From assembly GCA_022599775.1 (NCBI GenBank), contig JAHZLQ010000008.1, forward strand, positions 1 to 64,000: DNA of 64,000 nt, in the 5' to 3' direction. The translations under genes were made by a program, and so were the position numbers. The DNA is from Gammaproteobacteria bacterium (lineage in GTDB: Bacteria > Pseudomonadota > Gammaproteobacteria > Nevskiales > Nevskiaceae). Shown piece by piece: positions 1 to 64,000 of this stretch (position 1 is its first letter; each line of letters starts with the position of its first letter). A model generated the notes under the pieces. The model did no database searches. It was not told the DNA's origin and saw only the letters and a list, made by a program, of their open reading frames with translations.

Positions 1-369
1 CCGACGATGACAGCCGACCTGGTTTGCACCGCCCTGCAGATGGCTATCACCGTGCGCCGGCCCAAGCCTGGGCTCATCGTGCATTCGGATCGCGGGAGTC
101 AATATGCCAGCGGCGACCACCGCAGGCTGCTCGCCGCACATCACCTCGTCGCCAGCATGAGCCGCAAGGGCAACTGCTGGGATAACGCCGTCATGGAACG
201 CTTCTTCCTAAATCTGAAGATGGAACGGGTTTGGCAACGCGACTATGCCAATCACGCTGAAGCAATCACTGACATCACCGACTACATCGTCGGCTTCTAC
301 AACAGCGTCCGGCTCCATTCCACGCTCGGCTATCGAGCTCCCACCCACTACGAAACGGCAACCGCCTGA
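1..369 (+). CDS. IS3-family transposase OrfB, C-terminal part (partial)
   Basis: This is the C-terminal part of a DDE integrase-core (rve) transposase; the frame is open at base 1 and stops at 367-369. Visible hallmarks are the HSDRGSQY motif carrying the second catalytic Asp, the MSRKGNCWDNA stretch, and the catalytic Glu in NAVMERFF, followed by the usual FYNSVRLHSTLGY tail. The first Asp lies upstream of the window. The enzyme would cut and join IS ends during transposition. Nothing in the visible part looks broken, so the element may still be active. Confidence 0.9.
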   Translation, partial: PTMTADLVCTALQMAITVRRPKPGLIVHSDRGSQYASGDHRRLLAAHHLVASMSRKGNCWDNAVMERFFLNLKMERVWQRDYANHAEAITDITDYIVGFYNSVRLHSTLGYRAPTHYETATA

Positions 370-408
370 TTCCCCTATCGGGGTGTCCGAAATTACTTGA
401 CCACGACA
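1..408 (+). mobile_element. IS3-family insertion sequence, right-hand part only
   Basis: The window opens inside an IS3-family element. It holds the end of the transposase gene and about 40 bases of terminal sequence. The interrupted dehydrogenase frame resumes right after an IS-like end reading TTGACCACGACA, whose final CA fits the TG...CA ends usual for IS3 elements, so I place the edge at about 408. The left end and target duplication lie outside the window, so the exact border is inferred. Confidence 0.7.
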
Positions 409-779
409 GTATTCTCAACTTCGCCAGCGCCGCCGGCGTTCAAGGCTATGTCGGCAAGGCGCACTACGCGGCCAGCAAAGGCGCGGTGCTGGCCTGGGTA
501 CGGACACTCGCGGGCGAATGGGGCAAGCACAATATCCGGGTCAACGCAGTGGCACCGGCGATCTGGACACCGATGTACGACAAGACACGCGCCAGCATGT
601 CTACGGAACAGCTGGCCAGGCACGATGAACTCATGCAGGGCGCCGTGCCGCTGGGCGGCAAGCTGGGTGACGTGAAAGAGGATTTCCTGCCGATCATGGC
701 CTTTCTGTGCAGCGACGATGCGCACTACATGACGGGCCAGGTGTTCGCGATCGACGGCGGCATATTGATGATGCGATAG
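409..779 (+). pseudogene. Short-chain dehydrogenase/reductase, C-terminal fragment cut by the IS
   Basis: The frame reads straight out of the IS end as ILNFASAAG and continues to a TAG at 777-779. It contains the SDR catalytic YAASK motif, the NAVAPAI segment and the normal terminal MTGQVFAIDGG motif. The Rossmann dinucleotide-binding half is absent, so the piece cannot make a working oxidoreductase. A start at the ATG at 486 would leave out the catalytic Tyr/Lys, so I do not treat that as a gene. The missing half may lie on the other side of the IS. The substrate cannot be told; the genes nearby suggest a former catabolic dehydrogenase. Confidence 0.8.
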
Positions 780-842
780 GCTTGTGGCGAAGCGGCGCCG
801 GCCAGCGCCGCTTCGTCTCGCCTGCGACGGTGCCGCGACAGA

Positions 843-1778
843 TCAGGCGGCGATGGCGCCGGCCTGCGTCCTGGACAGCGTCTGCAGCGCCTCCGGACCG
901 CGAGCGAGCGGCCGCCCGATCTGCTTCGCCAGCGCGACCGCGGCCTCGACCGTCTGCCGGTTCGTCATTTCGGTACCGCCGGCGGTGTCCTCCACGCCGA
1001 CGCGGATATGGCCGCCACGCTCCAGGACGTAACGCGCCAGAGGCTTGTCCAGAATCACACCGCCCTGCACGCTCACGATCCAGGGTGTATCGATGCCGTC
1101 CATCATCGACAGATACATGTCGAGCGCCTCCGGGGTCGGATTCAGGCCGAAGGCAACGCCAGGAACCCGGTGTTGGCCCATGACGTACTCACCGCCGAAA
1201 TAGATCTTGATCATGCTGCCGGACGGCAGCTTGCCGGCCTGCGCATAGGCACGAACCCAGCGCAGCTGGCCCGGCTCGTAGACGCCGAGCGAAATCGGTA
1301 CGCCGATGCGGCAACCGAGTTCAACGATAGCCGTGGCTTCCGCATAACGGGTTCCGCCGGTGACCGAGGTCGAAGGAAGGCCGTGCTCATCGAGACGCGG
1401 GAACAAGGTGAGGCCCGGGTCGAGCGCGAACATGCGCAGCACGCCGGCCGCGTGCAGCGGACGAATGATCGCATCAGGCTCATAACGACGGCCGATCTTC
1501 TCGTCCTCCTCACCGCCACGGAGGTAGTCCGAATACACCAGCGCGTGCGGAAATGCGGCGAGAATTTCCGTGCTGACAGTAATGATCTGCTCGATCGCTT
1601 CTTCGCGCGGCAACCGAAAGTCATGATGGTGATGGATCACCGTGGCGCCCGCGTCGAGACAGGCCAGCGACTCGCTGATCATCTGCTCGGTGGTTTGCAG
1701 GGGCTGGCCGGCACGCAGCGGCGTGATCGCCGCTTCGATCACCAACGGGGTTTCAAGCGCCTTGGAACTGATGGTCAT
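843..1778 (-). CDS. BKACE-family beta-keto acid cleavage enzyme (DUF849)
   Basis: The family condenses a beta-keto acid with acetyl-CoA and cleaves it to acetoacetate and a new acyl-CoA, using a zinc ion. The protein (311 aa) shows Glu15, the HHHH cluster at 49-52 whose histidines bind zinc in this family, and a late Glu near 263 in the VGVEDT motif. I chose the ATG at 1778 over a longer reading because GGAGG sits seven bases upstream. It is the last gene of the minus-strand block, after the APH-like gene. A palindromic operator candidate lies 54 bases upstream at 1832-1848, so it may have its own promoter. The keto acid used cannot be deduced. Confidence 0.88.
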   Translation of the reverse strand: MTISSKALETPLVIEAAITPLRAGQPLQTTEQMISESLACLDAGATVIHHHHDFRLPREEAIEQIITVSTEILAAFPHALVYSDYLRGGEEDEKIGRRYEPDAIIRPLHAAGVLRMFALDPGLTLFPRLDEHGLPSTSVTGGTRYAEATAIVELGCRIGVPISLGVYEPGQLRWVRAYAQAGKLPSGSMIKIYFGGEYVMGQHRVPGVAFGLNPTPEALDMYLSMMDGIDTPWIVSVQGGVILDKPLARYVLERGGHIRVGVEDTAGGTEMTNRQTVEAAVALAKQIGRPLARGPEALQTLSRTQAGAIAA

Positions 1779-1831
1779 TTCGTCCTCCAACTGTGAATCG
1801 GGCCACTCGGCGTCGCGACGCAGGCGGCACG

Positions 1832-1848
1832 ACTGACGCATTGTCAGT
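1832..1848. promoter_or_regulatory. Inverted-repeat operator candidate, motif A (ACTGAC-N5-GTCAGT)
   Basis: ACTGACGCATTGTCAGT has six-base arms that match perfectly around a five-base centre. It lies in the gap between the APH-like gene and the BKACE start. The same arm sequence and spacing recur at 23471-23487, and close variants at 17974-17990 and 18106-18122. Binding by the nearby TetR or GntR regulator is inference. Confidence 0.6.
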
Positions 1849-1898
1849 TATTGAAGAATACCAACTGTGGCAGTTTCTGCCAATGGCGGTTCGAAAAC

Positions 1899-2990
1899 TC
1901 AGGCAGCGGCGACGAGCTGTCTCGCCTTGGCCATCAGCCACAGCGCGTAGTTGTGCAGAAAGATCCCCATTTCGATCGAGGCCTGGCCGGACTTGGAACG
2001 TGCATAGGTTCCTTCCAGCAGACAGGCAAGCTTGTAGCAGGCCAGCACGAAGTACCAGCTCACCCCGCTCATGTCGCGGCCGGTCAGCTCGCCGTAGAGC
2101 CTGACCATGTCGTCACGGCTCACGAAGCCGTCCCACGGCCAGACCACCGGCGCGCTCGCCGCGGTGCCGCCAAGCTCCGGGTCACCCGGCTCGCGCCAGG
2201 AGCTCAGCACCCAGGCCAGATCCAGCATCGGATCGCCGAGGGTCGACAGCTCCCAGTCGATCAAACCGGCGATCTTCGGCGCGCTGTACGAGAACATCGC
2301 ATTGGGCCACTGCAGGTCGCCATGAATGATGCCGATGCGGCCGTCCGTGGGCAGGTTGTCGGTCAGCCAGCGCCCCGCCTCGTCGACGAACGGCAGCGTG
2401 GACTCAGCGTCGTAACCCGGCATGCTTCGATAGCCTTCCAGCTGTGAGCGCCAGCGTTCCACCTGCCGACCGTGCCAATTGTCCGGCTTGCCGAAACCGT
2501 CCAGACCGACCGCCTGATAATCGACCGCCGCGAGCGCTGCGGCCGCGCGCACGAACTCCGGTCCCATCGCTTGACGCCAGCTGGCATCGGTCGCGTACCG
2601 CCCTTCAAGCTGCTTCAAGGGCGAAAATCCGTCGAGCGGTTCCATTACGAAGAACGCGGCGCCAATCACTTCGCTGTCCATGCAGGCGCCCAGCAGGCGT
2701 GGATGCGGAACGTCGCTGCCGGCCAGCGCCTGAAGCACACGCGCCTCCCTCTCCATCGTCCGGTTGCTGTTGGCGCGCAGATGCTTGGGTGGGCGTCGCA
2801 ACACGAAGCGCTCGCTGCCGCGCGTCATGAGAAACAGGCTGTTCTGCGAGCCACCGGTGAGCTGCTGCACATCCGTGACCGGCCCCTGCCCTGGCAGATT
2901 CGCACCATCGATCCAGGCATTGAGACCGGACCAATCGAGCAGACCGTCGAAATCCGGCAGCGCACCGTCGGACGGGAGGCGTGTAGTCAT
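1899..2990 (-). CDS. APH/ACAD10-like phosphotransferase
   Basis: The 363-residue protein has the aminoglycoside-phosphotransferase kinase fold: a glycine-rich GGSQN near 46-50, the catalytic HGDLQWPN at 223-230 and the magnesium-binding IDWE with Asp245. In this branch, common next to acyl-CoA ligases and acyl-CoA dehydrogenases in degraders, the likely substrate is a hydroxylated acid or acyl-CoA rather than an antibiotic (compare the ACAD10/11 kinase domain, which phosphorylates 4-hydroxyacyl-CoA). GAGGG lies about nine bases before the ATG. It sits between the ligase and BKACE genes, all on the minus strand. Family sure; substrate unknown. Confidence 0.85.
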   Translation of the reverse strand: MTTRLPSDGALPDFDGLLDWSGLNAWIDGANLPGQGPVTDVQQLTGGSQNSLFLMTRGSERFVLRRPPKHLRANSNRTMEREARVLQALAGSDVPHPRLLGACMDSEVIGAAFFVMEPLDGFSPLKQLEGRYATDASWRQAMGPEFVRAAAALAAVDYQAVGLDGFGKPDNWHGRQVERWRSQLEGYRSMPGYDAESTLPFVDEAGRWLTDNLPTDGRIGIIHGDLQWPNAMFSYSAPKIAGLIDWELSTLGDPMLDLAWVLSSWREPGDPELGGTAASAPVVWPWDGFVSRDDMVRLYGELTGRDMSGVSWYFVLACYKLACLLEGTYARSKSGQASIEMGIFLHNYALWLMAKARQLVAAA

Positions 2991-3057
2991 GGAGTAATTC
3001 CCTCGATTGTGTATGTGCCGATGTCTTAACGTGAATCACGCTCGGCGTAATGCCGAC

Positions 3058-3118
3058 CTACCCTCGCCCGCTTGCGGGAGGGGGGGACCGCTCGCGACTG
3101 CGAGCGGTGGGTGAGGGC
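3058..3118. repeat. Nested REP-like palindrome
   Basis: This intergenic stretch folds into two adjacent hairpins: CCCGC-TT-GCGGG near 3068-3079, and a perfect ACCGCTCGC-GACT-GCGAGCGGT at 3087-3108, enclosed by complementary CCCTC and GAGGG flanks. Such elements are often dispersed extragenic repeats that stabilise or end transcripts. I found no second copy in the window. Confidence 0.55.
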
Positions 3119-3174
3119 AACGGCCATGCCGCAGCAGATTCATTCTGCCGGGTGCCGCTTGTGGCATGGCCGTT
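3119..3174 (-). repeat. Long stem-loop at the 3' end of the ligase gene
   Basis: AACGGCCATGCC (3119-3130) is exactly complementary to GGCATGGCCGTT (3163-3174), with a 32-base loop. The right arm overlaps the TAA stop of the acyl-CoA ligase. With the neighbouring palindromes it could protect the 3' end or reduce read-through into the APH-like gene. There is no T-run, so it is not a classical intrinsic terminator. Confidence 0.5.
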
Positions 3175-4804
3175 AACGCTTGACCAGCTCGAAGCCAGCC
3201 TTGATTCGATCCCAGGTGGTCGGCGTCACGCCGATATCGCGCAGTTGATACTTGAGAATACGGCCGACGGGATTGCGCGGCAGCGCTTCGACGAATTCGA
3301 TATAGCGCGGCACCGCGAAGTACGGCAGGCGCTCGGTTGCCCAGCGGCAAAGCGCCTCCTCATCGAGCTGATACCCGGGCCGCAACACCGCCGTAAGCTT
3401 GACCTCGTCTTCCGACAGCTCCGAGTAGACCGCATGAACCGCGACCTCTTCGATCGCCTCGTGCGCCTGGAACGTCTTCTCCATCTCGAAACTGGAAATG
3501 TTTTCGCCACCGCGACGCAGGTAGTCCTTTTTCCGATCGAGGAAATAGAAGAAGCCCTGCTCGTCGAGCTTGCCGATATCGCCGGTGTGGAACCACAGGT
3601 TGCGCATCACTTTCAGCGTATCGGCCGGGCGCTTCCAGTAGCCCTCGAACATCACCTGCGGCTTTAATGGACGCACGATCAGCTCACCCGGCGTGTTCGG
3701 CGGCAGTTCCACGTCGTGGTCATCGACGATTCGGATGTCGAACCATTCGTTGATGCGACCGGCGCTGTTCGCCGGCTGGGCCAGACCAAAGGGCGTCAAG
3801 CTGACCACCGCGCACTCCGTCAGACCGAAGCACGCGCCGTTGACGGCTTTCATGCCAAAGCGCTGTCGCCAGATCGTCTGCAAGTCCGGCGGGAACGGAG
3901 CACCCGTGACGATCTGGAGTTGTCCGTAGCAAGACTTCATCGCCTCGTTGTCCGGCGCCTTCGCCAACAGCGGAAACATCGAACCCAGCAAGGACACTTC
4001 ATTGGCGCCGGTGCGCTCGATTTCGGGCCAGAAATTGCTGACCGAGAATCGGGGATACAGCGCAACCCGAGCGCCCAGCATCATATTGCAGAGAAATGTG
4101 GTGATGACCGCGTTGCTGTGGAACATCGGCAACGGTGTCCAGGTGTACGAACCGGCATGCCGTCCGAGGCAGACGTGCATCTGCCTGGCCTGATTGCAGG
4201 CATAGCTGTGGCTGATCATGCAGCCTTTCGATGGACCGGTGGTGCCGCCGGTATAGATCAGCATCGCCAGATCGGCAGGATTGACTTCGACGACCGGGTC
4301 GCTGCTGTCCTTACTGCGCAGCTCGTCGATCGGCAGCAGCTGCTGTTTCAGCCCCGGCAGGTCCGGCCGGGCGCCGCGATAGACCAGGGACCCGAACGCG
4401 ACCAGCTCCCCGGCCACCGCGGCCACACGCTCGGCATAGTCGTGCTCGGCGACAATCACCGGGGCGTCTGCATCCGCCAGCTGATGGCGCAGGAACTCAC
4501 CCTTGTACGCCGTGTTGACCGGCACACTGATCGCACCGCATTTGTTGATCGCAAGCCAGATCACCACCGCATCGAAACTGTTGTCGAGAATCGTTGCGAC
4601 GGTCTGGCCCTTTACGACGCCCAGGGCACGCAGGCCATTGGCCAGGCGACAGGCTTCGTGCTGGACGTCCGCGTATCGGTATTGTTCACCGAGCACATCC
4701 AGGAACGGCTGGTCGCCGTGCTCGCTCGCGGCACGGCGCAGTACATCGTTGATGGTGTCGGATTGGCCGACGGACCAGTCGTACTGGACGATGGGAAGAC
4801 TCAT
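3173..4804 (-). CDS. AMP-forming acyl-CoA synthetase
   Basis: An ANL-superfamily ligase that would activate a carboxylic acid to its CoA thioester with ATP. The 543-residue protein has the P-loop LIYTGGTTGPSKG at 182-194, the GDIG motif (WFHTGDIG) and the LDRKKDYLRRGGENIS hinge. The last residues (NPVGRILKYQLRD) carry the usual C-terminal catalytic Lys. AAGGA sits five bases before the ATG. A strong minus-strand promoter (4838-4867) lies just upstream, so this gene probably leads the ligase-kinase-BKACE transcript. The carnitine/crotonobetaine-ligase-like type is common for unusual organic acids; the true acid is unknown. Confidence 0.92.
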   Translation of the reverse strand: MSLPIVQYDWSVGQSDTINDVLRRAASEHGDQPFLDVLGEQYRYADVQHEACRLANGLRALGVVKGQTVATILDNSFDAVVIWLAINKCGAISVPVNTAYKGEFLRHQLADADAPVIVAEHDYAERVAAVAGELVAFGSLVYRGARPDLPGLKQQLLPIDELRSKDSSDPVVEVNPADLAMLIYTGGTTGPSKGCMISHSYACNQARQMHVCLGRHAGSYTWTPLPMFHSNAVITTFLCNMMLGARVALYPRFSVSNFWPEIERTGANEVSLLGSMFPLLAKAPDNEAMKSCYGQLQIVTGAPFPPDLQTIWRQRFGMKAVNGACFGLTECAVVSLTPFGLAQPANSAGRINEWFDIRIVDDHDVELPPNTPGELIVRPLKPQVMFEGYWKRPADTLKVMRNLWFHTGDIGKLDEQGFFYFLDRKKDYLRRGGENISSFEMEKTFQAHEAIEEVAVHAVYSELSEDEVKLTAVLRPGYQLDEEALCRWATERLPYFAVPRYIEFVEALPRNPVGRILKYQLRDIGVTPTTWDRIKAGFELVKR

Positions 4805-4822
4805 TTCGATCCTTGTCTGACT

Positions 4823-4839
4823 ACCAACACAGTGTCAGT
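4823..4839. promoter_or_regulatory. Degenerate motif A operator candidate
   Basis: ACCAACACAGTGTCAGT keeps the full GTCAGT right arm and four of six left-arm bases of the ACTGAC-N5-GTCAGT motif. It lies between the -10 box and the start codon of the ligase, a position where a bound repressor would block transcription. It is the weakest member of the family. Confidence 0.4.
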
Positions 4840-4867
4840 TATAGCCATTTTGACAACTAGGTGTCAA
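4838..4867 (-). promoter_or_regulatory. Sigma-70-type promoter for the acyl-CoA ligase
   Basis: Read on the minus strand, a perfect -35 TTGACA (4867-4862) is followed after 18 bases by TATAAC (4843-4838). The -35 is one arm of the inverted repeat TTGACA-N6-TGTCAA (4850-4867), which recurs with the same spacing at 28404-28421. A transcription start near 4830 would give a short leader before the ATG at 4804. Confidence 0.65.
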
Positions 4868-5004
4868 TTTGGATCGTTGCGTCATTCCTGAGCGGAAGCC
4901 CGCCATTCGTAGCGACAGACAAAGCCGAAAAGACCGCAAACGGCGAGTGTTGCGATCTGTAGAGCCTCCATGAACCGGCCCCTCCGGGCAGCCCGACGCC
5001 TGCG

Positions 5005-6006
5005 CTACTGCGCCTTTCGAACCGCTTCCAGCCAGCTGCAGACGCCCGAGCCCACTTCGTAGTTGCCCTCGATCACCTGCACCGGCGCGTGCAGGCCGGC
5101 AGCGGCTGCGCCCGCCCGAATTTTGCGCATCTCGGCCAGATCGTCAGGCGACATCCAGGTGCGGTCGTGCCCCCAGAAACTGGAGCCGTGCTGCACCTCC
5201 ACCGGCTTCCAGGTCTGGGGGTCGATGGTGCGGCCGCCCCAGCCGTACTCGATCATGAATCGCGAAGGCGTATACAAATAGAACGAGGTCATGAAATCGT
5301 TCGTATGGCGCCCGAGCGTGACGCCCACACGCCCGGGATCGGCCTGCGCCAGATCGTAGCCCTGGCCCACATCGTCGAGACTTTGCATCTCAAGCATGAT
5401 GTGATGAATGCCGGTCTTGCCGGACTCCACCATCGCGAGGCTGTGGTGGCGATCGCTGACGTGGAAGAAGTACACGCGGTACGGGTGCGGCACGTAGTCG
5501 GTCAGCTTGAAGCCCAGCACATCGGTATAGAACCACATCAAGTCATCGATGTTCTCGACGTGCAGAACGGCGTGACCCATGCCACCGGCGCCGGTACGGA
5601 AGCCGGTGACGGGGCGCCCCGGCACGAAGGGCTCGCTGCTGAGCTCGGCGCCGCAGTAGGCCATCAGCTGGTTGCCGGCCGGATCGACGAAACTGATCGC
5701 CTCGCCGATGTGGCGGAATTCACACTCCGGCTTGGACAGTCGATCGACCCGCACCTGCGCGGCTTCGAGTCGCGCTGCCAGCTTGTCGAGTTCACTCGCA
5801 TTGGCAACCTCGAAGCCGAACCGTACCGATTCGCCGGCATCATCGCGCGTCAGCATCAGCCGCTGTTTGCGCTCGTCCATGCGGAACATCAGGCCTGCAT
5901 CGCTGCGCTCCACCAGTTGCAGTCCGAGATACTTCGGTCCGAACTCGGCCCATTCGTCGAGCTTGGCTGTTCGGATTTCCACCTGACCCAGAGAATTGAT
6001 GTGCAT
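5005..6006 (-). CDS. Extradiol ring-cleavage dioxygenase (BphC/HsaC type, VOC fold)
   Basis: A two-domain type I extradiol dioxygenase of 333 residues that would open a catechol ring next to the hydroxyls using Fe(II) and oxygen. The iron ligands are visible: His145 in GHAVLHV, His202 in GIHHIMLE and Glu253 in FMIEYGWGG. A probable second-sphere His lies in DRHHSL (187-188). The N-terminal domain lacks the metal set, as in the family. GAGG precedes the ATG. The gene follows the FAD monooxygenase, which could supply the catechol. The overall pattern resembles enzymes for bicyclic or steroid-derived catechols, but the exact substrate is not determined. Confidence 0.92.
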   Translation of the reverse strand: MHINSLGQVEIRTAKLDEWAEFGPKYLGLQLVERSDAGLMFRMDERKQRLMLTRDDAGESVRFGFEVANASELDKLAARLEAAQVRVDRLSKPECEFRHIGEAISFVDPAGNQLMAYCGAELSSEPFVPGRPVTGFRTGAGGMGHAVLHVENIDDLMWFYTDVLGFKLTDYVPHPYRVYFFHVSDRHHSLAMVESGKTGIHHIMLEMQSLDDVGQGYDLAQADPGRVGVTLGRHTNDFMTSFYLYTPSRFMIEYGWGGRTIDPQTWKPVEVQHGSSFWGHDRTWMSPDDLAEMRKIRAGAAAAGLHAPVQVIEGNYEVGSGVCSWLEAVRKAQ

Positions 6007-6061
6007 GTGTACCTCGCTTGCCGCGGTCTAGCAGGAAATGATGGGGTGATCGCTTGACGAA

Positions 6062-7696
6062 TCAGGCTGCTGCGCTGTTGTTCCAGCCCAGGGCCTTTGC
6101 CAGCAGACGGTCGGCGGCGGCGGTGTCACCGATCCGCTCACCGCGCCAGGCGACATGCTGATCGGGACGCACCAGAATCAATGGCGCCTCGTAGATCGAC
6201 AAGAGTTCCGTCTGAGCGATGCGCACGACCTGCAAGGGCACGCCACGCTTCTTCGCCGCCGCCTCGAAGGCCTCGGCCGCGCCGTGGTCAGTACCGAACA
6301 CCAACAGCGCGAACCAATCGCCGATACGGTCGAACAGGGCACCACCGTCGTCCAGGTAGATGCTTGGAAGCCGCGCACCGGGCATCGTCGTGGGCACGTA
6401 ATTCAGGGTGTCGGTGGGCGCCACCGGATTGGCGCTCTCGGCGATCACGATCGGCGAATCGGCGTAGACGTAACCGAACTCGATGCCGAAGCTCTCGTTC
6501 TCGGCGTTGCCGGTCCGGCGGATCTGTTCGCTGGCGTAGGCTCTCGCCGCTTCGCCTTCGGCACCCGGCGCTTCGAGATCCTGCTCGTAGAGCTTTCCGT
6601 TCTGTACCCGAACCTGATTGTGCCGACCGGAACCTTCACGATTGCGCAGGCCGACCGGCCGACGCTCTGCCTCGTAGGACTCGATCAGACCCGGACCGCC
6701 GAAGCCGCCGAGTATCGCTGCCAGCTTCCAGGCAACGTCGCAGGCGTCGCCGATACTGGTGTTCATGCCATAGCCGCCGGTCGGGATGTACTGATGCGCG
6801 GAATCGCCAGCGAGCAGAATTCGACCGTGTCCGTAACTGTCCGCAACGACCAGATGCGGCACCCAGGGGTTGGCGACGAGCACTTCATGCTCGATGTCCC
6901 GGCCGACGAACTTGCGGATCAACCCGGCAGGATTCGGCTCGACCTCGGCCGACTCGGGGAATCGCGTATGCAGTGTCCAGGTGTCGTGATCGTTCTGCGC
7001 GATCAGCGTGCCGTGGGCAGACTGATAGTGCCAGGCGTAGCCCCAGCGCTGCAGCAGATCCCGCGCATCGGACTTGAAATGCGTCATGAAGCGCTGCATG
7101 ACGTTCGGCTGGCCGGACAGCCCGATACCCAGGCAACGCCGCACCTGGCTTCCACCGCCGTCGCTGCCGACCAGATACTCGGCGCGCAGCGTTTCCACGC
7201 CATCGTCACTCTTGCGGCGTAGCGTCGCCGTCACCCCGCCCTGGTCCTGAGCAACGTCAAGTAGCTGTACGCCGAAACGCACGTCGATCAGAGGATGACG
7301 ATCGACCGCCCGCTTGAGTACCGGCTCGATCTCGACCTGAGACACACGCATCGGCGCTTCCAGGGGCTGCGAACCATCGTTGTGCCGACGGATGCGCTCA
7401 TAGGATTCGTCGACGCTGGCATAGCGAAAGCGATGCAGTTCGTAACCAACGAATGAGGTGATCCATGAAACATCGAACGGATGCGATGTCGGCACGGCCG
7501 CCGCGCGCAATTCCGGAATGATCCCCATGCGGCGGAACAACTCCATGCTGCGCGCATTGGTGATGTCCATCTTCGGATGCTTGGTCGTGGTTTCGTTGCG
7601 CTCGACCAGCACACAACGGATACCGCGCCGTCCAAGCTCAAGCGCCACCGTCATTCCAACGGGGCCGCCGCCGGCAATCAACACAGGAACGATCAT
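6062..7696 (-). CDS. FAD-dependent aromatic monooxygenase (MhpA/TfdB type)
   Basis: A class A flavoprotein hydroxylase of 544 residues that would add oxygen to a phenolic ring using NAD(P)H. It shows the FAD dinucleotide motif GGGPVG (9-14), the acidic end of beta-2 (VERNE), the DG motif (VGSDGGG, about 177-182) and the GD motif with LLAGDSAH (294-301) followed by PTGGYGMNTSIGDA. The C-terminal thioredoxin-like region typical of phenol-hydroxylase relatives is present. It lies 55 bases upstream of the extradiol dioxygenase and so probably makes its catechol. The ribosome site is weak. The leader (7720-7745) is very AT-rich, with TAGT and ACTA half-sites. Confidence 0.9.
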   Translation of the reverse strand: MIVPVLIAGGGPVGMTVALELGRRGIRCVLVERNETTTKHPKMDITNARSMELFRRMGIIPELRAAAVPTSHPFDVSWITSFVGYELHRFRYASVDESYERIRRHNDGSQPLEAPMRVSQVEIEPVLKRAVDRHPLIDVRFGVQLLDVAQDQGGVTATLRRKSDDGVETLRAEYLVGSDGGGSQVRRCLGIGLSGQPNVMQRFMTHFKSDARDLLQRWGYAWHYQSAHGTLIAQNDHDTWTLHTRFPESAEVEPNPAGLIRKFVGRDIEHEVLVANPWVPHLVVADSYGHGRILLAGDSAHQYIPTGGYGMNTSIGDACDVAWKLAAILGGFGGPGLIESYEAERRPVGLRNREGSGRHNQVRVQNGKLYEQDLEAPGAEGEAARAYASEQIRRTGNAENESFGIEFGYVYADSPIVIAESANPVAPTDTLNYVPTTMPGARLPSIYLDDGGALFDRIGDWFALLVFGTDHGAAEAFEAAAKKRGVPLQVVRIAQTELLSIYEAPLILVRPDQHVAWRGERIGDTAAADRLLAKALGWNNSAAA

Positions 7697-7831
7697 GGGG
7701 AGTCACCAATTTTCAGCAGGTTATAGTTAATAAATACTAACATATTAGAATTGCGCTCACAGTGCGGACGTGTCAGACAAACCGTTTTTTGAGGCATGTC
7801 GCCGTCCGAGCCGTGATCCACTCGGCCACGC

Positions 7832-8632
7832 TCAGCTTTGCTTCATCACCACTTGCAGTCGGTCGCCGATCGCGGCGATGTGGTTTTTCATGACCCGGCG
7901 CGCTTCCGCCGGCTTCTTCTTCATGATCGCCGCGATGATCTCCTCGTGTTCATCGTGCGCGGCGCGCAAGCGGTCGGCGAACACCGGTGCCTTGACCGTC
8001 GCAACAAAAAAATCGCTGCGATCGCCCAGGCTCTCGACGACTTCAGTCACCGATTCGGCACGTGCGATACGTCGAATCTCGAAATGCAGCTTGCGATTCA
8101 GGGCGCGGTACCGCCCCGACAGCTCTGTGGGCGACAACTTCTGCGTCCGCAGCCGACCGATCTGGGCCGAAATCACCTGCAGCGAAAACAGATCGTCCGG
8201 CGTGGCGCGCGCCGCGGCAAACTCGGCAACCAGCGCCTCGCCTTCCGCGAACAGACGGTAAAAGTCTTGAATTTCGGTGGCGGTGTATTCGCGAATACGG
8301 CAGCCCACCTGCGGAATGATCGAGATGAATCCTTCCATGGTCAGCCGCTTCAGCGAGTCCATGACCGGCTGGCGGCTCACGGCCAGATGCGCCGCAATCT
8401 GATCCACAGGAATCCAGGCTTCGCCCGAAAACGCACCGTCGAGTATCTGCTCCTTGACGTACGAATACACATGCTCGGCACGGCCACCCCGGCGACGCGT
8501 TGCCGGCGAACTCGGAGCTTGGTCCGGCGCCGAGGCGAGCGCCGCCACCACGCGTTGCCTGCGGCCGGTTGCACCCTTGGCGGTCACCGGCTGTCCGCTC
8601 TCTCGAAAGCAGCGACAGGCCGGCGCCGCCAC
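7832..8632 (-). CDS. GntR-family transcriptional regulator, FCD subfamily
   Basis: A winged-helix domain lies at about residues 50-115 (EHVYSYVKEQILDGAF, then the recognition region HLAVSRQPVMDSLKRL). It is followed by a C-terminal helical FCD ligand domain with the expected metal-binding histidines (HDEHEEII and KNHIAAI). FadR/VanR-type members usually repress catabolic operons and respond to a pathway acid. The start is uncertain: the longest reading uses GTG at 8632 without a clear ribosome site, and a GTG at 8587 is possible. It sits between the FAH-family and monooxygenase genes, which it may control. Confidence 0.85.
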   Translation of the reverse strand: MAAPACRCFRESGQPVTAKGATGRRQRVVAALASAPDQAPSSPATRRRGGRAEHVYSYVKEQILDGAFSGEAWIPVDQIAAHLAVSRQPVMDSLKRLTMEGFISIIPQVGCRIREYTATEIQDFYRLFAEGEALVAEFAAARATPDDLFSLQVISAQIGRLRTQKLSPTELSGRYRALNRKLHFEIRRIARAESVTEVVESLGDRSDFFVATVKAPVFADRLRAAHDEHEEIIAAIMKKKPAEARRVMKNHIAAIGDRLQVVMKQS

Positions 8633-8685
8633 GCGTGAAACTCGGCTCCGGCTTGTGATGATAAGAGCACCATGCGACTCAATGC

Positions 8686-9534
8686 CTAGGTTTCGTTGAC
8701 GATCGGATTGCCCAGTATGCCAATTCCGGAGATTTCCACCTCCACCGTGTCACCCTGCTTCATCCACACCTGCGGACTGCGGAACAGGCCAACACCACCG
8801 GTGGTGCCGGTGACGATCACGTCGCCCGGCTCCAGGACGGTGAAGGTCGAGCAGTAGGCGATCAGCGCCGGCACGTCGAACACCAGATCGGAGATCGGCG
8901 CTTGCTGCATGACCTCGCCGTTCAGGCGTGTTGTCAGCGTCAAGGTCGACGGGTCCGGAATCTCGTCCGTCGTTACCAGCCAGGGGCCGAAACTGCCGGT
9001 ATTCGGGAAGTTCTTGCCCGGCCCGAACTGGGAGGAGTGGCGCTGGAAATCACGAATGCTGCCATCGTTGTAACAGGCGTAGCCGGCCACGTGGCTGAAG
9101 GCCTCTTCCCGCGAAATGCGACGGCCACGGCGGCCGATCACGACCGCCAGCTCGCCTTCGTAGTCGAGTTGCTCGGAATCCAGCGGCCGCACGATCGGCT
9201 GGCCGGCGCCGGTCTGCGAATTGGCGTATCGCATGAACACCACCGGCTTCTCCGGCTTGGGCCGCCCGGTTTCCGCGATATGCGAGGCGTAGTTGATGCC
9301 GATGCAGAAAACCTTGTCGGCGTTCGGCACGACCGGCAGGAAGCTGACGTCCGCCAGCGGATGCACCGGCCCCTCACTGACCAGACTCGCCAGCTTTTCG
9401 ACGCCGACTCCGCTCAGCACCGAGCGCAGGTCCGGGTACTGCGCCAAGGTTTCCCCGTCGGCGACGCGAATCGTGTCCCCTTCGACCACACCATAGGTCG
9501 CCTTGCCTGCCACTTTCACACTTGAAATACGCAT
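8686..9534 (-). CDS. Fumarylacetoacetate hydrolase (FAH) family protein
   Basis: The FAH fold cleaves C-C bonds in, or decarboxylates or hydrates, products of ring cleavage. Visible are the GINYASHIAETG motif, the acidic metal ligands in LDYEGELAVVIG, the FGPGKNFPNTGSFGPW segment and the terminal VIVTGTTGGVG. I prefer the ATG at 9534 (MRISSVKVAG, 282 aa) to an upstream one at 9585, because it matches the family's usual N-terminus and has AAAGGA upstream. The upstream start would overlap the YciI gene. It probably acts after the extradiol dioxygenase; hydrolysis versus decarboxylation cannot be told apart. Confidence 0.9.
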   Translation of the reverse strand: MRISSVKVAGKATYGVVEGDTIRVADGETLAQYPDLRSVLSGVGVEKLASLVSEGPVHPLADVSFLPVVPNADKVFCIGINYASHIAETGRPKPEKPVVFMRYANSQTGAGQPIVRPLDSEQLDYEGELAVVIGRRGRRISREEAFSHVAGYACYNDGSIRDFQRHSSQFGPGKNFPNTGSFGPWLVTTDEIPDPSTLTLTTRLNGEVMQQAPISDLVFDVPALIAYCSTFTVLEPGDVIVTGTTGGVGLFRSPQVWMKQGDTVEVEISGIGILGNPIVNET

Positions 9535-9550
9535 AGATCGTTGGGTCCTT

Positions 9551-9895
9551 TCAGATTCCGCTCTTGGCCGGTTCGGCTTCGTCACCGGCGATGGGCCAGC
9601 CGGTGACGCGCCGACCGTCGAAGAAGGCTATTTTCCAGCGAACGATATCGACCTCCTCGAACAGGCCCGCGATCGTGAACGGATCCTCTTCCACGAACTT
9701 GCGCACCGCTTCGACGGTATCGACATCGATGATGATCAGGCCGCCCAGCATCTCGACCCCGGCATCGTCCTGAAGGCCACCACTTGCGATCAGGCGATGC
9801 TGGTGCTGCTGCAGATAGGCGTAGTGGGCAGCGCGGTGCGCGTCGCGAACCGCCTGATGCCCGGGCTTGTCTCTGGTGTAAATCGCAAATGCCAT
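9551..9895 (-). CDS. YciI-family protein
   Basis: A 114-residue ferredoxin-like-fold protein beginning MAFAIYTRDKPGH, with the conserved Asp-His region (VRDAHRAAHYAYL) and the GGLIIIDVDTVEAV and FVEEDPF motifs. YciI relatives act as small dehalogenase, lactone-isomerase or other accessory enzymes in aromatic catabolism; a muconolactone-isomerase-like role is conceivable. It lies between the RND exporter and FAH genes with short spacing, so it should share their transcript. Function not firmly assigned. Confidence 0.85.
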   Translation of the reverse strand: MAFAIYTRDKPGHQAVRDAHRAAHYAYLQQHQHRLIASGGLQDDAGVEMLGGLIIIDVDTVEAVRKFVEEDPFTIAGLFEEVDIVRWKIAFFDGRRVTGWPIAGDEAEPAKSGI

Positions 9896-9907
9896 AGTCG
9901 TTCTTGC

Positions 9908-12391
9908 TCAGCCTTGAGAATGCGGGATGCAGTGCAGGTCGGCAGCGCCGGCGTGCGATTCACCACGCACCGACTCGTCAGACGCCGGCGTGCCCTGAAT
10001 GCCCGGCGCGTCGGCGCTGGTTCTTAGCAGGAAATGCGACAGGGCCGGAATCAGCACCAGCGCACCCACCATGTTCCACAGGAACATGAAGGTGAGCAGG
10101 ATGCCCATGTCGGCCTGGAACTTGATCGGCGACCAGGCCCAGGTGACGACGGCCGCGGCCATGGTCAGTCCCACCAGCGCCACGATGCGGCCCGTGAAGT
10201 CCAGCGATCGCATGTAGGCCGACGCCAGCGTGGCGCCGCGACGCTGTTCGGCGATTTGCACGCTCAGCAAATACAGCGCGTAGTCGACGCCGACACCGAC
10301 ACCCACGGCAATCACCGGCAAGGTGGCAACCTTGATGCCGATCCCCAGCACGACCATCAGCGCCTCGCAAAGCAGGGAGGTGATGATCAGCGGGATCAAA
10401 GCGACCAGCACCGCGCGCCAGCTGCGGAACGTAATGAAGCACAGCAGCACGACGGCGCCGTACAGCACGAAATGCATAGTCCAGAAGCTACGCTTGACCA
10501 CGATGTTGGTCGTCGCCTCGATTCCGGCGCTGCCGGCCGCGAGCATGAACTCCCGACCCTCGACGTTGTGCTCGGCAGCGAAGGTCTCAGCCGCATCGAC
10601 GACACGACTCAAGGTATCGGCCTTGTGATTCGCCAGATAGGCGATCACCGGCGTGATCGCGCAGGTACGATCGACCAGATCGGGACGGTCACGGCGGAAG
10701 TTCGCGACCGCCTGGCTGAGACTGCTGCGATTGCGCGGTATCGTCATCCACTTGGGATTGCCTTCGAACATGCCGAAAGTGCCGACCCGGGCACCATCGG
10801 CGGTCGAAAACGTGGTCAACACGCCGGGAACCTGGCGCAGGACCGCCGACAGCCGATCGGCTTCGACCAGTGTCTGGTACTTCTCGCAATCGCCGGGCGG
10901 CGTCTTCAACATCACGATGAACTGATCGCTGGACAGCGTGTAGTTCGCGTTGATGAATGCCGCGTCGCGGTTGTAGCGAGAATCCGGGCGCAGTTCCGGC
11001 GCGCCGGCATCGAGATCGCCCACCTGAATGTCCTCTCCCACATACAGCGCACCCGCCGTCAGCACGGCGGCGACCACCACTGCGGCGGTCGCTCGGGGAC
11101 GTTCGGTGAGGCTGGCCAGCGCTTCCCAGAAGCGGCGGCCCGCATTGCGCGTGTCGCTGTCCTTGTGCACGGACCGCTGCGCCGCACTGGGGCTGACGCC
11201 GATGTACGACAGCAGCACCGGAATCAGGACCAGTTTGGTGAAGATCAGAACGGTGACGCCAATGCTGGTGATCAGGGCCATGTCGCGGATCACCGGAATG
11301 TCGATGATCATCAGCACCGCGAAACCGAAGATATTGGCGAGCAAGGCCGTGAGGCCCGCCAGGAACAGGCGGCGGAAGGTGTAGCGCGCGGCGACGTAGC
11401 GGTGCGTCCCGCGACCGACATCCTGCATGATGCCGTTCATCTTCTGGGCGCCGTGCGAAAGGCCGATCGCAAACACCAGGAACGGCACCAGAATCGAATA
11501 CGGATCCAGCGAGTATCCGAGCAGTTGCATCAGGCCGAGCAGCCAGACCACGCCGAGCATCGCGCTGAACACCAGTAGCAAGGTGCTGCGGACACAGCGG
11601 GTATAGAAGAACACTAGCGCCGCGGCAATCAGCACCGAGATCGCAAAATACTCCATCACCTGCGTCAGACCGTCGATCAGGTCACCGACGATCTTGGCGA
11701 AACCGACGATGTGAATCTTGACCTCGTCGGTCTCCAGCGAGCGGACCTGGGTCTCAAGTGCCTCCGAAAATGCGCGGTAGTCCAGCGGCTTGTCGGTGGC
11801 CGGATCGCGGTCCAGCAGTGGGACCACGATCAGCGAGGACTTCTGGTCGGTGGAGATGTAGCTGCCGCTGATATTGGCGCGACCGATATTGGCGCGCAGC
11901 TGGTCCATCGCCTCGGGCGAACCATCCCAGCGGTCCGGCATGACCGGACCACCGCGATATCCTTCCTCGGTGACTTCGGTCCAGCGAAGACTGCTGGTCC
12001 ACAGCCCCCGCATCCAGTTGCGGTCGACGCCCGGCAGAAGATACAGAACGTCATTGATCTTCTGCAGTTGCAGCAGATAGTCCTTGTCGAAAATATCTCC
12101 GTCGACCGATTCGACCGCGACGCGGATCGCATTGCCGGCGCTGGGCAGCGCCTGCTTGTTCTCCAGGAAATTCTGAATGTACGGGTGCGACTGCGGGATC
12201 ATCTTCTCGAAGCTCGTATTGACCTCGAGCCTCGACGCATGCCATCCGAGAAACACCGACATCACCAGACTGATCGCAATCATCATGAGGCGATGATTGA
12301 AGATCAGCCGTTCGAGCCAACTACCGCTGTCGGCATCGAAATCCTTGGGGTCGCGAATGACCGGAACTGTCTCTTGCCTGCTGATATCCAT
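9908..12391 (-). CDS. RND-superfamily exporter (MMPL/SSD type)
   Basis: A large inner-membrane protein (about 827 aa) with the two-repeat RND layout: one N-terminal membrane segment, a periplasmic loop (about 65-235), a five-to-six-helix sterol-sensing-like bundle, a second periplasmic loop (about 440-640) and a second helix bundle. The helix 4 pattern (VGVGVGVDYALYL) is typical. It belongs with MmpL/HpnN-like lipid or hydrophobic-compound exporters rather than AcrB drug pumps. ATG at 12391 is preceded in frame by GTG at 12394. It follows the Ycf48-like gene and precedes YciI. The four-gene group DUF1302, DUF1329, Ycf48-like and RND is a recurring neighbourhood in hydrocarbon and steroid degraders. 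Confidence 0.88.
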   Translation of the reverse strand: MDISRQETVPVIRDPKDFDADSGSWLERLIFNHRLMMIAISLVMSVFLGWHASRLEVNTSFEKMIPQSHPYIQNFLENKQALPSAGNAIRVAVESVDGDIFDKDYLLQLQKINDVLYLLPGVDRNWMRGLWTSSLRWTEVTEEGYRGGPVMPDRWDGSPEAMDQLRANIGRANISGSYISTDQKSSLIVVPLLDRDPATDKPLDYRAFSEALETQVRSLETDEVKIHIVGFAKIVGDLIDGLTQVMEYFAISVLIAAALVFFYTRCVRSTLLLVFSAMLGVVWLLGLMQLLGYSLDPYSILVPFLVFAIGLSHGAQKMNGIMQDVGRGTHRYVAARYTFRRLFLAGLTALLANIFGFAVLMIIDIPVIRDMALITSIGVTVLIFTKLVLIPVLLSYIGVSPSAAQRSVHKDSDTRNAGRRFWEALASLTERPRATAAVVVAAVLTAGALYVGEDIQVGDLDAGAPELRPDSRYNRDAAFINANYTLSSDQFIVMLKTPPGDCEKYQTLVEADRLSAVLRQVPGVLTTFSTADGARVGTFGMFEGNPKWMTIPRNRSSLSQAVANFRRDRPDLVDRTCAITPVIAYLANHKADTLSRVVDAAETFAAEHNVEGREFMLAAGSAGIEATTNIVVKRSFWTMHFVLYGAVVLLCFITFRSWRAVLVALIPLIITSLLCEALMVVLGIGIKVATLPVIAVGVGVGVDYALYLLSVQIAEQRRGATLASAYMRSLDFTGRIVALVGLTMAAAVVTWAWSPIKFQADMGILLTFMFLWNMVGALVLIPALSHFLLRTSADAPGIQGTPASDESVRGESHAGAADLHCIPHSQG

Positions 12392-12433
12392 CACTTGCTC
12401 GCTAAGTAATCCCTGAACGATGCAGGCCGGTCG

Positions 12434-13492
12434 CTACTGAAGGCTGATCCGCTGCACACCGCGCATGCCCACCACGGTAACCACATCGTCGGCTTCCGCC
12501 AGACCCGTCAGCATCATCGACCGAGCGACCGGAACCGGCTCGAAAGTGTTGCCGCCATCGCCGCTGTAGACCAACTGCCCATTGCGCGTCACCAGCAACA
12601 GCCGTCCGTCCGCATACAGGCTGGCGGACACGGAACCGCCGGGGCTCAGCGGCAAGGCTTCCCAGCTCTCGCCGGCATCGGTCGAACGATAGGCCGCACC
12701 GCGCAGACCGAACGCGATCACCGTGTCGTCGCCACCGGCCAGACTGAAGAAGCTGCCGACATAGCCGGTGTCCTTCTGCACGAAGCGCTGCTGCTGTGGA
12801 TCGAGCTTGAACACCATGCCCTGCTCGGACGCGATGTACAGATCACCGCCGATCCTGCGAATCGCGTTGTAGTGATACAGCTGATCGGCGTCGACCTTCT
12901 CGATCCAGGACTCCCAGGTCTTTCCGCCGTCGTGGGTTGCGAACAGACTGCCGAAAGAACCGGCGACAAACCCGTTTTTCGCATCATCGAACCAGACATC
13001 AAGCAGCGCTTGCTCCGGACCGTTGGCGTAGTTCAGAGCGATCTCCGGCAGCATACGTTCGCCGACGGGATCATCCTGCGCCGCCAACTTCTCGAAGTGT
13101 TCAGTGAGCATCGCTTCGGCCATCAGGCCGTCGAACTGCTTGACCCAGCTATCGCCTCCATCCGAGGTATGCAGCACAACGCCGTCGTGGCCCACCGCCC
13201 AGCCCTGCGAGTCGGTGGCGAAATACGCCGCGGTCAGGTCGCTGCTGACGGGCGGAACGACCTGCCTCCAGGATTTTCCGTCGTCATCCGAAACGATGAT
13301 CAGGCCACTGGCACCGACGGCGACCAGTCGCTGACCGGCGATCGCAATACCCGAAAGCTGACTACGGGTCGCCAGCGAATTGATCGGTGCCGGGACTTCC
13401 AGAGGATCCTTGAATTTTTCGGCCGCCGCTTCGGCGCCGACTGCAGCAATGACCGCGAGGGTCGCGATCAGCAACGATATTGGGACACGCAC
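12434..13492 (-). CDS. Exported Ycf48-like/BNR-repeat protein
   Basis: A secreted beta-propeller-like protein. The GTG at 13492 is chosen because GGAGG sits seven bases upstream and it gives a compact signal peptide (VRVPISLLIATLAVIAAVGA then AEA). A reading from 13621 adds about 43 unlikely residues. The mature part has repeated Asp-box-like units (DDGKSWRQV, DGGDSWVKQ, DGGKTWESW, DAGESWEAL, DGGNTFEPV), as in the photosystem II assembly factor Ycf48 and sialidase-type propellers. In this non-photosynthetic setting it is probably a periplasmic scaffold or chaperone for the adjacent RND exporter; that role is inference from neighbourhood. Confidence 0.85.
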   Translation of the reverse strand: MRVPISLLIATLAVIAAVGAEAAAEKFKDPLEVPAPINSLATRSQLSGIAIAGQRLVAVGASGLIIVSDDDGKSWRQVVPPVSSDLTAAYFATDSQGWAVGHDGVVLHTSDGGDSWVKQFDGLMAEAMLTEHFEKLAAQDDPVGERMLPEIALNYANGPEQALLDVWFDDAKNGFVAGSFGSLFATHDGGKTWESWIEKVDADQLYHYNAIRRIGGDLYIASEQGMVFKLDPQQQRFVQKDTGYVGSFFSLAGGDDTVIAFGLRGAAYRSTDAGESWEALPLSPGGSVSASLYADGRLLLVTRNGQLVYSGDGGNTFEPVPVARSMMLTGLAEADDVVTVVGMRGVQRISLQ

Positions 13493-13620
13493 CGGTTGCC
13501 TCCATTGGGTCGGCGCCGGCCGCGTCTCACGCCTGGCCGGACCGACAGTCACGCTGAAAAGCCTGAGTCCAACTTGCTCGCGGAGGCTCGGAATACCCGT
13601 GCCTCCACGAGCATGATCCA

Positions 13621-14994
13621 CTATCGGATGCCCGCGCCCGCCAGACCACCCGGCGTATAGGTGTTGGCCGGCCAGGGTTCGTCAAGCTTGATGTAGCCTG
13701 TTCCCTTGGGCCCCGGGAACACCTGTGCGGTGTAGTTTCCAGTGGTCAGATCGTAGAGGTCGTACATGGCGTTGGAGCGCAGCTGCGGCTTGTCGTATTC
13801 CTGATAAACCGGGCTGACGAAGTAGTGATGTGGCTTGTCTTGGTGATCGAAGCTGGTATAGAGCAGGATCGCCCAGCTGTCCTCGTCGAGGTAGAACTTC
13901 TTGCGCTTCTGCACATGACGTTCGCCCTCTTTCAAGGTTCCCTCGACCACCCATACGCGGTGCAATTCCCAACGATGGCCTTCCGGCGCCACGTGGTGGG
14001 CCGTCAGCAACTCCTTCTGCGGCTGCAGGAAGCGACGATAGTCGTTGTACGGAACGATCATCTCCTGCCTGCCGAGCAGCTTGAAGTCGTACTTGTCCAT
14101 GCGACCGTCAAAGCCGTTGATTTCGTCGAACAGCAGCACGCCGGAGAGCGTCGAAACGGTATCGTAGGTGAATTCCGGCGAGGCCCGAACGCGACGCTGA
14201 CCCGGAATGTAGGTCCACGCCTTGGTCTTGCGTTCGTCCGCACGCAGATACTGGAAGATCATGTTCTTGGACCCGGCTTGCGCCGGCGGGCCGGCCTGCG
14301 TGGCGATGTCGCGCCAGTATGTCATGTCGTCGGAATACTCCAGATCATTGTCCCAGAAGCGGCGTTCGTCCTGAACCGTGCTGAAATTGGACAGTGTCAC
14401 GTTGCCGGAATTGTCGACCACGTATTGCGTAAAGCCACCGGCCTCGTAAGGGCCTGCGAAACGCAGCAGGCCGTTCCACATCGCCTCGAAACCGTTCTTC
14501 GGAATCGGGAACGGAAACTGTGCGTGCGCGTCCATGATGCCGGGAGCGTCACCGACGAGCTTCGGTTTCATGACGCGCTCAATCGTGTTCTTGTAAACGT
14601 AATCCGGGAAGCAAGCAGTACGATGGGTTGGAAACACATCGACCCGGAATGTGTCCGGATAGCGCTCCAGCATGACCTTGGTACCCTCGGCCAACTTGTC
14701 CGCATACTCCGACATGTTCTTCGAATTGATCGAGTAGAGCGGCTTTTCGTCGGCGAACGGGTCGACATACGGCCACCCACCCTTGGAACTCTTGGGCTGG
14801 TAGCCGGCAACCGGCGTGCAAAGGCCACCGTCGTACGCCGGAATGCTTCCGTCCGCATTGCCAGCCTTGATGGCGCCCACCGCGGTCAGACTCTTGCCGA
14901 GTTCCGCGGCTTCTTCGGCAGTCGGTGCCGCGTAGGCAGCGCCTATCGACAGTGTCATCAGCGACGCCGCCGCCATTTTCTTTAGTTGCATCAT
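13621..14994 (-). CDS. DUF1329 exported protein
   Basis: A 457-residue exported protein with signal peptide MMQLKKMAAASLMTLSIGAA ending at YA-AP. It shows DUF1329 hallmarks: DGSIPAYDGG, SAAEYAD-like NMSEYADKL, a FPIP region, YIPGQRRVR and DRMDKYDFKL-like stretches, and the late WEGTLK-type sequence VVEGTLKEGERH. The family has an LolA/LolB-like lipoprotein-carrier fold, suggesting binding of a hydrophobic ligand in the periplasm. GAGGAG lies six bases before the chosen ATG; a longer reading to 15321 runs into the DUF1302 gene and is rejected. It is co-directional with the DUF1302 barrel 44 bases upstream. Confidence 0.9.
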   Translation of the reverse strand: MMQLKKMAAASLMTLSIGAAYAAPTAEEAAELGKSLTAVGAIKAGNADGSIPAYDGGLCTPVAGYQPKSSKGGWPYVDPFADEKPLYSINSKNMSEYADKLAEGTKVMLERYPDTFRVDVFPTHRTACFPDYVYKNTIERVMKPKLVGDAPGIMDAHAQFPFPIPKNGFEAMWNGLLRFAGPYEAGGFTQYVVDNSGNVTLSNFSTVQDERRFWDNDLEYSDDMTYWRDIATQAGPPAQAGSKNMIFQYLRADERKTKAWTYIPGQRRVRASPEFTYDTVSTLSGVLLFDEINGFDGRMDKYDFKLLGRQEMIVPYNDYRRFLQPQKELLTAHHVAPEGHRWELHRVWVVEGTLKEGERHVQKRKKFYLDEDSWAILLYTSFDHQDKPHHYFVSPVYQEYDKPQLRSNAMYDLYDLTTGNYTAQVFPGPKGTGYIKLDEPWPANTYTPGGLAGAGIR

Positions 14995-15038
14995 TCGATT
15001 CTCCTCAAACAGAATTATTTGAGACCAAGCATCGGTCA

Positions 15039-16751
15039 CTAGAACGTGGTCTGGAACGCCAGCGAGACCCAGCCGTGGTTGTTCTGGACGGCACCGCCAC
15101 TGGCGGTCGAAACCACGCCATTGACCGCGGTGTAGTCGGCATGCTGATCGTTGTACTTCAGCGATACGACGTAGCGCGCACGGAAGGTGCCCTCGAGGCC
15201 AACGGACCAGTTGTAGACACCTTCGTTGCCGCCACCCAGTGTCGCGCCATTTCCATAGATTCCATAAGCGAATGAGGTGGGCGCCGCCAGGTTGCCGCCG
15301 AACGGCAACACCTGTGACCACTCGGGGCGGAAGCCGACCTGGGCCAGCACCACATCATCGGTCGTGCAGCCATCGCTCTTGTCCTGACCCTCAGGACAAC
15401 CAGCGTAGCCTTCGCCCTTGTACAGATCCTCGTTCTTCGTCACATCGAGCAGATGGCTATAGACGAGTTCGCCCTGCAGCGTGCCACCGACCCACAGCGG
15501 CGTCTTCGGCATCAGGTAGATGCCATTGACCAGGAAGTGCAGGCTGTCGCCGCGCGCACCCTCAACACCCTCGAAGTCTCCGGCCGCAGCGAAAGACGAG
15601 GCTGATGCCAGCGCCGTGTCATGACGATAGCTCAGCTCGGACCCCAGGCTGACGCCGGCAACGTCTTTGTTCAGGCTCAAACCGACCAGACGCGTATCTT
15701 TGGCGTAAGCGAGATGATAGTCCGTGGGTGAAAATGAGGTCGAATCAATCCCCAACACTGGCCCCCAGGCCTGCACTTCGTCGAACTGGCGGAAGTAGAG
15801 CCCGGCGGTACCGTTGAGCCAGAATGGACTCCATCGCAGTGCTATGCCGTAGTTATTGCCCGCGCCGTGCGTCGGTTCGACAGCATTGGTCTGGTATGCG
15901 AACAGGGGGGTTCCTTCGTTGTAGCCCAGGAACAATCGTTCCGCCCCTTCCCACAGCACGTCCGTCGCGCCGAAGTAAGTGCCGCCCTGGGGCAGGCGAT
16001 TGGGCTCCCATTCCAGGAAGTACTGCGCGGCGATCACCAGCTCCGGCGTCGGCTGCACCAGCATCGAAATCTGATTGACCGGCCGGAACACTTCCTTTGC
16101 GGTAATGCCAGGGCTGGACGCCGCCTTGAGACCGTCTAGCGGCGCCTGCGAGTAGGCGATGTTATGAAATGTGGTGAACAGCGAATCGCCCCAGAACACC
16201 GTGTGCTGGCCCGCCTTCACTGACACGCTGGTGCTGCCGACGTCGAATCCTGTGAACAGGAACGCATCCAGGAGTTCGCCGGAAAGCCCTTCGTGATAGC
16301 GCTTGGTATACGCCGAATACTCGTCGTCCACATAGCTGCCCGTACCTTCGAGCGCCGGGCTCACGCGCGGACGCTTGTCGTCGTACGCCTGGTCGTACCA
16401 AGCTGAGGCGCTGACGCGGAAACCGTGCCGCGCTTTGTAGACAAGGTCGAACTCCGATATGACGTCGATACGGTTCAGGACCATGTCGCCCTTGTCGAAC
16501 GTCGTCTCGGTTTCGTCGTAGGTCGCGCTATTCGCGAAGTCGTCGTTGATTCCTTCGACACGCCAACCGGCGTTGTAGCGCAGCGTGTTGTCCCAACGAA
16601 TACTGACGTCCTCATGACCGCTTTCGATGCCCATCGCGTGGGCGGACGAACACATTGCCGCGACGATCAATGCCGCCGCAGAAATCGCGAACGGCTTTCC
16701 ACCCGCGCCCTGGCTGCGAACCGCAGCACCATCAATTCTGCCAGCTCTCAT
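15039..16751 (-). CDS. DUF1302 outer-membrane beta-barrel protein
   Basis: A 570-residue protein with an N-terminal export signal (hydrophobic stretch near 21-36 ending SSAHA). A long series of alternating amphipathic strands follows, ending in the outer-membrane C-terminal signature with a terminal Phe (AFQTTF). DUF1302 conserved pieces are present: the start motif IRWDNTLRYN and the region GQHTVFWGDSLF. AGGAGG lies just before the ATG. It heads the DUF1302-DUF1329-Ycf48-RND set. Porin-like passage of a hydrophobic compound or lipid is likely, but direction and ligand are not shown. Confidence 0.9.
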   Translation of the reverse strand: MRAGRIDGAAVRSQGAGGKPFAISAAALIVAAMCSSAHAMGIESGHEDVSIRWDNTLRYNAGWRVEGINDDFANSATYDETETTFDKGDMVLNRIDVISEFDLVYKARHGFRVSASAWYDQAYDDKRPRVSPALEGTGSYVDDEYSAYTKRYHEGLSGELLDAFLFTGFDVGSTSVSVKAGQHTVFWGDSLFTTFHNIAYSQAPLDGLKAASSPGITAKEVFRPVNQISMLVQPTPELVIAAQYFLEWEPNRLPQGGTYFGATDVLWEGAERLFLGYNEGTPLFAYQTNAVEPTHGAGNNYGIALRWSPFWLNGTAGLYFRQFDEVQAWGPVLGIDSTSFSPTDYHLAYAKDTRLVGLSLNKDVAGVSLGSELSYRHDTALASASSFAAAGDFEGVEGARGDSLHFLVNGIYLMPKTPLWVGGTLQGELVYSHLLDVTKNEDLYKGEGYAGCPEGQDKSDGCTTDDVVLAQVGFRPEWSQVLPFGGNLAAPTSFAYGIYGNGATLGGGNEGVYNWSVGLEGTFRARYVVSLKYNDQHADYTAVNGVVSTASGGAVQNNHGWVSLAFQTTF

Positions 16752-16910
16752 TTTTCTCCTCCTGCAATTTATGGATACGCTATTTTTGGCGGCTTCTCAT
16801 GCCGTTCCCCCCGGCCGAGATAACTGAGGGTCGCCGCCCCAGATTAGGAACAAAAGAAACCGAACAACCAGTAAGTCACGCCTGCATCGCTAGCGACAGG
16901 CTCGGCGAAC

Positions 16911-17615
16911 TCACGACAAACCGACGACCGGCAGCACTGCGCCATGTATCGCGCTTGCGTCCGACGAAGACAGAAAACCGACCACTCGCGCCAGGGCATC
17001 GGTGGTCACCCAGCGCGCCGGATCGACATCCGGCATTGCGGCTCGGTTGGGCGCGGTATCGATGATGCTCGGCGCCACGGCATTGACGTTAATGCCGAAC
17101 TCACGCAGCTCCATCGACATCGATTCGGTCAATCGCGCCACCGAACTCTTGGACGCCGCATAGGCCCCCATGCCAGCGCCGCCCTTGGCCGCCCCGGCGG
17201 CTGCGATATTGATGATCTTGCCGCGGCCGGCCTGAATCATTCCGGGCACCACGACGCGGCAGGTATTGATCAGCGTGGCGACGTTCAAATCCATCAAATG
17301 ACGCCAGCTCGCATCCGGGGTTTCGTGCACGCCCGGCCCCATCGAGAATCCGCCGGCGATGTTGCAAAGCACATCGACTTCCCCCAGTCGCTGCAACACC
17401 GCGGACAAAACGGCCTCGACCTGCGCGGCGTCGGTCAGATCGGCCGCGACACGCTCATGTTCTTCCGACGCACCCTCGAATGCACGCATCAGCATTTTCT
17501 GGTCCAGGTCGACCAGAATCAGGCGAGCGCCGGCCTGCATGAAGTGCTGAGCCACCGCACGCCCAAGACTGCCGGCCGCGCCGGTAACGACTACCAATGG
17601 TTGCTTGGCTTCCAT
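16911..17615 (-). CDS. Short-chain dehydrogenase/reductase
   Basis: A classical SDR of 234 residues with the cofactor motif TGAAGSLG, an Asp after beta-2 (LVDLD) that favours NAD(H), NIAGG, and the catalytic YAASK. It oxidises or reduces an alcohol/ketone, probably on a pathway intermediate. The ATG at 17615 has no good ribosome site; GGAGG nearby is on the opposite strand. The upstream sequence 17651-17680 is very AT-rich, with the direct repeat TAGTA-TTT-TAGTA, and may be a regulated promoter. Specific substrate unknown. Confidence 0.87.
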   Translation of the reverse strand: MEAKQPLVVVTGAAGSLGRAVAQHFMQAGARLILVDLDQKMLMRAFEGASEEHERVAADLTDAAQVEAVLSAVLQRLGEVDVLCNIAGGFSMGPGVHETPDASWRHLMDLNVATLINTCRVVVPGMIQAGRGKIINIAAAGAAKGGAGMGAYAASKSSVARLTESMSMELREFGINVNAVAPSIIDTAPNRAAMPDVDPARWVTTDALARVVGFLSSSDASAIHGAVLPVVGLS

Positions 17616-17719
17616 CAAAGGGAGGTCTCACGATGAACGGGGAACTCGTACATATATTGTAGTATTTTAGTATTTTTATCAAACACGGACATAGCCATAT
17701 CCTGTGGATCGGGTGGCAA

Positions 17720-17905
17720 CTACGCCGGATCGATTCGGTGTGTGGCCAGCGCGACGCAATCGTCACGCTCGGTGCGGTGGACCTGCTGATGCTTGGATGC
17801 GACCCGGCCAGGGCCGCTCGCGGACAGCACTCCGCCCACGCGGGCGTCCGTAAACGCCAGGTCCGCTACTCGAGATGCCATCTCAACCCGCTTCAGCTCG
17901 GTCAC
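17720..17905 (-). CDS. Possible small protein of unknown function
   Basis: A 61-codon frame beginning with GTG at 17905 and preceded by AGGAGAAGGGGA, a strong ribosome-binding sequence. Most third positions are G or C, which fits translation in this genome. I do not recognise the sequence (TELKRVEMASRVADLAFTDA at the start). It is divergent from the DUF35/acyl-CoA dehydrogenase operon and shares the operator region with it. It could also be the decayed N-terminus of a lost gene. Confidence 0.35.
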   Translation of the reverse strand: MTELKRVEMASRVADLAFTDARVGGVLSASGPGRVASKHQQVHRTERDDCVALATHRIDPA

Positions 17906-17973
17906 TCCCCTTCTCCTCGCTTGCGCGTCATTGGGGATGATTCATTAGGGTCTTATGCGACCCTCGGCACTAA

Positions 17974-17990
17974 GCTAACACAAGGTCAGC
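17974..17990. promoter_or_regulatory. Motif A operator candidate
   Basis: GCTAACACAAGGTCAGC: the arms GCTAAC and GTCAGC are inverted repeats with one mismatch around a five-base centre, the same geometry as the sites at 1832 and 23471. Confidence 0.55.
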
Positions 17991-18105
17991 TTTTAAAAAA
18001 CGTCCACCCGAAAATAATTTTCGCGCCCCGAGCCACCGTGGAACCTCACCATCCGACGCGCCGGGCAACAAATCGGGTCGGGGTGCTTGCATCCACGGCG
18101 CAATA

Positions 18106-18122
18106 ACTTACACAATGTCAGC
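18106..18122. promoter_or_regulatory. Motif A operator candidate
   Basis: ACTTACACAATGTCAGC differs from ACTGAC-N5-GTCAGT at one base in each arm. It lies 120 bases before the DUF35 gene start and shares the centre ACAA with the site at 17974. Confidence 0.5.
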
Positions 18123-18241
18123 TATTAGCCGCAGCCGATAGTGACGGATGGAGAACAAGATCGCGTCCGGCGAATCGACGGCGACAATACGGCGGTGTCG
18201 AAGAATGTCGCCAGAATGATTCAATTTGGAGGAGGAACTAC

Positions 18242-18649
18242 ATGATCAAAGCACCTGCGCCACCACTGCCGCAGCTGGACGATTCCAATCGCTTCTTCTG
18301 GACCAGTGGCGCCGACGGGGTACTGCGGATCCTGCGTTGCGACCGCTGCGAATACTGGGTCCACCCTCCCGCACCGATTTGTCCGAAATGTCTGAGCACT
18401 CAGCAGACGCCGACGACGGTCTCCGGCATGGGCACGGTGGCCGCAGTCACGATCAATCACCAAGCCTGGATTCCGGGCATGCAGGTGCCGTTCGTCGTCG
18501 CGATTGTCGAACTCGATGAACAGGAAGCGCTTCGGCTGACCACCAACATAGTCGGCGTCCCTGTCGAGACGGTGCACATCGGCCAGCGTGTGCGCGTGAG
18601 CTTCGACCACCGCGAAGACGTGTGGCTGCCGCTGTTCACACCGGTCTGA
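18242..18649 (+). CDS. DUF35 zinc-ribbon/OB-fold acyl-CoA-binding protein
   Basis: A 135-residue protein with a rubredoxin-like zinc ribbon (CDRCEYWVHPPAPICPKC, two CxxC pairs) followed by an OB-fold (GTVAAVTINHQAW). DUF35 proteins partner with thiolases, HMG-CoA synthases, or MaoC hydratase/aldolase subunits in steroid side-chain breakdown (for example the ChsH2 DUF35 domain with Ltp2), where they help bind the CoA ester. It has an excellent GGAGGAGG ribosome site and opens the operon with four acyl-CoA dehydrogenases. Its partner in this operon is not obvious; the SCP2-type thiolase at 29439 is a candidate. Confidence 0.88.
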   Translation: MIKAPAPPLPQLDDSNRFFWTSGADGVLRILRCDRCEYWVHPPAPICPKCLSTQQTPTTVSGMGTVAAVTINHQAWIPGMQVPFVVAIVELDEQEALRLTTNIVGVPVETVHIGQRVRVSFDHREDVWLPLFTPV

Positions 18650-18682
18650 TCGCCGCTCTCCTTTCGAAACAGGACCCCTGCC

Positions 18683-19807
18683 TTGACTCACATACCGACG
18701 ACCGAAGCCGACGACACGCTCAGCATGATTCGCGACCAGGCGTCGCGACTTCTGAGCAACAGCGCTGCGCCCGAACATCTGAACGCGCTGCTTGATCAGA
18801 CCACAGGCTTCGACAAGGCGCTGTGGGAAGCGGCGGTTGAACAAGGCTGGCCGACAGTCTCCATGCCGGAAGAAGCCGGCGGCCTCGGATTGGGTTGGCG
18901 CGGCCTGTGCACGCTGACGGAAGAAGCCGGCAATAAATCTGTCTCGCTGCCGCTGACGGCCAATGCCGTCGCCGTGGCCGCCTTGCTGGCCAGTGGCGAC
19001 GCCGAACTGATCGATCGCCACGCGATGCCATTGGTCACCGGCGACAGCATCGCCTGCCTGGCTTTCGCCGAGCCCGGCGAGTCCGGCCTGCGCATACGCC
19101 CCGAGCTGCGATTCGCCGATGGCAAGCTCGATGGATCCAAGGCTCCGGCGGCATTCGCCGCGGTGGCGGACGTCGCGCTGGTACAGGCTGTCGATCCGGC
19201 AGGCGAGACGGTCCTGCTGCTGGTTGCGCTGGATCAGCGCGAAGTGACACGGCGCATCACGGCGACCCTGGACAGTACACGCGCGACCTCAGCGCTGGAC
19301 TTCAACGCAGCGCCGGCCCATCCGCTGTCTGGCACGGGCGCCATGGCATTCAATGAGGCGACGGCCCTCGCCGCGATCGCGACAGCCTTCGAACAAATTG
19401 GCGGCGCGTCCGGCTGCCTGGAAATGGCCCGAGACTACGCGCTGGAACGGCGCGCATTCGGCCAGCCGATCGGCCGCTTCCAGGCCATCAAACACAAGAT
19501 TGCCGATATGTACTGGCGGCTCGAGATCGCTCGCGGCTGCGCGCTGGACGCGCTCGAAGCCTACGAGCAGCAAAGCCCGCTGTGGATCGGGATGGCAGCG
19601 GCGGCGAGGATCGCCGCGATCGAGGCCTTCGATTTCGCGGCGCGCGAAAACATCCAGACCCACGGCGGCATCGGCGTGACCTGGGAAGCGATGCCGCACC
19701 ACTACTACCGCCGCGCGCGCTGCTTGGCACTGGAGCTTGGCAGCGCGCCGTACTGGCGCGACCAGCTGCTGGCCAGTGTCGGCTACGACGACGTCGCCGC
19801 GAAATGA
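18683..19807 (+). CDS. Acyl-CoA dehydrogenase, probable non-catalytic-type subunit
   Basis: A 374-residue acyl-CoA dehydrogenase fold with the FAD/substrate-binding middle and C-terminal helical domains (FGQPIGRFQAIKHKIADMYWRLE, then THGGIGVTWE). The N-terminal half is divergent. The C-terminus reads HHYYRRARCLALELGSAPYW rather than the usual GT-E-I-x-R ending. This matches the partner subunits of the heterotetrameric dehydrogenases of steroid and terpenoid catabolism (the ChsE/FadE pairs). I take the TTG at 18683, with AGGA upstream, as start; a Met at 18725 is an alternative. It is 10 bases before the next acyl-CoA dehydrogenase, its likely partner. Confidence 0.85.
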   Translation: MTHIPTTEADDTLSMIRDQASRLLSNSAAPEHLNALLDQTTGFDKALWEAAVEQGWPTVSMPEEAGGLGLGWRGLCTLTEEAGNKSVSLPLTANAVAVAALLASGDAELIDRHAMPLVTGDSIACLAFAEPGESGLRIRPELRFADGKLDGSKAPAAFAAVADVALVQAVDPAGETVLLLVALDQREVTRRITATLDSTRATSALDFNAAPAHPLSGTGAMAFNEATALAAIATAFEQIGGASGCLEMARDYALERRAFGQPIGRFQAIKHKIADMYWRLEIARGCALDALEAYEQQSPLWIGMAAAARIAAIEAFDFAARENIQTHGGIGVTWEAMPHHYYRRARCLALELGSAPYWRDQLLASVGYDDVAAK

Positions 19808-19817
19808 GACCGACCGC

Positions 19818-21044
19818 ATGAGTTCAGACACAAAACCCGAAGTGAGCACCGATCTCGACCGCTACCGCGATAGCGCGCGCCGCTGGCTCGCCGAGCAAGC
19901 GCCACGCTTCAGTGGTCCGGTCCGTCGCGGACTGACGATGGAAGCAGACGTCGCGCTCGGACGTGCCTGGCAGGCGCTGAAGGCCGAGCAAGGCTATGCC
20001 GCGATCACCCTGCCGAAGGAATACGGCGGCGGCGGCGGTACGGAGCTTCAGAAGATCATCTTTGCGGAGGAGGAGCTGAAATACGACCTGCCGGTCGTTT
20101 ACTACTCGATCAGTCTCAGCAATCCGGTACCGATCTTCCTGCGCTACGCCTCGCCGGCGTTCAAAGACCGCCTGGCACCACGTGCGATTCATGGCGAAGA
20201 CATCTGGTGTCAGCTGTTTTCGGAGCCATCGGCCGGCTCCGATCTTGCCGCGCTGAGACTCAAGGCGGAGCGCAAGGATGATGGCTGGCTACTCAATGGT
20301 CAAAAGCTCTGGACCAGCTGGGCGCAGCTCGCGGAGTGGGGAGTGATCGTCACGCGCAGCGACGCGCGCGTCCCCAAGCACGCCGGTCTCACCTATTTCT
20401 TTCTGAACATGAAAACGCCGGGTATCACGATCCGGCCGATACGCCGTCTGGTCGGGCACCCCGACCTGAACGAAGTGTATTTCGACAACGTCTTCGTGCC
20501 CGACGGGCAGCGCCTCGGCGAAGTCGGAGGTGGCTTCAAGGTCGCCGTCGAAACCTTGATGATCGAGCGTTACGGCATCACCGACGAAACCGCCAGCTCC
20601 CCCCCGCTGGAGGCCTTCGTCGAACTCGCGCGCCGCTCGAGGATCAATGGCAGACCGGCGCTTGAAGACGGCCAGGTCCGTACCGCAATCGCCAATGCCT
20701 TTGCCGAGCGTCAGGGCTTGCGTTCGATTCACAAGCGCGCGATGAGCGCGATCGCCGCTGGCCGCGAGCCCGGCCCCGAAGGTGCGATTCGCAAGCTTCT
20801 GATCGGCCGCACGCGACAGAACCTGGGCGCGCTGGCGCTGGACCTGATGGGTGCCGACGGCGTCCATCTGAACCCCGACAACGAGCCGACCACCGACTTC
20901 GCTCACGCCTGGCTCGATCCCAGTGTGCGCATCGCTGGCGGCACCGACGAAGTCTTGCTCAATACGCTGGCGGAGCGCGTGCTCGGCCTGCCTCAGGACC
21001 ATCGCCCTGACAAGGGCATCCCCTTCAACCAGCTCGATCACTAG
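19818..21044 (+). CDS. Acyl-CoA dehydrogenase (heteromeric type, large partner)
   Basis: A 408-residue acyl-CoA dehydrogenase that would form an alpha,beta double bond in a CoA ester with FAD. It has LPKEYGGGGG near the N-terminus, the flavin-binding block (QLFSEPSAGSDLAALRLKAE and WTSWAQLAEWGVIVTRSD) and a C-terminal GGTDEVLLNTLAERVLGLP. The start is the ATG at 19818, not the longer upstream reading, which overlaps the preceding gene. It is flanked by two similar dehydrogenases; this one and the 18683 gene probably form one alpha2beta2 enzyme. Confidence 0.88.
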   Translation: MSSDTKPEVSTDLDRYRDSARRWLAEQAPRFSGPVRRGLTMEADVALGRAWQALKAEQGYAAITLPKEYGGGGGTELQKIIFAEEELKYDLPVVYYSISLSNPVPIFLRYASPAFKDRLAPRAIHGEDIWCQLFSEPSAGSDLAALRLKAERKDDGWLLNGQKLWTSWAQLAEWGVIVTRSDARVPKHAGLTYFFLNMKTPGITIRPIRRLVGHPDLNEVYFDNVFVPDGQRLGEVGGGFKVAVETLMIERYGITDETASSPPLEAFVELARRSRINGRPALEDGQVRTAIANAFAERQGLRSIHKRAMSAIAAGREPGPEGAIRKLLIGRTRQNLGALALDLMGADGVHLNPDNEPTTDFAHAWLDPSVRIAGGTDEVLLNTLAERVLGLPQDHRPDKGIPFNQLDH

Positions 21045-21061
21045 CTCGCGCCGAGAACATT

Positions 21062-22255
21062 ATGGAATTCAATATGGACCCGGCCGACGAGGCGTTCCGT
21101 CAGGAAGTCCGTCAGTTTCTGCAGGAAAAGCTGCCGGCGGACATCGCCGAGCGTACGCGCCGCTGCTACCACCCGCAGCGCGAGGACGTTCGCCGCTGGA
21201 CCCAAATCGTCTACGACCAGGGCTGGTCCGGCCCGAACTGGCCGGTCGCATGGGGCGGCACCGGCTGGTCTCATCTGCGGGAGTTCATCTTCGAGGAGGA
21301 ATGCGCGCTCGCGGGCGCTCCACAACTCGACGTTGCCGGCTTTCGCATGTTCGGGCCGGTCATCATGACCTTCGGCAGTCAGGCGCTGAAGGATCGATTC
21401 CGCGAACCGATCCTGCGCGGCGAAATCACCTGGGGTCAGGGATTCTCCGAACCCAACGCCGGTTCGGACCTCGGCGCCCTGAGCACGCGCGCGGTGCGCG
21501 ACGGCAACGACTATGTCATCAACGGCCGAAAAATCTGGACGACCAACGCGCATACCGCGGACGTGATCTGCCTGCTGGCCAAGACCAACCCCGAATCCAA
21601 ACGCGGTATCTCGATGATCATCATCGATGCCGACGCGCCGGGCGTGACGGTGCGGCCGATCATCGATATCGGCGAAGGCCACAGTCTCAACGAAACGATA
21701 TTCGAAGACGCGCGAACGCCGGTGACCGATCTGATCGGTGAGGAAGGCCAGGGCTGGACCTATGCCAAGTTCCTGCTCGACAACGAGCGCGCCTCCAGCG
21801 CCGACGTGCCTGCCAACAAGTTCAGCCTGATGAAGTTGCGACAAATTGCGCACCGCATACGCCCCGATGGCTCCCGCCTGATCGATTCGCCCGACTTTTC
21901 CACGCGTCTCGCGCAGCTCGAAGTCGATCTGCAGGCCCTGGAATTCCTGACCCTTCGCGCGCTTACCGAGAAGAGCGGCGGTACGCGGCTGCCGGTCGGC
22001 TCGCTGCTCAAGATTCGCGGTTCGGAACTGATGCAGAAAACCGGTGAAATGCAGGTCGAGGCGCTTGGCGACTACGCCGCCTATGCCTATCCCGACCCCA
22101 GCGAGACACCGCAAGGGACAGGCGCCTGGCCGCCTGGCCCCGAATTCGCTCCCGGCGTGGTGGCCGACTATATGTACCGGCGCGCCAACACCATCTATGG
22201 CGGCGCCAATGAAGTTCAGCGCCACATCATCGCCCGATCTTTCCTGGAACTCTGA
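21062..22255 (+). CDS. Acyl-CoA dehydrogenase
   Basis: A 397-residue FadE-like enzyme beginning MEFNMDPADEAFRQEVRQFL. It shows the flavin motif (QGFSEPNAGSDLGALST) and KIWTTNAHTADVICLLAKTN. The C-terminus is YMYRRANTIYGGANEVQRHIIARSFL, where Asn-Glu replaces the frequent Thr-Glu. It starts 17 bases after the preceding gene and ends two bases before the next dehydrogenase, so the pair 21062/22258 is tightly coupled and likely forms a second heteromer. Substrate unknown; a bulky ring-bearing CoA ester is likely from its family. Confidence 0.88.
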   Translation: MEFNMDPADEAFRQEVRQFLQEKLPADIAERTRRCYHPQREDVRRWTQIVYDQGWSGPNWPVAWGGTGWSHLREFIFEEECALAGAPQLDVAGFRMFGPVIMTFGSQALKDRFREPILRGEITWGQGFSEPNAGSDLGALSTRAVRDGNDYVINGRKIWTTNAHTADVICLLAKTNPESKRGISMIIIDADAPGVTVRPIIDIGEGHSLNETIFEDARTPVTDLIGEEGQGWTYAKFLLDNERASSADVPANKFSLMKLRQIAHRIRPDGSRLIDSPDFSTRLAQLEVDLQALEFLTLRALTEKSGGTRLPVGSLLKIRGSELMQKTGEMQVEALGDYAAYAYPDPSETPQGTGAWPPGPEFAPGVVADYMYRRANTIYGGANEVQRHIIARSFLEL

Positions 22256-22257
22256 GC

Positions 22258-23436
22258 ATGGATTTCTCCCTGACCCAAGAGCAGCAGATGCTGCAGGACA
22301 GCGCGCGCCGCTTGCTGGAAGCCGAATGCAGGTTCGAAGCACGGGCGCCGCTGATCGCCGCTGGCAGTTTCGATCGCAAGCGCTGGCAAAACTATGCCGA
22401 CATGGGCTGGTTCGGCATCAGCCTGGCCGAGGAGGCGGGTGGCTTCGGCGGCAGCGTGGTTGATATGACGATCCTGATGGAGGAGTGCGGGCGCATGCTG
22501 GTGGTCGAGCCGGTATGGGCGATCGCGGTGCTCGCGGCGCAAACGCTGGTCGCGCTCGGCGATGACCCGCAGGCGCAGCAGCTGTTGCCGGCACTGATCG
22601 CCGGCGAAGCGCTGCCGGTGCTGGCGCACAACGAAGCCGATGCCGGCGGACTGACCGAATACGTTGCCACGACAGCCACTCGCGACAAGATCGGCACTTG
22701 GCGTTTGTCGGGACAAAAGGCTCTGATTATCGGCGGCAACGTCGCTGACCGGTTCATCGTCTCCGCGCGCACTTCGGGCAATACCGACGATCGCGAAGGC
22801 ATCAGCCTGTTTCTGGTCAAGCCTGACGCCGTTGGTCTGAGCAAATGCGACGTGCGCCTGATCGACAATCGCTGGTGTTCTCATCTGGAACTTGACGGCG
22901 TCGAGGTGGGCGAGTCAGAGGTTCTGGGGCCGGTCGGTGGCGCCTTCGAGGCGCTTGAGCACGCCCATGCCCACGGCATCGTGACGCTGTGCGCCGAAGC
23001 CATCGGCGTGATGGAGAAGGCGCTGTGGATCACCCGCGACTATCTCAAGATGCGCAAGCAGTTCGGCGTCACGCTGAGCACATTTCAAGCCCTGCAACAC
23101 CGAATGAGCGAAATGTTGATCGAGCTCGAACTATCGCGCTGCATGGTCTATCGCGCGCTGTCGCGGGCCGAGGCCGACCCCGAGAATCGCCGGCAAGCTT
23201 TGGCCTCGGCCAAGGTGCACATCGGTCGCAGTGGAAAATTCGTCTGCGGCCAGGCGATCCAGCTTCACGGCGGCATCGGCGTCACCGAGGAGTACCTGAT
23301 CGGCCATCACTTCAAACGAATGACGACGATCGACTCCGCGCTTGGCTCCACCCATTTTCACCTGCAGAAGCTGGCCGCCGTCGAACGCAGCCGTCCGCCC
23401 AGCCGCGCGTACCCGGCCTCACGTAACGCAGCCTAA
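22258..23436 (+). CDS. Acyl-CoA dehydrogenase, partner subunit
   Basis: A 392-residue acyl-CoA dehydrogenase fold beginning MDFSLTQEQQMLQDSARRLL. The middle domain is poor in the classic flavin residues (HNEADAGGLTEYVATTA in place of SEPxAGSD). The C-terminal helices are conserved (RKQFGVTLSTFQALQHRMSEMLIELE, LHGGIGVTEEY), and the end reads HHFKRMTTIDSALGSTHFH with no catalytic Glu motif. This pattern marks the accessory subunit of a two-subunit dehydrogenase; its partner should be the gene just upstream. It is the fourth dehydrogenase in a row and the last before the amidohydrolase promoter. Confidence 0.86.
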   Translation: MDFSLTQEQQMLQDSARRLLEAECRFEARAPLIAAGSFDRKRWQNYADMGWFGISLAEEAGGFGGSVVDMTILMEECGRMLVVEPVWAIAVLAAQTLVALGDDPQAQQLLPALIAGEALPVLAHNEADAGGLTEYVATTATRDKIGTWRLSGQKALIIGGNVADRFIVSARTSGNTDDREGISLFLVKPDAVGLSKCDVRLIDNRWCSHLELDGVEVGESEVLGPVGGAFEALEHAHAHGIVTLCAEAIGVMEKALWITRDYLKMRKQFGVTLSTFQALQHRMSEMLIELELSRCMVYRALSRAEADPENRRQALASAKVHIGRSGKFVCGQAIQLHGGIGVTEEYLIGHHFKRMTTIDSALGSTHFHLQKLAAVERSRPPSRAYPASRNAA

Positions 23437-23470
23437 AACCTCCGCCCCGCTGATTTGACTTGCCTACATA

Positions 23471-23495
23471 ACTGACGTATCGTCAGTTTTATAAT
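23471..23495 (+). promoter_or_regulatory. Repressible promoter: perfect motif A operator next to a -10 box
   Basis: ACTGACGTATCGTCAGT (23471-23487) is a perfect inverted repeat with six-base arms; the outer A and T extend it by one more pair. Two bases later comes a consensus -10 box TATAAT (23490-23495). The operator occupies the spacer and -35 region of the amidohydrolase promoter, the classic arrangement for a repressor. The ATG follows 46 bases later, with AGGAG before it. Confidence 0.7.
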
Positions 23496-23541
23496 TCGGC
23501 CGCAAGCCAATCTTGGTGCGTACCCAACAGGAGAGCTTTCA

Positions 23542-24738
23542 ATGACCGCCGCCAACTACACCGTTTACGACGCCGACCGGCATTTCTACGAACCACCCGA
23601 GGCCTTTCTTCGCCACCTTCCAAAGAAGTTCAAGAATCAGTTTCAGTACGTTCAGGTCAACGGCCGCACCAAACTGGCGGTCGGTGGCGTGCTGTCCGAC
23701 TACATCCCGAATCCGACTTTCGAAGTCGTCGCGGCACCCGGCTCGCACGAGGCCTGGTATCGCGGCAACAACCCCGAAGGGCTCACGATTCGCGAAATGA
23801 CCGGTAAACCGGTGCCTTCGCAGGCCGCATTCCATGACGGTGCCGCCCATTTGAAGGTGATGGACGAACAGGGCATCCACGGTGCGCTGGTCATACCGAC
23901 GCTGGCCTCCGTGATCGAAGCGCGTCTGGACAAGAATCCAGGCGCGATCAATGCGCTGTTTCATTCGATGAACCAGTGGTTCAAGGACGACATCGGCTTT
24001 TCCCTGGAGAACCGCCTGTATCCCCTGCCGATGGTCCATCTCGCCGACGTCGACGAGGCGGTCAAGGAACTGGACTTTCTGCTCGCCAGCGGCGCACGCG
24101 CGATCGGCATCCGTCCGGCGCCGGTTCCGGGCATCCATGGCAGCCGCTCGATGGGCTACAAGGAATTCGATCCGTTCTGGGCGCGCATCAACGAATCCAA
24201 GGTTTTCGTTGCAATGCACGTGTCCGACTCCGGCTACGACCAGATTGCGCGTTGGTGGACGGCCGGCGCCAAGAATGCAGACGAATGGCTCCCGTTCGAG
24301 AAGGATCCGTTCACCGAGATTCTTGACTGGATGGGCCGACCGATCGCCGACTCCCTGGCGGCGCTGGTCTGCCACGGCGTATTCGACCGCTTCCCCGACG
24401 TCCGTGTGGCTTCGCTGGAAAACGGTTCGTCCTGGCTGGAACCGCTGCTGAAGCGCATGGGCAGCGCCTTCCACAAAATGCCGAAGAACTTCGCCCGTGA
24501 CCCGGTCGAAGTATTTCGCGAGCACGTTTTCGTATCGCCGTTCTACGAGGACCCGATCGAGAAGATCGCCGAGCTTATCGGCGTCAACCGGATCCTGTTC
24601 GGAAGCGACTGGCCGCATCCCGAGGGCATGGGTAATCCGCTGGACTTCTACAAGGACATCAGCGGGATCAGCGAGGAAGACACGAAGCTGATCATGAGCA
24701 GCAATTTGCAGAACTTGCTGGCCGGCGTCCGCGACTGA
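23542..24738 (+). CDS. Amidohydrolase-family (ACMSD-like) metal-dependent hydrolase
   Basis: A 398-residue TIM-barrel protein of the amidohydrolase_2 group. The N-terminus VYDADRHFYEP carries the metal-binding Asp-x-His/Glu cluster. Later metal or catalytic sites are AMHVSDSG (His), CHGVFDRFPDVRV, and the terminal LFGSDWPHPEG with the conserved Asp. Members decarboxylate or hydrolyse aromatic or beta-keto acids and are frequent in steroid, terpenoid and aromatic gene clusters. It has its own operator-controlled promoter and is followed by a strong terminator, so it is transcribed alone. Exact reaction unknown. Confidence 0.87.
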   Translation: MTAANYTVYDADRHFYEPPEAFLRHLPKKFKNQFQYVQVNGRTKLAVGGVLSDYIPNPTFEVVAAPGSHEAWYRGNNPEGLTIREMTGKPVPSQAAFHDGAAHLKVMDEQGIHGALVIPTLASVIEARLDKNPGAINALFHSMNQWFKDDIGFSLENRLYPLPMVHLADVDEAVKELDFLLASGARAIGIRPAPVPGIHGSRSMGYKEFDPFWARINESKVFVAMHVSDSGYDQIARWWTAGAKNADEWLPFEKDPFTEILDWMGRPIADSLAALVCHGVFDRFPDVRVASLENGSSWLEPLLKRMGSAFHKMPKNFARDPVEVFREHVFVSPFYEDPIEKIAELIGVNRILFGSDWPHPEGMGNPLDFYKDISGISEEDTKLIMSSNLQNLLAGVRD

Positions 24739-24804
24739 TCGCGGGCCTTTCCGAAAAGAAACCTCAACGGTGGTAGCGCTTCCTCCCAACCACCCATTCG
24801 TCAG

Positions 24805-24831
24805 CGCCGGCCTAGAGCCGGCGTCTTTTTT
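24805..24831 (+). terminator. Intrinsic terminator of the amidohydrolase gene
   Basis: CGCCGGC-CTAGA-GCCGGCG forms a perfect seven-pair GC stem, immediately followed by TCTTTTTT. It lies 66 bases after the amidohydrolase stop and just touches the stop of the convergent TetR gene. On the minus strand no T-run follows the stem, so it works for the plus strand. Confidence 0.9.
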
Positions 24832-25633
24832 AGTCCTTCGGCAGCGGTGTCGGATTCGAGCAGGACGCCATGATCACCTGAGCGATCACACGGGCCTGAG
24901 CGACCTTCAGTCGCTTGATGCCCACGCCCTGCGTAACCGCATCAGGGTCGGTCATTGACATGCGCTCCATCGCGCCGTGAAACACTGAGGCGAGCGCGCG
25001 CGCATCTCCGCGACTCATCTTGCGATCCGGAGGGCACAGCGCAATCATGCGCTGGGCCATAAGCTCAATGAACGGGACGTATTCATCGCTGCGCAGCTTG
25101 TCGAAGCGCGGGTCACCACGATCCGCTTCCAAATTACGAAAACGCAGCACTTCGCGGCGTGTATCCCAAATTCTATTGAAGGCCTCCACCAGGCGGATCG
25201 ACAGCGACTCCAGTTGATCGAAACTCCAGGGCTCGTCCAACACCGTCAACGCATCATTCATCTCGTGGCCGGCGTCCTCGCTAAGTGCAGCGAGAATGTC
25301 CTTGATGTCGTCGAAGTACATATAGAAGGTGGCCGACGACGTTTTTGACTCCTTGGCGATCGCGACCGCTGTCAGCTCGACCGGTGAAACGGTCTTGAGC
25401 AGCTTTTCGGCGGCCTGCATCAGACGCAGTCGCGTCGAATGGCCCTTGCGCCCCAAGGACTGCCCCTGCTTGTTGACGGTCACGTCGATCAAACTTCTGC
25501 TGGTGTACGGCACCGGCACAGGAGGCGGCGACACGCCGTTACGCTTTGGCGTTGCGACGGGCTTGGCTGCCTCAAGACCAGAGTCCGCAGTCGTGCGTTT
25601 CTTGGTTTTTTTTACCGATGCCGCGGCTTTCAT
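24830..25633 (-). CDS. TetR-family transcriptional regulator
   Basis: A 267-residue regulator with an unusually long, Lys/Pro-rich N-terminal arm of about 65 residues. The TetR HTH follows (LMQAAEKLLKTVSPVELTAV then ESKTSSATFYMYFDDIKDIL) and then a helical ligand domain. TetR proteins in such clusters usually repress until an acyl-CoA or pathway product binds. ATG at 25633 follows an in-frame GTG at 25636, with GGGG upstream. A perfect palindrome (25669-25681) lies upstream and may be its own operator. It is the best candidate to read motif A sites, though that is not shown. Confidence 0.88.
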   Translation of the reverse strand: MKAAASVKKTKKRTTADSGLEAAKPVATPKRNGVSPPPVPVPYTSRSLIDVTVNKQGQSLGRKGHSTRLRLMQAAEKLLKTVSPVELTAVAIAKESKTSSATFYMYFDDIKDILAALSEDAGHEMNDALTVLDEPWSFDQLESLSIRLVEAFNRIWDTRREVLRFRNLEADRGDPRFDKLRSDEYVPFIELMAQRMIALCPPDRKMSRGDARALASVFHGAMERMSMTDPDAVTQGVGIKRLKVAQARVIAQVIMASCSNPTPLPKD

Positions 25634-25668
25634 CACTTCACCCCAGAGCTGACAGATCGCAAGTTGTA

Positions 25669-25681
25669 CACTAATTTAGTG
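25669..25681. promoter_or_regulatory. Palindrome upstream of tetR
   Basis: CACTAATTTAGTG is a perfect 13-base palindrome 36 bases before the TetR start, in the gap between the regulator and the MaoC gene. Position suggests autoregulation. The sequence is unlike motifs A, B and C. Confidence 0.5.
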
Positions 25682-25753
25682 AAACAGCTGCGCCTTTGAC
25701 AATCGTCTTAGGAGCAACGGCTTCTTGCCCGGCCCACGCAAGAACCACCCCAA

Positions 25754-26605
25754 CTATTCGTCGTATTCCAGGCAACAGCCATTAAGCACCAAGGCCTCGC
25801 GCTCGACCGCGTGCATTCTGAATACCGCCTTCCCCGAGCCGATCTTCCATACTTCGATGCGCACCGTTTCATCGGTCAGCATAGGACCTGCGTATCGAAC
25901 GCTCATTTTCCTCAGGCGTTCGGGCTGGTTGTCGCAGAGCATCTTCAGAACAGCGCGCCCCGCCATGCCGAAACAGCACAAACCACGCAACGTGGCCTGT
26001 GACGATTCGCCCTCCGCTCGGCTGGCGGCAACATCGAAGCTCTCCGGCAAGCGAAAAATGGCTCCCCGCTCCGGTGGCGTCGCCAAATCCAGCCACGCGT
26101 CCGCGGGGCGCTCCGGGATCGCGATGCGCTCACGAACCGGCTCCGCTTCGCCGCCGAAGCCACCGTCGCCGAGCGCAATCGTGGCGACCTCGATACCGAC
26201 GATCGGGCGGCCGGCGACGTCGGACAGCGTCTGCCGCTCAAGGAAACGAGCGCCGCGCGAGGAACCGCGATCGTAGATCGCGGTGACCTCCCGATCGAGC
26301 AGGATTTCACCCTCAGCCGGCAAAGGGCGGTGCATGGTGATCATCTCTTCGGCGTGCACGATCTTCTGCCACTGCAGTCCGGTTTCGGGGTCTTGTTGCC
26401 AAAACTCCCCATCTGCGAGTGCGACCGCCATCATCGGCAAGACACGCAAATCCTCCGCAGAGATAAAGCACTCATCGTCGCGCTGCAACGGGCCCGGCAG
26501 ACCTGCGCCGTAACCGCGCGCGAAACGGATGCTGTCCTCACGCGTGTAGCGTTTGCGAACCGTCGCAAACGGCCAGTTCTTCAGCTTCTGATAGTCCAGC
26601 GCCAT
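25754..26605 (-). CDS. MaoC-like protein with degenerate hydratase motif
   Basis: A 283-residue double-hot-dog protein closely similar in layout to the MaoC hydratase encoded 875 bases upstream (same MA-DYQ start, WP motif, MHRPLPAEG and GRAVLK segments). The hydratase-2 motif is lost: where the neighbour reads SGDLNPLHIDP, this one reads ESFDVAASRAE (about 188-198), so the catalytic Asp and His are missing. It is therefore probably not an enoyl-CoA hydratase on its own; a structural partner of the 27480 enzyme or a non-catalytic CoA binder is more likely. It ends the operon 20 bases after the crotonase. Confidence 0.82.
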   Translation of the reverse strand: MALDYQKLKNWPFATVRKRYTREDSIRFARGYGAGLPGPLQRDDECFISAEDLRVLPMMAVALADGEFWQQDPETGLQWQKIVHAEEMITMHRPLPAEGEILLDREVTAIYDRGSSRGARFLERQTLSDVAGRPIVGIEVATIALGDGGFGGEAEPVRERIAIPERPADAWLDLATPPERGAIFRLPESFDVAASRAEGESSQATLRGLCCFGMAGRAVLKMLCDNQPERLRKMSVRYAGPMLTDETVRIEVWKIGSGKAVFRMHAVEREALVLNGCCLEYDE

Positions 26606-26625
26606 GTTCGACTGATCCCCGCTGA

Positions 26626-27435
26626 TCAGCTGGTCGACTTCTTGGCGGCGGCCAGCGATTGCTCCATGCCGCGAGCGACCATCTCCTTGTGTTCAACCGT
26701 GGCATGGGTGAAGACGTGGGTGTCGAAGTGCGCCAGGATCGCATTGCGGAAACCCTGGATGTCGGCGGTTCGGTTCATCGAGCGCTTCAACACGTGCATG
26801 GCAACTCGCGGCGCCTCGGCGATGCGGTTCGCCATCTGCAGGGTGAAGTCCTCGAGTTCGGCGCGCGGGACGACATGATTGACCATGCCACAGTCCTTGC
26901 CCTCTGCCGCGCTCATTCGCTGGCCGGTGAAAAGGAACTCCTTCGCCTTGCGCATCCCCATGACCCAAGGGTGAATCAGGGTTTCCACGGCTGCCGCGCC
27001 GAGGCTGTGAACGACCGGATCGCTGAAATAGGCATCATCGCTCGCGACCATGATGTCGCACATGTTCGCCACCATGAAGCCGCCGGCGATGCAGGCACCC
27101 TGCACCTGTGCGATCGTCGGCTTTGGAAAATCCCAGATACGCAGCGCGTTTCCGAGATAATGTTCCTGCTCCCAGAAGTAGATTTCCTCGGGTGTGAAAT
27201 GTGCGCGCGTCTTGATGCCGTCGATCAAATCGTGACCGGACGAAAAATGCTTGCCCTTGCCGCCGATGATCAGCACGCGGATCGCGTCATCGTTCTTGGC
27301 CCGCTCAAGCGCATCATCGAGTTCGTTGAGCAAAGCCTCGGATTCGGCGTTGGCGGCTTGCGGGCGGTTGTGACAAATCCGTGCCACGGCACCGATCACT
27401 TCGTAGGAAATGTGTGCGTATTCGATCGTGCTCAT
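26626..27435 (-). CDS. Enoyl-CoA hydratase/isomerase-family protein lacking both catalytic Glu
   Basis: A crotonase-fold protein of 269 residues. The ATG at 27435 is chosen because AGGAG lies seven bases upstream. The oxyanion-hole segments are recognisable (GKGKHFSSGHDL; QGACIAGGFMVANMCD), but the two glutamates that activate water in enoyl-CoA hydratase are replaced by Met121 and Val141 (positions equivalent to GGGxE and LPE). It may instead act as an isomerase, hydrolase, C-C lyase or ring-cleaving enzyme. It sits between two MaoC-type genes on one transcript, which suggests beta-oxidation of the same compound. Confidence 0.85.
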   Translation of the reverse strand: MSTIEYAHISYEVIGAVARICHNRPQAANAESEALLNELDDALERAKNDDAIRVLIIGGKGKHFSSGHDLIDGIKTRAHFTPEEIYFWEQEHYLGNALRIWDFPKPTIAQVQGACIAGGFMVANMCDIMVASDDAYFSDPVVHSLGAAAVETLIHPWVMGMRKAKEFLFTGQRMSAAEGKDCGMVNHVVPRAELEDFTLQMANRIAEAPRVAMHVLKRSMNRTADIQGFRNAILAHFDTHVFTHATVEHKEMVARGMEQSLAAAKKSTS

Positions 27436-27479
27436 AGTGGTCTCCTGTAATTCGATAGTCATTTGGGGCGTCTTCGGGC

Positions 27480-28349
27480 TCAGGCCAGGAATTCGGCGTA
27501 TCCGTTGTTCAGTGCGATCACATCTCGCTCGACGACACGCACACGGAATGCGGCACGCCCGTCACTTTCGCGCCAGATTTCGGTACGCAGGGTTTCTCCG
27601 GGATAAACCGGTGTTGCAAAACGCACATCGAGCCGACGCAGGCGAGCGGGATCGTTGCCGCACAAAACTTTCAGCACAGCTCGACCGGCGACGCCGTAAC
27701 TGCACATGCCGTGCAGGATCGGCCTGTCGAATCCGCCCAGCGCAGAAACGCGCGGGTCGATGTGCAGCGGGTTCAGATCGCCGGACAGGCGATAGATTGC
27801 CGCCTGCTCGGGGCGCGTCAAAAGATCCAGACTTGCGTCCGGTGGACGATCATCCGGAATCCTGTGCGGCACCGGCGCGCCTTCGGACCGACCGCCAAAA
27901 CCACCATTGCCACGGAGAAAGCACGAGAATCCGACGGTCGAAAGCAGGTCGCCGGTGTCCGCGTCGACGATCCTGCGTGACAGATACATCACGGCCCCCT
28001 TGTCCGGTCCCTTGTCGTAGACCTCATCCACGCGACTCGTCGTAACCACCCGGCCCTGCGCTGGCAGCGGTTTGTGCAGCGTCAGGAACTGTTCGCCGTG
28101 GAGAAGCTTGCCGACATTGATGCCCGTTTTGGGATCCGCCATCCAGAATGGGCCAGGCGCCAACACCGCCTGCATTGTCGGCAAGGCTTGCAGACCATTC
28201 TCGTAGACAAACTTCAAGTCTTCCGGAAGCGGCGGATTGGTCGTCACCGCGCCTACGCCCAGCGCATACAAAATGGTGTCTCGAGCGCTGTACTCCTGAA
28301 CCGATTCCGGGATCGGCCAGTTAAGAATCGTCTGGTAATCGAAAGCCAC
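27480..28349 (-). CDS. MaoC-family (R)-specific enoyl-CoA hydratase
   Basis: A 289-residue double-hot-dog hydratase of the peroxisomal multifunctional-enzyme-2 type. The C-terminal half has the intact hydratase-2 motif YRLSGDLNPLHIDP (187-199; Asp191 and His196 catalytic) followed by GFDRPILHGMCSYGVAGRAV. It would hydrate a trans-2-enoyl-CoA to the (3R)-hydroxyacyl-CoA, feeding the divergent HSD17B4-like dehydrogenase at 28512. It is first in its operon, transcribed from the 28350-28511 divergent region. Confidence 0.92.
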   Translation of the reverse strand: MAFDYQTILNWPIPESVQEYSARDTILYALGVGAVTTNPPLPEDLKFVYENGLQALPTMQAVLAPGPFWMADPKTGINVGKLLHGEQFLTLHKPLPAQGRVVTTSRVDEVYDKGPDKGAVMYLSRRIVDADTGDLLSTVGFSCFLRGNGGFGGRSEGAPVPHRIPDDRPPDASLDLLTRPEQAAIYRLSGDLNPLHIDPRVSALGGFDRPILHGMCSYGVAGRAVLKVLCGNDPARLRRLDVRFATPVYPGETLRTEIWRESDGRAAFRVRVVERDVIALNNGYAEFLA

Positions 28350-28403
28350 TTGCGTCTCCTCCGCAGCATCATCAGATATCGGCTTGCTCGGTCACGATAG
28401 TCG

Positions 28404-28421
28404 TTGACAGAAAACTGTCAA
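28404..28421. promoter_or_regulatory. Inverted repeat TTGACA-N6-TGTCAA in a divergent promoter
   Basis: TTGACAGAAAACTGTCAA is a perfect inverted repeat with seven-base arms and an AAAA centre, midway between the MaoC operon (minus) and the SDR-thiolase-SDR operon (plus). Each arm is a perfect -35 TTGACA facing outward. Matching -10-like boxes are TAGTTT after 17 bases on the plus strand and TATCGT after 16 on the minus strand. It may be two overlapping divergent promoters, a regulator site, or both. The same arms and spacing occur at 4850-4867. Confidence 0.6.
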
Positions 28422-28511
28422 GCCGTTAGTTTTTGGGATGATAGCACTACAAATGTGGGCGGACAGCCTGTCTGCCACAACCGATAACCCAAAAAATATC
28501 CGGAGGAAGCA

Positions 28512-29378
28512 ATGACATTGCTCTCGACTAAGGTCGCGGTAGTTACAGGCGCGGGTCGCGGACTAGGAGCGGCTTACGCAAAATTGCTCGCTCAGGAAGG
28601 TGCCGCCGTTGTCGTCAACGACATCGGCCGAAACGAAGACGGTAGCTACATTGCCGAAACCACCGCCGAGGCCATACGAAAGGACGGTGGCAAAGCCACA
28701 GCGCACACCCAGGACGTTTCCAGTGTGGAGGGCGGGAAGAGCCTGCTGGATACCGCACTGGAGAATTTCGGCGCGGTCGACATCCTGATCAACAATGCCG
28801 GTATCTTGCGCGACAAGTCACTGCTCAAGATGGACGAGCCTGATTGGGATCTGGTGATCAAAGTCAACCTCAAAAGCATGTACGCAGTCACCAAGCCGAT
28901 CTTCTCCTGGATGAAGGAGAATTCCAGGAGCGGCGTGATCGTCAATACTTCGTCGGTGTCGGCGCTAGCCGGCAATTTCGGACAAGCCAACTACGGCGCG
29001 TCGAAGGGCGGAGTTTGGGGATTCTCGAACGTGCTGGCGATCGAGGGCGCGAAGTACGGCATTCGCGTGTGGACGCTGGCACCGGCAGCGCTGTCGGCCC
29101 TGACGGCCCCCCTCCTGTCGGACGAGATGAAGCAAGAGCTGGCACCTGAGCACGTCGCGCAAGCTGTGCTGTTCATGGTCAGTGAACTCTCCGGCAAACG
29201 GACTGGACACTGCCTGTTCGCATCGGGGCAGAGCATCAAGGAACTCAAGCTGGTCGCCGCCGAGGGTATCCCGGGTGGCGGCAAGGATGCGTCGCTCGAC
29301 GCACGCCGGATGGCGGTGATGCAGGACCGCATCTTCCGTGAGGAACCGGCGCTGACCATCATGGATTTCAGCAAATAA
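28512..29378 (+). CDS. HSD17B4-like (3R)-hydroxyacyl-CoA dehydrogenase (SDR)
   Basis: A 288-residue SDR of the peroxisomal multifunctional-enzyme type: TGAGRGLG cofactor motif, VNDIG after beta-2, ILINNAGILRDKSLLKM, Ser148, and catalytic Tyr161/Lys165 in YGASK. This type oxidises (3R)-hydroxyacyl-CoA to the 3-keto ester with NAD+, directly after MaoC hydratases. GGAGGAAG precedes the ATG. It heads a three-gene operon with an SCP2-type thiolase and another SDR, and is divergent from the MaoC genes; together they make a complete hydratase-dehydrogenase-thiolase spiral. Confidence 0.9.
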   Translation: MTLLSTKVAVVTGAGRGLGAAYAKLLAQEGAAVVVNDIGRNEDGSYIAETTAEAIRKDGGKATAHTQDVSSVEGGKSLLDTALENFGAVDILINNAGILRDKSLLKMDEPDWDLVIKVNLKSMYAVTKPIFSWMKENSRSGVIVNTSSVSALAGNFGQANYGASKGGVWGFSNVLAIEGAKYGIRVWTLAPAALSALTAPLLSDEMKQELAPEHVAQAVLFMVSELSGKRTGHCLFASGQSIKELKLVAAEGIPGGGKDASLDARRMAVMQDRIFREEPALTIMDFSK

Positions 29379-29438
29379 TCTATTAACTCATAACGCGAGC
29401 ACGTGGCCCAAGGGGCGCGTCACGCTGGAGAGAAGACA

Positions 29439-30620
29439 ATGAGCAGCAAAGCACTGATTGCCGGCGTCGGCATGGTCAAGTTCGCAAAACCCAGCGCCAG
29501 CGAAATGTACGACGTCATGGGCGCCAAGGCCGCGATCGCGGCACTATCCGATGCCGGCATCGACTACAGCGAGGTTCAGCAAGCCTACTGCGGATTCGTC
29601 TACGGCAACACCTGCTCGGGTCAGACCGCCTTGTATTCGGTCGGAATGACGCAGATTCCCATCATCAACGTCAACAATGCCTGCGCATCCGGCTCCAGCG
29701 CCGTATTTCTGGCACGCCAGGCAGTGATGGCTGGCCAGGTGGATGTCGCCTTGGCGCTCGGGTTCGAACAAATGAGCGCCGGCGCCTTGTCGGTCGATAG
29801 TGGCCGCACGCCGATCACCTGGCGACTGGACGCTGCTGTCGAGTCGATCCGCGGCTGGGACGACAATGCACCTCAGGCACCTCAGTACTTCGGCAGCGCC
29901 GGATCCGAGTATCTGGAAACCTACGGGGGCACCACCGAGCTGTTCGCAAAGGTCTCGGTGAAGGCGCGCAGCCACGCGATCCGCAATCCGCTGGCCCTGT
30001 TTTCGACACCGCTGACCGTCGAGGAGGTGCTGAATTCAACGCACATCTTTGGTCCGCTGACCAAGCTGATGTGCTGTCCGCCGACTTGCGGCGCCGCGGC
30101 GACGGTTGTCGTATCGGAGTCCTATGCGCGCAAACATGGCCTCACGAACCTGGTCGAGATTGCCGGCATGGCGCTGGTCACCGACGGCCCCGACAGCTTC
30201 GAGTCCGGCAAGGTCATGAACGTTGTGGCCGCCGGTGTCGCGAAGAAGGCTGCCGCGATCGCCTACGAGCAATCCGGAATCGGTCCTGAAGATGTCGACG
30301 TCGTCGAACTTCACGACTGCTTCTCGCCGAACGAGGTCATCAGCTATGAAGCGCTCGGCCTGTGTCCGGAAGGTGGCGCGGCCAAGTTCATCGAGGACGG
30401 GGATAACACCTATGGCGGACGTGTCGTCACCAATCCCTCTGGCGGCCTGCTGTCGAAAGGCCATCCACTGGGCGCCACAGGCCCGGCCCAGATCGCCGAA
30501 CTGACCTGGCATCTGCGTGGCAATGCCGGGGCGCGCCAGGTGCCGAATGCGGAAATCGGGCTGCAGCACAACGTCGGCCTGGGTGGGGCTGGCGTGGTCA
30601 CGGTATTGAAGCGAGCCTGA
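29439..30620 (+). CDS. SCP2-type 3-ketoacyl-CoA thiolase
   Basis: A 393-residue thiolase of the sterol-carrier-protein-X class. Catalytic elements are intact: the nucleophile in NNACASGSSA, HDCFSPNEV, the GGLLSKGHPLGATG loop and the terminal LQHNVGLGGAG. These set it apart from Ltp2-type aldolases that lack the cysteine. It would cleave a branched or ring-bearing 3-ketoacyl-CoA with CoA. I use the ATG at 29439 (GGAGAGAAG upstream) instead of 29403. It lies between two SDR genes. Thiolases of this class often need a DUF35 partner; the one at 18242 is a possibility. Confidence 0.9.
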   Translation: MSSKALIAGVGMVKFAKPSASEMYDVMGAKAAIAALSDAGIDYSEVQQAYCGFVYGNTCSGQTALYSVGMTQIPIINVNNACASGSSAVFLARQAVMAGQVDVALALGFEQMSAGALSVDSGRTPITWRLDAAVESIRGWDDNAPQAPQYFGSAGSEYLETYGGTTELFAKVSVKARSHAIRNPLALFSTPLTVEEVLNSTHIFGPLTKLMCCPPTCGAAATVVVSESYARKHGLTNLVEIAGMALVTDGPDSFESGKVMNVVAAGVAKKAAAIAYEQSGIGPEDVDVVELHDCFSPNEVISYEALGLCPEGGAAKFIEDGDNTYGGRVVTNPSGGLLSKGHPLGATGPAQIAELTWHLRGNAGARQVPNAEIGLQHNVGLGGAGVVTVLKRA

Positions 30621-30625
30621 ACAGC

Positions 30626-31450
30626 ATGAATCAACCTTCCGATATCCTGATCACCGATCAGGTCGCGATCGTCACCGGCGGGAGCAACGGTCTCGGCGAA
30701 GGCATCGCCATGGCTCTGGCTCATTTTGGTGCTCACATTGTCATCGCCGACATCGACGTCGAGAACGGTGAACGCGTGGTCGCAGCGATTCACGCGCTCG
30801 GCCGCAAGGCCTTGTTGATAAAAACCGACTGTACCGATACCGGCGCGGTGCAGGCGATGGTCGAGCAGGTCGCCGAGCAGTTCGGCGCAATCGACATCCT
30901 CATCAACAATGTTGGTGGTAGCCGGCAGATCGCCTTCATGGATCAAAGCGAACGCAGCTGGCGGCGACACATCGATCTGAACCTGGTCAGCATGCTCGCG
31001 GCGACGCATGCCGTAGTGCCGACGATGGTGGCAGGAAAGCGAGGCGGCACCATCATCAACATCAGCAGTAGCGAGGGGCTGCGCGCGGCCCCCGGCTACG
31101 CGGTTTATGCGGCCTGCAAGGCAGGAATGGTCAGCTTCACTCGAAGCATGTCGCTAGAACTCAGCGAACACGGCATTCGCGTGTTCGCCTTGGCGCCCGA
31201 CATGCTGGATACCCCCGGCCTGAAGCCCTTCTACGATTCGGCGAGCACGGAGGAAGTGGTCGCGCGCAACCGCTATATCCCGCTCGGCCGTCTCGGAACC
31301 ATGAAGGAAATCGGTGATGTCGCGGTTTTTCTATGCTCAGCGATGTCATCGTATCTGACCGGCATCACGCTCTCGGTCGATGGCGGAACGATCGCCTCCA
31401 GCGGCTGGGCACGAACCGAAAAGAATGACTGGAGTCTGTTCCATGCTTGA
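30626..31450 (+). CDS. Short-chain dehydrogenase/reductase
   Basis: A 274-residue classical SDR with TGGSNGLG, an NAD-favouring IADIDVE, NNVGG, NISSSEG, and the catalytic YAACK. It starts six bases after the thiolase stop and belongs to the same operon. The likely job is oxidation of a ring or side-chain hydroxyl in the same pathway; the substrate cannot be assigned. Confidence 0.88.
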   Translation: MNQPSDILITDQVAIVTGGSNGLGEGIAMALAHFGAHIVIADIDVENGERVVAAIHALGRKALLIKTDCTDTGAVQAMVEQVAEQFGAIDILINNVGGSRQIAFMDQSERSWRRHIDLNLVSMLAATHAVVPTMVAGKRGGTIINISSSEGLRAAPGYAVYAACKAGMVSFTRSMSLELSEHGIRVFALAPDMLDTPGLKPFYDSASTEEVVARNRYIPLGRLGTMKEIGDVAVFLCSAMSSYLTGITLSVDGGTIASSGWARTEKNDWSLFHA

Positions 31451-31696
31451 GCTGGCTCCGCTCACACAAGGCGGGGACTCGAGCTCTGAAGCAGCCACCG
31501 TCCGGATGTACGGCAATTCGTGGACATTTTTGGGTGGCCAGACCGGGGGCGCCGGCAAGGCGGCTGCGAAATCGTCGCCGACAGCAAACGTATGTATCGC
31601 TCTCTGCCCTTGGCGGCGGTAGCGTCCCGGACTTTGCCTACCCGGGCCCTTTGCGCCACCTCTCTGGCCAGAGTGCCGCTGCATGGTGGCTAAGGC
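31451..31696. other. Convergent gap with a possible structured RNA
   Basis: The gap separates the plus-strand SDR from the minus-strand exported protein. It holds no convincing gene. At 31618-31660 the minus strand can pair GGTGGCG with CGCTACC around an inner CCCGG/CCGGG stem, with two CAAAG loops. A perfect CTCTGGCCAGAG palindrome (31662-31673) lies beside it. No T-run follows on either strand, so it is not a standard terminator. Confidence 0.4.
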
Positions 31697-32425
31697 TCAA
31701 TAGGCATAGTCGAGCCGCACGCGAACCGGGCCACCTTCTTGAAGCACGAGTTCGGACGGTCCGATATAGCGAATCAGACGCCCCTCCCCATCCAGTGTCA
31801 GCTGCGCCGTCCCTTGGGGAATGAGGTCTCTCGACGAGGAGTTGATCTCGACGGTGGTGACGGCCTCGGCGTCCCCCTTATCGACTTTGCGGAGATAGAC
31901 GTAGCCATCACGAAGACTGGACAAGGATACCCAGCGCGCACGAACCTCCTTGCCGGCCTCGAGCTCCTTGAGATGTTCGATCACGTAGCGCTCGATGTCG
32001 CCGTCGACAACCAGTATCTCGGAATTGCGAACGTATCCTTCCCCATCCGGCTTCGAGGTTCCGGTCGCGCTCCACATCTGCAATAGATTCCCGCTTCCGT
32101 GGGGTTGGACGCCACGCTTCACGCGCCGATCGAACATTTCCAGTTCCACGTTCGGCTTCTCACCTTCGAACGCATACACACTGCGGCGCGTGGCAATCAG
32201 TCGATTGTCCGCCGTCGTGAAGCTTGAGCTGCTGCCCGTGAGTCGATCACCAACATACGAGTATCCCGAATGCCGGACGTAGAGTGTGTCGCCGGTCTGG
32301 GGATCGAACGCCGTTGCGGTCACGGGCATCTTCTGAGCACCGTGCGCCAAAGGTAGCGTGAGCATGCCGAGCAACAACACGGCCGTTGCAAACAGTGGAT
32401 GGTGCACGGTGATGGTCCTGATCAT
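31697..32425 (-). CDS. Exported protein of unknown function, last gene of the TonB2 operon
   Basis: A 242-residue protein with a signal peptide (hydrophobic ATAVLLLGMLTLPLAHG, cleavage near AHG-AQ). The mature part is rich in beta strands with tyrosines (LYVRHSGYSYVGDRLTG, YVIEHLKEL, YVYLRKV), suggesting a periplasmic beta-sandwich or small barrel. I do not recognise the family. It starts 36 bases after the TPR gene on the same strand, so it should be co-transcribed. That linkage suggests an accessory role in TonB-energised uptake or in handling the imported ligand. Confidence 0.8.
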   Translation of the reverse strand: MIRTITVHHPLFATAVLLLGMLTLPLAHGAQKMPVTATAFDPQTGDTLYVRHSGYSYVGDRLTGSSSSFTTADNRLIATRRSVYAFEGEKPNVELEMFDRRVKRGVQPHGSGNLLQMWSATGTSKPDGEGYVRNSEILVVDGDIERYVIEHLKELEAGKEVRARWVSLSSLRDGYVYLRKVDKGDAEAVTTVEINSSSRDLIPQGTAQLTLDGEGRLIRYIGPSELVLQEGGPVRVRLDYAY

Positions 32426-32461
32426 GCGTCGCGCTCCTCTCGTCCCTTATTCGGTCGTCCC

Positions 32462-33790
32462 TCAAGTACCCTGCAGTGCCTGCTTTCTCTGGATCTCGGC
32501 ACTGACAAACTTGACCCAGTTGGCGGCCTGGTCGCCCTGTTCGGGATCGTCGGCGACGCTGGCGAAAGTGGATCGTGCGGTCTTGAGTTCGCCGGCGTTG
32601 TACAGCGCCGTGCCCAGCTGCATCTTGAGCGAGACGACGTTGTCCACGCCGGGCTTGTTCAGAGCCGCCCGAAACGCTTCGACGGCGTCGTCCCAGTGTC
32701 CCAGCGCAATGTGCGCCTGGCCGAGGTAGACGTAGCTGGTGGCGTCGTTCTTGACCTCGGCCAGCTTCTGCAGCACCGGCAGTTGCTTTTCATAGTCCTT
32801 GGCCAGGCCCAGGGCCTGGGCGTACAGCTGCAGGGTTTCGGCGTTGACGTCGATCCGCCGGTTCTTGAAGGCGGCTTCCAGGACCTGGGTCGCGGGGTAT
32901 GGGGCGTCCTGGGACATGTACAGCCGCGCGACGTTGAGCACTTCGGCAGGCTTGTCGACCATGCCGGCGACGTAGGCGGCGTGCATGATCTCGGCTTGTT
33001 TGAGCTGGTCGCCCATCAGGCCGTACATGCCGGATAGCTGCAGCCAATAGGTCGGCTTGGGATACAGCACCACCAGCACTTCAAGCACCTTGGCGGCGGG
33101 TTCGTACTTTTCCTGTTCGTAGTAGACGGCGCGCAGCAGCGACAGCCAGCTTTCCTTGTACTGGGCGCCGCGCTGCTTGGCGATCTTCATGGCGGTGATG
33201 ATCGGTTCTTCGGATTCGGCGTAGCGGCCTTGCTGGTAGTAGGCCTGGGCCAGCAGCACGTAGGCGTCGGGGCTGACGTCTTCGACCTGCCCCATCCAGC
33301 TTCTGAGGATCTTGACGGCGGTCGGATAGTCTTCCTTGACGAAGTACATCTGCGCCAGGGCGTACAGGGTGGAGTTTCTCAGGCCTTCGGGCAGGTCTTC
33401 GACGCGCAGGACGGTCTTGTAGGCTTCGATGGTCTGGTCGACCTTGTCCTGGGCGTAGTAGACGGCGGCAAACAGGTTGTAGAGGGTGGCCTTTTCGTAG
33501 CCGTTCAAGCTGTCCTGCTGGGCTTTTAATCCATTGAGGGCTTGTTCGGCAGCGGCGTAGTTCTTTTCGTCGAAGGCTTGTTGCGCGACTTCCATCTGTT
33601 TGTAGACCTTCTGCGAGAGGGTCTGGGTCTTTTTGGTCGGCGGTGGTTTGGGTTTTCCCTCGTCGTCGGCGGCGTGGGCCGGCCCGGCGAGGCCGAGCAG
33701 GATCAGCAGCAGGAGGCCGAGGCGCGGGGTGCGGTCCCCGGCCCTGCGGCGCGGCTGGGCGCTGGCGCGTGCTGGGCGGAAAAAGATCAT
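32462..33790 (-). CDS. Exported TPR protein of the TonB2 system
   Basis: A 442-residue protein with a long basic N-terminus and signal sequence (RLGLLLLILLGLAGPAHA). A series of tetratricopeptide-like helical repeats follows over about residues 60-430 (examples: MEVAQQAFDEKNYAAAEQAL, LAQAYYQQGRYAESE, YLGQAHIALGHWDDAVEAFR). TPR proteins are regularly encoded after tonB in TonB2-type operons of marine and environmental gammaproteobacteria and are thought to scaffold the complex. Its ATG overlaps the tonB stop as ATGA, indicating translational coupling. Confidence 0.9.
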   Translation of the reverse strand: MIFFRPARASAQPRRRAGDRTPRLGLLLLILLGLAGPAHAADDEGKPKPPPTKKTQTLSQKVYKQMEVAQQAFDEKNYAAAEQALNGLKAQQDSLNGYEKATLYNLFAAVYYAQDKVDQTIEAYKTVLRVEDLPEGLRNSTLYALAQMYFVKEDYPTAVKILRSWMGQVEDVSPDAYVLLAQAYYQQGRYAESEEPIITAMKIAKQRGAQYKESWLSLLRAVYYEQEKYEPAAKVLEVLVVLYPKPTYWLQLSGMYGLMGDQLKQAEIMHAAYVAGMVDKPAEVLNVARLYMSQDAPYPATQVLEAAFKNRRIDVNAETLQLYAQALGLAKDYEKQLPVLQKLAEVKNDATSYVYLGQAHIALGHWDDAVEAFRAALNKPGVDNVVSLKMQLGTALYNAGELKTARSTFASVADDPEQGDQAANWVKFVSAEIQRKQALQGT

Positions 33791-34440
33791 TTTTCGAGCT
33801 TGAAGGTGATCAGGTGCTCGACGCCTGGCACCTCCACCGGCTTGCCGCCTTCGACGCGCGGCTTGTATTTGAATTTGAGCACGGCTTTCATCGCGGCGCG
33901 GTCGAAGGTGCTGCCGGGCTCGGATTCGAGGACCACGGGGTCGCGCACGGCGCCGGTTTCGGTGACGGTGAATTTGAGCAGCACCCAGCCTTCGAGACCG
34001 CGCCTTGCGGCGGAGTCGGGGTAGATCGGGGCGACTTTGACGATCGGCAGGTATTCGCCGTCGCTCGCCGACAGGCCGAAGCCGTTTTGCAGGGAGACGT
34101 CGTTGGCGACGTTCATGGGGCCGATGTTGACGGTGTTGGCGTCGGGGTTCTGGTTGTCGTTCTGCTGCGGCTGCGGGGTGTCGGGCGCGGCCTGCGGCTT
34201 TTGCGGCTTTTCGGGTTTCTTCTGGTCGACGTTGAGGTCTTGATCTTTCTTGACCCGGACAAAATCAACGATGCGGCCGCTGGGGCCTTCGGTCATGGCT
34301 TCGCGCCCGGCGGCCACCAGGCTGGCCATCAGCCAGTACAGCAAAAAGGTGACGATCAGGGCGATCACGGCGCCGCCCACCAGCCGCAGCAGCTGCGGCA
34401 GTTGGGTGGTCGGGCGGGTGTTGAGGACGATCTCGGACAT
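33787..34440 (-). CDS. tonB: TonB2-type energy transducer
   Basis: A 217-residue TonB: one N-terminal membrane anchor (about 20-42, GGAVIALIVTFLLYWLMASL), a short Pro/Gln/Lys-rich periplasmic linker (about 70-100) and a C-terminal receptor-contact domain with the YP motif (PIYPDSAARRGLEGWVLLKF). It would transmit proton-motive energy from ExbB/ExbD to outer-membrane receptors, such as the two encoded at 53196 and 58860. It is shorter in the linker than classical TonB1, as usual for TonB2. Its gene is three bases after exbD. Confidence 0.92.
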   Translation of the reverse strand: MSEIVLNTRPTTQLPQLLRLVGGAVIALIVTFLLYWLMASLVAAGREAMTEGPSGRIVDFVRVKKDQDLNVDQKKPEKPQKPQAAPDTPQPQQNDNQNPDANTVNIGPMNVANDVSLQNGFGLSASDGEYLPIVKVAPIYPDSAARRGLEGWVLLKFTVTETGAVRDPVVLESEPGSTFDRAAMKAVLKFKYKPRVEGGKPVEVPGVEHLITFKLEK

Positions 34441-34443
34441 CGC

Positions 34444-34851
34444 TTACGGCTCGTTGGCGGCGATGGAGACGTTGTAGACGCCGGCTTCGCGCGCGGCGTC
34501 CATGACGGCGACGAGCTTTTCGTTGGTCGATTGCTTGTCGGCCTGGATGACGACGGAGCCTTGCGGGTTTTCGGCGTGCAGGCGTTCGATGTTGGCGCGT
34601 ACGTTGCGCACGTCGATGCGACGACGGTCGATCCAGATCTGGCCGTCGTCGGAGATGGCGATGAGGATGTTGGCCTTGTCCTGCTTGGTGGCGGTCTGGG
34701 CTTCGGGGCGGTTGACCTCGATCCCGGATTCCTTGATGAAGCTGGCGGTGACAATGAAGAAAATCAGCATGATGAAGACGACGTCGAGCATCGGGGTGAG
34801 GTCGATGCCGCCTTCGTCTTCTTCGCCCTGGATGTCGTCAAATCCTTTCAT
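34444..34851 (-). CDS. exbD: ExbD/TolR-family biopolymer transport protein
   Basis: A 135-residue protein with a single membrane segment holding the proton-conducting Asp23 in DLTPMLDVVFIMLIFFIV, then a periplasmic domain (VVIQADKQSTNEKLVAVMD). With ExbB it forms the proton-driven motor of the TonB complex. It lies between exbB and tonB with close spacing. Confidence 0.94.
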   Translation of the reverse strand: MKGFDDIQGEEDEGGIDLTPMLDVVFIMLIFFIVTASFIKESGIEVNRPEAQTATKQDKANILIAISDDGQIWIDRRRIDVRNVRANIERLHAENPQGSVVIQADKQSTNEKLVAVMDAAREAGVYNVSIAANEP

Positions 34852-34890
34852 TTTTCTCGCTCCTCTCGTGTCGCTTGCCTGAGCCGGGGC

Positions 34891-35430
34891 TCAGGTGTCC
34901 AGGGTCAGGTGGTCGCCCAGCAATTCAATCGATTGCTTGGCGCGGCTCTCAAGCCAGTGAATCGCAAACAGGCCGGACAAGGCGCCGACCATGCCGGCCA
35001 TCGTGGGGATGGTGGCTTGGGAGACGCCGGAGGCCATCAGCCGGGGGTTGCCCATGCCGGCGCTGGCCATGACGTCAAACACGGCGATCATGCCGGTGAC
35101 GGTGCCCATCAGCCCAAACAGGGGGCAGATGGCGACCAGGGTCTTGATCGCGCCCAGAAAACGGCCGGCGTCGAGACGCACGCCGGCAATCAGGGCGCGA
35201 CGGATCTGGTGGGCCTGCCAGGAGTGGTGTTCTCCTCGGGCCTGCCAGAGGTGTTCGACGCGTTGCTGCTGTTTGGGAAAGCTCAGCATGAAATAACCGA
35301 GCCGTTCGATGATCAGCAGCCACATGATGAAAATGACCACGGCGATGGCGAGCAGCACCGGGCCGCCGGCGTCCAGAAAGCTCTGAATCCGGGACCCGAC
35401 GTCGAAGATCGCAAATAAAATCCGCTCCAT
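34891..35430 (-). CDS. exbB: ExbB/TolQ-family proton channel (short ExbB2)
   Basis: A 179-residue MotA/TolQ/ExbB protein with three membrane helices; the conserved channel region reads CPLFGLMGTVTGMIAVFDVM and then GVSQATIPTMAGMVGALSGLFA. It would form the pentameric channel around ExbD. It follows a second, longer ExbB-like gene, as in TonB2 systems where TtpC and ExbB2 work together. Confidence 0.93.
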   Translation of the reverse strand: MERILFAIFDVGSRIQSFLDAGGPVLLAIAVVIFIMWLLIIERLGYFMLSFPKQQQRVEHLWQARGEHHSWQAHQIRRALIAGVRLDAGRFLGAIKTLVAICPLFGLMGTVTGMIAVFDVMASAGMGNPRLMASGVSQATIPTMAGMVGALSGLFAIHWLESRAKQSIELLGDHLTLDT

Positions 35431-35495
35431 TTTTTCTCTCCTTTTTTCCGCCCGCCCCTAGCGATCCCAAGGGGGCCGGGGGCGGACGGGGGAAA

Positions 35496-36947
35496 TCAGG
35501 TGCGGACGCTGGGGCTGCCCATCGCGCTGCGGCCCCGTTCCATGTATTCGGCGATCAGGCCGGCACTTTGCTCGCGCAGGCGGTGAATCACGGATTTGGC
35601 GCGGGCGGAGGCGGCGGAGTGCAGAAACACGACGGGAATGGCAACGCACAGGCCCAGCACGGTGGTGACCAGGGCCTGGGAGATGCCGCCGGCCATGGTC
35701 TTGGGGTCGCCGGTGCCAAACAGGGTGATGGCCTGGAAGGTGTTGATCATGCCGGTGACGGTGCCGAGCAGACCGAGCAGCGGGGCGGCGACGGAGATGA
35801 TCTTGAGAAACATGAGCCCGCGGTTGATTTTGGGCAGCTCTTTCAGGGTGGCTTCGCCGAGTTTCATTTCCAGGGTTTCGGCGTCGACGCCGGTGTTGGC
35901 GTGGTAGGCCTTGAGCACGCGACCCAGGGGGTTGCCCGCACTGGGGTGTTCGACGTCGCGCTCCTGCTGGGCGACTTTGAGGCCGACGATGGAGAGGGTG
36001 ATGATGCGCTCGAGCGCGAGCAGCAGGGCGACGATGCCCAGGCCGATGATGACGTAGCCGACGATGCCGCCTTGTTCGATGCGGTCGCCCAGGGTCGGGG
36101 ATTCGACCAGGCGGGCGAGCAATGAGCCGCCAGTGGGGTCGAGGCCGAGCTCGGCGACGGGCTCGTCGGATTCGGCGTAGTCGTCGATCATGTCGAGGTA
36201 GCGGCCGGACGGCTGGCGCTTGAGCTCGGCGAGCTGTTGGTCACCGCCGCGCCAGGCGAGATAGCGTGGCTCGGGGTCGTTGGTGACGACGCCGAAGGCG
36301 CCGATGCGAATGACGTTTTCGTTGACTTCGCGGCCGGCGGCGTTGAGCACGGGGGCGTCGAAGCGCACGACCTTGCCGGTTTCGGTCATTTCGCGTTGCA
36401 GCTCGAACCAGAGTTGTTCGATTTCGTCGATCGTGGAGATCTGCGAGGCGCGGCTCATCTTTTTCGCAAACGCTTCGAGAAATTCTCCGCGGTCGGGGTA
36501 TTGGGCGGACACCGGGGAGTCGTGGAACACGCCCTGCAGGTCGCCGGCGGTCTGCTGGAAAATGCCAAACAGTTCCTTCAAGGCGCCGAGCTTGTTGGTC
36601 AGTGTCTGTTCGCGGACGGTGATCTGTTCTTTGTTGGCGTCGAAGTTTTGTTCGAGTTGTTTGCTGCGCGCTTCGGCGGCGTCGCGGCGTGCGTTGGCTT
36701 CGGCCAGGAGTTGGGCCTGCCGGTCGCGGGCGCTGGCGAATTCGGCTTCGCGGCGCTTGAGCTCGCTTTGGTCCTGCAGGGTCTTGCTCTGGACCATGTC
36801 GAGCAGGCTGTCCAGCGATTCGGCTTGATTTTGATCCTGGCTCTGGCCGTAGGCGGGGACGCTGGCGAGGCCCAGGGCGAGCAGGCTGGCGAGCAGGCCA
36901 CTCGTGCGTCCGGTGGCGCCGGGGCGACTCAAGGAGGAAAACATCAT
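35496..36947 (-). CDS. TtpC-like long ExbB/TolQ protein
   Basis: A 483-residue protein: signal peptide (LLASLLALGLASVPAYG), a periplasmic coiled coil (about 45-135, rich in Glu/Gln/Arg/Ala), a globular periplasmic part, then a MotA/TolQ/ExbB channel domain at the C-terminus (IVGYVIIGLGIVALLLALER; APLLGLLGTVTGMINTFQAI; ALVTTVLGLCVAIPVVF). This layout matches TtpC, needed for TonB2 function in Vibrio. Its ATG overlaps the DUF3450 stop as ATGA. Confidence 0.9.
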   Translation of the reverse strand: MMFSSLSRPGATGRTSGLLASLLALGLASVPAYGQSQDQNQAESLDSLLDMVQSKTLQDQSELKRREAEFASARDRQAQLLAEANARRDAAEARSKQLEQNFDANKEQITVREQTLTNKLGALKELFGIFQQTAGDLQGVFHDSPVSAQYPDRGEFLEAFAKKMSRASQISTIDEIEQLWFELQREMTETGKVVRFDAPVLNAAGREVNENVIRIGAFGVVTNDPEPRYLAWRGGDQQLAELKRQPSGRYLDMIDDYAESDEPVAELGLDPTGGSLLARLVESPTLGDRIEQGGIVGYVIIGLGIVALLLALERIITLSIVGLKVAQQERDVEHPSAGNPLGRVLKAYHANTGVDAETLEMKLGEATLKELPKINRGLMFLKIISVAAPLLGLLGTVTGMINTFQAITLFGTGDPKTMAGGISQALVTTVLGLCVAIPVVFLHSAASARAKSVIHRLREQSAGLIAEYMERGRSAMGSPSVRT

Positions 36948-37780
36948 GACTGGGCCTCCTCGGGCGTGGGCAGGGGCAGCGTCAGCAGGTCGGGGGCGAC
37001 GAGCTTGCGCGCGACTTTGATGGCATCGCGCAGGGGGTTTCGGTATTGGGCGGGCAGGTCGACCCAGGTCTTTTGCTCGGCGTCCCAGCGGCCGCTCTGG
37101 CTGCCGTCGATGGTCTGGTAGTACAGGCCGATCCGGCCCACGCGCAGGAAGTCGACTTCGAGCTTCTGGCCGTCGATGTTTTCGGTGCCGGTGTAGGCTT
37201 CGATGGTGCGGCCGAATTCAAGCTCGACGGTGTAGGCTTCGAGCACTTGACGGAATTTCTCGGCGACGGTGACGTCGACCCGGTCCATGGCTTCGGTGAC
37301 GAATTCAATCCGCTCGGCGCGCTCGCCGGCGAGAAATGGCAGGTCGAGCGAGATGAATTGCTCGAGTGCGCCGACCATGCGCTGCATCAGCGGCAGAATC
37401 TGTCGATCGACGGTGGTGGCTTTGGAGATGGAGTCGTCGAGGTCGGACAGCTCTTGCTGCTGCAGCGCCAGCTGGCGCCCCAGCTGCTTGTTATACGCGT
37501 CCAGGCCTTCGATCTCGCGCAGCACCGTGCGGTATTCGGAGGCGAGGTCTTGCTTTTGCTCCGCCAGTCCGTCCACCCGCTGCTGTGAGGCCGCCTGCGA
37601 CACCAGCCAGGCGTCCGAGGCTTGGATCACGTTGCTGACCGTCGCCGCTTGGGCGAGGGGCGACCCGATCCAGCCGAGCATTCCGATCAACAAGGCCGTC
37701 AAGATCATTGCGCGACGACCGGTGTACGGCACCTCGCGACTTACCGAAACTTCGAAACCGCGGTCAATCTGGCAACTCAT
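36944..37780 (-). CDS. DUF3450 periplasmic protein, first gene of the TonB2 operon
   Basis: A 278-residue protein with an N-terminal signal (ILTALLIGMLGWIGSPLAQA) and a long helical coiled coil (about 55-110, ASEYRTVLREIEGLDAYNKQ), then the DUF3450 core (LPLMQRMVGALEQFI, DLPFLAGERAERI, LLYQT-like IGLYYQTIDG). DUF3450 genes stand at the head of TtpC-ExbB-ExbD-TonB-TPR operons. GAGGAGAGG before the ATG supports this start. A palindromic operator and -10 box lie about 355-380 bases upstream, implying a long leader. Confidence 0.9.
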   Translation of the reverse strand: MSCQIDRGFEVSVSREVPYTGRRAMILTALLIGMLGWIGSPLAQAATVSNVIQASDAWLVSQAASQQRVDGLAEQKQDLASEYRTVLREIEGLDAYNKQLGRQLALQQQELSDLDDSISKATTVDRQILPLMQRMVGALEQFISLDLPFLAGERAERIEFVTEAMDRVDVTVAEKFRQVLEAYTVELEFGRTIEAYTGTENIDGQKLEVDFLRVGRIGLYYQTIDGSQSGRWDAEQKTWVDLPAQYRNPLRDAIKVARKLVAPDLLTLPLPTPEEAQS

Positions 37781-38232
37781 GCAATCCTCTCCTCGCGACT
37801 GTTCTACTTTTAGATAGTCGGACTAAACCTATTGATGTTTTCGTGACCATCAGGAATACGAACTCTGCATCCCGGATGCTTCCACGAAGCGAGAGCAATC
37901 AGTATCTAGCCACGCGTCCTTGCATCTTTTTCCGGCACGCGTACAGGGCGCGCACCTCATGCATGGCGGCGTCAGCAGCCAATGAAATTGGTGGCGAGCA
38001 CAGAAACGTGCCTCGACAGGCGACAGCCGTCAGCCCACAGGGATACAGGATCGGGGTACGTGATCTTGGACATGAACTCACTCTCTCCAGACTCTCGCCA
38101 ACAAAACGCAGCCGATATTCGAGCGCCGCGTCTATTCTATGTTTTCTAGTACGGTACCATACTTTTTAGGAATGGCAAACGCCAAATCCACAATAATGCG
38201 CAGGTCCGGATTCGCTTGCGCTCGATCCCCTG
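37781..38232 (-). promoter_or_regulatory. Long leader and promoter region of the TonB2 operon
   Basis: This 452-base gap lies between the thiolase stop and the DUF3450 gene, both on the minus strand. Near its far end are the motif C operator (38149-38162) and, downstream on the minus strand, a TAGAAT -10 box (38139-38134). I see no credible gene in the remaining 350 bases; the only minus-strand frame (37899-38081) lacks a ribosome site and family features. The leader might carry regulation of its own, but I see no known riboswitch. Confidence 0.5.
38149..38162. promoter_or_regulatory. Motif C operator candidate (GTACGGTACCATAC)
   Basis: It matches GTATGG-N2-CCATAC at all but one base. It overlaps the -35 position of the minus-strand promoter whose -10 is TAGAAT at 38134-38139, leading into the TonB2 operon. 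The thiolase gene lies upstream and is read in the same direction, so this site cannot control it. Confidence 0.6.
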
Positions 38233-39435
38233 TTACGCGCCTTCGGCGCCCACAATGCTGATCGCGCAGACTCCGTTGTAGGGTACGCCTCCCAGGTTGT
38301 GGGACAAACCGAGCTTTGGGGCCTTCAGCTGCCGCGCGCCCGCACGTCCGTTGAGCTGCAGATAATGCTCATAAACCATCCGCAGTCCAGATGCTCCGAC
38401 AGGATGTCCAAAGCACTTGAGCCCACCGTCGATCTGGCACGGGATCTCGCCGTCCGCATCGAACACGCCATCGAGCACGTCGCGCCATGCGTTCCCGTCT
38501 TCGGAAACGCCCAGATCTTCCATGGTGACGAGTTCGGTGATCGAAAAGCAGTCATGAACTTCCAGTGCACTGAGTTCGCGCCGCGGGTTTGTGATACCGG
38601 CCTCGCTATAGGCAGCCTTCGCCGCATTGCGTGTGTTCTGAACATAGGAACCATCCCACTCACCGGTCCCCTGCTCGCGACCGGCACTGGCCGACAGCTG
38701 GATCGCCTTGATCGTCACCAGTTCATGCTTGCCGAGCGCGCGTGCAATCTCGGGCGTGGTCACGATCGCGCAGGCGGCACCATCCGAAACGCCACAACAA
38801 TCGAAGACGCCCAGCGGTTCGGCGATCATCGGCGCGTTCAAAATCGTGTCCATGTCCACGGCCTTGCGCAGATGGGCCTTGGGATTCTTGGCACCATTCT
38901 GATGACTCTTCCACGACACGCGGCCGATCGAGCGCTTGAGATCGTCCTTGGAAATGCCGTATCGCGCCCGGTAACCGGCAGCGAGCTGTGCGAAGCCCGC
39001 TGGCGCGGATCCATACGGCATCCACAGGTCGTTGAAGGTGCCCTTGGTCATCACCGGCAAGCCGCCGTATCCGGTGTCCTTGAGTTTTTCCACGCCAATC
39101 GCCAAGGCGATATCGACGACGCCGGCGGCCACCGCATAGGCCGCGCCACGCAAGGCCTCGGTTCCCGTGGCGCACATGTTCTCGACCCGGGTGACGGGGA
39201 TGCCTTCCAGCCGCAACGCGGTGGAAAGCGGGATTGCCGAGTTGCCCACATTGATGCGATCCAGCGCCGAGCCAAACCAGGCCGCACCGATCTCTGACTT
39301 TTCGATGCCGGCATCACCCAGCGCCTCGGTAAACGCTTCGAGCATCAGTGCATCGGAGCCCGTGTCCCAGCGTTCACCAAACTTGGAACAACCCATTCCG
39401 AGAATCGCGACCTTGTCTTTGATGCCTGTAGCCAT
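38233..39435 (-). CDS. Thiolase-family acyltransferase
   Basis: A 400-residue thiolase-superfamily enzyme with the nucleophile in VENMCATGTEAL, HDCFSITELV, the loop LKCFGHPVGASGLR and the terminal SHNLGGVPYNGVCAISIVG. It would cleave or transfer a 3-ketoacyl-CoA; this subgroup often pairs with a DUF35 protein. Its upstream neighbour ends in a DUF35 domain and lies 16 bases away, so the two probably form a complex. ATG at 39435 is preferred to an earlier in-frame start that overlaps the neighbour. Confidence 0.88.
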   Translation of the reverse strand: MATGIKDKVAILGMGCSKFGERWDTGSDALMLEAFTEALGDAGIEKSEIGAAWFGSALDRINVGNSAIPLSTALRLEGIPVTRVENMCATGTEALRGAAYAVAAGVVDIALAIGVEKLKDTGYGGLPVMTKGTFNDLWMPYGSAPAGFAQLAAGYRARYGISKDDLKRSIGRVSWKSHQNGAKNPKAHLRKAVDMDTILNAPMIAEPLGVFDCCGVSDGAACAIVTTPEIARALGKHELVTIKAIQLSASAGREQGTGEWDGSYVQNTRNAAKAAYSEAGITNPRRELSALEVHDCFSITELVTMEDLGVSEDGNAWRDVLDGVFDADGEIPCQIDGGLKCFGHPVGASGLRMVYEHYLQLNGRAGARQLKAPKLGLSHNLGGVPYNGVCAISIVGAEGA

Positions 39436-39451
39436 TGAACTTTTCCCGTAA

Positions 39452-40906
39452 CTAACCTGCGATTGCCGGAGACGCCTTCCAGAAATAGCGCGCAAAGCCG
39501 CGTAGACGGTCGCGTTCCTTGATGCGGAAGCTGGCCTTCAGCGGCGTTCCGACATCGATTCCCGTCGGCCCCACGTCCACGATTTCCATCAGAATCCTGG
39601 CGCCGCAGTCGAACTGAATGAGCCCCATGTACAGGGGCGGCGCCGGTGAGTACTGCAGCCAGTCCGCCGTGAATGTGGCGATCTGTGCCGGCTCGTCCGC
39701 CAAGGGATAGGGGCGCTGCGTATCGGCGGCCCCACAGTTCACGCAAGTTGGCAAGGACGGGAACTGAACGGCCTCGCAGGCACTGCAGCGGCCACCAACG
39801 AAACCGAGCGACTGGTCGGCGGTGCGATACAGCTGCGTCAGCGCGGTCTTGTTGTCGACCTCGGCACGCATGCCCCAATCCAGGTCCACCTGCCGATCGA
39901 ACGACAGCAGCTTGAGGTAGGCCGTCTCTTCGATGCGATTTGCAATGGATTGCTCGACGCCTCGCCGCGTACCCGAACCGCTGATGTCCCCCTTCTCAAA
40001 CACCACGATCTCGCAACCGTGCGCAAACGAAACGATCACGATTTTGTCGCCCGGCTTGGCCCGTTCCAGCGCCGATGCCAACATCAGCAGCGGGTGCGCC
40101 GCCCCGGTATCACCGACCCGATCCTGCAGATTCGGAAGCACGCGTTCGGGTTCAATTCCCAGACGCCGGGCAACGAGCGCATCCGCGCCACGGCTGCCGC
40201 CACAATGTCCGAAGTAGGCGATCTCAGAAGCCTCGAACCCGAGCCGCTTGCTCAGGATTGCAAGGGTCTCGGGAACGAACTTGAGCACGCCTTCGTCTCG
40301 AATCCAGCGGTCTTCCCACTGATAGTCGAAATCCGAGCCGGACTGGCGAAAGTGATCGAAGAACGGCTGCGAAACCGTCTCGCTGCCGAGAAAGCGCGCG
40401 ACGAGGTCCTCGCCCTGACCGATCAACAGCGCCGCTGCGGCGCAGCCATATTGCAGCTCCTGTGCACTGCCCGGCTTGGCGATGCGTTGCTCGCTGGCGA
40501 CGATCAACTGATCGCCCGCCCCCGCCATCGCACAGGAATCGATCAGCGCGCTCAATCCGGCACGCGTGGAGCCGCTCATTTCACGACTGCGCGCCGCTCT
40601 GGGCAAACGCAGCGCGGCGGCAACGATGGCGGCACCGCTCAAATCGGCATAGGGCGCGCTGGTGCTGGCGACGGTCAGCCCGCGAACGGCATCTCGATCG
40701 GCATCTCGCAGGCAGTCACGCCCTGCTTCCACCGCCATCGTGATGACATCCTCGTCCCAAGCACACACGGAACGCTCGCCCTTGGGCGAAGACTTGGGCG
40801 CGGGAAACGCCCAGCGATTGGCCTCCGCGATCAGCTTCCTGCTGAAACGCCGCGGCGGCACATAGGCGCCGAACGACTTGATGCCGATGCCTGAAGGATT
40901 TGGCAT
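39452..40906 (-). CDS. HMG-CoA-synthase/KAS III-like protein fused to a DUF35 zinc ribbon
   Basis: A 484-residue fusion. The N-terminal 350 residues have the thiolase-fold HMG-CoA synthase/KAS III layout (GIGIKSFGAYVPPRRFSR; GCAAAALLIG; AYFGHCGGSRG; DTGAAHPLLML). The C-terminal part is a zinc ribbon (Cys374, 377, 388, 391) and OB-fold. At the usual nucleophile position the sequence is SGSTRAGLSAL, with Thr114 in place of Cys, so Claisen condensation by the normal mechanism is doubtful; a CoA-binding, retro-aldol or structural role is possible. It is transcribed with the thiolase downstream. Its promoter has TATAAC at 40975-40980 and a motif C site above it. Confidence 0.85.
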   Translation of the reverse strand: MPNPSGIGIKSFGAYVPPRRFSRKLIAEANRWAFPAPKSSPKGERSVCAWDEDVITMAVEAGRDCLRDADRDAVRGLTVASTSAPYADLSGAAIVAAALRLPRAARSREMSGSTRAGLSALIDSCAMAGAGDQLIVASEQRIAKPGSAQELQYGCAAAALLIGQGEDLVARFLGSETVSQPFFDHFRQSGSDFDYQWEDRWIRDEGVLKFVPETLAILSKRLGFEASEIAYFGHCGGSRGADALVARRLGIEPERVLPNLQDRVGDTGAAHPLLMLASALERAKPGDKIVIVSFAHGCEIVVFEKGDISGSGTRRGVEQSIANRIEETAYLKLLSFDRQVDLDWGMRAEVDNKTALTQLYRTADQSLGFVGGRCSACEAVQFPSLPTCVNCGAADTQRPYPLADEPAQIATFTADWLQYSPAPPLYMGLIQFDCGARILMEIVDVGPTGIDVGTPLKASFRIKERDRLRGFARYFWKASPAIAG

Positions 40907-40974
40907 GGGAACTCCTACCCTCGATTGGTTTAGGGGAACTAGGTCGCGCCTACGGCACGCCGAATCGTTCTCGC

Positions 40975-41020
40975 GTTATAGTGAAGGCCTCGCACTTCGT
41001 ATGGTATCTTACTATATATT
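40975..41020. promoter_or_regulatory. Divergent promoter with motif C operator (GTATGGTATCTTAC)
   Basis: Between the HMGS-like gene (minus) and the CitE-like gene (plus) lies GTATGGTATCTTAC at 40999-41012, two mismatches from GTATGG-N2-CCATAC. A minus-strand -10 TATAAC lies at 40980-40975, and a plus-strand -10-like TATATT at 41015-41020. A bound protein would cover the minus-strand -35 and abut the plus-strand -10, so it could control both genes. Confidence 0.55.
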
Positions 41021-41085
41021 CGTAGCGCGATACGACGCGGCCCACCGAGGTCTCGCGCCCACACCGAACGCCCCTTCCCATTGCG

Positions 41086-41940
41086 ATGATTCGTTCCCTA
41101 CTCTTCGTCCCTGCAGACAGCGAAAAGAAACTGGCCAAGGCCGCCTCCTGCGGCGCCGACGCGCTGATTCTCGACCTTGAGGATTCGGTACTGCCGGATC
41201 GCAAACCCGCCGCAAGAGCGATGTTGCGGGAGTACTGTTCCACCCCATCCGCATCCTCGCAGTTGTGGGTCCGCGTCAACGATCTGCGGTCCGGCGAACT
41301 GCTGAAGGATCTAGTGGAGACCGTACCGCTGCGGCCCGCGGGCATCGTGCTGCCGAAACTGTTCGGGCCGGAAGACCTGACCCGCGTCTCACACTATCTG
41401 GACGCCCTCGAAGCACAACATGAGCTGCCACCGGGCGACATCCGCATCATGCCGGTCGTGACCGAAACGCCCGCCTGCGTGCTCAGGCTCGGCGAAATGA
41501 TCGGCCAGCCGCAGCCGCGACTCAGCCACATGACCTGGGGGGGCGAGGATCTGAGCGCTGCCATGGGCGCCGGCGATCCGCGCGCCGAGGACGGCTCCTG
41601 GCGGCCGACGTATGCGTTCGCACGGACGCAGTGCCTACTCACGGCGCACGCGATGGGGGTCGAGGCGATCGACACGCTCTATATCGATTTTCGCGATACC
41701 GATGGCCTCATGCAGGCCTGCCGCGAATCCCGTCACAGCGGCTTCACCGGTCGGCTGGCGATCCACCCCAATCAGGTAGCGACGATCAATGAAGCGTTCA
41801 CGCCGACCGAGGCCGAACGCGCGCTCGCCAAACGGATCGTCGAGGCTTTCGCGTCCGGCGCCGGCGCGGTCTCCATCGACGGCAAGATGTACGACATCCC
41901 GCACCTCAAGACTGCGCAGCGGCTGCTCGGATCGAGCTAG
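41086..41940 (+). CDS. CitE-like (HpcH/HpaI family) CoA lyase
   Basis: A 284-residue TIM-barrel lyase beginning MIRSLLFVPADSEKKLAKAA. It shows the CitE family features: LILDLEDSVLPDRKPAAR (metal-site Glu/Asp), VNDLRSGE, VTETPACVL, THMTWGGEDLS-like SHMTWGGEDLSAAMGA and GRLAIHPNQV. These enzymes cleave or condense citramalyl-, malyl- or related 3-hydroxy-acyl-CoA esters. It is the only plus-strand gene between 38 and 52 kb and is divergent from the HMGS-like gene. With the MaoC protein next door it may process a short branched acid left after ring opening. Confidence 0.88.
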   Translation: MIRSLLFVPADSEKKLAKAASCGADALILDLEDSVLPDRKPAARAMLREYCSTPSASSQLWVRVNDLRSGELLKDLVETVPLRPAGIVLPKLFGPEDLTRVSHYLDALEAQHELPPGDIRIMPVVTETPACVLRLGEMIGQPQPRLSHMTWGGEDLSAAMGAGDPRAEDGSWRPTYAFARTQCLLTAHAMGVEAIDTLYIDFRDTDGLMQACRESRHSGFTGRLAIHPNQVATINEAFTPTEAERALAKRIVEAFASGAGAVSIDGKMYDIPHLKTAQRLLGSS

Positions 41941-41964
41941 CCGTCCAACAACGAACCGCGGAGC

Positions 41965-42423
41965 TCAGGCGGCGGGGCGTTTCAGCTGCAGGCCGCTGCG
42001 CTTGCAGTGCGCCACCAGAACGTCGTCCTGATTGAAGCAGCGGTGCATGAACACCACAATGCCGGCGTTGGGGCGCGAACGGCTTTCCCGCAGGTCCAGA
42101 ACTTCGGTTTCAACGTGAATCGTATCGCCGTGAAAAAGCGGATGCGGAAAACGAACCTCGTCCCATCCCAGGTTGGCGACGGCGGTCCCGAAGGTGGTTT
42201 CGTTGACGGAGATCCCCGTCATCAGCCCCAAGGTAAAGGCGCTGTTGACGATACGGCGGCCGAACTCGGTGTGTTCCCGGCAATAGTGCTCATCCAGATG
42301 GATCAGCGCCGGATTGTGGGTGTTGGTCGTGAAGCCGACGTTGTCGGCTTCCGTAATCGTTCGACGGATCGGGTGCTTGAAAATCTGTCCGACCTTGAGC
42401 TCCTCGAAATACAGGCCCGGCAT
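41965..42423 (-). CDS. MaoC-family dehydratase/hydratase
   Basis: A 152-residue single hot-dog MaoC protein (LYFEELKVGQIFKHPIRRTI start) with the motif TNTHNPALIHLDEHYC, then GRRIVNSAFTLGLMTG and FPHPLFHGDTI. Mesaconyl-CoA or 2-enoyl-CoA hydratase activity is typical for this type, which fits the CitE-like lyase encoded convergently 24 bases away (mesaconyl-CoA to citramalyl/methylmalyl-CoA to cleavage). It lies 14 bases after the acyl-CoA dehydrogenase and shares its transcript. Confidence 0.87.
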   Translation of the reverse strand: MPGLYFEELKVGQIFKHPIRRTITEADNVGFTTNTHNPALIHLDEHYCREHTEFGRRIVNSAFTLGLMTGISVNETTFGTAVANLGWDEVRFPHPLFHGDTIHVETEVLDLRESRSRPNAGIVVFMHRCFNQDDVLVAHCKRSGLQLKRPAA

Positions 42424-42437
42424 GGGTCTTGTCCCCT

Positions 42438-43604
42438 TCAGTATGATTTCGGAAGGTCGAGCACGCGCTCGCTGATGAACGACAGAATCATCTGTTCGGT
42501 CACAGGCGCGATGCGCGGCAGCATCGACTCACGGAACAGGCGCTCCACCTGGAATTCGCGAGCATAGCCCATACCGCCATGGGTCAGCACCGCCTTGGTC
42601 GCCGCGTCGAAGCCGGCGCGCGCCGACAGGAATTTGGCGGCGTTGGCCTCGGCACCGCAGGGCAGTTTATTGTCATAAAGAAAGGCCGCGCGCATGCACA
42701 TCCAGTAGGCCGATTCGAGATAGGTCCAGGCTTCGGCCAGAGGGTGCTGTATCCCCTGATTCATGCCGATGGGTCGCCCGAACACCACGCGCTCGCCGGC
42801 ATATTTGGCGGCGCGCCGCAATGCATCCCGACCGATGCCGATGGCTTCGATACCGACCAGCACGCGTTCCGGATTGAGGCTGTCGAGCAGATAGTAGAAG
42901 CCCTTGCCTTCCTCTCCGATCCGATCTTCCTCGGGCACGAAGTAGTCGTCGATGAAGGTCGCGTTGGAGTCCACGGCGTTGCGGCCGAGCTTCTTGATTC
43001 GCCGCACCTCGATCTGGCTTCGGTCGAGATCGGTATAGAACAGGGTCATGCCATCGGCTGGGCGCTTGCAGTCCGCCTTGGGCGTGGTTCGCGCCAGCAG
43101 GACGATCTTGTGCGCTTCCTGACCGGTGGACGTCCACATCTTGCGGCCGCTGACGCGATAACCGCCCTCGACTTTCTTGGCGAAGGTTTTGATGCTGGTG
43201 GTATCGAGGCCGGCGTCCGGTTCGGTCACGCCGAAGCAGGCCTTCTGCTCGCCCAGAACCAGCGGCGTGAGCCAGCGCTGTTTCTGCTCCGGGGTGCCAT
43301 GCACGACGATGGCGTGCGGTCCGAACAGATTGATGTGGATGCTGGATGCGGCCGCCTGACCACCGCCGCTGGAGGCCACCGCGTGCATCATGATCGCCGC
43401 CTCGGTAACGCCGAGGCCGGCACCGCCGACTTCCTCCGGCATGGTGATGCCCAGCCAGCCGGCCGCTGCCATCGCCTTGTAGAACTCCTCGGGGAAGCGG
43501 GCCTCCTCGTCGCACTCGTGCCAATAGTCGTCGGTGAATTCCGCACACACCTTGCGCACCGAAACGTCGATTTCCTGCTGCAATTCTGAGAGTTGAATGT
43601 CCAT
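42438..43604 (-). CDS. Acyl-CoA dehydrogenase
   Basis: A 388-residue acyl-CoA dehydrogenase starting MDIQLSELQQEIDVSVRKVC, with FAD-binding CFGVTEPDAGLDTTSIKTFA and KMWTSTGQEAHKIVLLARTT, FGRPIGMNQGIQHPLAE, and THGGMGYAREFQVERLFRE near the end. The ATG at 43604 has GAAGGA nine bases upstream; the open frame continues far into the next gene but only as a shadow. It may desaturate a cyclic or branched CoA ester (the AliB-type step in cyclohexanecarboxylate breakdown is one option). It is in an operon with CoA-transferase and MaoC genes. Confidence 0.9.
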   Translation of the reverse strand: MDIQLSELQQEIDVSVRKVCAEFTDDYWHECDEEARFPEEFYKAMAAAGWLGITMPEEVGGAGLGVTEAAIMMHAVASSGGGQAAASSIHINLFGPHAIVVHGTPEQKQRWLTPLVLGEQKACFGVTEPDAGLDTTSIKTFAKKVEGGYRVSGRKMWTSTGQEAHKIVLLARTTPKADCKRPADGMTLFYTDLDRSQIEVRRIKKLGRNAVDSNATFIDDYFVPEEDRIGEEGKGFYYLLDSLNPERVLVGIEAIGIGRDALRRAAKYAGERVVFGRPIGMNQGIQHPLAEAWTYLESAYWMCMRAAFLYDNKLPCGAEANAAKFLSARAGFDAATKAVLTHGGMGYAREFQVERLFRESMLPRIAPVTEQMILSFISERVLDLPKSY

Positions 43605-43618
43605 GCGCTTTTCGTCCT

Positions 43619-44272
43619 TCAGCCGATACCGGGGCCGAGGCGAAACTCGGCTTCGGTGCGTGATTTGATGTCGTCCAGGCTGACGCCGTCCGCGAGCTCC
43701 ACCAGCGTCGCGCCGCTGCCGCCGTGGCGGTCGATCTCGAACACCGCCAGATCGGTGATCAACAGGTCGACCACGCCCTTGCCGGTCAGCGGCAGCGAGC
43801 ATTCCTTCCTGAATTTGGCGCCGCCGTTCTTGTCGCAATGGTCCATCACCACCACGACGCGCCGCACGCCGGCGACCAGGTCCATCGCTCCGCCCATGCC
43901 CTTGATCATCTTGCCGGGCACCATCCAGTTGGCGAGGTCGCCGTTCTGCGCCACTTCCATGCCGCCGAGAATCGACAGGTTGATGTGTCCGCCGCGGATC
44001 ATCCCGAAGCTGTCTGCCGAGGAGAAGTAGCTGGTCTGCGGCAGTTCGGTGATGGTCTGCTTGCCGGCGTTGATGAGATCGGCGTCGACTTCGTCGTCGT
44101 AGGGAAAGGCGCCCATGCCGAGCATGCCGTTCTCGCTTTGCAGCGTGACCTTCATGCCTTCGGGAATCATGTTGGCGACCATCGTCGGAATGCCGACGCC
44201 GAGGTTGACGTAGAACCCGTCTTCGAGTTCCCGGGTGGCGCGCAGCGCCATCTGTTCGCGTGTCCAGGCCAT
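43619..44272 (-). CDS. scoB: 3-oxoacid CoA-transferase, beta subunit
   Basis: A 217-residue class I CoA-transferase beta subunit with the catalytic Glu in LQSENGMLGMG, then DADLINAGKQTITELP, SADSFGMIRGGHI and ILGGMEVAQNGDLANWM, all as in succinyl-CoA:3-ketoacid CoA-transferases. The intact Glu argues against the steroid ring hydrolases IpdAB, which share the fold but have a different active site. It starts at 44272, sharing one base with the alpha subunit stop (TAATG). Confidence 0.9.
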   Translation of the reverse strand: MAWTREQMALRATRELEDGFYVNLGVGIPTMVANMIPEGMKVTLQSENGMLGMGAFPYDDEVDADLINAGKQTITELPQTSYFSSADSFGMIRGGHINLSILGGMEVAQNGDLANWMVPGKMIKGMGGAMDLVAGVRRVVVVMDHCDKNGGAKFRKECSLPLTGKGVVDLLITDLAVFEIDRHGGSGATLVELADGVSLDDIKSRTEAEFRLGPGIG

Positions 44273-45009
44273 TAGCGTTCGACTCCGGTGGCGGCCTGCG
44301 AGGCCTCGGCCCGCGGCCGGGTGGTGCGGCGTTCGATGTGCTTGACGTAGTTCCTGCCCTGCAGGATGCGGTCGACGAAGATGCCGGGCGTGTGGATGGC
44401 ATCGGGGTCGAGTTCGCCCGGTTCGACCAGGATCTCGACTTCGGCCACGGTCACCTTGCCGGCGGTGGCGATCATCGGATTGAAGTTGCGCGCGGTCTTG
44501 CGGTAGACGAGGTTGCCTTCGCTGTCGCCCTTCCAGGCCTTGACGATGGACAGGTCGGCGGTGAGGCCGGTTTCCATGACGTAGTGCTCGCCGTTGAACT
44601 CGCGGGTTTCCTTGCCCTCGGCGATCATCGTGCCGTAGCCGGTGCGCGTGTAGAACGCGGGGATGCCGGCGCCGCCGGCGCGGATACGCTCGGCCAGGGT
44701 GCCCTGGGGGTTGAATTCGATCTCGATCTCGCCGCTCATGAACTGCTGGGCGAGAATCTTGTTTTCGCCGACATACGAGGCCAGCACTTTCCTGATCTGG
44801 CCGTTGGCCAGCACCAGCCACATGCCGTGCTCGTCACAGCCGACGTTGTTGCCGATCACGGTCAGCTCGCGCGCCCCGGAGTCGCGCAGGGCGACGATCA
44901 GGTTTTCGGGTACGCCGCACAGGCCAAAGCCGCCGGCCATGACGCTCATACCGTCGAAGGTGAGGCCCTCCAGCGCGCTGGCGGCATCTGGGTAGATTTT
45001 TGAACTCAC
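44272..45009 (-). CDS. scoA: 3-oxoacid CoA-transferase, alpha subunit
   Basis: A 245-residue class I CoA-transferase alpha subunit with the glycine-rich CoA loop MAGGFGLCGVPENLI near residues 21-35, SNNVG-like IGNNVGCDEHG, GTLAERIRAGGAGIPAFYTRTG and REFNGEHYVMETGL. Together with the beta subunit it moves CoA between succinyl-CoA and a 3-oxoacid. Start is GTG at 45009, with AGGAG six bases upstream. The two genes overlap by one base. Confidence 0.9.
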   Translation of the reverse strand: MSSKIYPDAASALEGLTFDGMSVMAGGFGLCGVPENLIVALRDSGARELTVIGNNVGCDEHGMWLVLANGQIRKVLASYVGENKILAQQFMSGEIEIEFNPQGTLAERIRAGGAGIPAFYTRTGYGTMIAEGKETREFNGEHYVMETGLTADLSIVKAWKGDSEGNLVYRKTARNFNPMIATAGKVTVAEVEILVEPGELDPDAIHTPGIFVDRILQGRNYVKHIERRTTRPRAEASQAATGVER

Positions 45010-45112
45010 GCCGATCTCCTCCGGGGTTCTGGCCAGTCACGCCAGATTTCTTGCCAATCATCATCCGCTTGATCCTGTTGACCGGACCGAAGCCGAATTC
45101 GCTAATGAATGC

Positions 45113-46033
45113 TCAGACCGGGTCCCAGACAAAGACGTCCGAGGAACGCTCGAGCTTGTAGAACGATGGACGCAGCGCCGGTATTGCTCGCTCGATACAT
45201 GACGACGGCGTCCAGCCTTCTCCCGCGTGTACGGAACGAATCGGCCGTGGCTGGCTGAACAGATAGATTTCGTTGCGACGTACGCCGAAAATCTGTCCGC
45301 TCACGTCCTTGGCCCGGTCGCAGCACAGCGCCACGACGAACGGCGCGATCTTTTCCGGCGACATCTGCTTGTTGACGCGGATACGTTCGGCGTTTTCGGG
45401 CGTGTCGGGAATCGAACCGACCATGCGTGTCCATGCGAACGGTGCAATCGCGTTGGAACGAACACCGAATTTGGCCATGTCCAGCGCGATGGATTTGGAC
45501 AGCGCCGCGACGCCCATCTTGGCAGCGGCATAGTTCGCCTGACCGAAGTTGCCGACCAGCGCACTGGTCGAGGTCATATGCACGAAGGCACCTTTCTGCG
45601 AGGCCTTGAAATGCGGCGCCGCCGCGCGTGCCACGTTGAAGCAGCCCTTCAGATTGACGGCCAGTACCGCATCCCATTCCGACTCGGACATCTTGTGAAA
45701 GATCGTGTCCCGCAGAATCCCGGCATTGTTGACGATCGCGTCCACGTCGCCATAGGCTTTCATCGCCGTGGCGAACAGGCCGTGCGCGCCGTCCCAGCTG
45801 GCAACGTTGTTGCCATCGGCGATGGCTTCGCCGCCTCCGGCCTTGATCTCCGCCACGACTTCCTCGGCGGGGCCGAGGCTGCCGCCCTCGCCTTCCTGGC
45901 TGACACCGAGATCATTGACCACCACGCGGGCGCCTTCGCGCGCCGCCAGCTTCGCGATTTCGGCACCGACTCCGCGGCCCGCACCGGTGACGATGAGGAC
46001 CTTACCGTCCATTACACCTTTGCTCATTTGCAT
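45113..46033 (-). CDS. HSD17B4-like short-chain dehydrogenase with C-terminal extension
   Basis: A 306-residue SDR with TGAGRGVG, VVNDLGVS, VNNAGILRDTIFHKM, TSTSALVGNFGQ, and catalytic YAAAK. This is the pattern of (3R)-hydroxyacyl-CoA dehydrogenases from multifunctional enzymes. After the usual end of such SDRs (FGVRRNEIYLFSQPRPIRSV) about 40 further residues follow, a tail seen in related catabolic SDRs. GGGAG precedes the first ATG at 46033; a second ATG at 46027 is also possible. Confidence 0.88.
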   Translation of the reverse strand: MQMSKGVMDGKVLIVTGAGRGVGAEIAKLAAREGARVVVNDLGVSQEGEGGSLGPAEEVVAEIKAGGGEAIADGNNVASWDGAHGLFATAMKAYGDVDAIVNNAGILRDTIFHKMSESEWDAVLAVNLKGCFNVARAAAPHFKASQKGAFVHMTSTSALVGNFGQANYAAAKMGVAALSKSIALDMAKFGVRSNAIAPFAWTRMVGSIPDTPENAERIRVNKQMSPEKIAPFVVALCCDRAKDVSGQIFGVRRNEIYLFSQPRPIRSVHAGEGWTPSSCIERAIPALRPSFYKLERSSDVFVWDPV

Positions 46034-46062
46034 CTACTCCCGAAATTCATGGGCGCTCGGGC

Positions 46063-47319
46063 TCAGAGCCCATCACGCATTTCGCTCCATGTTCGTTCCA
46101 ATTCGTCGCGAAACTGGGGCGCGGCGATGCGGATCATGGCCCTGGCACGTTCGTGCAGGGATAGACCGCCCAGTTCGGCGACACCGTATTCAGTAACAAC
46201 CGTATCCGCCGCGTGACGCGGCAAGGCTGCCATCGCCTGCTTTCCGACATTCAGCACCACGCGGCTGAAGCGACCATCGTCGGTCGCGGCCGGCAGCACG
46301 ATGATCGACCGCCCGCCCGGCGACAGCGATGCGCCGGCGGCAAAGGCCGGCAGGCCGCCGACGCCGGCGACATAGCGGCCCTTGATCATGTCTGCGTTGG
46401 CTTGGCCGAACAGATCGACCTCGATCGCGGAATTGATGGCGCAGAAGCGTTCGATCCGCATCAGGCGGGCGACATCGTGGGTTTCGTTGACCGGGCGGAA
46501 ATAGAAGGCATCGTCGCGGCTGACGCGGTCGTAGAGCGCCGCCTCACCGAGGGCCACGCCGCCCTCCACGGAGGCTTCGCCGTGTACGGCGCCGCTGTCG
46601 AGCAGCGTCAGCACCGAGGAGGCGATCATCCCGGACCAGATTCGCAGATTGCGATGGTCGACCAGGGCGGCCGCAATCGCGGCCGGTAATTTGCCGACGC
46701 CGAATTCGATGGTATCGCCATCCCGCACGAGTTCGGCCACCAGCGCAGCCTGACGGCGCAGCCGGTCATCGGCGGCATCCGCCGGTTCCGAAAGTTGTAC
46801 CAGCGGCGAAGGCTCGTCGATGATCGCGTCGAGCTCGGACACATGAATCCGGAACGAACCGCGGGTCTTCGGCATGTCCGGATTGACGTGCGCAAGGCGT
46901 TGGCGCGCGCGGCTCCAGACCGCGGGATGAAAGTCATACGACAGGCCGGGCGAACAAAAACCCTTTTCGTCCGGCGGGCTGACCTGGACTACCGCCACGT
47001 CGACCTCCAGGCCGGCGAGATCGCGGTAGATGCGCGGATGATCCAGCGGCATCAGTTCGCCACGGCCGCTGGCCAGCCCGGCGCGCAGGCCCGGCAGCAT
47101 GAAATACGCGCGCTGTCGCGCCTGCGCGTGCAGGCCGAGATAGTCGCTGCGATTGATTCCCGGAAAATGCATGCCCACGAACCGCACGCCGGCCGCGGAT
47201 TCGGGCGCCCCCTGCAAGGCCTTGTAGATCGCCAGGCTCTCGCCCGACACGCCGGGCAGATAGACCGTCGTCTGCGGACGCAGCGTCTTGACCCATTGGC
47301 TGGAACTGAGCGTGTGCAT
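46063..47319 (-). CDS. Acetyl-CoA hydrolase/CoA-transferase family protein
   Basis: A 418-residue member of the acetyl-CoA hydrolase/transferase (class I, Cat1-like) family. It shows GMHFPGINRSDY, VSPPDEKGFCSPGLSYDF, EFGVGKLPAAIAAAL, and the active-site region FCAINSAIEVDLFGQANAD with the expected catalytic Glu in SAIEVD. It would hydrolyse a CoA ester or pass CoA to another acid, perhaps recycling CoA from a pathway end-product. It is placed between an SDR and the MaoC pair in one long operon. Confidence 0.86.
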   Translation of the reverse strand: MHTLSSSQWVKTLRPQTTVYLPGVSGESLAIYKALQGAPESAAGVRFVGMHFPGINRSDYLGLHAQARQRAYFMLPGLRAGLASGRGELMPLDHPRIYRDLAGLEVDVAVVQVSPPDEKGFCSPGLSYDFHPAVWSRARQRLAHVNPDMPKTRGSFRIHVSELDAIIDEPSPLVQLSEPADAADDRLRRQAALVAELVRDGDTIEFGVGKLPAAIAAALVDHRNLRIWSGMIASSVLTLLDSGAVHGEASVEGGVALGEAALYDRVSRDDAFYFRPVNETHDVARLMRIERFCAINSAIEVDLFGQANADMIKGRYVAGVGGLPAFAAGASLSPGGRSIIVLPAATDDGRFSRVVLNVGKQAMAALPRHAADTVVTEYGVAELGGLSLHERARAMIRIAAPQFRDELERTWSEMRDGL

Positions 47320-47321
47320 CG

Positions 47322-47741
47322 TCAGTCGCCGACGTCCAGCGCGATCGTCGCCGTCCCGCGCGTGGCGACGCGTCCGTCCGGCAAGCTCAATTCCAGTGCC
47401 AGCGTGGCACTTTCGGCATTCCTGGATTCAAGCGTGGCGCGGCAATGCAGCGCCTGCCCGACCGGAATGATCGCGGCAAATCTGGCGCTGAAACCGCGGA
47501 TCGATTCCACCGGCAGCTCTTCGCAAAGCAGGCATCCCAGACGCGCCATGCCGAACATGCCGTGAACGATCACATCGTCGAAGCCGGCCTGGCGCGCGAA
47601 CGCCGGGTCGAGATGCAGGGGATTGCTGTCACCGGAGGCCGATGCATAGGCCTGCAGCGACTCACGCGAAACGGCGGGGGTTGTCGCTTCGATCAGCACG
47701 TCGCCCGGACTCAATTCGCGCAGGGTCTGCAGGGCCGTCAT
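47322..47741 (-). CDS. MaoC-domain hydratase, catalytic subunit of a split pair
   Basis: A 139-residue single hot-dog protein with the intact hydratase motif ASGDSNPLHLDPAFARQAGF and VIVHGMFGMA. Its ATG overlaps the stop of the next upstream gene as ATGA. That neighbour is an N-terminal-type hot-dog protein lacking the motif, so the two probably form a heteromeric enoyl-CoA hydratase like HadAB or the ChsH1/ChsH2 type. Confidence 0.87.
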   Translation of the reverse strand: MTALQTLRELSPGDVLIEATTPAVSRESLQAYASASGDSNPLHLDPAFARQAGFDDVIVHGMFGMARLGCLLCEELPVESIRGFSARFAAIIPVGQALHCRATLESRNAESATLALELSLPDGRVATRGTATIALDVGD

Positions 47742-48169
47742 TGCGCGGCTCCGCGCTGGGGGTTTCTAACCAGAACCAGTTGGCGCGAGCATCCGACCAG
47801 GCGGCCGTCCTGCCGCTGCATGGCGGCCTCGATCACGATGAACTCCATCGCGCCGTTCTTCTTGTCGTAGATATCGGTCACCGAGCGGCGCACGCTCAGG
47901 CGCTCACCGACACGGATCGGTTCGAGATAGTCGAAACTTTGCTCTGCGTGCAGGACCCGCTTGAGTTCGACCCCGAGCGCATCGAGGATGCGGCGCGAGC
48001 TGTCATTCTCGCCCTCGATGACTTTCATGAACGTCAACGGTGCCACATCGGGATCCACGCGCGAACGATCGACGCCGATCGCCGAGGCGAAACGTTCGAC
48101 CCGCTCCCGGCTGACTTCGAACTCGTAGTCGGGCAGCGAGTAGCCGATGAAGCTGCGATCCACGGCCAT
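47738..48169 (-). CDS. FAS1-like dehydratase (MaoC_dehydrat_N) subunit
   Basis: A 143-residue hot-dog protein starting MAVDRSFIGYSLPDYEFEVS, with TFMKVIEGEND, HAEQSFDYLEPIRVGERLSV and VTDIYDKKNGAMEFIVIE. It corresponds to the N-terminal, non-catalytic half of double-hot-dog hydratases and binds the acyl chain in such pairs. It is translationally coupled on both sides (TGATG with the FadB-like gene upstream, ATGA with the catalytic MaoC subunit downstream). Confidence 0.86.
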   Translation of the reverse strand: MAVDRSFIGYSLPDYEFEVSRERVERFASAIGVDRSRVDPDVAPLTFMKVIEGENDSSRRILDALGVELKRVLHAEQSFDYLEPIRVGERLSVRRSVTDIYDKKNGAMEFIVIEAAMQRQDGRLVGCSRQLVLVRNPQRGAAQ

Positions 48170-49458
48170 CAGGCCAGCGCCGTACCGGCATCAGCCAGAA
48201 AACGGTCCGCAGCATCGGGCCACGCAAACGCCGCGCCGTGCTGGCCCGCCAGTTCTGCCGCGCTGACCCGCAAGGCGTCCAGGTCGCTCTGCAACAAGAA
48301 AGTGTACGGCCCCCCGGTGAAGGCCGGACACAAGCCTTTTTCAACCACAGCCACGTCAGCCAGCGCGGGAATGGAAACCTTGTCGTCTCCCCAACAGCGA
48401 GCGGCCTCCAGAGCGATGGCGAGAATTCGGGCGTCCTCATCCAGCGACATCGCCTCGCATCCCGCCTGGACCGCACGCAAGCGAGGCAGCAAGGCCTTGT
48501 CGCCCTGCTCTAGCGGGCCGCTGGAATCGAGTAGTCCCTGCTTCTTGGCCGTCTGCCGGTTGAGAAACAAGGTGCGGACCATGTTTCCCGCCACACGGTC
48601 GCGGATGAGATCGACAAAAATGTCCATCTCGTGATGCAGCGCCTCGTCGACCGGAAGTGACCAGCCTTCGACGACACAGCGCATGATCGCGCGGTACGCC
48701 GGGTAGCGGACACGCTGATAGACACTGATCCCAAGCGTGCCGGAGATCTCGTCATAAGCCCGCTCGGAGCCGAAGTCGAAGGGTGCGGAGTCGAATCTCG
48801 CCGTCGGCCGATCCCAGGGCGCAGACGGAGCAGCCAGTGTCCGCGCACGCTCCAATGCCGCGGCGATCAACTCGGCGGCCGGCACCAGTTCGTCGACCAG
48901 TCCAAGGCTCAAGGCTTCGTCGCGAGACAGGGATTGCCCGTGCAACAGACACTCCAGGCCCTTGCGCGCGCCGATCAGTCTCGGCAGGCGCTGCGTTCCA
49001 CCTGCCCCGGGGAGCAGGCCGAGCTTGATTTCGGGCAGACCAAGGCCCACGTTTTCATCGTTCGCCGCAATGCGTGAATGGCAGGCCAGACAGACCTCCA
49101 GACCGCCACCGAGCGCGAGCCCGTTGATCGCCGCGACATACGGCTTGCGACTGGTTTCGATGCGCCGAAACAGCCGCCCGAGCCGGCCACACAGATCGTG
49201 TAGTTGCTCGAAGGTGCCGGTCTTCGCCCGCTCCGTGAACACACGGATCATGTTCAGGTCGGCACCGACCAGAAACGTGGATTTCCCGGAGCTCAGCACC
49301 ACACCGCGCACTTCGGGATCGGACTCCGCGCGAACGATGATGGATTCCAGAGAATCCATCATATCCATCGAAAACACGTTCATCGCCCGACCGGGCATGT
49401 CGATCCGGGCCAGCAGCACGCCGCCCGGCTCCAGGCTGACACTGATATTTGAATCCAT
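48169..49458 (-). CDS. Shortened FadB/FadJ-like protein: crotonase domain plus dehydrogenase tail
   Basis: A 429-residue protein. Residues 1-290 are the hydratase domain of fatty-oxidation multifunctional enzymes, with both catalytic glutamates (Glu121 in LALGGGLEV and Glu143 in GLPEIKLG) and the following helix (VRYPAYRAIMRCVVEGWSLP). The NAD-binding Rossmann domain is absent; after a short linker the last 100 residues resemble the final C-terminal domain of 3-hydroxyacyl-CoA dehydrogenase (ADVAVVEKGLCPAFTGGPYT). The usual length is about 715 residues, so about 300 have been lost from inside. Hydratase activity is expected, dehydrogenase activity not. ATG at 49458 is preferred to the longer reading to 49611. 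Confidence 0.85.
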   Translation of the reverse strand: MDSNISVSLEPGGVLLARIDMPGRAMNVFSMDMMDSLESIIVRAESDPEVRGVVLSSGKSTFLVGADLNMIRVFTERAKTGTFEQLHDLCGRLGRLFRRIETSRKPYVAAINGLALGGGLEVCLACHSRIAANDENVGLGLPEIKLGLLPGAGGTQRLPRLIGARKGLECLLHGQSLSRDEALSLGLVDELVPAAELIAAALERARTLAAPSAPWDRPTARFDSAPFDFGSERAYDEISGTLGISVYQRVRYPAYRAIMRCVVEGWSLPVDEALHHEMDIFVDLIRDRVAGNMVRTLFLNRQTAKKQGLLDSSGPLEQGDKALLPRLRAVQAGCEAMSLDEDARILAIALEAARCWGDDKVSIPALADVAVVEKGLCPAFTGGPYTFLLQSDLDALRVSAAELAGQHGAAFAWPDAADRFLADAGTALA

Positions 49459-49471
49459 CACGGTCCGCTGC

Positions 49472-50263
49472 TCAGACGTACTTCTTGAAGTCCGGCTTGC
49501 GCTTCTCGTTGAAAGCGCGAACGCCCTCGCGCGATTCCTCGCTCTGGTAGAAGCCCTTGACCGCGGCCACGCCCAGGAACAGGTTGCCGCGGATAGTTTC
49601 GCTGTCTGCATTGAACGAGCGCTTGACGATGGCGATGGCTGTCGGGCTCATGGCATTGATTTCCGCCGCCCACTTCTCGCACTCCGCGTCCAGCTGGTCG
49701 TGCGGCACCACCGTGTTCGCCAGACCCATCTCCAGCGCCTGCTGGGCGGTGTACTGGCGGCACAGGAACCAGATCTCCCGCGCTTTCTTCTCGCCAACGA
49801 TGCGAGACAGATAGGCGGTACCGAAACCCGGATCGGCCGATCCGACCTTGGGCCCTGCCTGGCCGAACTTGGCCTTCTCCGAGGCGATGGTCAGATCGCA
49901 GATCGTGGCGAACACATTGCCGCCACCGATGGCGAAGCCGTTGACGCGCGCGATGACCACCTTGCGGCAATCACGCATCGCCGACTGCAATTCCTCGATC
50001 GGCAGGCCGACCATGCCCCGCGGACCGTACAGGCCGTCCTCGGACTGGTGCACCTTCTGGTCGCCGCCGGTGCAGAACGCCTTGTCGCCCGCGCCGGTGA
50101 GGATGATGCTGTTGACCGACTTCTCTTCGTCGGCGGCGCGGAAGGCAAGGATCAGCTCCTCGACCGTCTGGGTACGGAAGGCGTTATAGACCTCCGGGCG
50201 GTTGATGGTGATGCGGACGGCGTTCTCGCCGACTTCATAAATGATGTCTTTGTATTCGGACAT
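49472..50263 (-). CDS. badI: BadI-like 2-ketocyclohexanecarboxyl-CoA hydrolase
   Basis: A 263-residue crotonase-fold enzyme strongly resembling BadI of Rhodopseudomonas palustris over its whole length (YKDIIYEV start; GDKAFCTGGDQ; GLPIEELQSAMRD; GFAIGGGNVFATICDLTIAS; GSADPGFGTAYLSRIVGEKK; SREGVRAFNEKRKPDFKKY end). BadI opens the ring of 2-ketocyclohexanecarboxyl-CoA to pimeloyl-CoA. EchA20-type steroid ring hydrolases are relatives and cannot be excluded. AGGAG lies six bases before the ATG. A BadH homologue is the upstream gene. Confidence 0.88.
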   Translation of the reverse strand: MSEYKDIIYEVGENAVRITINRPEVYNAFRTQTVEELILAFRAADEEKSVNSIILTGAGDKAFCTGGDQKVHQSEDGLYGPRGMVGLPIEELQSAMRDCRKVVIARVNGFAIGGGNVFATICDLTIASEKAKFGQAGPKVGSADPGFGTAYLSRIVGEKKAREIWFLCRQYTAQQALEMGLANTVVPHDQLDAECEKWAAEINAMSPTAIAIVKRSFNADSETIRGNLFLGVAAVKGFYQSEESREGVRAFNEKRKPDFKKYV

Positions 50264-50289
50264 GATCCACTCCTGCTTTCTGTTTTTTT

Positions 50290-50307
50290 GGCCGGCTTCT
50301 TCCGGCC
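50290..50307 (-). other. Intergenic hairpin between badH and badI
   Basis: GGCCGG-N6-CCGGCC is a perfect six-pair stem in the 82-base gap. The T-run is on the 5' side of the plus strand, so neither strand gives a standard terminator. In the badH-badI transcript it could mark a processing point or tune badI expression. Confidence 0.4.
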
Positions 50308-50345
50308 GAATTCAGTGTTGTCCTGCGTTATCGAGGCAAGCCCAG

Positions 50346-51113
50346 CTAGCCGTGCATGGTGAGCCCACCGGAGACACTGATGGTCTGCCCGGTCATGAAC
50401 GAAGCATCATCGCTGGCGAGAAACGCCACGAGCCCGGGGTAGTCTTCCGGTTCACCGATACGACCCAAGGGCACGCCGCGCACCATCGCGTCACGGATTT
50501 TCTGGCCAGCTTCTCCGGCGCCCACGAAAGCGTCCATCGCTGGCGTATTGGTCGGCCCCGGGCAAACGCAATTGAGCAGGACGTTGGCCCGCGAGACTTC
50601 ACGCGCCAGGGCCTTGGCGAAGGCGATCGTCGCGCCCTTGCAACCGGAGTAGACCACCTCACCACTGGAGCCGACGCGACCTGCGTCGGAGGCGATGAAG
50701 ACCACCCGACCACCCTTGCGCTCGACCATGCCCTGGACTACGGCGTGGGTCACCGTCAGGGGGCCCAGATAATTGATATTGACAACTTTCTGCCAGAAGT
50801 CCGGCGTTGTCTTCAGAAACGGCATCGGCCGATCCCAGCCAGCATTGTTTACCAAGGTCCAGGTCGGGCCGATGCGCGACTCGATGGCGGCCACCGCCTG
50901 CTTCACAGCCGCGGCATTCGTGATGTCGCAAATCTCGGCATCAGCCTTTCCGCCAGCCTGTGTGATCGCATCGACCGTCGCCTTTGCGGCTTCCTCGTTG
51001 ATATCCAATACGCCGACGGTCATCCCCTCGCTCGCCAACCGCATCGCGACCGACTTTCCGATTCCGCTACCGGCACCTGTGACCAAGGCGACTTTGTCTG
51101 TCAATCCACGCAC
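50346..51113 (-). CDS. badH: BadH-like 2-hydroxycyclohexanecarboxyl-CoA dehydrogenase
   Basis: A 255-residue SDR closely matching BadH: TGAGSGIGKS, VNNAGWDRPMPFLKT, ASDAGRVGSSGEVVYSGCKG with catalytic Tyr/Lys, NCVCPGPTNTPAMDA, VPLGRIGEPEDY and the ending GQTISVSGGLTMHG. BadH oxidises 2-hydroxycyclohexanecarboxyl-CoA to the 2-keto ester that BadI then opens. Start is GTG at 51113, with AGGAG six bases upstream. A perfect motif C operator lies 44 bases upstream. It likely heads the long minus-strand operon to 41965. Confidence 0.87.
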   Translation of the reverse strand: MRGLTDKVALVTGAGSGIGKSVAMRLASEGMTVGVLDINEEAAKATVDAITQAGGKADAEICDITNAAAVKQAVAAIESRIGPTWTLVNNAGWDRPMPFLKTTPDFWQKVVNINYLGPLTVTHAVVQGMVERKGGRVVFIASDAGRVGSSGEVVYSGCKGATIAFAKALAREVSRANVLLNCVCPGPTNTPAMDAFVGAGEAGQKIRDAMVRGVPLGRIGEPEDYPGLVAFLASDDASFMTGQTISVSGGLTMHG

Positions 51114-51156
51114 ACTACGCTCCTCACCATTGAATTCTGGACTGTCTTGTCAATTC

Positions 51157-51170
51157 GTATGGCACCATAC
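51157..51170. promoter_or_regulatory. Motif C operator candidate, perfect copy (GTATGGCACCATAC)
   Basis: A perfect GTATGG-N2-CCATAC inverted repeat. On the minus strand a TTGACA sequence (51153-51148) follows it, so the operator sits at the -35 region of the badH promoter. Confidence 0.65.
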
Positions 51171-51204
51171 TACCAGCTTGTCGCGCCGGCGGGTACCCTC
51201 GCGC

Positions 51205-52275
51205 CTACGGCATCTTCGCCGCATGGCTCTGGTCGGTGAACTTGTCGTAGTAGATGGATTCCAGGTCGATGCCGAGCGCGGTCAGCTTGGCGATTCCGGC
51301 ATCGATCATTCCCGGCGGACCGCACATGTAACCATCAGCGCTCGCGATGTCCACACCCGGCAGAACATCCTCGACGAACTCTGTCACCAATCCGCGTGCA
51401 CCTTTCCAGTCAGTATCCGCAGCCTCATGCGAAAGCACCGGAAGAAACACGAACTGATCGGTCCATGCATTGGCGATGCTTTCGATCTGCTCGATCGCAT
51501 AGAGGTCGGCTTGCGTCCGCGCACCGAACAGCAGGGCACAGGGTCGCTTGATTCTCTTGAATCTCGCGTCCTCCAGTAGGCTCAGCAAGGGTGCCAGCCC
51601 GCTTCCGCCGGCGATACAGATCATCGGGCTGCTGCCGGGGCGCAGATAGAACCCGCCATAGGGCGCCGAGATATCGAAGCGCACGTCCTTCAACTCACCG
51701 GCGAATAGCGCTTCGGTAAAGGCGCCGCCCGGCACCTTGCGGATGAAGAACTTGACCAGGCTTCGTCCTTCACGCTCGGGCGCATCAGCGAACGAATAGT
51801 TACGCGGAGCCGGCAGGCCTTCATAGGCAATGTTGATGTACTGGCCGGCAATGAACTTTGCCGCCTTGTCGAGTTCGATACTGACCTGAAGGATGTCATG
51901 CGTGAGCTGGACGGTGGCCGCGATCTGGCCCTTGCACTGGATCACCGGCGGCGCATCTGCGGCGGGGCTCTCGACCTCCAGGCGCGTCAGCGGATCCTTG
52001 GGGATCGCCTGGCAGGCCAGGATGTAGCCGGCCGCAATCTCCTGCTGGGAAAGCGTATAGCCGAAGTCCGACAGTGCGCGCACCCGGCCTTCCTGCAACT
52101 TGGATTTGCAGGAACCACAAGTGCCGACAGTGCAGTTGTGCGGATACGGCACACCGTTCTCCAGCGCCGTCTCGAGTATGGTTTGCCCACCGGGAATTTC
52201 GAACCTCGCGCCGAATGGCGCCACTTCGACGTATTTGGTTTCCTTGGGCCTGAAGATCGATTTTAGAAAGCTCAT
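51205..52275 (-). CDS. 2Fe-2S ferredoxin/FAD/NAD(P)H oxidoreductase (oxygenase reductase type)
   Basis: A 356-residue electron-transfer protein. A plant-type ferredoxin domain comes first (cysteines in NCTVGTCGSC and LACQ, about 48-90). A FAD domain (RNYSFAD) and an NAD domain (CIAGGSGLAPLLSLLED; GYMCGPPGMID) follow. This order is that of reductases for benzoate-type dioxygenases and several monooxygenases. No oxygenase partner is encoded in the window, so it serves an enzyme elsewhere. I start at the ATG at 52275; the longer reading to 52380 lacks support. The badH operator region lies just beyond its stop. Confidence 0.88.
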   Translation of the reverse strand: MSFLKSIFRPKETKYVEVAPFGARFEIPGGQTILETALENGVPYPHNCTVGTCGSCKSKLQEGRVRALSDFGYTLSQQEIAAGYILACQAIPKDPLTRLEVESPAADAPPVIQCKGQIAATVQLTHDILQVSIELDKAAKFIAGQYINIAYEGLPAPRNYSFADAPEREGRSLVKFFIRKVPGGAFTEALFAGELKDVRFDISAPYGGFYLRPGSSPMICIAGGSGLAPLLSLLEDARFKRIKRPCALLFGARTQADLYAIEQIESIANAWTDQFVFLPVLSHEAADTDWKGARGLVTEFVEDVLPGVDIASADGYMCGPPGMIDAGIAKLTALGIDLESIYYDKFTDQSHAAKMP

Positions 52276-52451
52276 CGTGCGAATTGGACTCGTCGTTGCA
52301 TGAATGTGGATCGGTGGGTGCACGCACAGGACAGCCGAGCGAAGCTCGGGCGTCGATCGGTGGAGGCGTTCGTTCGACACACAAGCCGCTTCCCCCGCCC
52401 GATCGTGACGCCTGTTCGAGTATCGCTTACCGACGCGTCTGGCGCGTTTGC

Positions 52452-52457
52452 TAGAAT
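52452..52457 (+). promoter_or_regulatory. Possible -10 box of the MarR gene
   Basis: TAGAAT lies 65 bases before the MarR start in the 246-base divergent gap to the reductase gene. No clear -35 or operator is seen, so this is a weak call. Confidence 0.3.
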
Positions 52458-52521
52458 TCGCGGAACGCTGGAGCCGCTCGCGCTTCCGCGGGCCGATCGC
52501 GCCACACCAAGGATTGCTCCA

Positions 52522-53130
52522 ATGCCCACAAAGAAAATCAACCGCAGCTTGCCGGCGAAGAAGGCTGCGCCCGCCAAGTCCGCGGGGAAGCGGACGGTCA
52601 CATCGCGACCCGCGCGAACATCGGCGAAAGCAGCGCCTCCGCTGCCACGTGGATCCGAACGATTGGTCGACGACGATGTAGGACGAGAGGGCATTCGCCT
52701 AAGCTTCCTGATTCACGATGTATCGCGCATGCGCCGCAGCGCCTACGACCAGTTCATGAAGCCGCTTCGGGTCACTCGTGCGCAATGGTGGGTGCTGGCG
52801 CACCTGTCGCGCCACGACGGCATGATGCAGACGCAGCTTGCCGAGGTGCTTGACGTGGGCAAGGCCAGCCTGGGAGACGTGGTTGGATCGCTGGAAGCCG
52901 CCGGCCTGGTCGACCGCCGCGCGGACCCGAGCGACAAGCGCGCGAGGCGGGTCTACCTGACGCGTCGCGCGCAGGCGCTGATCAAGCGCATGACTCGGAT
53001 GGAGGTGGACTTCAACGAGCAGATTCTCGCGGCCATTTCGCCGGAAGAACGGCTCAGGCTCATCGATTCCCTCACGCATATCAAGGCGGCCCTCGCCGAG
53101 TTCGTCAGCTCGGGCCGCACGGCTGTCTGA
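52522..53130 (+). CDS. MarR-family transcriptional regulator
   Basis: A 202-residue regulator with a basic Lys/Ala/Pro-rich N-terminal arm of about 50 residues, then the MarR winged helix: MKPLRVTRAQWWVLAHLSRH, QTQLAEVLDVGKASLGDVV, and the wing DRRADPSDKRARRVYLT. The BadR regulator of cyclohexanecarboxylate genes in R. palustris is also a MarR protein, so control of badH/badI is a reasonable guess. The ATG at 52522 has AAGGA nine bases upstream. It is divergent from the reductase gene and could be the reader of motif C. Confidence 0.88.
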   Translation: MPTKKINRSLPAKKAAPAKSAGKRTVTSRPARTSAKAAPPLPRGSERLVDDDVGREGIRLSFLIHDVSRMRRSAYDQFMKPLRVTRAQWWVLAHLSRHDGMMQTQLAEVLDVGKASLGDVVGSLEAAGLVDRRADPSDKRARRVYLTRRAQALIKRMTRMEVDFNEQILAAISPEERLRLIDSLTHIKAALAEFVSSGRTAV

Positions 53131-53162
53131 GCCCGCATACGCGGACAATCGATACGAAATGC

Positions 53163-53192
53163 GGAGCCCGGCTACGCGAGCAGTCGGGCTCC
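53163..53192. terminator. Probable bidirectional terminator between MarR and receptor genes
   Basis: GGAGCCCG and CGGGCTCC form a perfect eight-pair stem with a 14-base loop, between the convergent MarR and TonB-dependent receptor genes, three bases from the receptor stop. The following TGTTCATT is only weakly T-rich. Confidence 0.5.
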
Positions 53193-53195
53193 TGT

Positions 53196-55640
53196 TCATT
53201 CTGCCGAGAACCTGTGTCCGATCGTGATTCCATAGGTCAGCGGCATGCCCACATAACGCACCGTGGCGTCATAGACCTTGGTTGCCTGGGTCCAGTAGTA
53301 CTCATCGGTGACGTTCTTGCCGAATACGGCGAGGGTCCATGCGCCATCCGCCGATTCCAGTCCGGCCCGCAGATCCAGCAGGCCATAACTGTCGATCTTC
53401 AAGGAAGCGTTGCCCTGTTCAACGCTGTCGGATGCCACGAACTGCCCTTGTGAGTCCGTCTGGTAACGATAGTCGGCGGACAGTGAGGCGATCATGCCGG
53501 ACGGCAAACTCCACTCGTAGCGCAGACCGACATTGGCCGACCATTCCGGCACGCCGGGGAACGAATAACCGTCAAAATCCGTGGGCGTCGGAGCGGCCCC
53601 GGTCTCCGGATCCGGCTGGGCAAACGGATCATAGGTAAGAAACGTGCCGTCGACTTCCGGATCCAGCCAGGTTAGGCCCGCGTTCACCCGCAGATGATTG
53701 TCCGGACGCCAGGTCGCGGTCAGCTCCGCCCCGTTCTCGACCGATTTCGGGACATTGACGAGGGCATCGATAATTCCGAACACACCGGTCGGGTCGAGCA
53801 CCTTGCCACGCAGCTGCTTGTCCTCGTACTCATAGCGGAACACCGCGCCGCCCAGGCTCAGGGCATAGTCAAACAGCTCGGTCTTGAATCCCAGCTCGTA
53901 GGCTCGCAGGGACTCCTGAGTCACCGGCGCGAACTGAATGACGCCCGTTCCCGGCAAGGTCGGGAAAGAGCCGGCCTTGTAGCCCTGACTCACAGTGGCG
54001 TAGATCAAGGTGTCGTCGAACCCCGTCCAGTCCGCACCGACCCGCCACGACACATTGTCTTCATCGAGCGAAAGGTGTTGCAAACCCGGCATGAAGTCGG
54101 AACCGAAGGTGACGCAGTCTCCTGGCTGCAGATCGAAACCGAACGGCGCGAACGAGGCGGCGAAATTCGGATCGACCACATACAGGCAGGCGTCGAAGTC
54201 CATCTTGGTCTCGGTGTAGCGCGCTCCACCGTGAATGCTTAGCTCATCGAAAAGCTGGTATTCCAGATTGCCGAACACCGCCTTGGCGTTGACGGTCGGC
54301 TCAGCGACCGTACCGATCGTCGAAAAGCTGGGTGCGCCGCCGAGTTCCGGCTGATGCCCCGGTGACGAATCCGGAAGAATCCCGACGTTGTTTTCCTTGG
54401 TTTCGTCCTTGGAATAAGTCAAGCCAGCCAGCCAGTGCAGGCGATCATCGCTGGCGACACCGGCCAGACGAAGCTCCTGCACCAGCGAATCGACGGTGCC
54501 GCGCTGACGTTCCGCGTTGTTGTCGAGACTCATGCCGTCGTTTTCGACGAGATTGTCCTGCCGATAGCGCTGAATGGAGCTGATCGATGTCAGGTCGATG
54601 GAATCCGACAGCACGTAGTCAACGCGCAACGACGTCTGGAAGAAGGTCTCATCGAGGCTTGGCGGCGAGTCAGGGCTCCAGTCTGCAGCGCGCGACGATT
54701 CCCGCGGTGCCAGCGGGTAGGCTAGCGTTTCCGGCACATACTCCGCGGCTGCCGGCACCTGCAGGTTGACCGCGTAAAGCTGGGACGCCATGGCGTCGGA
54801 GCGATCGGTCCAGCCATTGATATTGAGCGATACCTTGAGCGTTTCCAGCGCTTGCCAGTCCAGCAGCAGGCGTGCGCGCTTCATGTCGTTATCACCGAGG
54901 CTGCCGCCGTGGGTATAACTTTTCTGCCACGCTCCACCTTCAGACATGTCAAAGGCCACGCGAGCATTCAGCTGATCCGTCAGCGGCCCGCTGAAGTAAC
55001 CGTTGAGATTGGTTTCGTCGAAGCGCTCATATGTGAAATTGACGGCGGACGTGTAGTAGTCGGTTGGCTTGGCCGCGATGTAGTCGATTGCGCCGCCCGT
55101 CGCATTCTGTCCAAACAGGGTCCCCTGCGGCCCCTTGAGAATCTCCACGCGCTCGATATCGAGCGGCGCGCCCTTGGTCAAGGCCGGATAAGCGTAGGGC
55201 ACCTCGTCAACATAGATGCTGACAGTCGGACTCGCGGCCAACGACTGCTCGTTGTAGCCGATGCCTCGTATTGAATACACCGGCGTTCCGTAGAACGCTT
55301 GGGAGACGACAAAGCTCGGCTCGACCTTGGTGAGATCACCCACATCCCGTATGCCTGCATCGCGCAATTGCTCGCCACTCAGTGCAGTAATCGCCATGCC
55401 GACATCGTTGATCGACTGCTGGCGCTTCTGAGCCGTCACCACGATTTCCTCGATGACGCCGCGTCTCGCCTCGGTAACGGCCCCTGTTTCCGAATTGTCT
55501 TGTTCAGGTTCATCTGTAGACACCTGCGCATGGGCCGGAATGCTCAGGCCCGCCGTCAGACATATTGTCCAGACCCACCGATTCAATGCACCAGAAACAG
55601 GCAAGATCGGCCCTGCCGAAAATAGCTTGAGTTCTAACAC
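53196..55640 (-). CDS. TonB-dependent outer-membrane receptor
   Basis: An 814-residue receptor: signal peptide (ICLTAGLSIPAHA), TonB box EEIVVTAQKR (about 68-77), plug domain with the GIGYNEQSLAAS and VEILKGPQGTLFGQNATGG motifs, then a 22-strand-type barrel to YGITIGHRF. VTAQKR-type receptors are abundant in degraders of hydrophobic compounds and siderophore/terpenoid users; the ligand is unknown. Start is GTG at 55640, with GGAGGAG upstream; no in-frame ATG lies nearby. It needs the ExbB/ExbD/TonB complex encoded at 33787-36947. Confidence 0.93.
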   Translation of the reverse strand: MLELKLFSAGPILPVSGALNRWVWTICLTAGLSIPAHAQVSTDEPEQDNSETGAVTEARRGVIEEIVVTAQKRQQSINDVGMAITALSGEQLRDAGIRDVGDLTKVEPSFVVSQAFYGTPVYSIRGIGYNEQSLAASPTVSIYVDEVPYAYPALTKGAPLDIERVEILKGPQGTLFGQNATGGAIDYIAAKPTDYYTSAVNFTYERFDETNLNGYFSGPLTDQLNARVAFDMSEGGAWQKSYTHGGSLGDNDMKRARLLLDWQALETLKVSLNINGWTDRSDAMASQLYAVNLQVPAAAEYVPETLAYPLAPRESSRAADWSPDSPPSLDETFFQTSLRVDYVLSDSIDLTSISSIQRYRQDNLVENDGMSLDNNAERQRGTVDSLVQELRLAGVASDDRLHWLAGLTYSKDETKENNVGILPDSSPGHQPELGGAPSFSTIGTVAEPTVNAKAVFGNLEYQLFDELSIHGGARYTETKMDFDACLYVVDPNFAASFAPFGFDLQPGDCVTFGSDFMPGLQHLSLDEDNVSWRVGADWTGFDDTLIYATVSQGYKAGSFPTLPGTGVIQFAPVTQESLRAYELGFKTELFDYALSLGGAVFRYEYEDKQLRGKVLDPTGVFGIIDALVNVPKSVENGAELTATWRPDNHLRVNAGLTWLDPEVDGTFLTYDPFAQPDPETGAAPTPTDFDGYSFPGVPEWSANVGLRYEWSLPSGMIASLSADYRYQTDSQGQFVASDSVEQGNASLKIDSYGLLDLRAGLESADGAWTLAVFGKNVTDEYYWTQATKVYDATVRYVGMPLTYGITIGHRFSAE

Positions 55641-55789
55641 TGTAATACTCCTCCAACGCGTATGTATTTATGTTTATTCCGCGTCCTTGCAGAAGCATCC
55701 AGCTCATTGTCCCTTGGGGCGACTCTCCTAAAATTCCAAACAGGGAAAACCTCGATCCACCCCGGATCGGCGTTATGACTGCTCGAACG

Positions 55790-56956
55790 CTAAACGCCGT
55801 TACTGCCCAAGGCCTCTCGAAACATTGCCTTTCCGATGATGTGCTTCATGATTTCTATCGAACCGCCGGCGATCTTGACGATGCGTGCATCGGCGTAGGC
55901 CCGGGCGATCGGGTATTCCCACATGTAGCCCCAGCCGCCGAACAACTGAAGACATTCGTCGACGACCTTGCAATGAAGGTTCGAAAGCCACATCTTCGCC
56001 ATCGCCGCATCGACAGGGCTCAGCTCCCCTTTCATGAACTGCTCGATGCAACGGTCGGTGAACACGCGACCGATCACAGCCTCGGTATTGAGTTCGGCCA
56101 GCTTGAACTGCGTGTTCTGGAAGTCGGCGATGGTCTTGCCGAAGGCCTTGCGCTGAGCGGTGTACTCAACCGTCCAGCCGATCACCGTCTCAGCGACGGT
56201 TGCCGAACGGATCGCCTGCGCCAGCCGCTCCTGAGCGAGCTTGGTCATCATCAGCGAAAAGCCCTGCCCCTCCCCGCCCAGCATGGCCGACGCGGGCACT
56301 CGAAGATCCTCGAAGAACAGCTCCGAAGTGTCCTGTCCCTTGAGGCCCAGCTTCTCCAGATTCTGGCCGCGCTTGAACCCGGGTAGCGAGGTATCCACCA
56401 GGAACAGAGTGATTCCCTTGTCCTCCCCACTACCACCGGTCTTGGTCGCAAGCACCAATACGTCGCAGAGCTGTCCATTGGAAATGAACACCTTCTGGCC
56501 ATTGATGATGTAGTCGTCTCCATCCCTGATCGCAGAGGTGCGAATATTGCGGAGGTCCGAGCCCGCATGTGGCTCGGTCATGCCCAATGATCCGATCGCT
56601 TCGCCGGATACCATCTTGGGCAACCAATGCCGCTTCTGGTCATTGGTGCCGAACGAGTTGACGTAGGTCGCCACCAGGTCGCAATGGATCAGGAATCCCG
56701 GCCCCGTGAAACCGCTACGAGCAAGTTCTTCGAAGACCACCACGTCGAACAGATAATCCAGACCGAGGCCGCCGAATTCTTCGGCAATCGTGCAACAAAG
56801 CATCCCGGCCTCGCCGGCCTTGAGCCAAAGCTCGCGAGGCACGACGCCGGTCTCCTCCCACTGCTTGTGGAACGGCGCAATTTCCTTCTCGATGAACTTG
56901 CGGACCGACGCGCGGAACATCTCGTGTTCCTGCTCGAACAGATTTCTTTGAAACAT
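55790..56956 (-). CDS. Acyl-CoA dehydrogenase
   Basis: A 388-residue acyl-CoA dehydrogenase starting MFQRNLFEQEHEMFRASVRK, with GSLGMTEPHAGSDLRNIRTS, KVFISNGQLCDVLVLATKTG, QRKAFGKTIADFQNTQFKLA, LFGGWGYMWEYPIARAYADA and the end KIAGGSIEIMKHIIGKAMF. The Ser-Ile-Glu near the end resembles long-chain/isovaleryl-type enzymes. ATG at 56956 is chosen; an upstream in-frame ATG at 57022 would include the operator in the coding region. A perfect motif C site lies 30 bases upstream, implying co-regulation with badH. Confidence 0.9.
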   Translation of the reverse strand: MFQRNLFEQEHEMFRASVRKFIEKEIAPFHKQWEETGVVPRELWLKAGEAGMLCCTIAEEFGGLGLDYLFDVVVFEELARSGFTGPGFLIHCDLVATYVNSFGTNDQKRHWLPKMVSGEAIGSLGMTEPHAGSDLRNIRTSAIRDGDDYIINGQKVFISNGQLCDVLVLATKTGGSGEDKGITLFLVDTSLPGFKRGQNLEKLGLKGQDTSELFFEDLRVPASAMLGGEGQGFSLMMTKLAQERLAQAIRSATVAETVIGWTVEYTAQRKAFGKTIADFQNTQFKLAELNTEAVIGRVFTDRCIEQFMKGELSPVDAAMAKMWLSNLHCKVVDECLQLFGGWGYMWEYPIARAYADARIVKIAGGSIEIMKHIIGKAMFREALGSNGV

Positions 56957-57308
56957 AGTGAGGAGCTCTTCTAATTTCAGTATTTGTATGGAGCCATACT
57001 TTCCATTATTTATACCCCGCATCCCGCCCCAAGTCCACCTGTTTGATACCTATGAGATGTAATTGCACATGAAATCGGAGCCTCACCGGAACCCGCCGGA
57101 AAATCAGCTTCAAATGACCCCTTCCATCGACGGAAATTACCCTTTTGTCGGATGGCACCATACCGTTTCTTTTCACACGGGCACGATGCCGCATTGCAGG
57201 TGAGAATGGAGCTGAGACGTCCGCCGCGAAGTCGACAAGCGCGCCTCGCAAAAAGAAGGCCGATGCCACCTGCTTGTGTGACACCGGCCGGAAGGGAAGC
57301 TGTATTTC
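56957..57308 (-). promoter_or_regulatory. Control region with two motif C operators
   Basis: The 352 bases between the dehydrogenase start and the OmpA-family stop hold one perfect motif C (56986-56999, GTATGGAGCCATAC) and a second with one mismatch (57150-57163, GGATGGCACCATAC), 164 bases apart centre to centre. I see no credible gene: the only long minus-strand frame (57006-57284) has no family features and covers an operator. Two sites may permit DNA looping. Confidence 0.6.
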
Positions 57309-58790
57309 TCAGAAGTCCAGGAAATCAAGATTTTCTGAATCCTCAGGCGATTCTTCCACTGACTGTTGATTACTGTCGTCTTTTTCTACATTAACGGAGT
57401 CCTGCTTTGTCTGCGGCTGCGCGGAGCGCGGAGCGGACCGGTCGCCTGGCGACCGAGGGGACGGCTGGACTTCGGCCACCCCAGCAGTAATCCGGAGCTC
57501 GGTACGACGGTTCCTGGCACGCCCCTCATCCGAGTCGTTGTCCGCCACCGGCTGCGCCTCACCGTAACCAACGGCTGCCATCCTTTCGCCATCGACACCC
57601 ATGGAAACGAGGTAGCGCTTCACCGAATCCGCGCGTGATTCGGACAGGTTCTGGTTATATGCATCGCGCCCCAGGGAATCGGTATGCCCGGCCAACTCGA
57701 CCTCAATTTCCGGATACTTGTTGAGCTCAGCAGCCACGTTGTCAAGAATGGTCTTGGCATTCGGCGTTAGTGTCGATTTGTTGAACTCGAAGTTGACGCC
57801 GCTCAGGGTGATCGTGTCGCCGGTACCGCAGCCCCCCAAGGACACACGTTCACCGGGCTCGGGCGTCTTGCAGGGTGGCGGTGGCGGCGGCAAGGCGCAG
57901 CCCACATCGTCGACTTCAGTACCGCTGGGTGTAGACGGGCACTGATCGAACTTGTCGATAACGCCATCGCGATCACTGTCCGGGGGCGGCGGAGCAGGTT
58001 CCACCACCGCAGCCGGTTTGGGGGCCGGCTCGGGCGCCTTTTCCTTCGGAACCCGGAAGTAGTAGTTGGCTGAAAGGAACAGCGTCTGCGCCTTGTAGTC
58101 GGCATCGACGTGGGTCTTGGTCTGGTCCTGGTACGGGTAGTACTTGCCCTCGTCCGCGGTCAGGAAGCGGTAGTCAAGCCCCAGACTGATCTGATCGAAG
58201 ATGTCCCACGCGATACCGGCGCCGAGTTGGTAGGCCAGCACGGTATCGTCGGCCTGTCGAACCAGCCCCGTCTGGAAGTCGGTCAATACATCGCTCTGGA
58301 ACTGGTCGAGCTTGGTTCGCAGAAAGCCGACACCGGCCCCGACATACGGATGAATCGTCCAGGACGGAAAGACGTCGTACCAGAGATTCATCATCCCCGT
58401 GGTATTCGAAAGATCCGACCCGCTGGCGTCTTCCTCCCCACCGCTGGAATTGATGATGCTGTCAGCCGAGTCCTTGCGCTGCGTAAGCTCGAACTCGGGC
58501 CGCAGGCCGTTGCTGAACGCCCAACCAAGCACCAGTGAATAGGCGATCGCACTCTTGTACTCGTACTCGGCAGCGATGCCGTCGTTTTGGATAGCGGGCT
58601 GCTCGACGATGATCGGCGCCTGCGGTGTCGTGGTATGTGTACCTGCGTAGTCAAACGTCTGGTCGTCGGCCTGGCTGTAGCCTCCCTTGATCCCAGCGTA
58701 GGGGCCTTCATAGGCTTGCGCCGTGAAGGGCAGAATGAGCGCTACGGTCGAAAGCGTGAAGAGACCGACGCCGGTTTTGGAGTTGTTCAT
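57309..58790 (-). CDS. OmpA-family outer-membrane protein with thrombospondin-3 repeat
   Basis: A 493-residue protein: signal peptide ending TAQA, an N-terminal eight-strand OmpA/OprF-like barrel (YEGPYAGIKGGYSQADDQTF; ending LFLSANYYFRVP), a Pro/Ala-rich linker, one calcium-binding thrombospondin type-3 unit (DSDRDGVIDKFDQCPSTPSG), and a peptidoglycan-binding OmpA domain (LAGHTDSLGRDAYNQNLSES; GYGEAQPVADNDSDEGRARN). About 60 extra acidic/polar residues follow the OmpA domain and end NLDFLDF, which is unusual. GGGAG lies six bases before the ATG at 58790. It may anchor or stabilise the envelope during hydrophobic-substrate growth. Confidence 0.9.
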   Translation of the reverse strand: MNNSKTGVGLFTLSTVALILPFTAQAYEGPYAGIKGGYSQADDQTFDYAGTHTTTPQAPIIVEQPAIQNDGIAAEYEYKSAIAYSLVLGWAFSNGLRPEFELTQRKDSADSIINSSGGEEDASGSDLSNTTGMMNLWYDVFPSWTIHPYVGAGVGFLRTKLDQFQSDVLTDFQTGLVRQADDTVLAYQLGAGIAWDIFDQISLGLDYRFLTADEGKYYPYQDQTKTHVDADYKAQTLFLSANYYFRVPKEKAPEPAPKPAAVVEPAPPPPDSDRDGVIDKFDQCPSTPSGTEVDDVGCALPPPPPPCKTPEPGERVSLGGCGTGDTITLSGVNFEFNKSTLTPNAKTILDNVAAELNKYPEIEVELAGHTDSLGRDAYNQNLSESRADSVKRYLVSMGVDGERMAAVGYGEAQPVADNDSDEGRARNRRTELRITAGVAEVQPSPRSPGDRSAPRSAQPQTKQDSVNVEKDDSNQQSVEESPEDSENLDFLDF

Positions 58791-58859
58791 TATTGCTCCC
58801 AAAAGCATTTGAATCGATGACTTTCTGATCGGCTAACCGCCATCCGCGGCGGCCTCAGG

Positions 58860-61370
58860 TCAGCCGCCGTAGTCCCATTGGACGCTGACGCCGTAAGTTC
58901 TCGGCGCGCCATAGATCCCGGTCTCGCCGAAATCGAATCGATACTTCTGGGTAAAGAACACGTCGTCGGTCAGGTTCTTCCCGTACAAGGTCACACGAAT
59001 GTTGCTTTCCGGATCGAAAAGACCGAATCGCGCGTTGTAGATCGTGTAAGCGTCCTGCGTAATTGAGTTCAGCGGATCGTAGTAGAACCCGTCGTTGTAG
59101 TACGCATCGGCTCCGAACTCTGCATCGAGACCGAAGAAGAACGGGAAGGTGTAGCTGACGGACGCCGTTCCGGTCACTTCCGGGGTTCTGACGGTGTCAT
59201 TTCCGGCGAAGTCCTGCCCCGGAATGTTCAGGCCCGTCACGGGGTTGAAGCCCTCGCCGATGAAGCTGTCATAGGAACCGTCGAGGTAAACTGCTGACAG
59301 CGATAGCAGCAGCCCGTCCAGTGCGAACCAGTTAGCCTCGATCTCTCCACCATAAATCGTATATGCCGCTGCATTCTGAAGGCGGGTGACACCACCGCTG
59401 AGCAGCGCCAGGATCTGCACCTGAGCGTTCTCGACATGGTTGCGGAAGATCGCCGCATTGAACGTAAGAGAGCCGTCCTCAAGCAGGGTGCTCTTGATTC
59501 CGATTTCGTGCGATGTCGCAAGCTCTGGCTCAACGCGCAGCGGCGGATTGTTGATGTTCAAGCCGTTGTAGTTCCCGCTCTTGAATGCCTCCGCGTAGCG
59601 ATAATAGGCAAGAATATTGTCCGTCCACTGGAAGTTCAGGCCGGCACTAGGCGTGAAGCTGTCCCAGGTATGGCTTTGCGGCGTATAGGAGACAAGCGTA
59701 ATCGCCTCGGTGTCGCCCAGCAGTGGAACATCCAGAAGCTTGAGCTGGACGCGTGAATACGTCAGGTCGCGCGTTTCCGTCGAAGCACGGCCGCCAGCCA
59801 CAACGTCCAGGCGATCCGTCACACTGAAGGTCAGCTGCCCATAGATCGAGTAATGCTCTGTATCGATGCCGCTATCAAGCGGAATCTGCACCAACGGATT
59901 CTGGTTTTGAGTCGGATTGTCGTTGCAGTCGAGGCCGACCGACATCAGGAGACCGCAAACCGGATCCGAGTTGGGGAACAGTGCATCCACAACGCCGACA
60001 CCCACCGCAACAGCATCCACCGTGATCGGATAGCGTCCCGTCTTCGTTGAATCCTCGTAGTACGCACCGGCAGTCCATTGCAGCCAGTCTGGCGTGAAAT
60101 CGGACTCCGAGTTCAGAATCAACTCCAACGAATCGGCCACAGCAGTATTCGGCAAGGCGCTGATGTCGAGGATCGGTTCCGGAGCGGAGTCGAAGTCGAA
60201 GTAGATGTTGCTGAGCGCATTGGTGTGCCCATAGACCAGCTTCGAGCTGAAGGCGTCAAAGTAGTCCGACTCCGCAACCAGCGAAAGTATGCGTGTCTTG
60301 CCGCGAACACCGACATTCGTGTTGTTGCCGGACTGATGAGGCTCGGTGATCGGCGTCGTGATCGCCGCAAACACGGGCGAAGAATCAAGCAATACGGTGA
60401 CGACCGAATCCGAATCCTGGGATTCGAGGTGATAGTACGAACCCTTGAGGCTCAAGCTCTCAAACGGGTCCCATTGCAGCGCCGCACGAAAGCCCTTGTT
60501 GCGGTAAGGCAGGTATTTCTGCGAGGGGTCCGGCTTGTAGATCGAGTAGGCATCGTGATCCTGGTACAAGCCGGAAAGACTGAAAGCGACATTGTCCAGT
60601 CCGGGAACAGGACCGGATACCGCCGCCTTGGTCTTACTGTCGTTGTAGTTGCCGAACTGCTGGAACAGGTTGACCTGATATTCGTCGAACGACGGTTCCT
60701 TGAGTTCGACCAGAATCGCGCCAGCGACGGCGTTACGGCCATACAGGGTACCTTGCGGCCCCTTCAGCACTTCGACCTGCCGTACGTCGCCTAGCGCCTG
60801 CGCAGAGGAGAAGGTAAACGGCAGGTAGAGACCGTCAATATAGGTCGAGACGCTGGAATCGACGGCGGCCTGGAAGGCATCACCGCCGACGCCTCGGATG
60901 AAGATGATGCTGTAGCTGGCCATCGAATCGAAGGTCAGGCCCGGCGTCACCAATTGCAGATCCTTGAGGTCACTGACGCCCTGGGCGTCAAGCTGGCCAC
61001 CGGTGAACGCGGTCACGCTCGTCGGCACGTCCTGCAGGCTTTGTTCGCGCTTCTGCGCGGTGACGACGATCTCCTCGACCATGCGGCTCGTCGCCCGGCG
61101 CCTCGTTGGCGCCACGTCGGCCTCCGGCTCGGGCTCATCGGCATCGACGCCCTGCGTATTCGCAAGATCGGGAGGATCCGCGGCATCCGGCCCGGTCTCC
61201 GGCTCACTGGCTGGCGCTTGTGCGGCTTCGCCTTGCTCACTCGTCGACGAACTCCCGAAAAGCTCGTCGAGCGAATCGTCGCCCGCGCCATTCTGCGCAT
61301 GGGCAACAGTACCGAGCGCCATACCCAAGGCAAGCGGCACCAAGGATAACTTTACTGACAGCTTAGGCAT
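58860..61370 (-). CDS. TonB-dependent outer-membrane receptor with acidic N-terminal extension
   Basis: An 836-residue receptor: signal peptide (LVPLALGMALGTVAHA), then about 75 residues rich in Asp/Glu/Pro/Ala (SLDELFGSSSTSEQGEAA), TonB box EEIVVTAQKREQ (about 103-114), a plug with IFIRGVGGDAFQAAVDSS and VEVLKGPQGTLYGRNAVAGA, and a large barrel. The extension is longer than in the other receptor and may bind a periplasmic partner. GGAGGAG precedes the ATG. A perfect motif C site lies 394 bases upstream in an otherwise empty gap. Confidence 0.92.
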   Translation of the reverse strand: MPKLSVKLSLVPLALGMALGTVAHAQNGAGDDSLDELFGSSSTSEQGEAAQAPASEPETGPDAADPPDLANTQGVDADEPEPEADVAPTRRRATSRMVEEIVVTAQKREQSLQDVPTSVTAFTGGQLDAQGVSDLKDLQLVTPGLTFDSMASYSIIFIRGVGGDAFQAAVDSSVSTYIDGLYLPFTFSSAQALGDVRQVEVLKGPQGTLYGRNAVAGAILVELKEPSFDEYQVNLFQQFGNYNDSKTKAAVSGPVPGLDNVAFSLSGLYQDHDAYSIYKPDPSQKYLPYRNKGFRAALQWDPFESLSLKGSYYHLESQDSDSVVTVLLDSSPVFAAITTPITEPHQSGNNTNVGVRGKTRILSLVAESDYFDAFSSKLVYGHTNALSNIYFDFDSAPEPILDISALPNTAVADSLELILNSESDFTPDWLQWTAGAYYEDSTKTGRYPITVDAVAVGVGVVDALFPNSDPVCGLLMSVGLDCNDNPTQNQNPLVQIPLDSGIDTEHYSIYGQLTFSVTDRLDVVAGGRASTETRDLTYSRVQLKLLDVPLLGDTEAITLVSYTPQSHTWDSFTPSAGLNFQWTDNILAYYRYAEAFKSGNYNGLNINNPPLRVEPELATSHEIGIKSTLLEDGSLTFNAAIFRNHVENAQVQILALLSGGVTRLQNAAAYTIYGGEIEANWFALDGLLLSLSAVYLDGSYDSFIGEGFNPVTGLNIPGQDFAGNDTVRTPEVTGTASVSYTFPFFFGLDAEFGADAYYNDGFYYDPLNSITQDAYTIYNARFGLFDPESNIRVTLYGKNLTDDVFFTQKYRFDFGETGIYGAPRTYGVSVQWDYGG

Positions 61371-61763
61371 TCTCTCCTCCCAAAATCCATGTCGTTATGA
61401 GCATCACTGCAACGCTTCCTTGCTGGCTTAATTCACGCGGCGCAGTCAGACCTGTACTGCCTTCACCACGCACAACTTCATCAGCGTTGACCGACAACGT
61501 CGATCCACGGCCAATCTTCAGAGCAAACCTTGGTAGGGTTGACGGGAATCGCCCGACATGAGTGCACAAGCCTGTACCACACTTGCAGGACCAGCAGCCA
61601 ACCGGCAAACCTACACCGATGAGCAAACCGTCTAGGGCAACTCGTTAACGCCTCCGTTCGCACTGCCGACCCTTTCCAGGGCCGAATTCTCTAAACGCCT
61701 TGTTGGCGATCTATCGTTATTTTTCTGGCACCGGCTTTGGCAAGAGACATCACCAGCCCACTG

Positions 61764-61777
61764 GTATGGAACCATAC
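61764..61777. promoter_or_regulatory. Motif C operator candidate, perfect copy (GTATGGAACCATAC)
   Basis: A perfect GTATGG-N2-CCATAC repeat, extended by one matching base on each side. It lies in the gap between an SDR stop and the TonB-dependent receptor start, both on the minus strand, so the receptor is the likely target. Confidence 0.65.
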
Positions 61778-61797
61778 CTTTAGATTCAGGCTGGCGC

Positions 61798-61840
61798 AAG
61801 GCCCGCGTGACGACATTTATTTTCGCTGTACGCGGGCCTT
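61798..61840. repeat. Long intergenic hairpin
   Basis: AAGGCCCGCGT (61798-61808) and ACGCGGGCCTT (61830-61840) pair perfectly over 11 bases around a 21-base AT-rich loop. It is 21 bases from the motif C operator, on its SDR side. No T-run follows, so it may end the SDR transcript by another route or be a remnant of a mobile repeat. Confidence 0.5.
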
Positions 61841-62011
61841 CATCGCCACAATTTGGACGGCTTATGTCCATCGACTGAAAGCACCTTGCGCAACGGGTGG
61901 CACACGCTCATTCGCAGGCTTTCGACAAAACCCAACAACTAGTATGGATCACAACTTGTCTGGCAACGGCGATATCGCTTTCACGTCAACGAATCTGCCT
62001 GACTTGGACAA

Positions 62012-62794
62012 TCACGTCGACCACAAGCCGCCTTCGACGGGAATCATCGCCCCGGATAGGTAGGCGCCGGCTCGTGAACACACTGCAATGCTCATGCCTC
62101 CGATGTCGTCGGCGTTGCCGAAGCGACGCGCCGGAACCATTTCTCGGGTCGCTTCACGCGACCCTGGCGCCGCTTCAAACAAGCCGTCCGTCATGTCGGT
62201 CGGAAAAAAACCCGGGGCAATGCCATTGACATGAACACCCGCCGATGTCAGGTCGGAGGCGAGTGTGCGCGTCAGCTGGTGCAAGGCCGCCTTGCTGCAA
62301 CCATAGGCATAGGCGCCGGTACTCTTGGGCCACAAGGCTGCGATCGAACCGATGTTGAGGACCCGCGCGGGGTCGTTAGGACGGGCAGCGGCAACGAGGT
62401 TCGGCAATAGTTGCTGCACGAGAAAAAACGGTGCCCGCACATTGAGCGCCATTTCCGCATCCCAGCGATCCGGATCCACCGAGGCGATATCGCTGGCACT
62501 GAAGGCTCCGGCATTGTTGACCAGGATGTGGAGTTCCGGCGCCAGTTCGGCGATGTCGCGCGCGACCTGACGCAAGCTCTCGATGCTGGAAAGGTCGGCC
62601 TTCAGGCACCGGCAATTGCTCGCATCAAGCCCGGCACCGATGGTCTCCGGCGAGGCCGGGCTCCGGGATACCGTAATCACCTGCGCGCCGGCGCCAGCGA
62701 GGGCGACGGAAATCATCGCACCGATTCCCTTCGCGCCACCGGTAACGACGGCGGTCTTGCCCTTCAGCGAAAACAGTTCTTCGATCATCGACAT
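62012..62794 (-). CDS. Short-chain dehydrogenase/reductase
   Basis: A 260-residue classical SDR with TGGAKGIG, VSRSP after beta-2 (basic, suggesting NADP(H)), LVNNAGAF, NIGSIAAL, catalytic YGCSK and the end YLSGAMIPVEGGLW. It lies 12 bases after the aldehyde dehydrogenase and is co-transcribed with it, so it may make the aldehyde or oxidise a related alcohol. Substrate unknown. Confidence 0.87.
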   Translation of the reverse strand: MSMIEELFSLKGKTAVVTGGAKGIGAMISVALAGAGAQVITVSRSPASPETIGAGLDASNCRCLKADLSSIESLRQVARDIAELAPELHILVNNAGAFSASDIASVDPDRWDAEMALNVRAPFFLVQQLLPNLVAAARPNDPARVLNIGSIAALWPKSTGAYAYGCSKAALHQLTRTLASDLTSAGVHVNGIAPGFFPTDMTDGLFEAAPGSREATREMVPARRFGNADDIGGMSIAVCSRAGAYLSGAMIPVEGGLWST

Positions 62795-62806
62795 GTCGAA
62801 TCGCCC

Positions 62807-64000
62807 TCAAGCCTTGTTGATGTTGACGACCTTGAGCGCCGTATATTCCAGCAAGCCTTCGCGGCCGGACTCGACACCGATCCCGGAATTTTTCATGGCC
62901 GGGAACGGCACCGCCGGATCCAGTGCGCAGTGTTGGTTGATCCACACCGAACCGGCGTCGATCTCACTGGCAACGCGACCGGCCGCAGCCAGGTCGCGCG
63001 ACCATACGGACGCACCCAAACCGTAGGCGGAACGGTTGACGCGGGCAATGACCTCGTCGACATCCGCAAAGCGCACGATCGGCAGCACCGGCCCGAACGG
63101 CTCCTCGTCGACCAGGGCGCTGCCATCCTCGATATCGCGGACCACCGTGAGCGGTACGAAGTAGCCCGGCCTCCGGGGCTCACCGCCACCAGCGATGATG
63201 CGTCCGTCGCGGCGCGCGCCTTCGATATAGCCAAGCACCTTGTCGAACTGGGCCTTGTTCTGTACCGGCCCGAACTGACTATTGGGGTCGAAACCGTCGC
63301 CGAGCACGGCGCCTTCGGCCATGGCTGCCATCTGCTCGCAGACGGCCTCGTATAGATCGGCATGCACATAGAGTCGTTTGATGACCGCGCAGACCTGCCC
63401 ACTGTTGAAAAATGCCATGCCGAACAACGCCGGGGCGATTGCCGCCACGTCCGCGTCCTTCAGCACGATCGCGGCGTCATTGCCGCCCAGCTCCAGCGTG
63501 ATGCGTTTGAGCGAATCCGCTGCGGCCGCCATGATCGCCTTGCCCGTTGCTGTCGAACCGGTAAACGACAGCTTCGCGACCTTGGGATGGGTGGTGAGTT
63601 GCGCACCGATGTTTCCGCCGCCGCTGATGATGTTGACCACACCCGGAGGCACCACCGAGGCGATCAGTTCGCCAAGCCGCAAGGTCGTCAGCGGCGTGGT
63701 GGGCGCGGGCTTGATCACGATGGTATTGCCGGCCGCCAGCGCCGGCGCGATCTTGTTGATCGCCAAATGGATCGGTGCGTTCCAGGGCACGATGCCAGCG
63801 ACCACGCCCAGCGGTACATGATGAACCTCGACCCGCCGCTGCGCGTCATCCGACAGCAGCTCCGGCTCCAGCGATTGCTGGGCGTACCAGTTCAGAAACT
63901 GCGTGGCCAGGCCCATCTCGAACTGCGCCAACGGCATCGGCCGCCCTTGTTCGCGAACCAGCAGTTCCGACAGCTCCGCGCTGTTGTCCTCGATGACGCG
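62807..64000 (-). CDS. Aldehyde dehydrogenase (N-terminus outside the window)
   Basis: An NAD(P)-dependent aldehyde dehydrogenase whose frame is open to base 64000. About 21 residues precede the first internal Met at 63937 (63935-63937), which is not a real start. Seen are the VAGIVPWNAPIHL motif, KPAPTTPLTT, FTGSTATGK, the catalytic Glu in LELGGNDAAIV, the nucleophile in FNSGQVCAVIKR and the EEPFGPVLPI motif near the end. The enzyme oxidises an aldehyde to its acid. Roughly the first 80-100 residues are missing. Confidence 0.9.
   Translation of the reverse strand, partial: RVIEDNSAELSELLVREQGRPMPLAQFEMGLATQFLNWYAQQSLEPELLSDDAQRRVEVHHVPLGVVAGIVPWNAPIHLAINKIAPALAAGNTIVIKPAPTTPLTTLRLGELIASVVPPGVVNIISGGGNIGAQLTTHPKVAKLSFTGSTATGKAIMAAAADSLKRITLELGGNDAAIVLKDADVAAIAPALFGMAFFNSGQVCAVIKRLYVHADLYEAVCEQMAAMAEGAVLGDGFDPNSQFGPVQNKAQFDKVLGYIEGARRDGRIIAGGGEPRRPGYFVPLTVVRDIEDGSALVDEEPFGPVLPIVRFADVDEVIARVNRSAYGLGASVWSRDLAAAGRVASEIDAGSVWINQHCALDPAVPFPAMKNSGIGVESGREGLLEYTALKVVNINKA

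Follow-up and report, generated by a model that had tools for sequence, protein, structure and literature searches.

Monoterpene ring cleavage in Castellaniella defragrans is encoded by a gene cluster with the published order mrcD-E-F-G-H (PMC4109377). The mrcF gene (1239 nt) specifies a product named perillyl-CoA hydratase, the MrcF protein was found in cells grown on phellandrene, and insertional disruption of mrcF abolished growth on limonene and on alpha-phellandrene (PMC4109377). The gene, the pathway step and the growth phenotype are thereby already known. The published description assigns MrcF simply to the hydratase/isomerase superfamily, and the terms FadB, multifunctional and truncated do not occur in the text of that paper (PMC4109377). 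From the gene length, we infer a short protein of 412 aa. Clusters of badKHI in other Aromatoleum strains are thought to serve monoterpene degradation as well (PMC9795900). The bifunctional enzymes of β-oxidation are described by the scheme of rat MFE1, in which A is the hydratase, B the linker helix H10, C the NAD domain, and D and E the repeats of the HAD (3-hydroxyacyl-CoA dehydrogenase) dimerisation domain (PMC10988713). The dehydrogenase site is built from C and D, whereas the hydratase site is covered by B, a helix that packs closely against E (PMC10988713). A FadJ-derived A-B-E origin of MrcF, with intermediates, was not found stated in the non-subscription literature, which is not proof of novelty. 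Outside subscription papers, the limonene and perillate literature under other names yielded nothing further on MrcF, and the literature search found no biochemistry of any MrcF.

The window (the whole 64,000-nt stretch of DNA that was analysed) carries an open reading frame at 48169..49458 on the minus strand, encoding a protein of 429 aa and free of internal stops. Seventeen orthologues that begin at the equivalent position, close to M-x-D-x-N-I, back the start at 49458. A longer alternative start at 49611 was also considered, and the same orthologues (n = 17) favoured the later one. At the other end, the stop codon overlaps the start codon of the downstream gene (TGATG, 48171-48167), so that an intact frame coupled to the next gene, as claimed in an earlier reading made from the sequence only, was confirmed.

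Read from 51113 down to 47322, all on the minus strand, the genes follow the D-E-F-G-H order. The BadH/MrcD-like SDR (50346..51113; TIGR03206, 321 bits, below the cut-off of 431.2; 81% to Azoarcus sp. KH32C) is followed by the BadI/MrcE-like ring-opening hydrolase (49472..50263; 85% to KH32C), the 429-aa frame, and two MaoC-like subunits at the MrcG position (47738..48169; Pfam PF13452; 58% to KH32C) and the MrcH position (47322..47741; Pfam PF01575; 47% to KH32C). The hydrolase is BadI-like but not BadI by the TIGR03210 equivalog model (397.2 bits, cut-off 467.6). Next on the same strand come an acetyl-CoA hydrolase/transferase-like protein (46063..47319; Pfam and KH32C comparison) and a second SDR of the 3-hydroxyacyl-CoA dehydrogenase (MFE2-like) type (45113..46033; NCBIfam and KH32C comparison), beyond which lie an acid CoA-transferase pair, an acyl-CoA dehydrogenase and an (R)-specific-hydratase-like MaoC protein. 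The KH32C protein shows 53% to MrcF (PMC4109377) and 58% to the hydratase part of the window protein; through this link, and by synteny, the window gene is taken to be an mrcF orthologue.

The likeness extends beyond these genes. About 14 gene families are common to window positions 38233-57022 and the monoterpene-type region of the KH32C plasmid pAZKH, which was also set against the mrc cluster in PMC4109377, including an MrcB-like acyl-CoA dehydrogenase (55790..57022, minus strand) with 80% to the KH32C gene adjoining the mrcD-like gene. A large part of a degradation locus for cyclic terpenes or related alicyclic acids is thus probably present in the window. A ferredoxin-ferredoxin reductase fusion (51205-52380; BenC-like, below cut-off) lies directly upstream of the BadH-like gene and probably supplies electrons to an oxygenase whose gene is elsewhere. 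An AlkB-type hydroxylase found beside the mrcF-like cluster of a relative (L072) has a 52% homologue on the window’s own contig at 92979-94067, outside the window, which is a candidate for the first oxidation step. At 39452-40906, an HMG-CoA-synthase/KASIII-like protein is fused to a ChsH2-type zinc-ribbon/OB (DUF35) domain; this fusion adjoins a thiolase-like gene (38233-39495) and looks like a fused thiolase/aldolase partner.

When the 429-aa protein was searched with Pfam, the enoyl-CoA hydratase domain alone was detected. NCBIfam ranked FadJ and FadB at the top, with a span of 3-307 that comprises the hydratase domain and the linker helix: residues 3-307 matched FadJ 5-299 (NF008363) with 207.8 bits, falling short of the full-length cut-off of 869 because the remainder of FadJ is missing. 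Domain A, of the crotonase/enoyl-CoA hydratase fold, occupies residues 1-260 (48679..49458; Pfam ECH_1 17-210). The crotonase glutamates E121 (codon 49096-49098) and E143 (49030-49032) are invariant across 32 aligned relatives, full-length enzymes among them, and the claim of a full hydratase domain with both catalytic Glu was thus upheld. Domain B, the linker helix region (H10; residues 270-308, 48535..48651), contains the FadJ-like “VAGNMVRTLFLNRQ” and appears in the AlphaFold model as helices 270-286 and 288-306.

The C-terminal tail (residues 320-429, 48172..48501) gave a less direct signal at first sight. Pfam searches of the tails of 20 members, each taken singly, returned no 3HCDH match, a method too insensitive for this purpose, and a single-sequence phmmer search gave a weak second stretch (318-412 on FadJ-type 596-690) with an independent E of 45. 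These two results would fit a plain crotonase that had acquired an unrelated helical tail with a chance likeness to FadB. When a tail-only profile was compared with 177,635 distinct PDB sequences, nine matches at E ≤ 10 were obtained. The first seven were FadB and trifunctional-enzyme alpha subunits, all within the last 130 residues (best E 8.9e-4); the eighth was a HAD fragment and the ninth an unrelated protein. By hhalign, the tail aligned with E 2.7e-10 over 101 columns to the C-terminal ends of nine full-length relatives gathered by N-terminal likeness, whereas the preceding domain (D) of the same nine proteins, used as a negative control, gave a probability of 0.2%. The AlphaFold model of the tail alone had a pLDDT of 93.9, and its matches 1-45 among PDB folds were all FadB, MFE1 and trifunctional alpha chains, with probabilities up to 1.00 and rmsd mostly 1.6-2.9 Å over ~82 residues; the 46th match had a probability of 0.03. 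The Foldseek E-values of these matches are not significant singly (0.24 and up, for a small domain); the weight lies on how uniform the list is. These three independent and more sensitive tests, the profile, hhalign with its control, and the structure, agree that the tail is homologous to the last FadB domain, the C-terminal repeat of the 3-hydroxyacyl-CoA dehydrogenase part (domain E), as had been suspected from the sequence. The FadB-type proteins matched by the tail are, moreover, those that match the N-terminal part, and an origin outside FadB is most improbable. As for the earlier idea of a retained “dimer or substrate tail”, the piece is indeed retained, but a substrate-binding role does not hold, since domain E is a repeat with a structural and not a catalytic function, keeping the linker helix in place.

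The window protein is therefore A+B+E of the MFE1 scheme, with C and D gone. About 290 residues are absent (429 aa versus 709-725 aa in full-length enzymes), and alignments with full-length and 534-537-aa forms place the deletion junction at residues 309-320 (48499..48534). The sequence-only reading, which had the central 300 residues and the NAD-binding domain deleted, was correct about the size of the loss, but two domains are missing rather than one. The whole-protein AlphaFold model was confident (pLDDT 93.6, pTM 0.90), also in the placement of the domains, and all 50 of the Foldseek matches listed were FadB, MFE1 or TFP alpha chains. Their rmsd of ~11 Å, probably because the search was unable to bridge the missing 290 residues, restricts this result to family identity, and the tail-only fold was used instead. 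With the NAD domain C and the catalytic dehydrogenase absent, the protein is FadB-derived and not FadB, and from its sequence it is predicted to be incapable of acting as a dehydrogenase.

Of 58 genomes from the taxonomic family to which the window belongs, 19 have an orthologue; 18 of these proteins are short (419-433 aa, the window protein among them) and the other has 534 aa. Short proteins with the same deletion, for which a search had been proposed, are thus common there, so that neither outcome named in advance as refuting the earlier reading, a tail unlike the dehydrogenase or a lack of similar short proteins, was observed. No further orthologues above the full-length FadJ-like background were found in 368 other genomes of the class or in the ~397 genomes sampled from the phylum. 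Intermediate forms of 534-537 aa occur in Azoarcus sp. Aa7, Aromatoleum toluclasticum and Azoarcus sp. KH32C (plasmid pAZKH). They retain ~105 residues between B and E, with VAV-x-G-E-G-x-E-A, or a further decayed version, where GxGxxG is expected, and GVW-A/S-P in place of the HFFSP segment, which carries the catalytic His. With both motifs replaced, these forms, too, most likely lack dehydrogenase function. Profile comparisons with the PDB and with FadJ NAD domains did not recognise their middle part as an NAD domain; its position and a few motif letters are suggestive of a domain C remnant. In a tree of the A+B part, the short and intermediate forms together were split from all 26 full-length enzymes (support 100/99), which indicates a single origin of this family apart from all of them. 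The intermediate forms grouped at 86/89, and the short forms made one clade in 68% of bootstraps, so that they represent one or two groups.

A deletion as large as this relative to FadB would also be expected of a broken gene on its way out. The 17 other short orthologues, however, match it in length, share 55-60% identity and have no stops, the catalytic glutamates are invariant, and the tail dN/dS between near pairs is 0.09-0.37, a range that points to purifying selection as expected for a working domain. The C. defragrans mutant without growth on limonene (PMC4109377) speaks in the same direction, and a decaying pseudo-enzyme is highly unlikely. In two pairs of mrcF-like genes (L019/L020 and L048/L053), synonymous divergence is 0.28-0.47 in the hydratase part and 1.0-2.0 in the tail; this jump may reflect recombination or tail exchange among relatives.

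Sequence, predicted structure, synteny and the published mrc genetics agree with a monofunctional hydratase that kept its tail while an SDR of the operon oxidises, as had been proposed; the SDR can now be specified as the adjacent BadH/MrcD-type enzyme. We consider it quite probable that the protein is an MrcF-type hydratase for a cyclic enoyl-CoA, derived from FadJ/FadB, with the SDR replacing the lost dehydrogenase. It would hydrate an intermediate of the cyclohex-1-ene-carboxyl-CoA type (perillyl-CoA or a close relative); the BadH/MrcD-like SDR next door would oxidise the 2-hydroxy product, and the BadI/MrcE-like hydrolase would open the ring. Both neighbours score below the NCBIfam cut-offs for BadH and BadI, so plain cyclohexanecarboxylate is an improbable substrate, and perillyl-CoA need not be the substrate either.

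The same architecture might also do a different job, hydrating the ring-opened (linear, branched) enoyl-CoAs later on, while the MaoC pair hydrates the cyclic enoyl-CoA. The two MaoC-like genes directly follow the window gene, and in steroid pathways MaoC heterodimers act on bulky CoA esters. The pair or one member is found near 12 of the 20 orthologues; against such a role, the pair is missing beside the other eight, whereas a BadI-like gene is near 19 of the 20. In the ring-cleavage clusters that have been published, furthermore, mrcF and badK-type genes are grouped with badH/badI (PMC4109377, PMC9795900). A later step is accordingly a minor possibility, and an MrcF orthologue acting ahead of the BadH-like and BadI-like steps is the simplest account. 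In L069 and L072, which lack the MaoC pair, a second plain crotonase (L069:9053-9838 and L072:11207-11992), PaaG/oxepin-CoA-hydrolase-like and below cut-off, lies between the BadI-like and mrcF-like genes.

For the origin of this enzyme, we propose that the ancestor was a full-length FadJ/FadB-type bifunctional enzyme, whose dehydrogenase part would have been free to decay because the SDR oxidised the cyclic substrate. Domain C would have lost its NAD and catalytic motifs and shrunk, D would have gone, and a short lineage would have emerged without all of C and D, although the order of losses may differ. Domain E may have been kept because it packs on linker helix B, which covers the hydratase site, and A+B+E would be a self-supporting hydratase. 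A more specific model couples stepwise internal erosion of a FadJ-type enzyme, with living forms of 720, 535 and 429 aa, to pairing between the E domains of two chains: with D no longer there as its partner, E would associate in the manner of the dimerisation domains in monofunctional dehydrogenases. This combination is speculative, and we regard it as rather doubtful.

These results give MrcF, a named yet structurally undescribed enzyme of a terpene pathway, a clear origin and a testable build, and they pose the question of which parts of a β-oxidation enzyme a hydratase needs once the dehydrogenase is removed. The length series amounts to a natural deletion experiment on domain dependence in MFE1/FadB, in which the short form is ~40% smaller than FadB. 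The build also explains why annotation pipelines apply the label “enoyl-CoA hydratase-related” with no visible tail.

Compared with known systems, the FadB/FadJ alpha subunit and rat MFE1 share domains A, B and E with the window protein, but they possess C (NAD binding) and D, both of which it lacks. BadK of Rhodopseudomonas palustris and Aromatoleum sp. CIB works alongside BadH and BadI at the equivalent step, where water is added to a cyclic 1-ene-carboxyl-CoA, yet it belongs to a different lineage inside the superfamily. BadK is a plain crotonase of about 258 aa; its single domain of ~260 aa contrasts with the 429 aa and domain E of the window protein. A BadK-type plain crotonase was ruled out for the window gene by this length, by domain E and by its nearest families, FadJ/FadB. 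The KH32C protein AZKH_RS24585 (WP_015452010; plasmid pAZKH, 537 aa), which by its place is the protein called BadK in PMC4109377, occupies the matching position in the operon, is 58% identical in the hydratase part and has the same domain E, and differs by ~105 extra residues between B and E. MrcF of C. defragrans (CDM25250) shares the D-E-F-G-H order, the short length and similar neighbours with the window gene, while its host and accessory genes are different.
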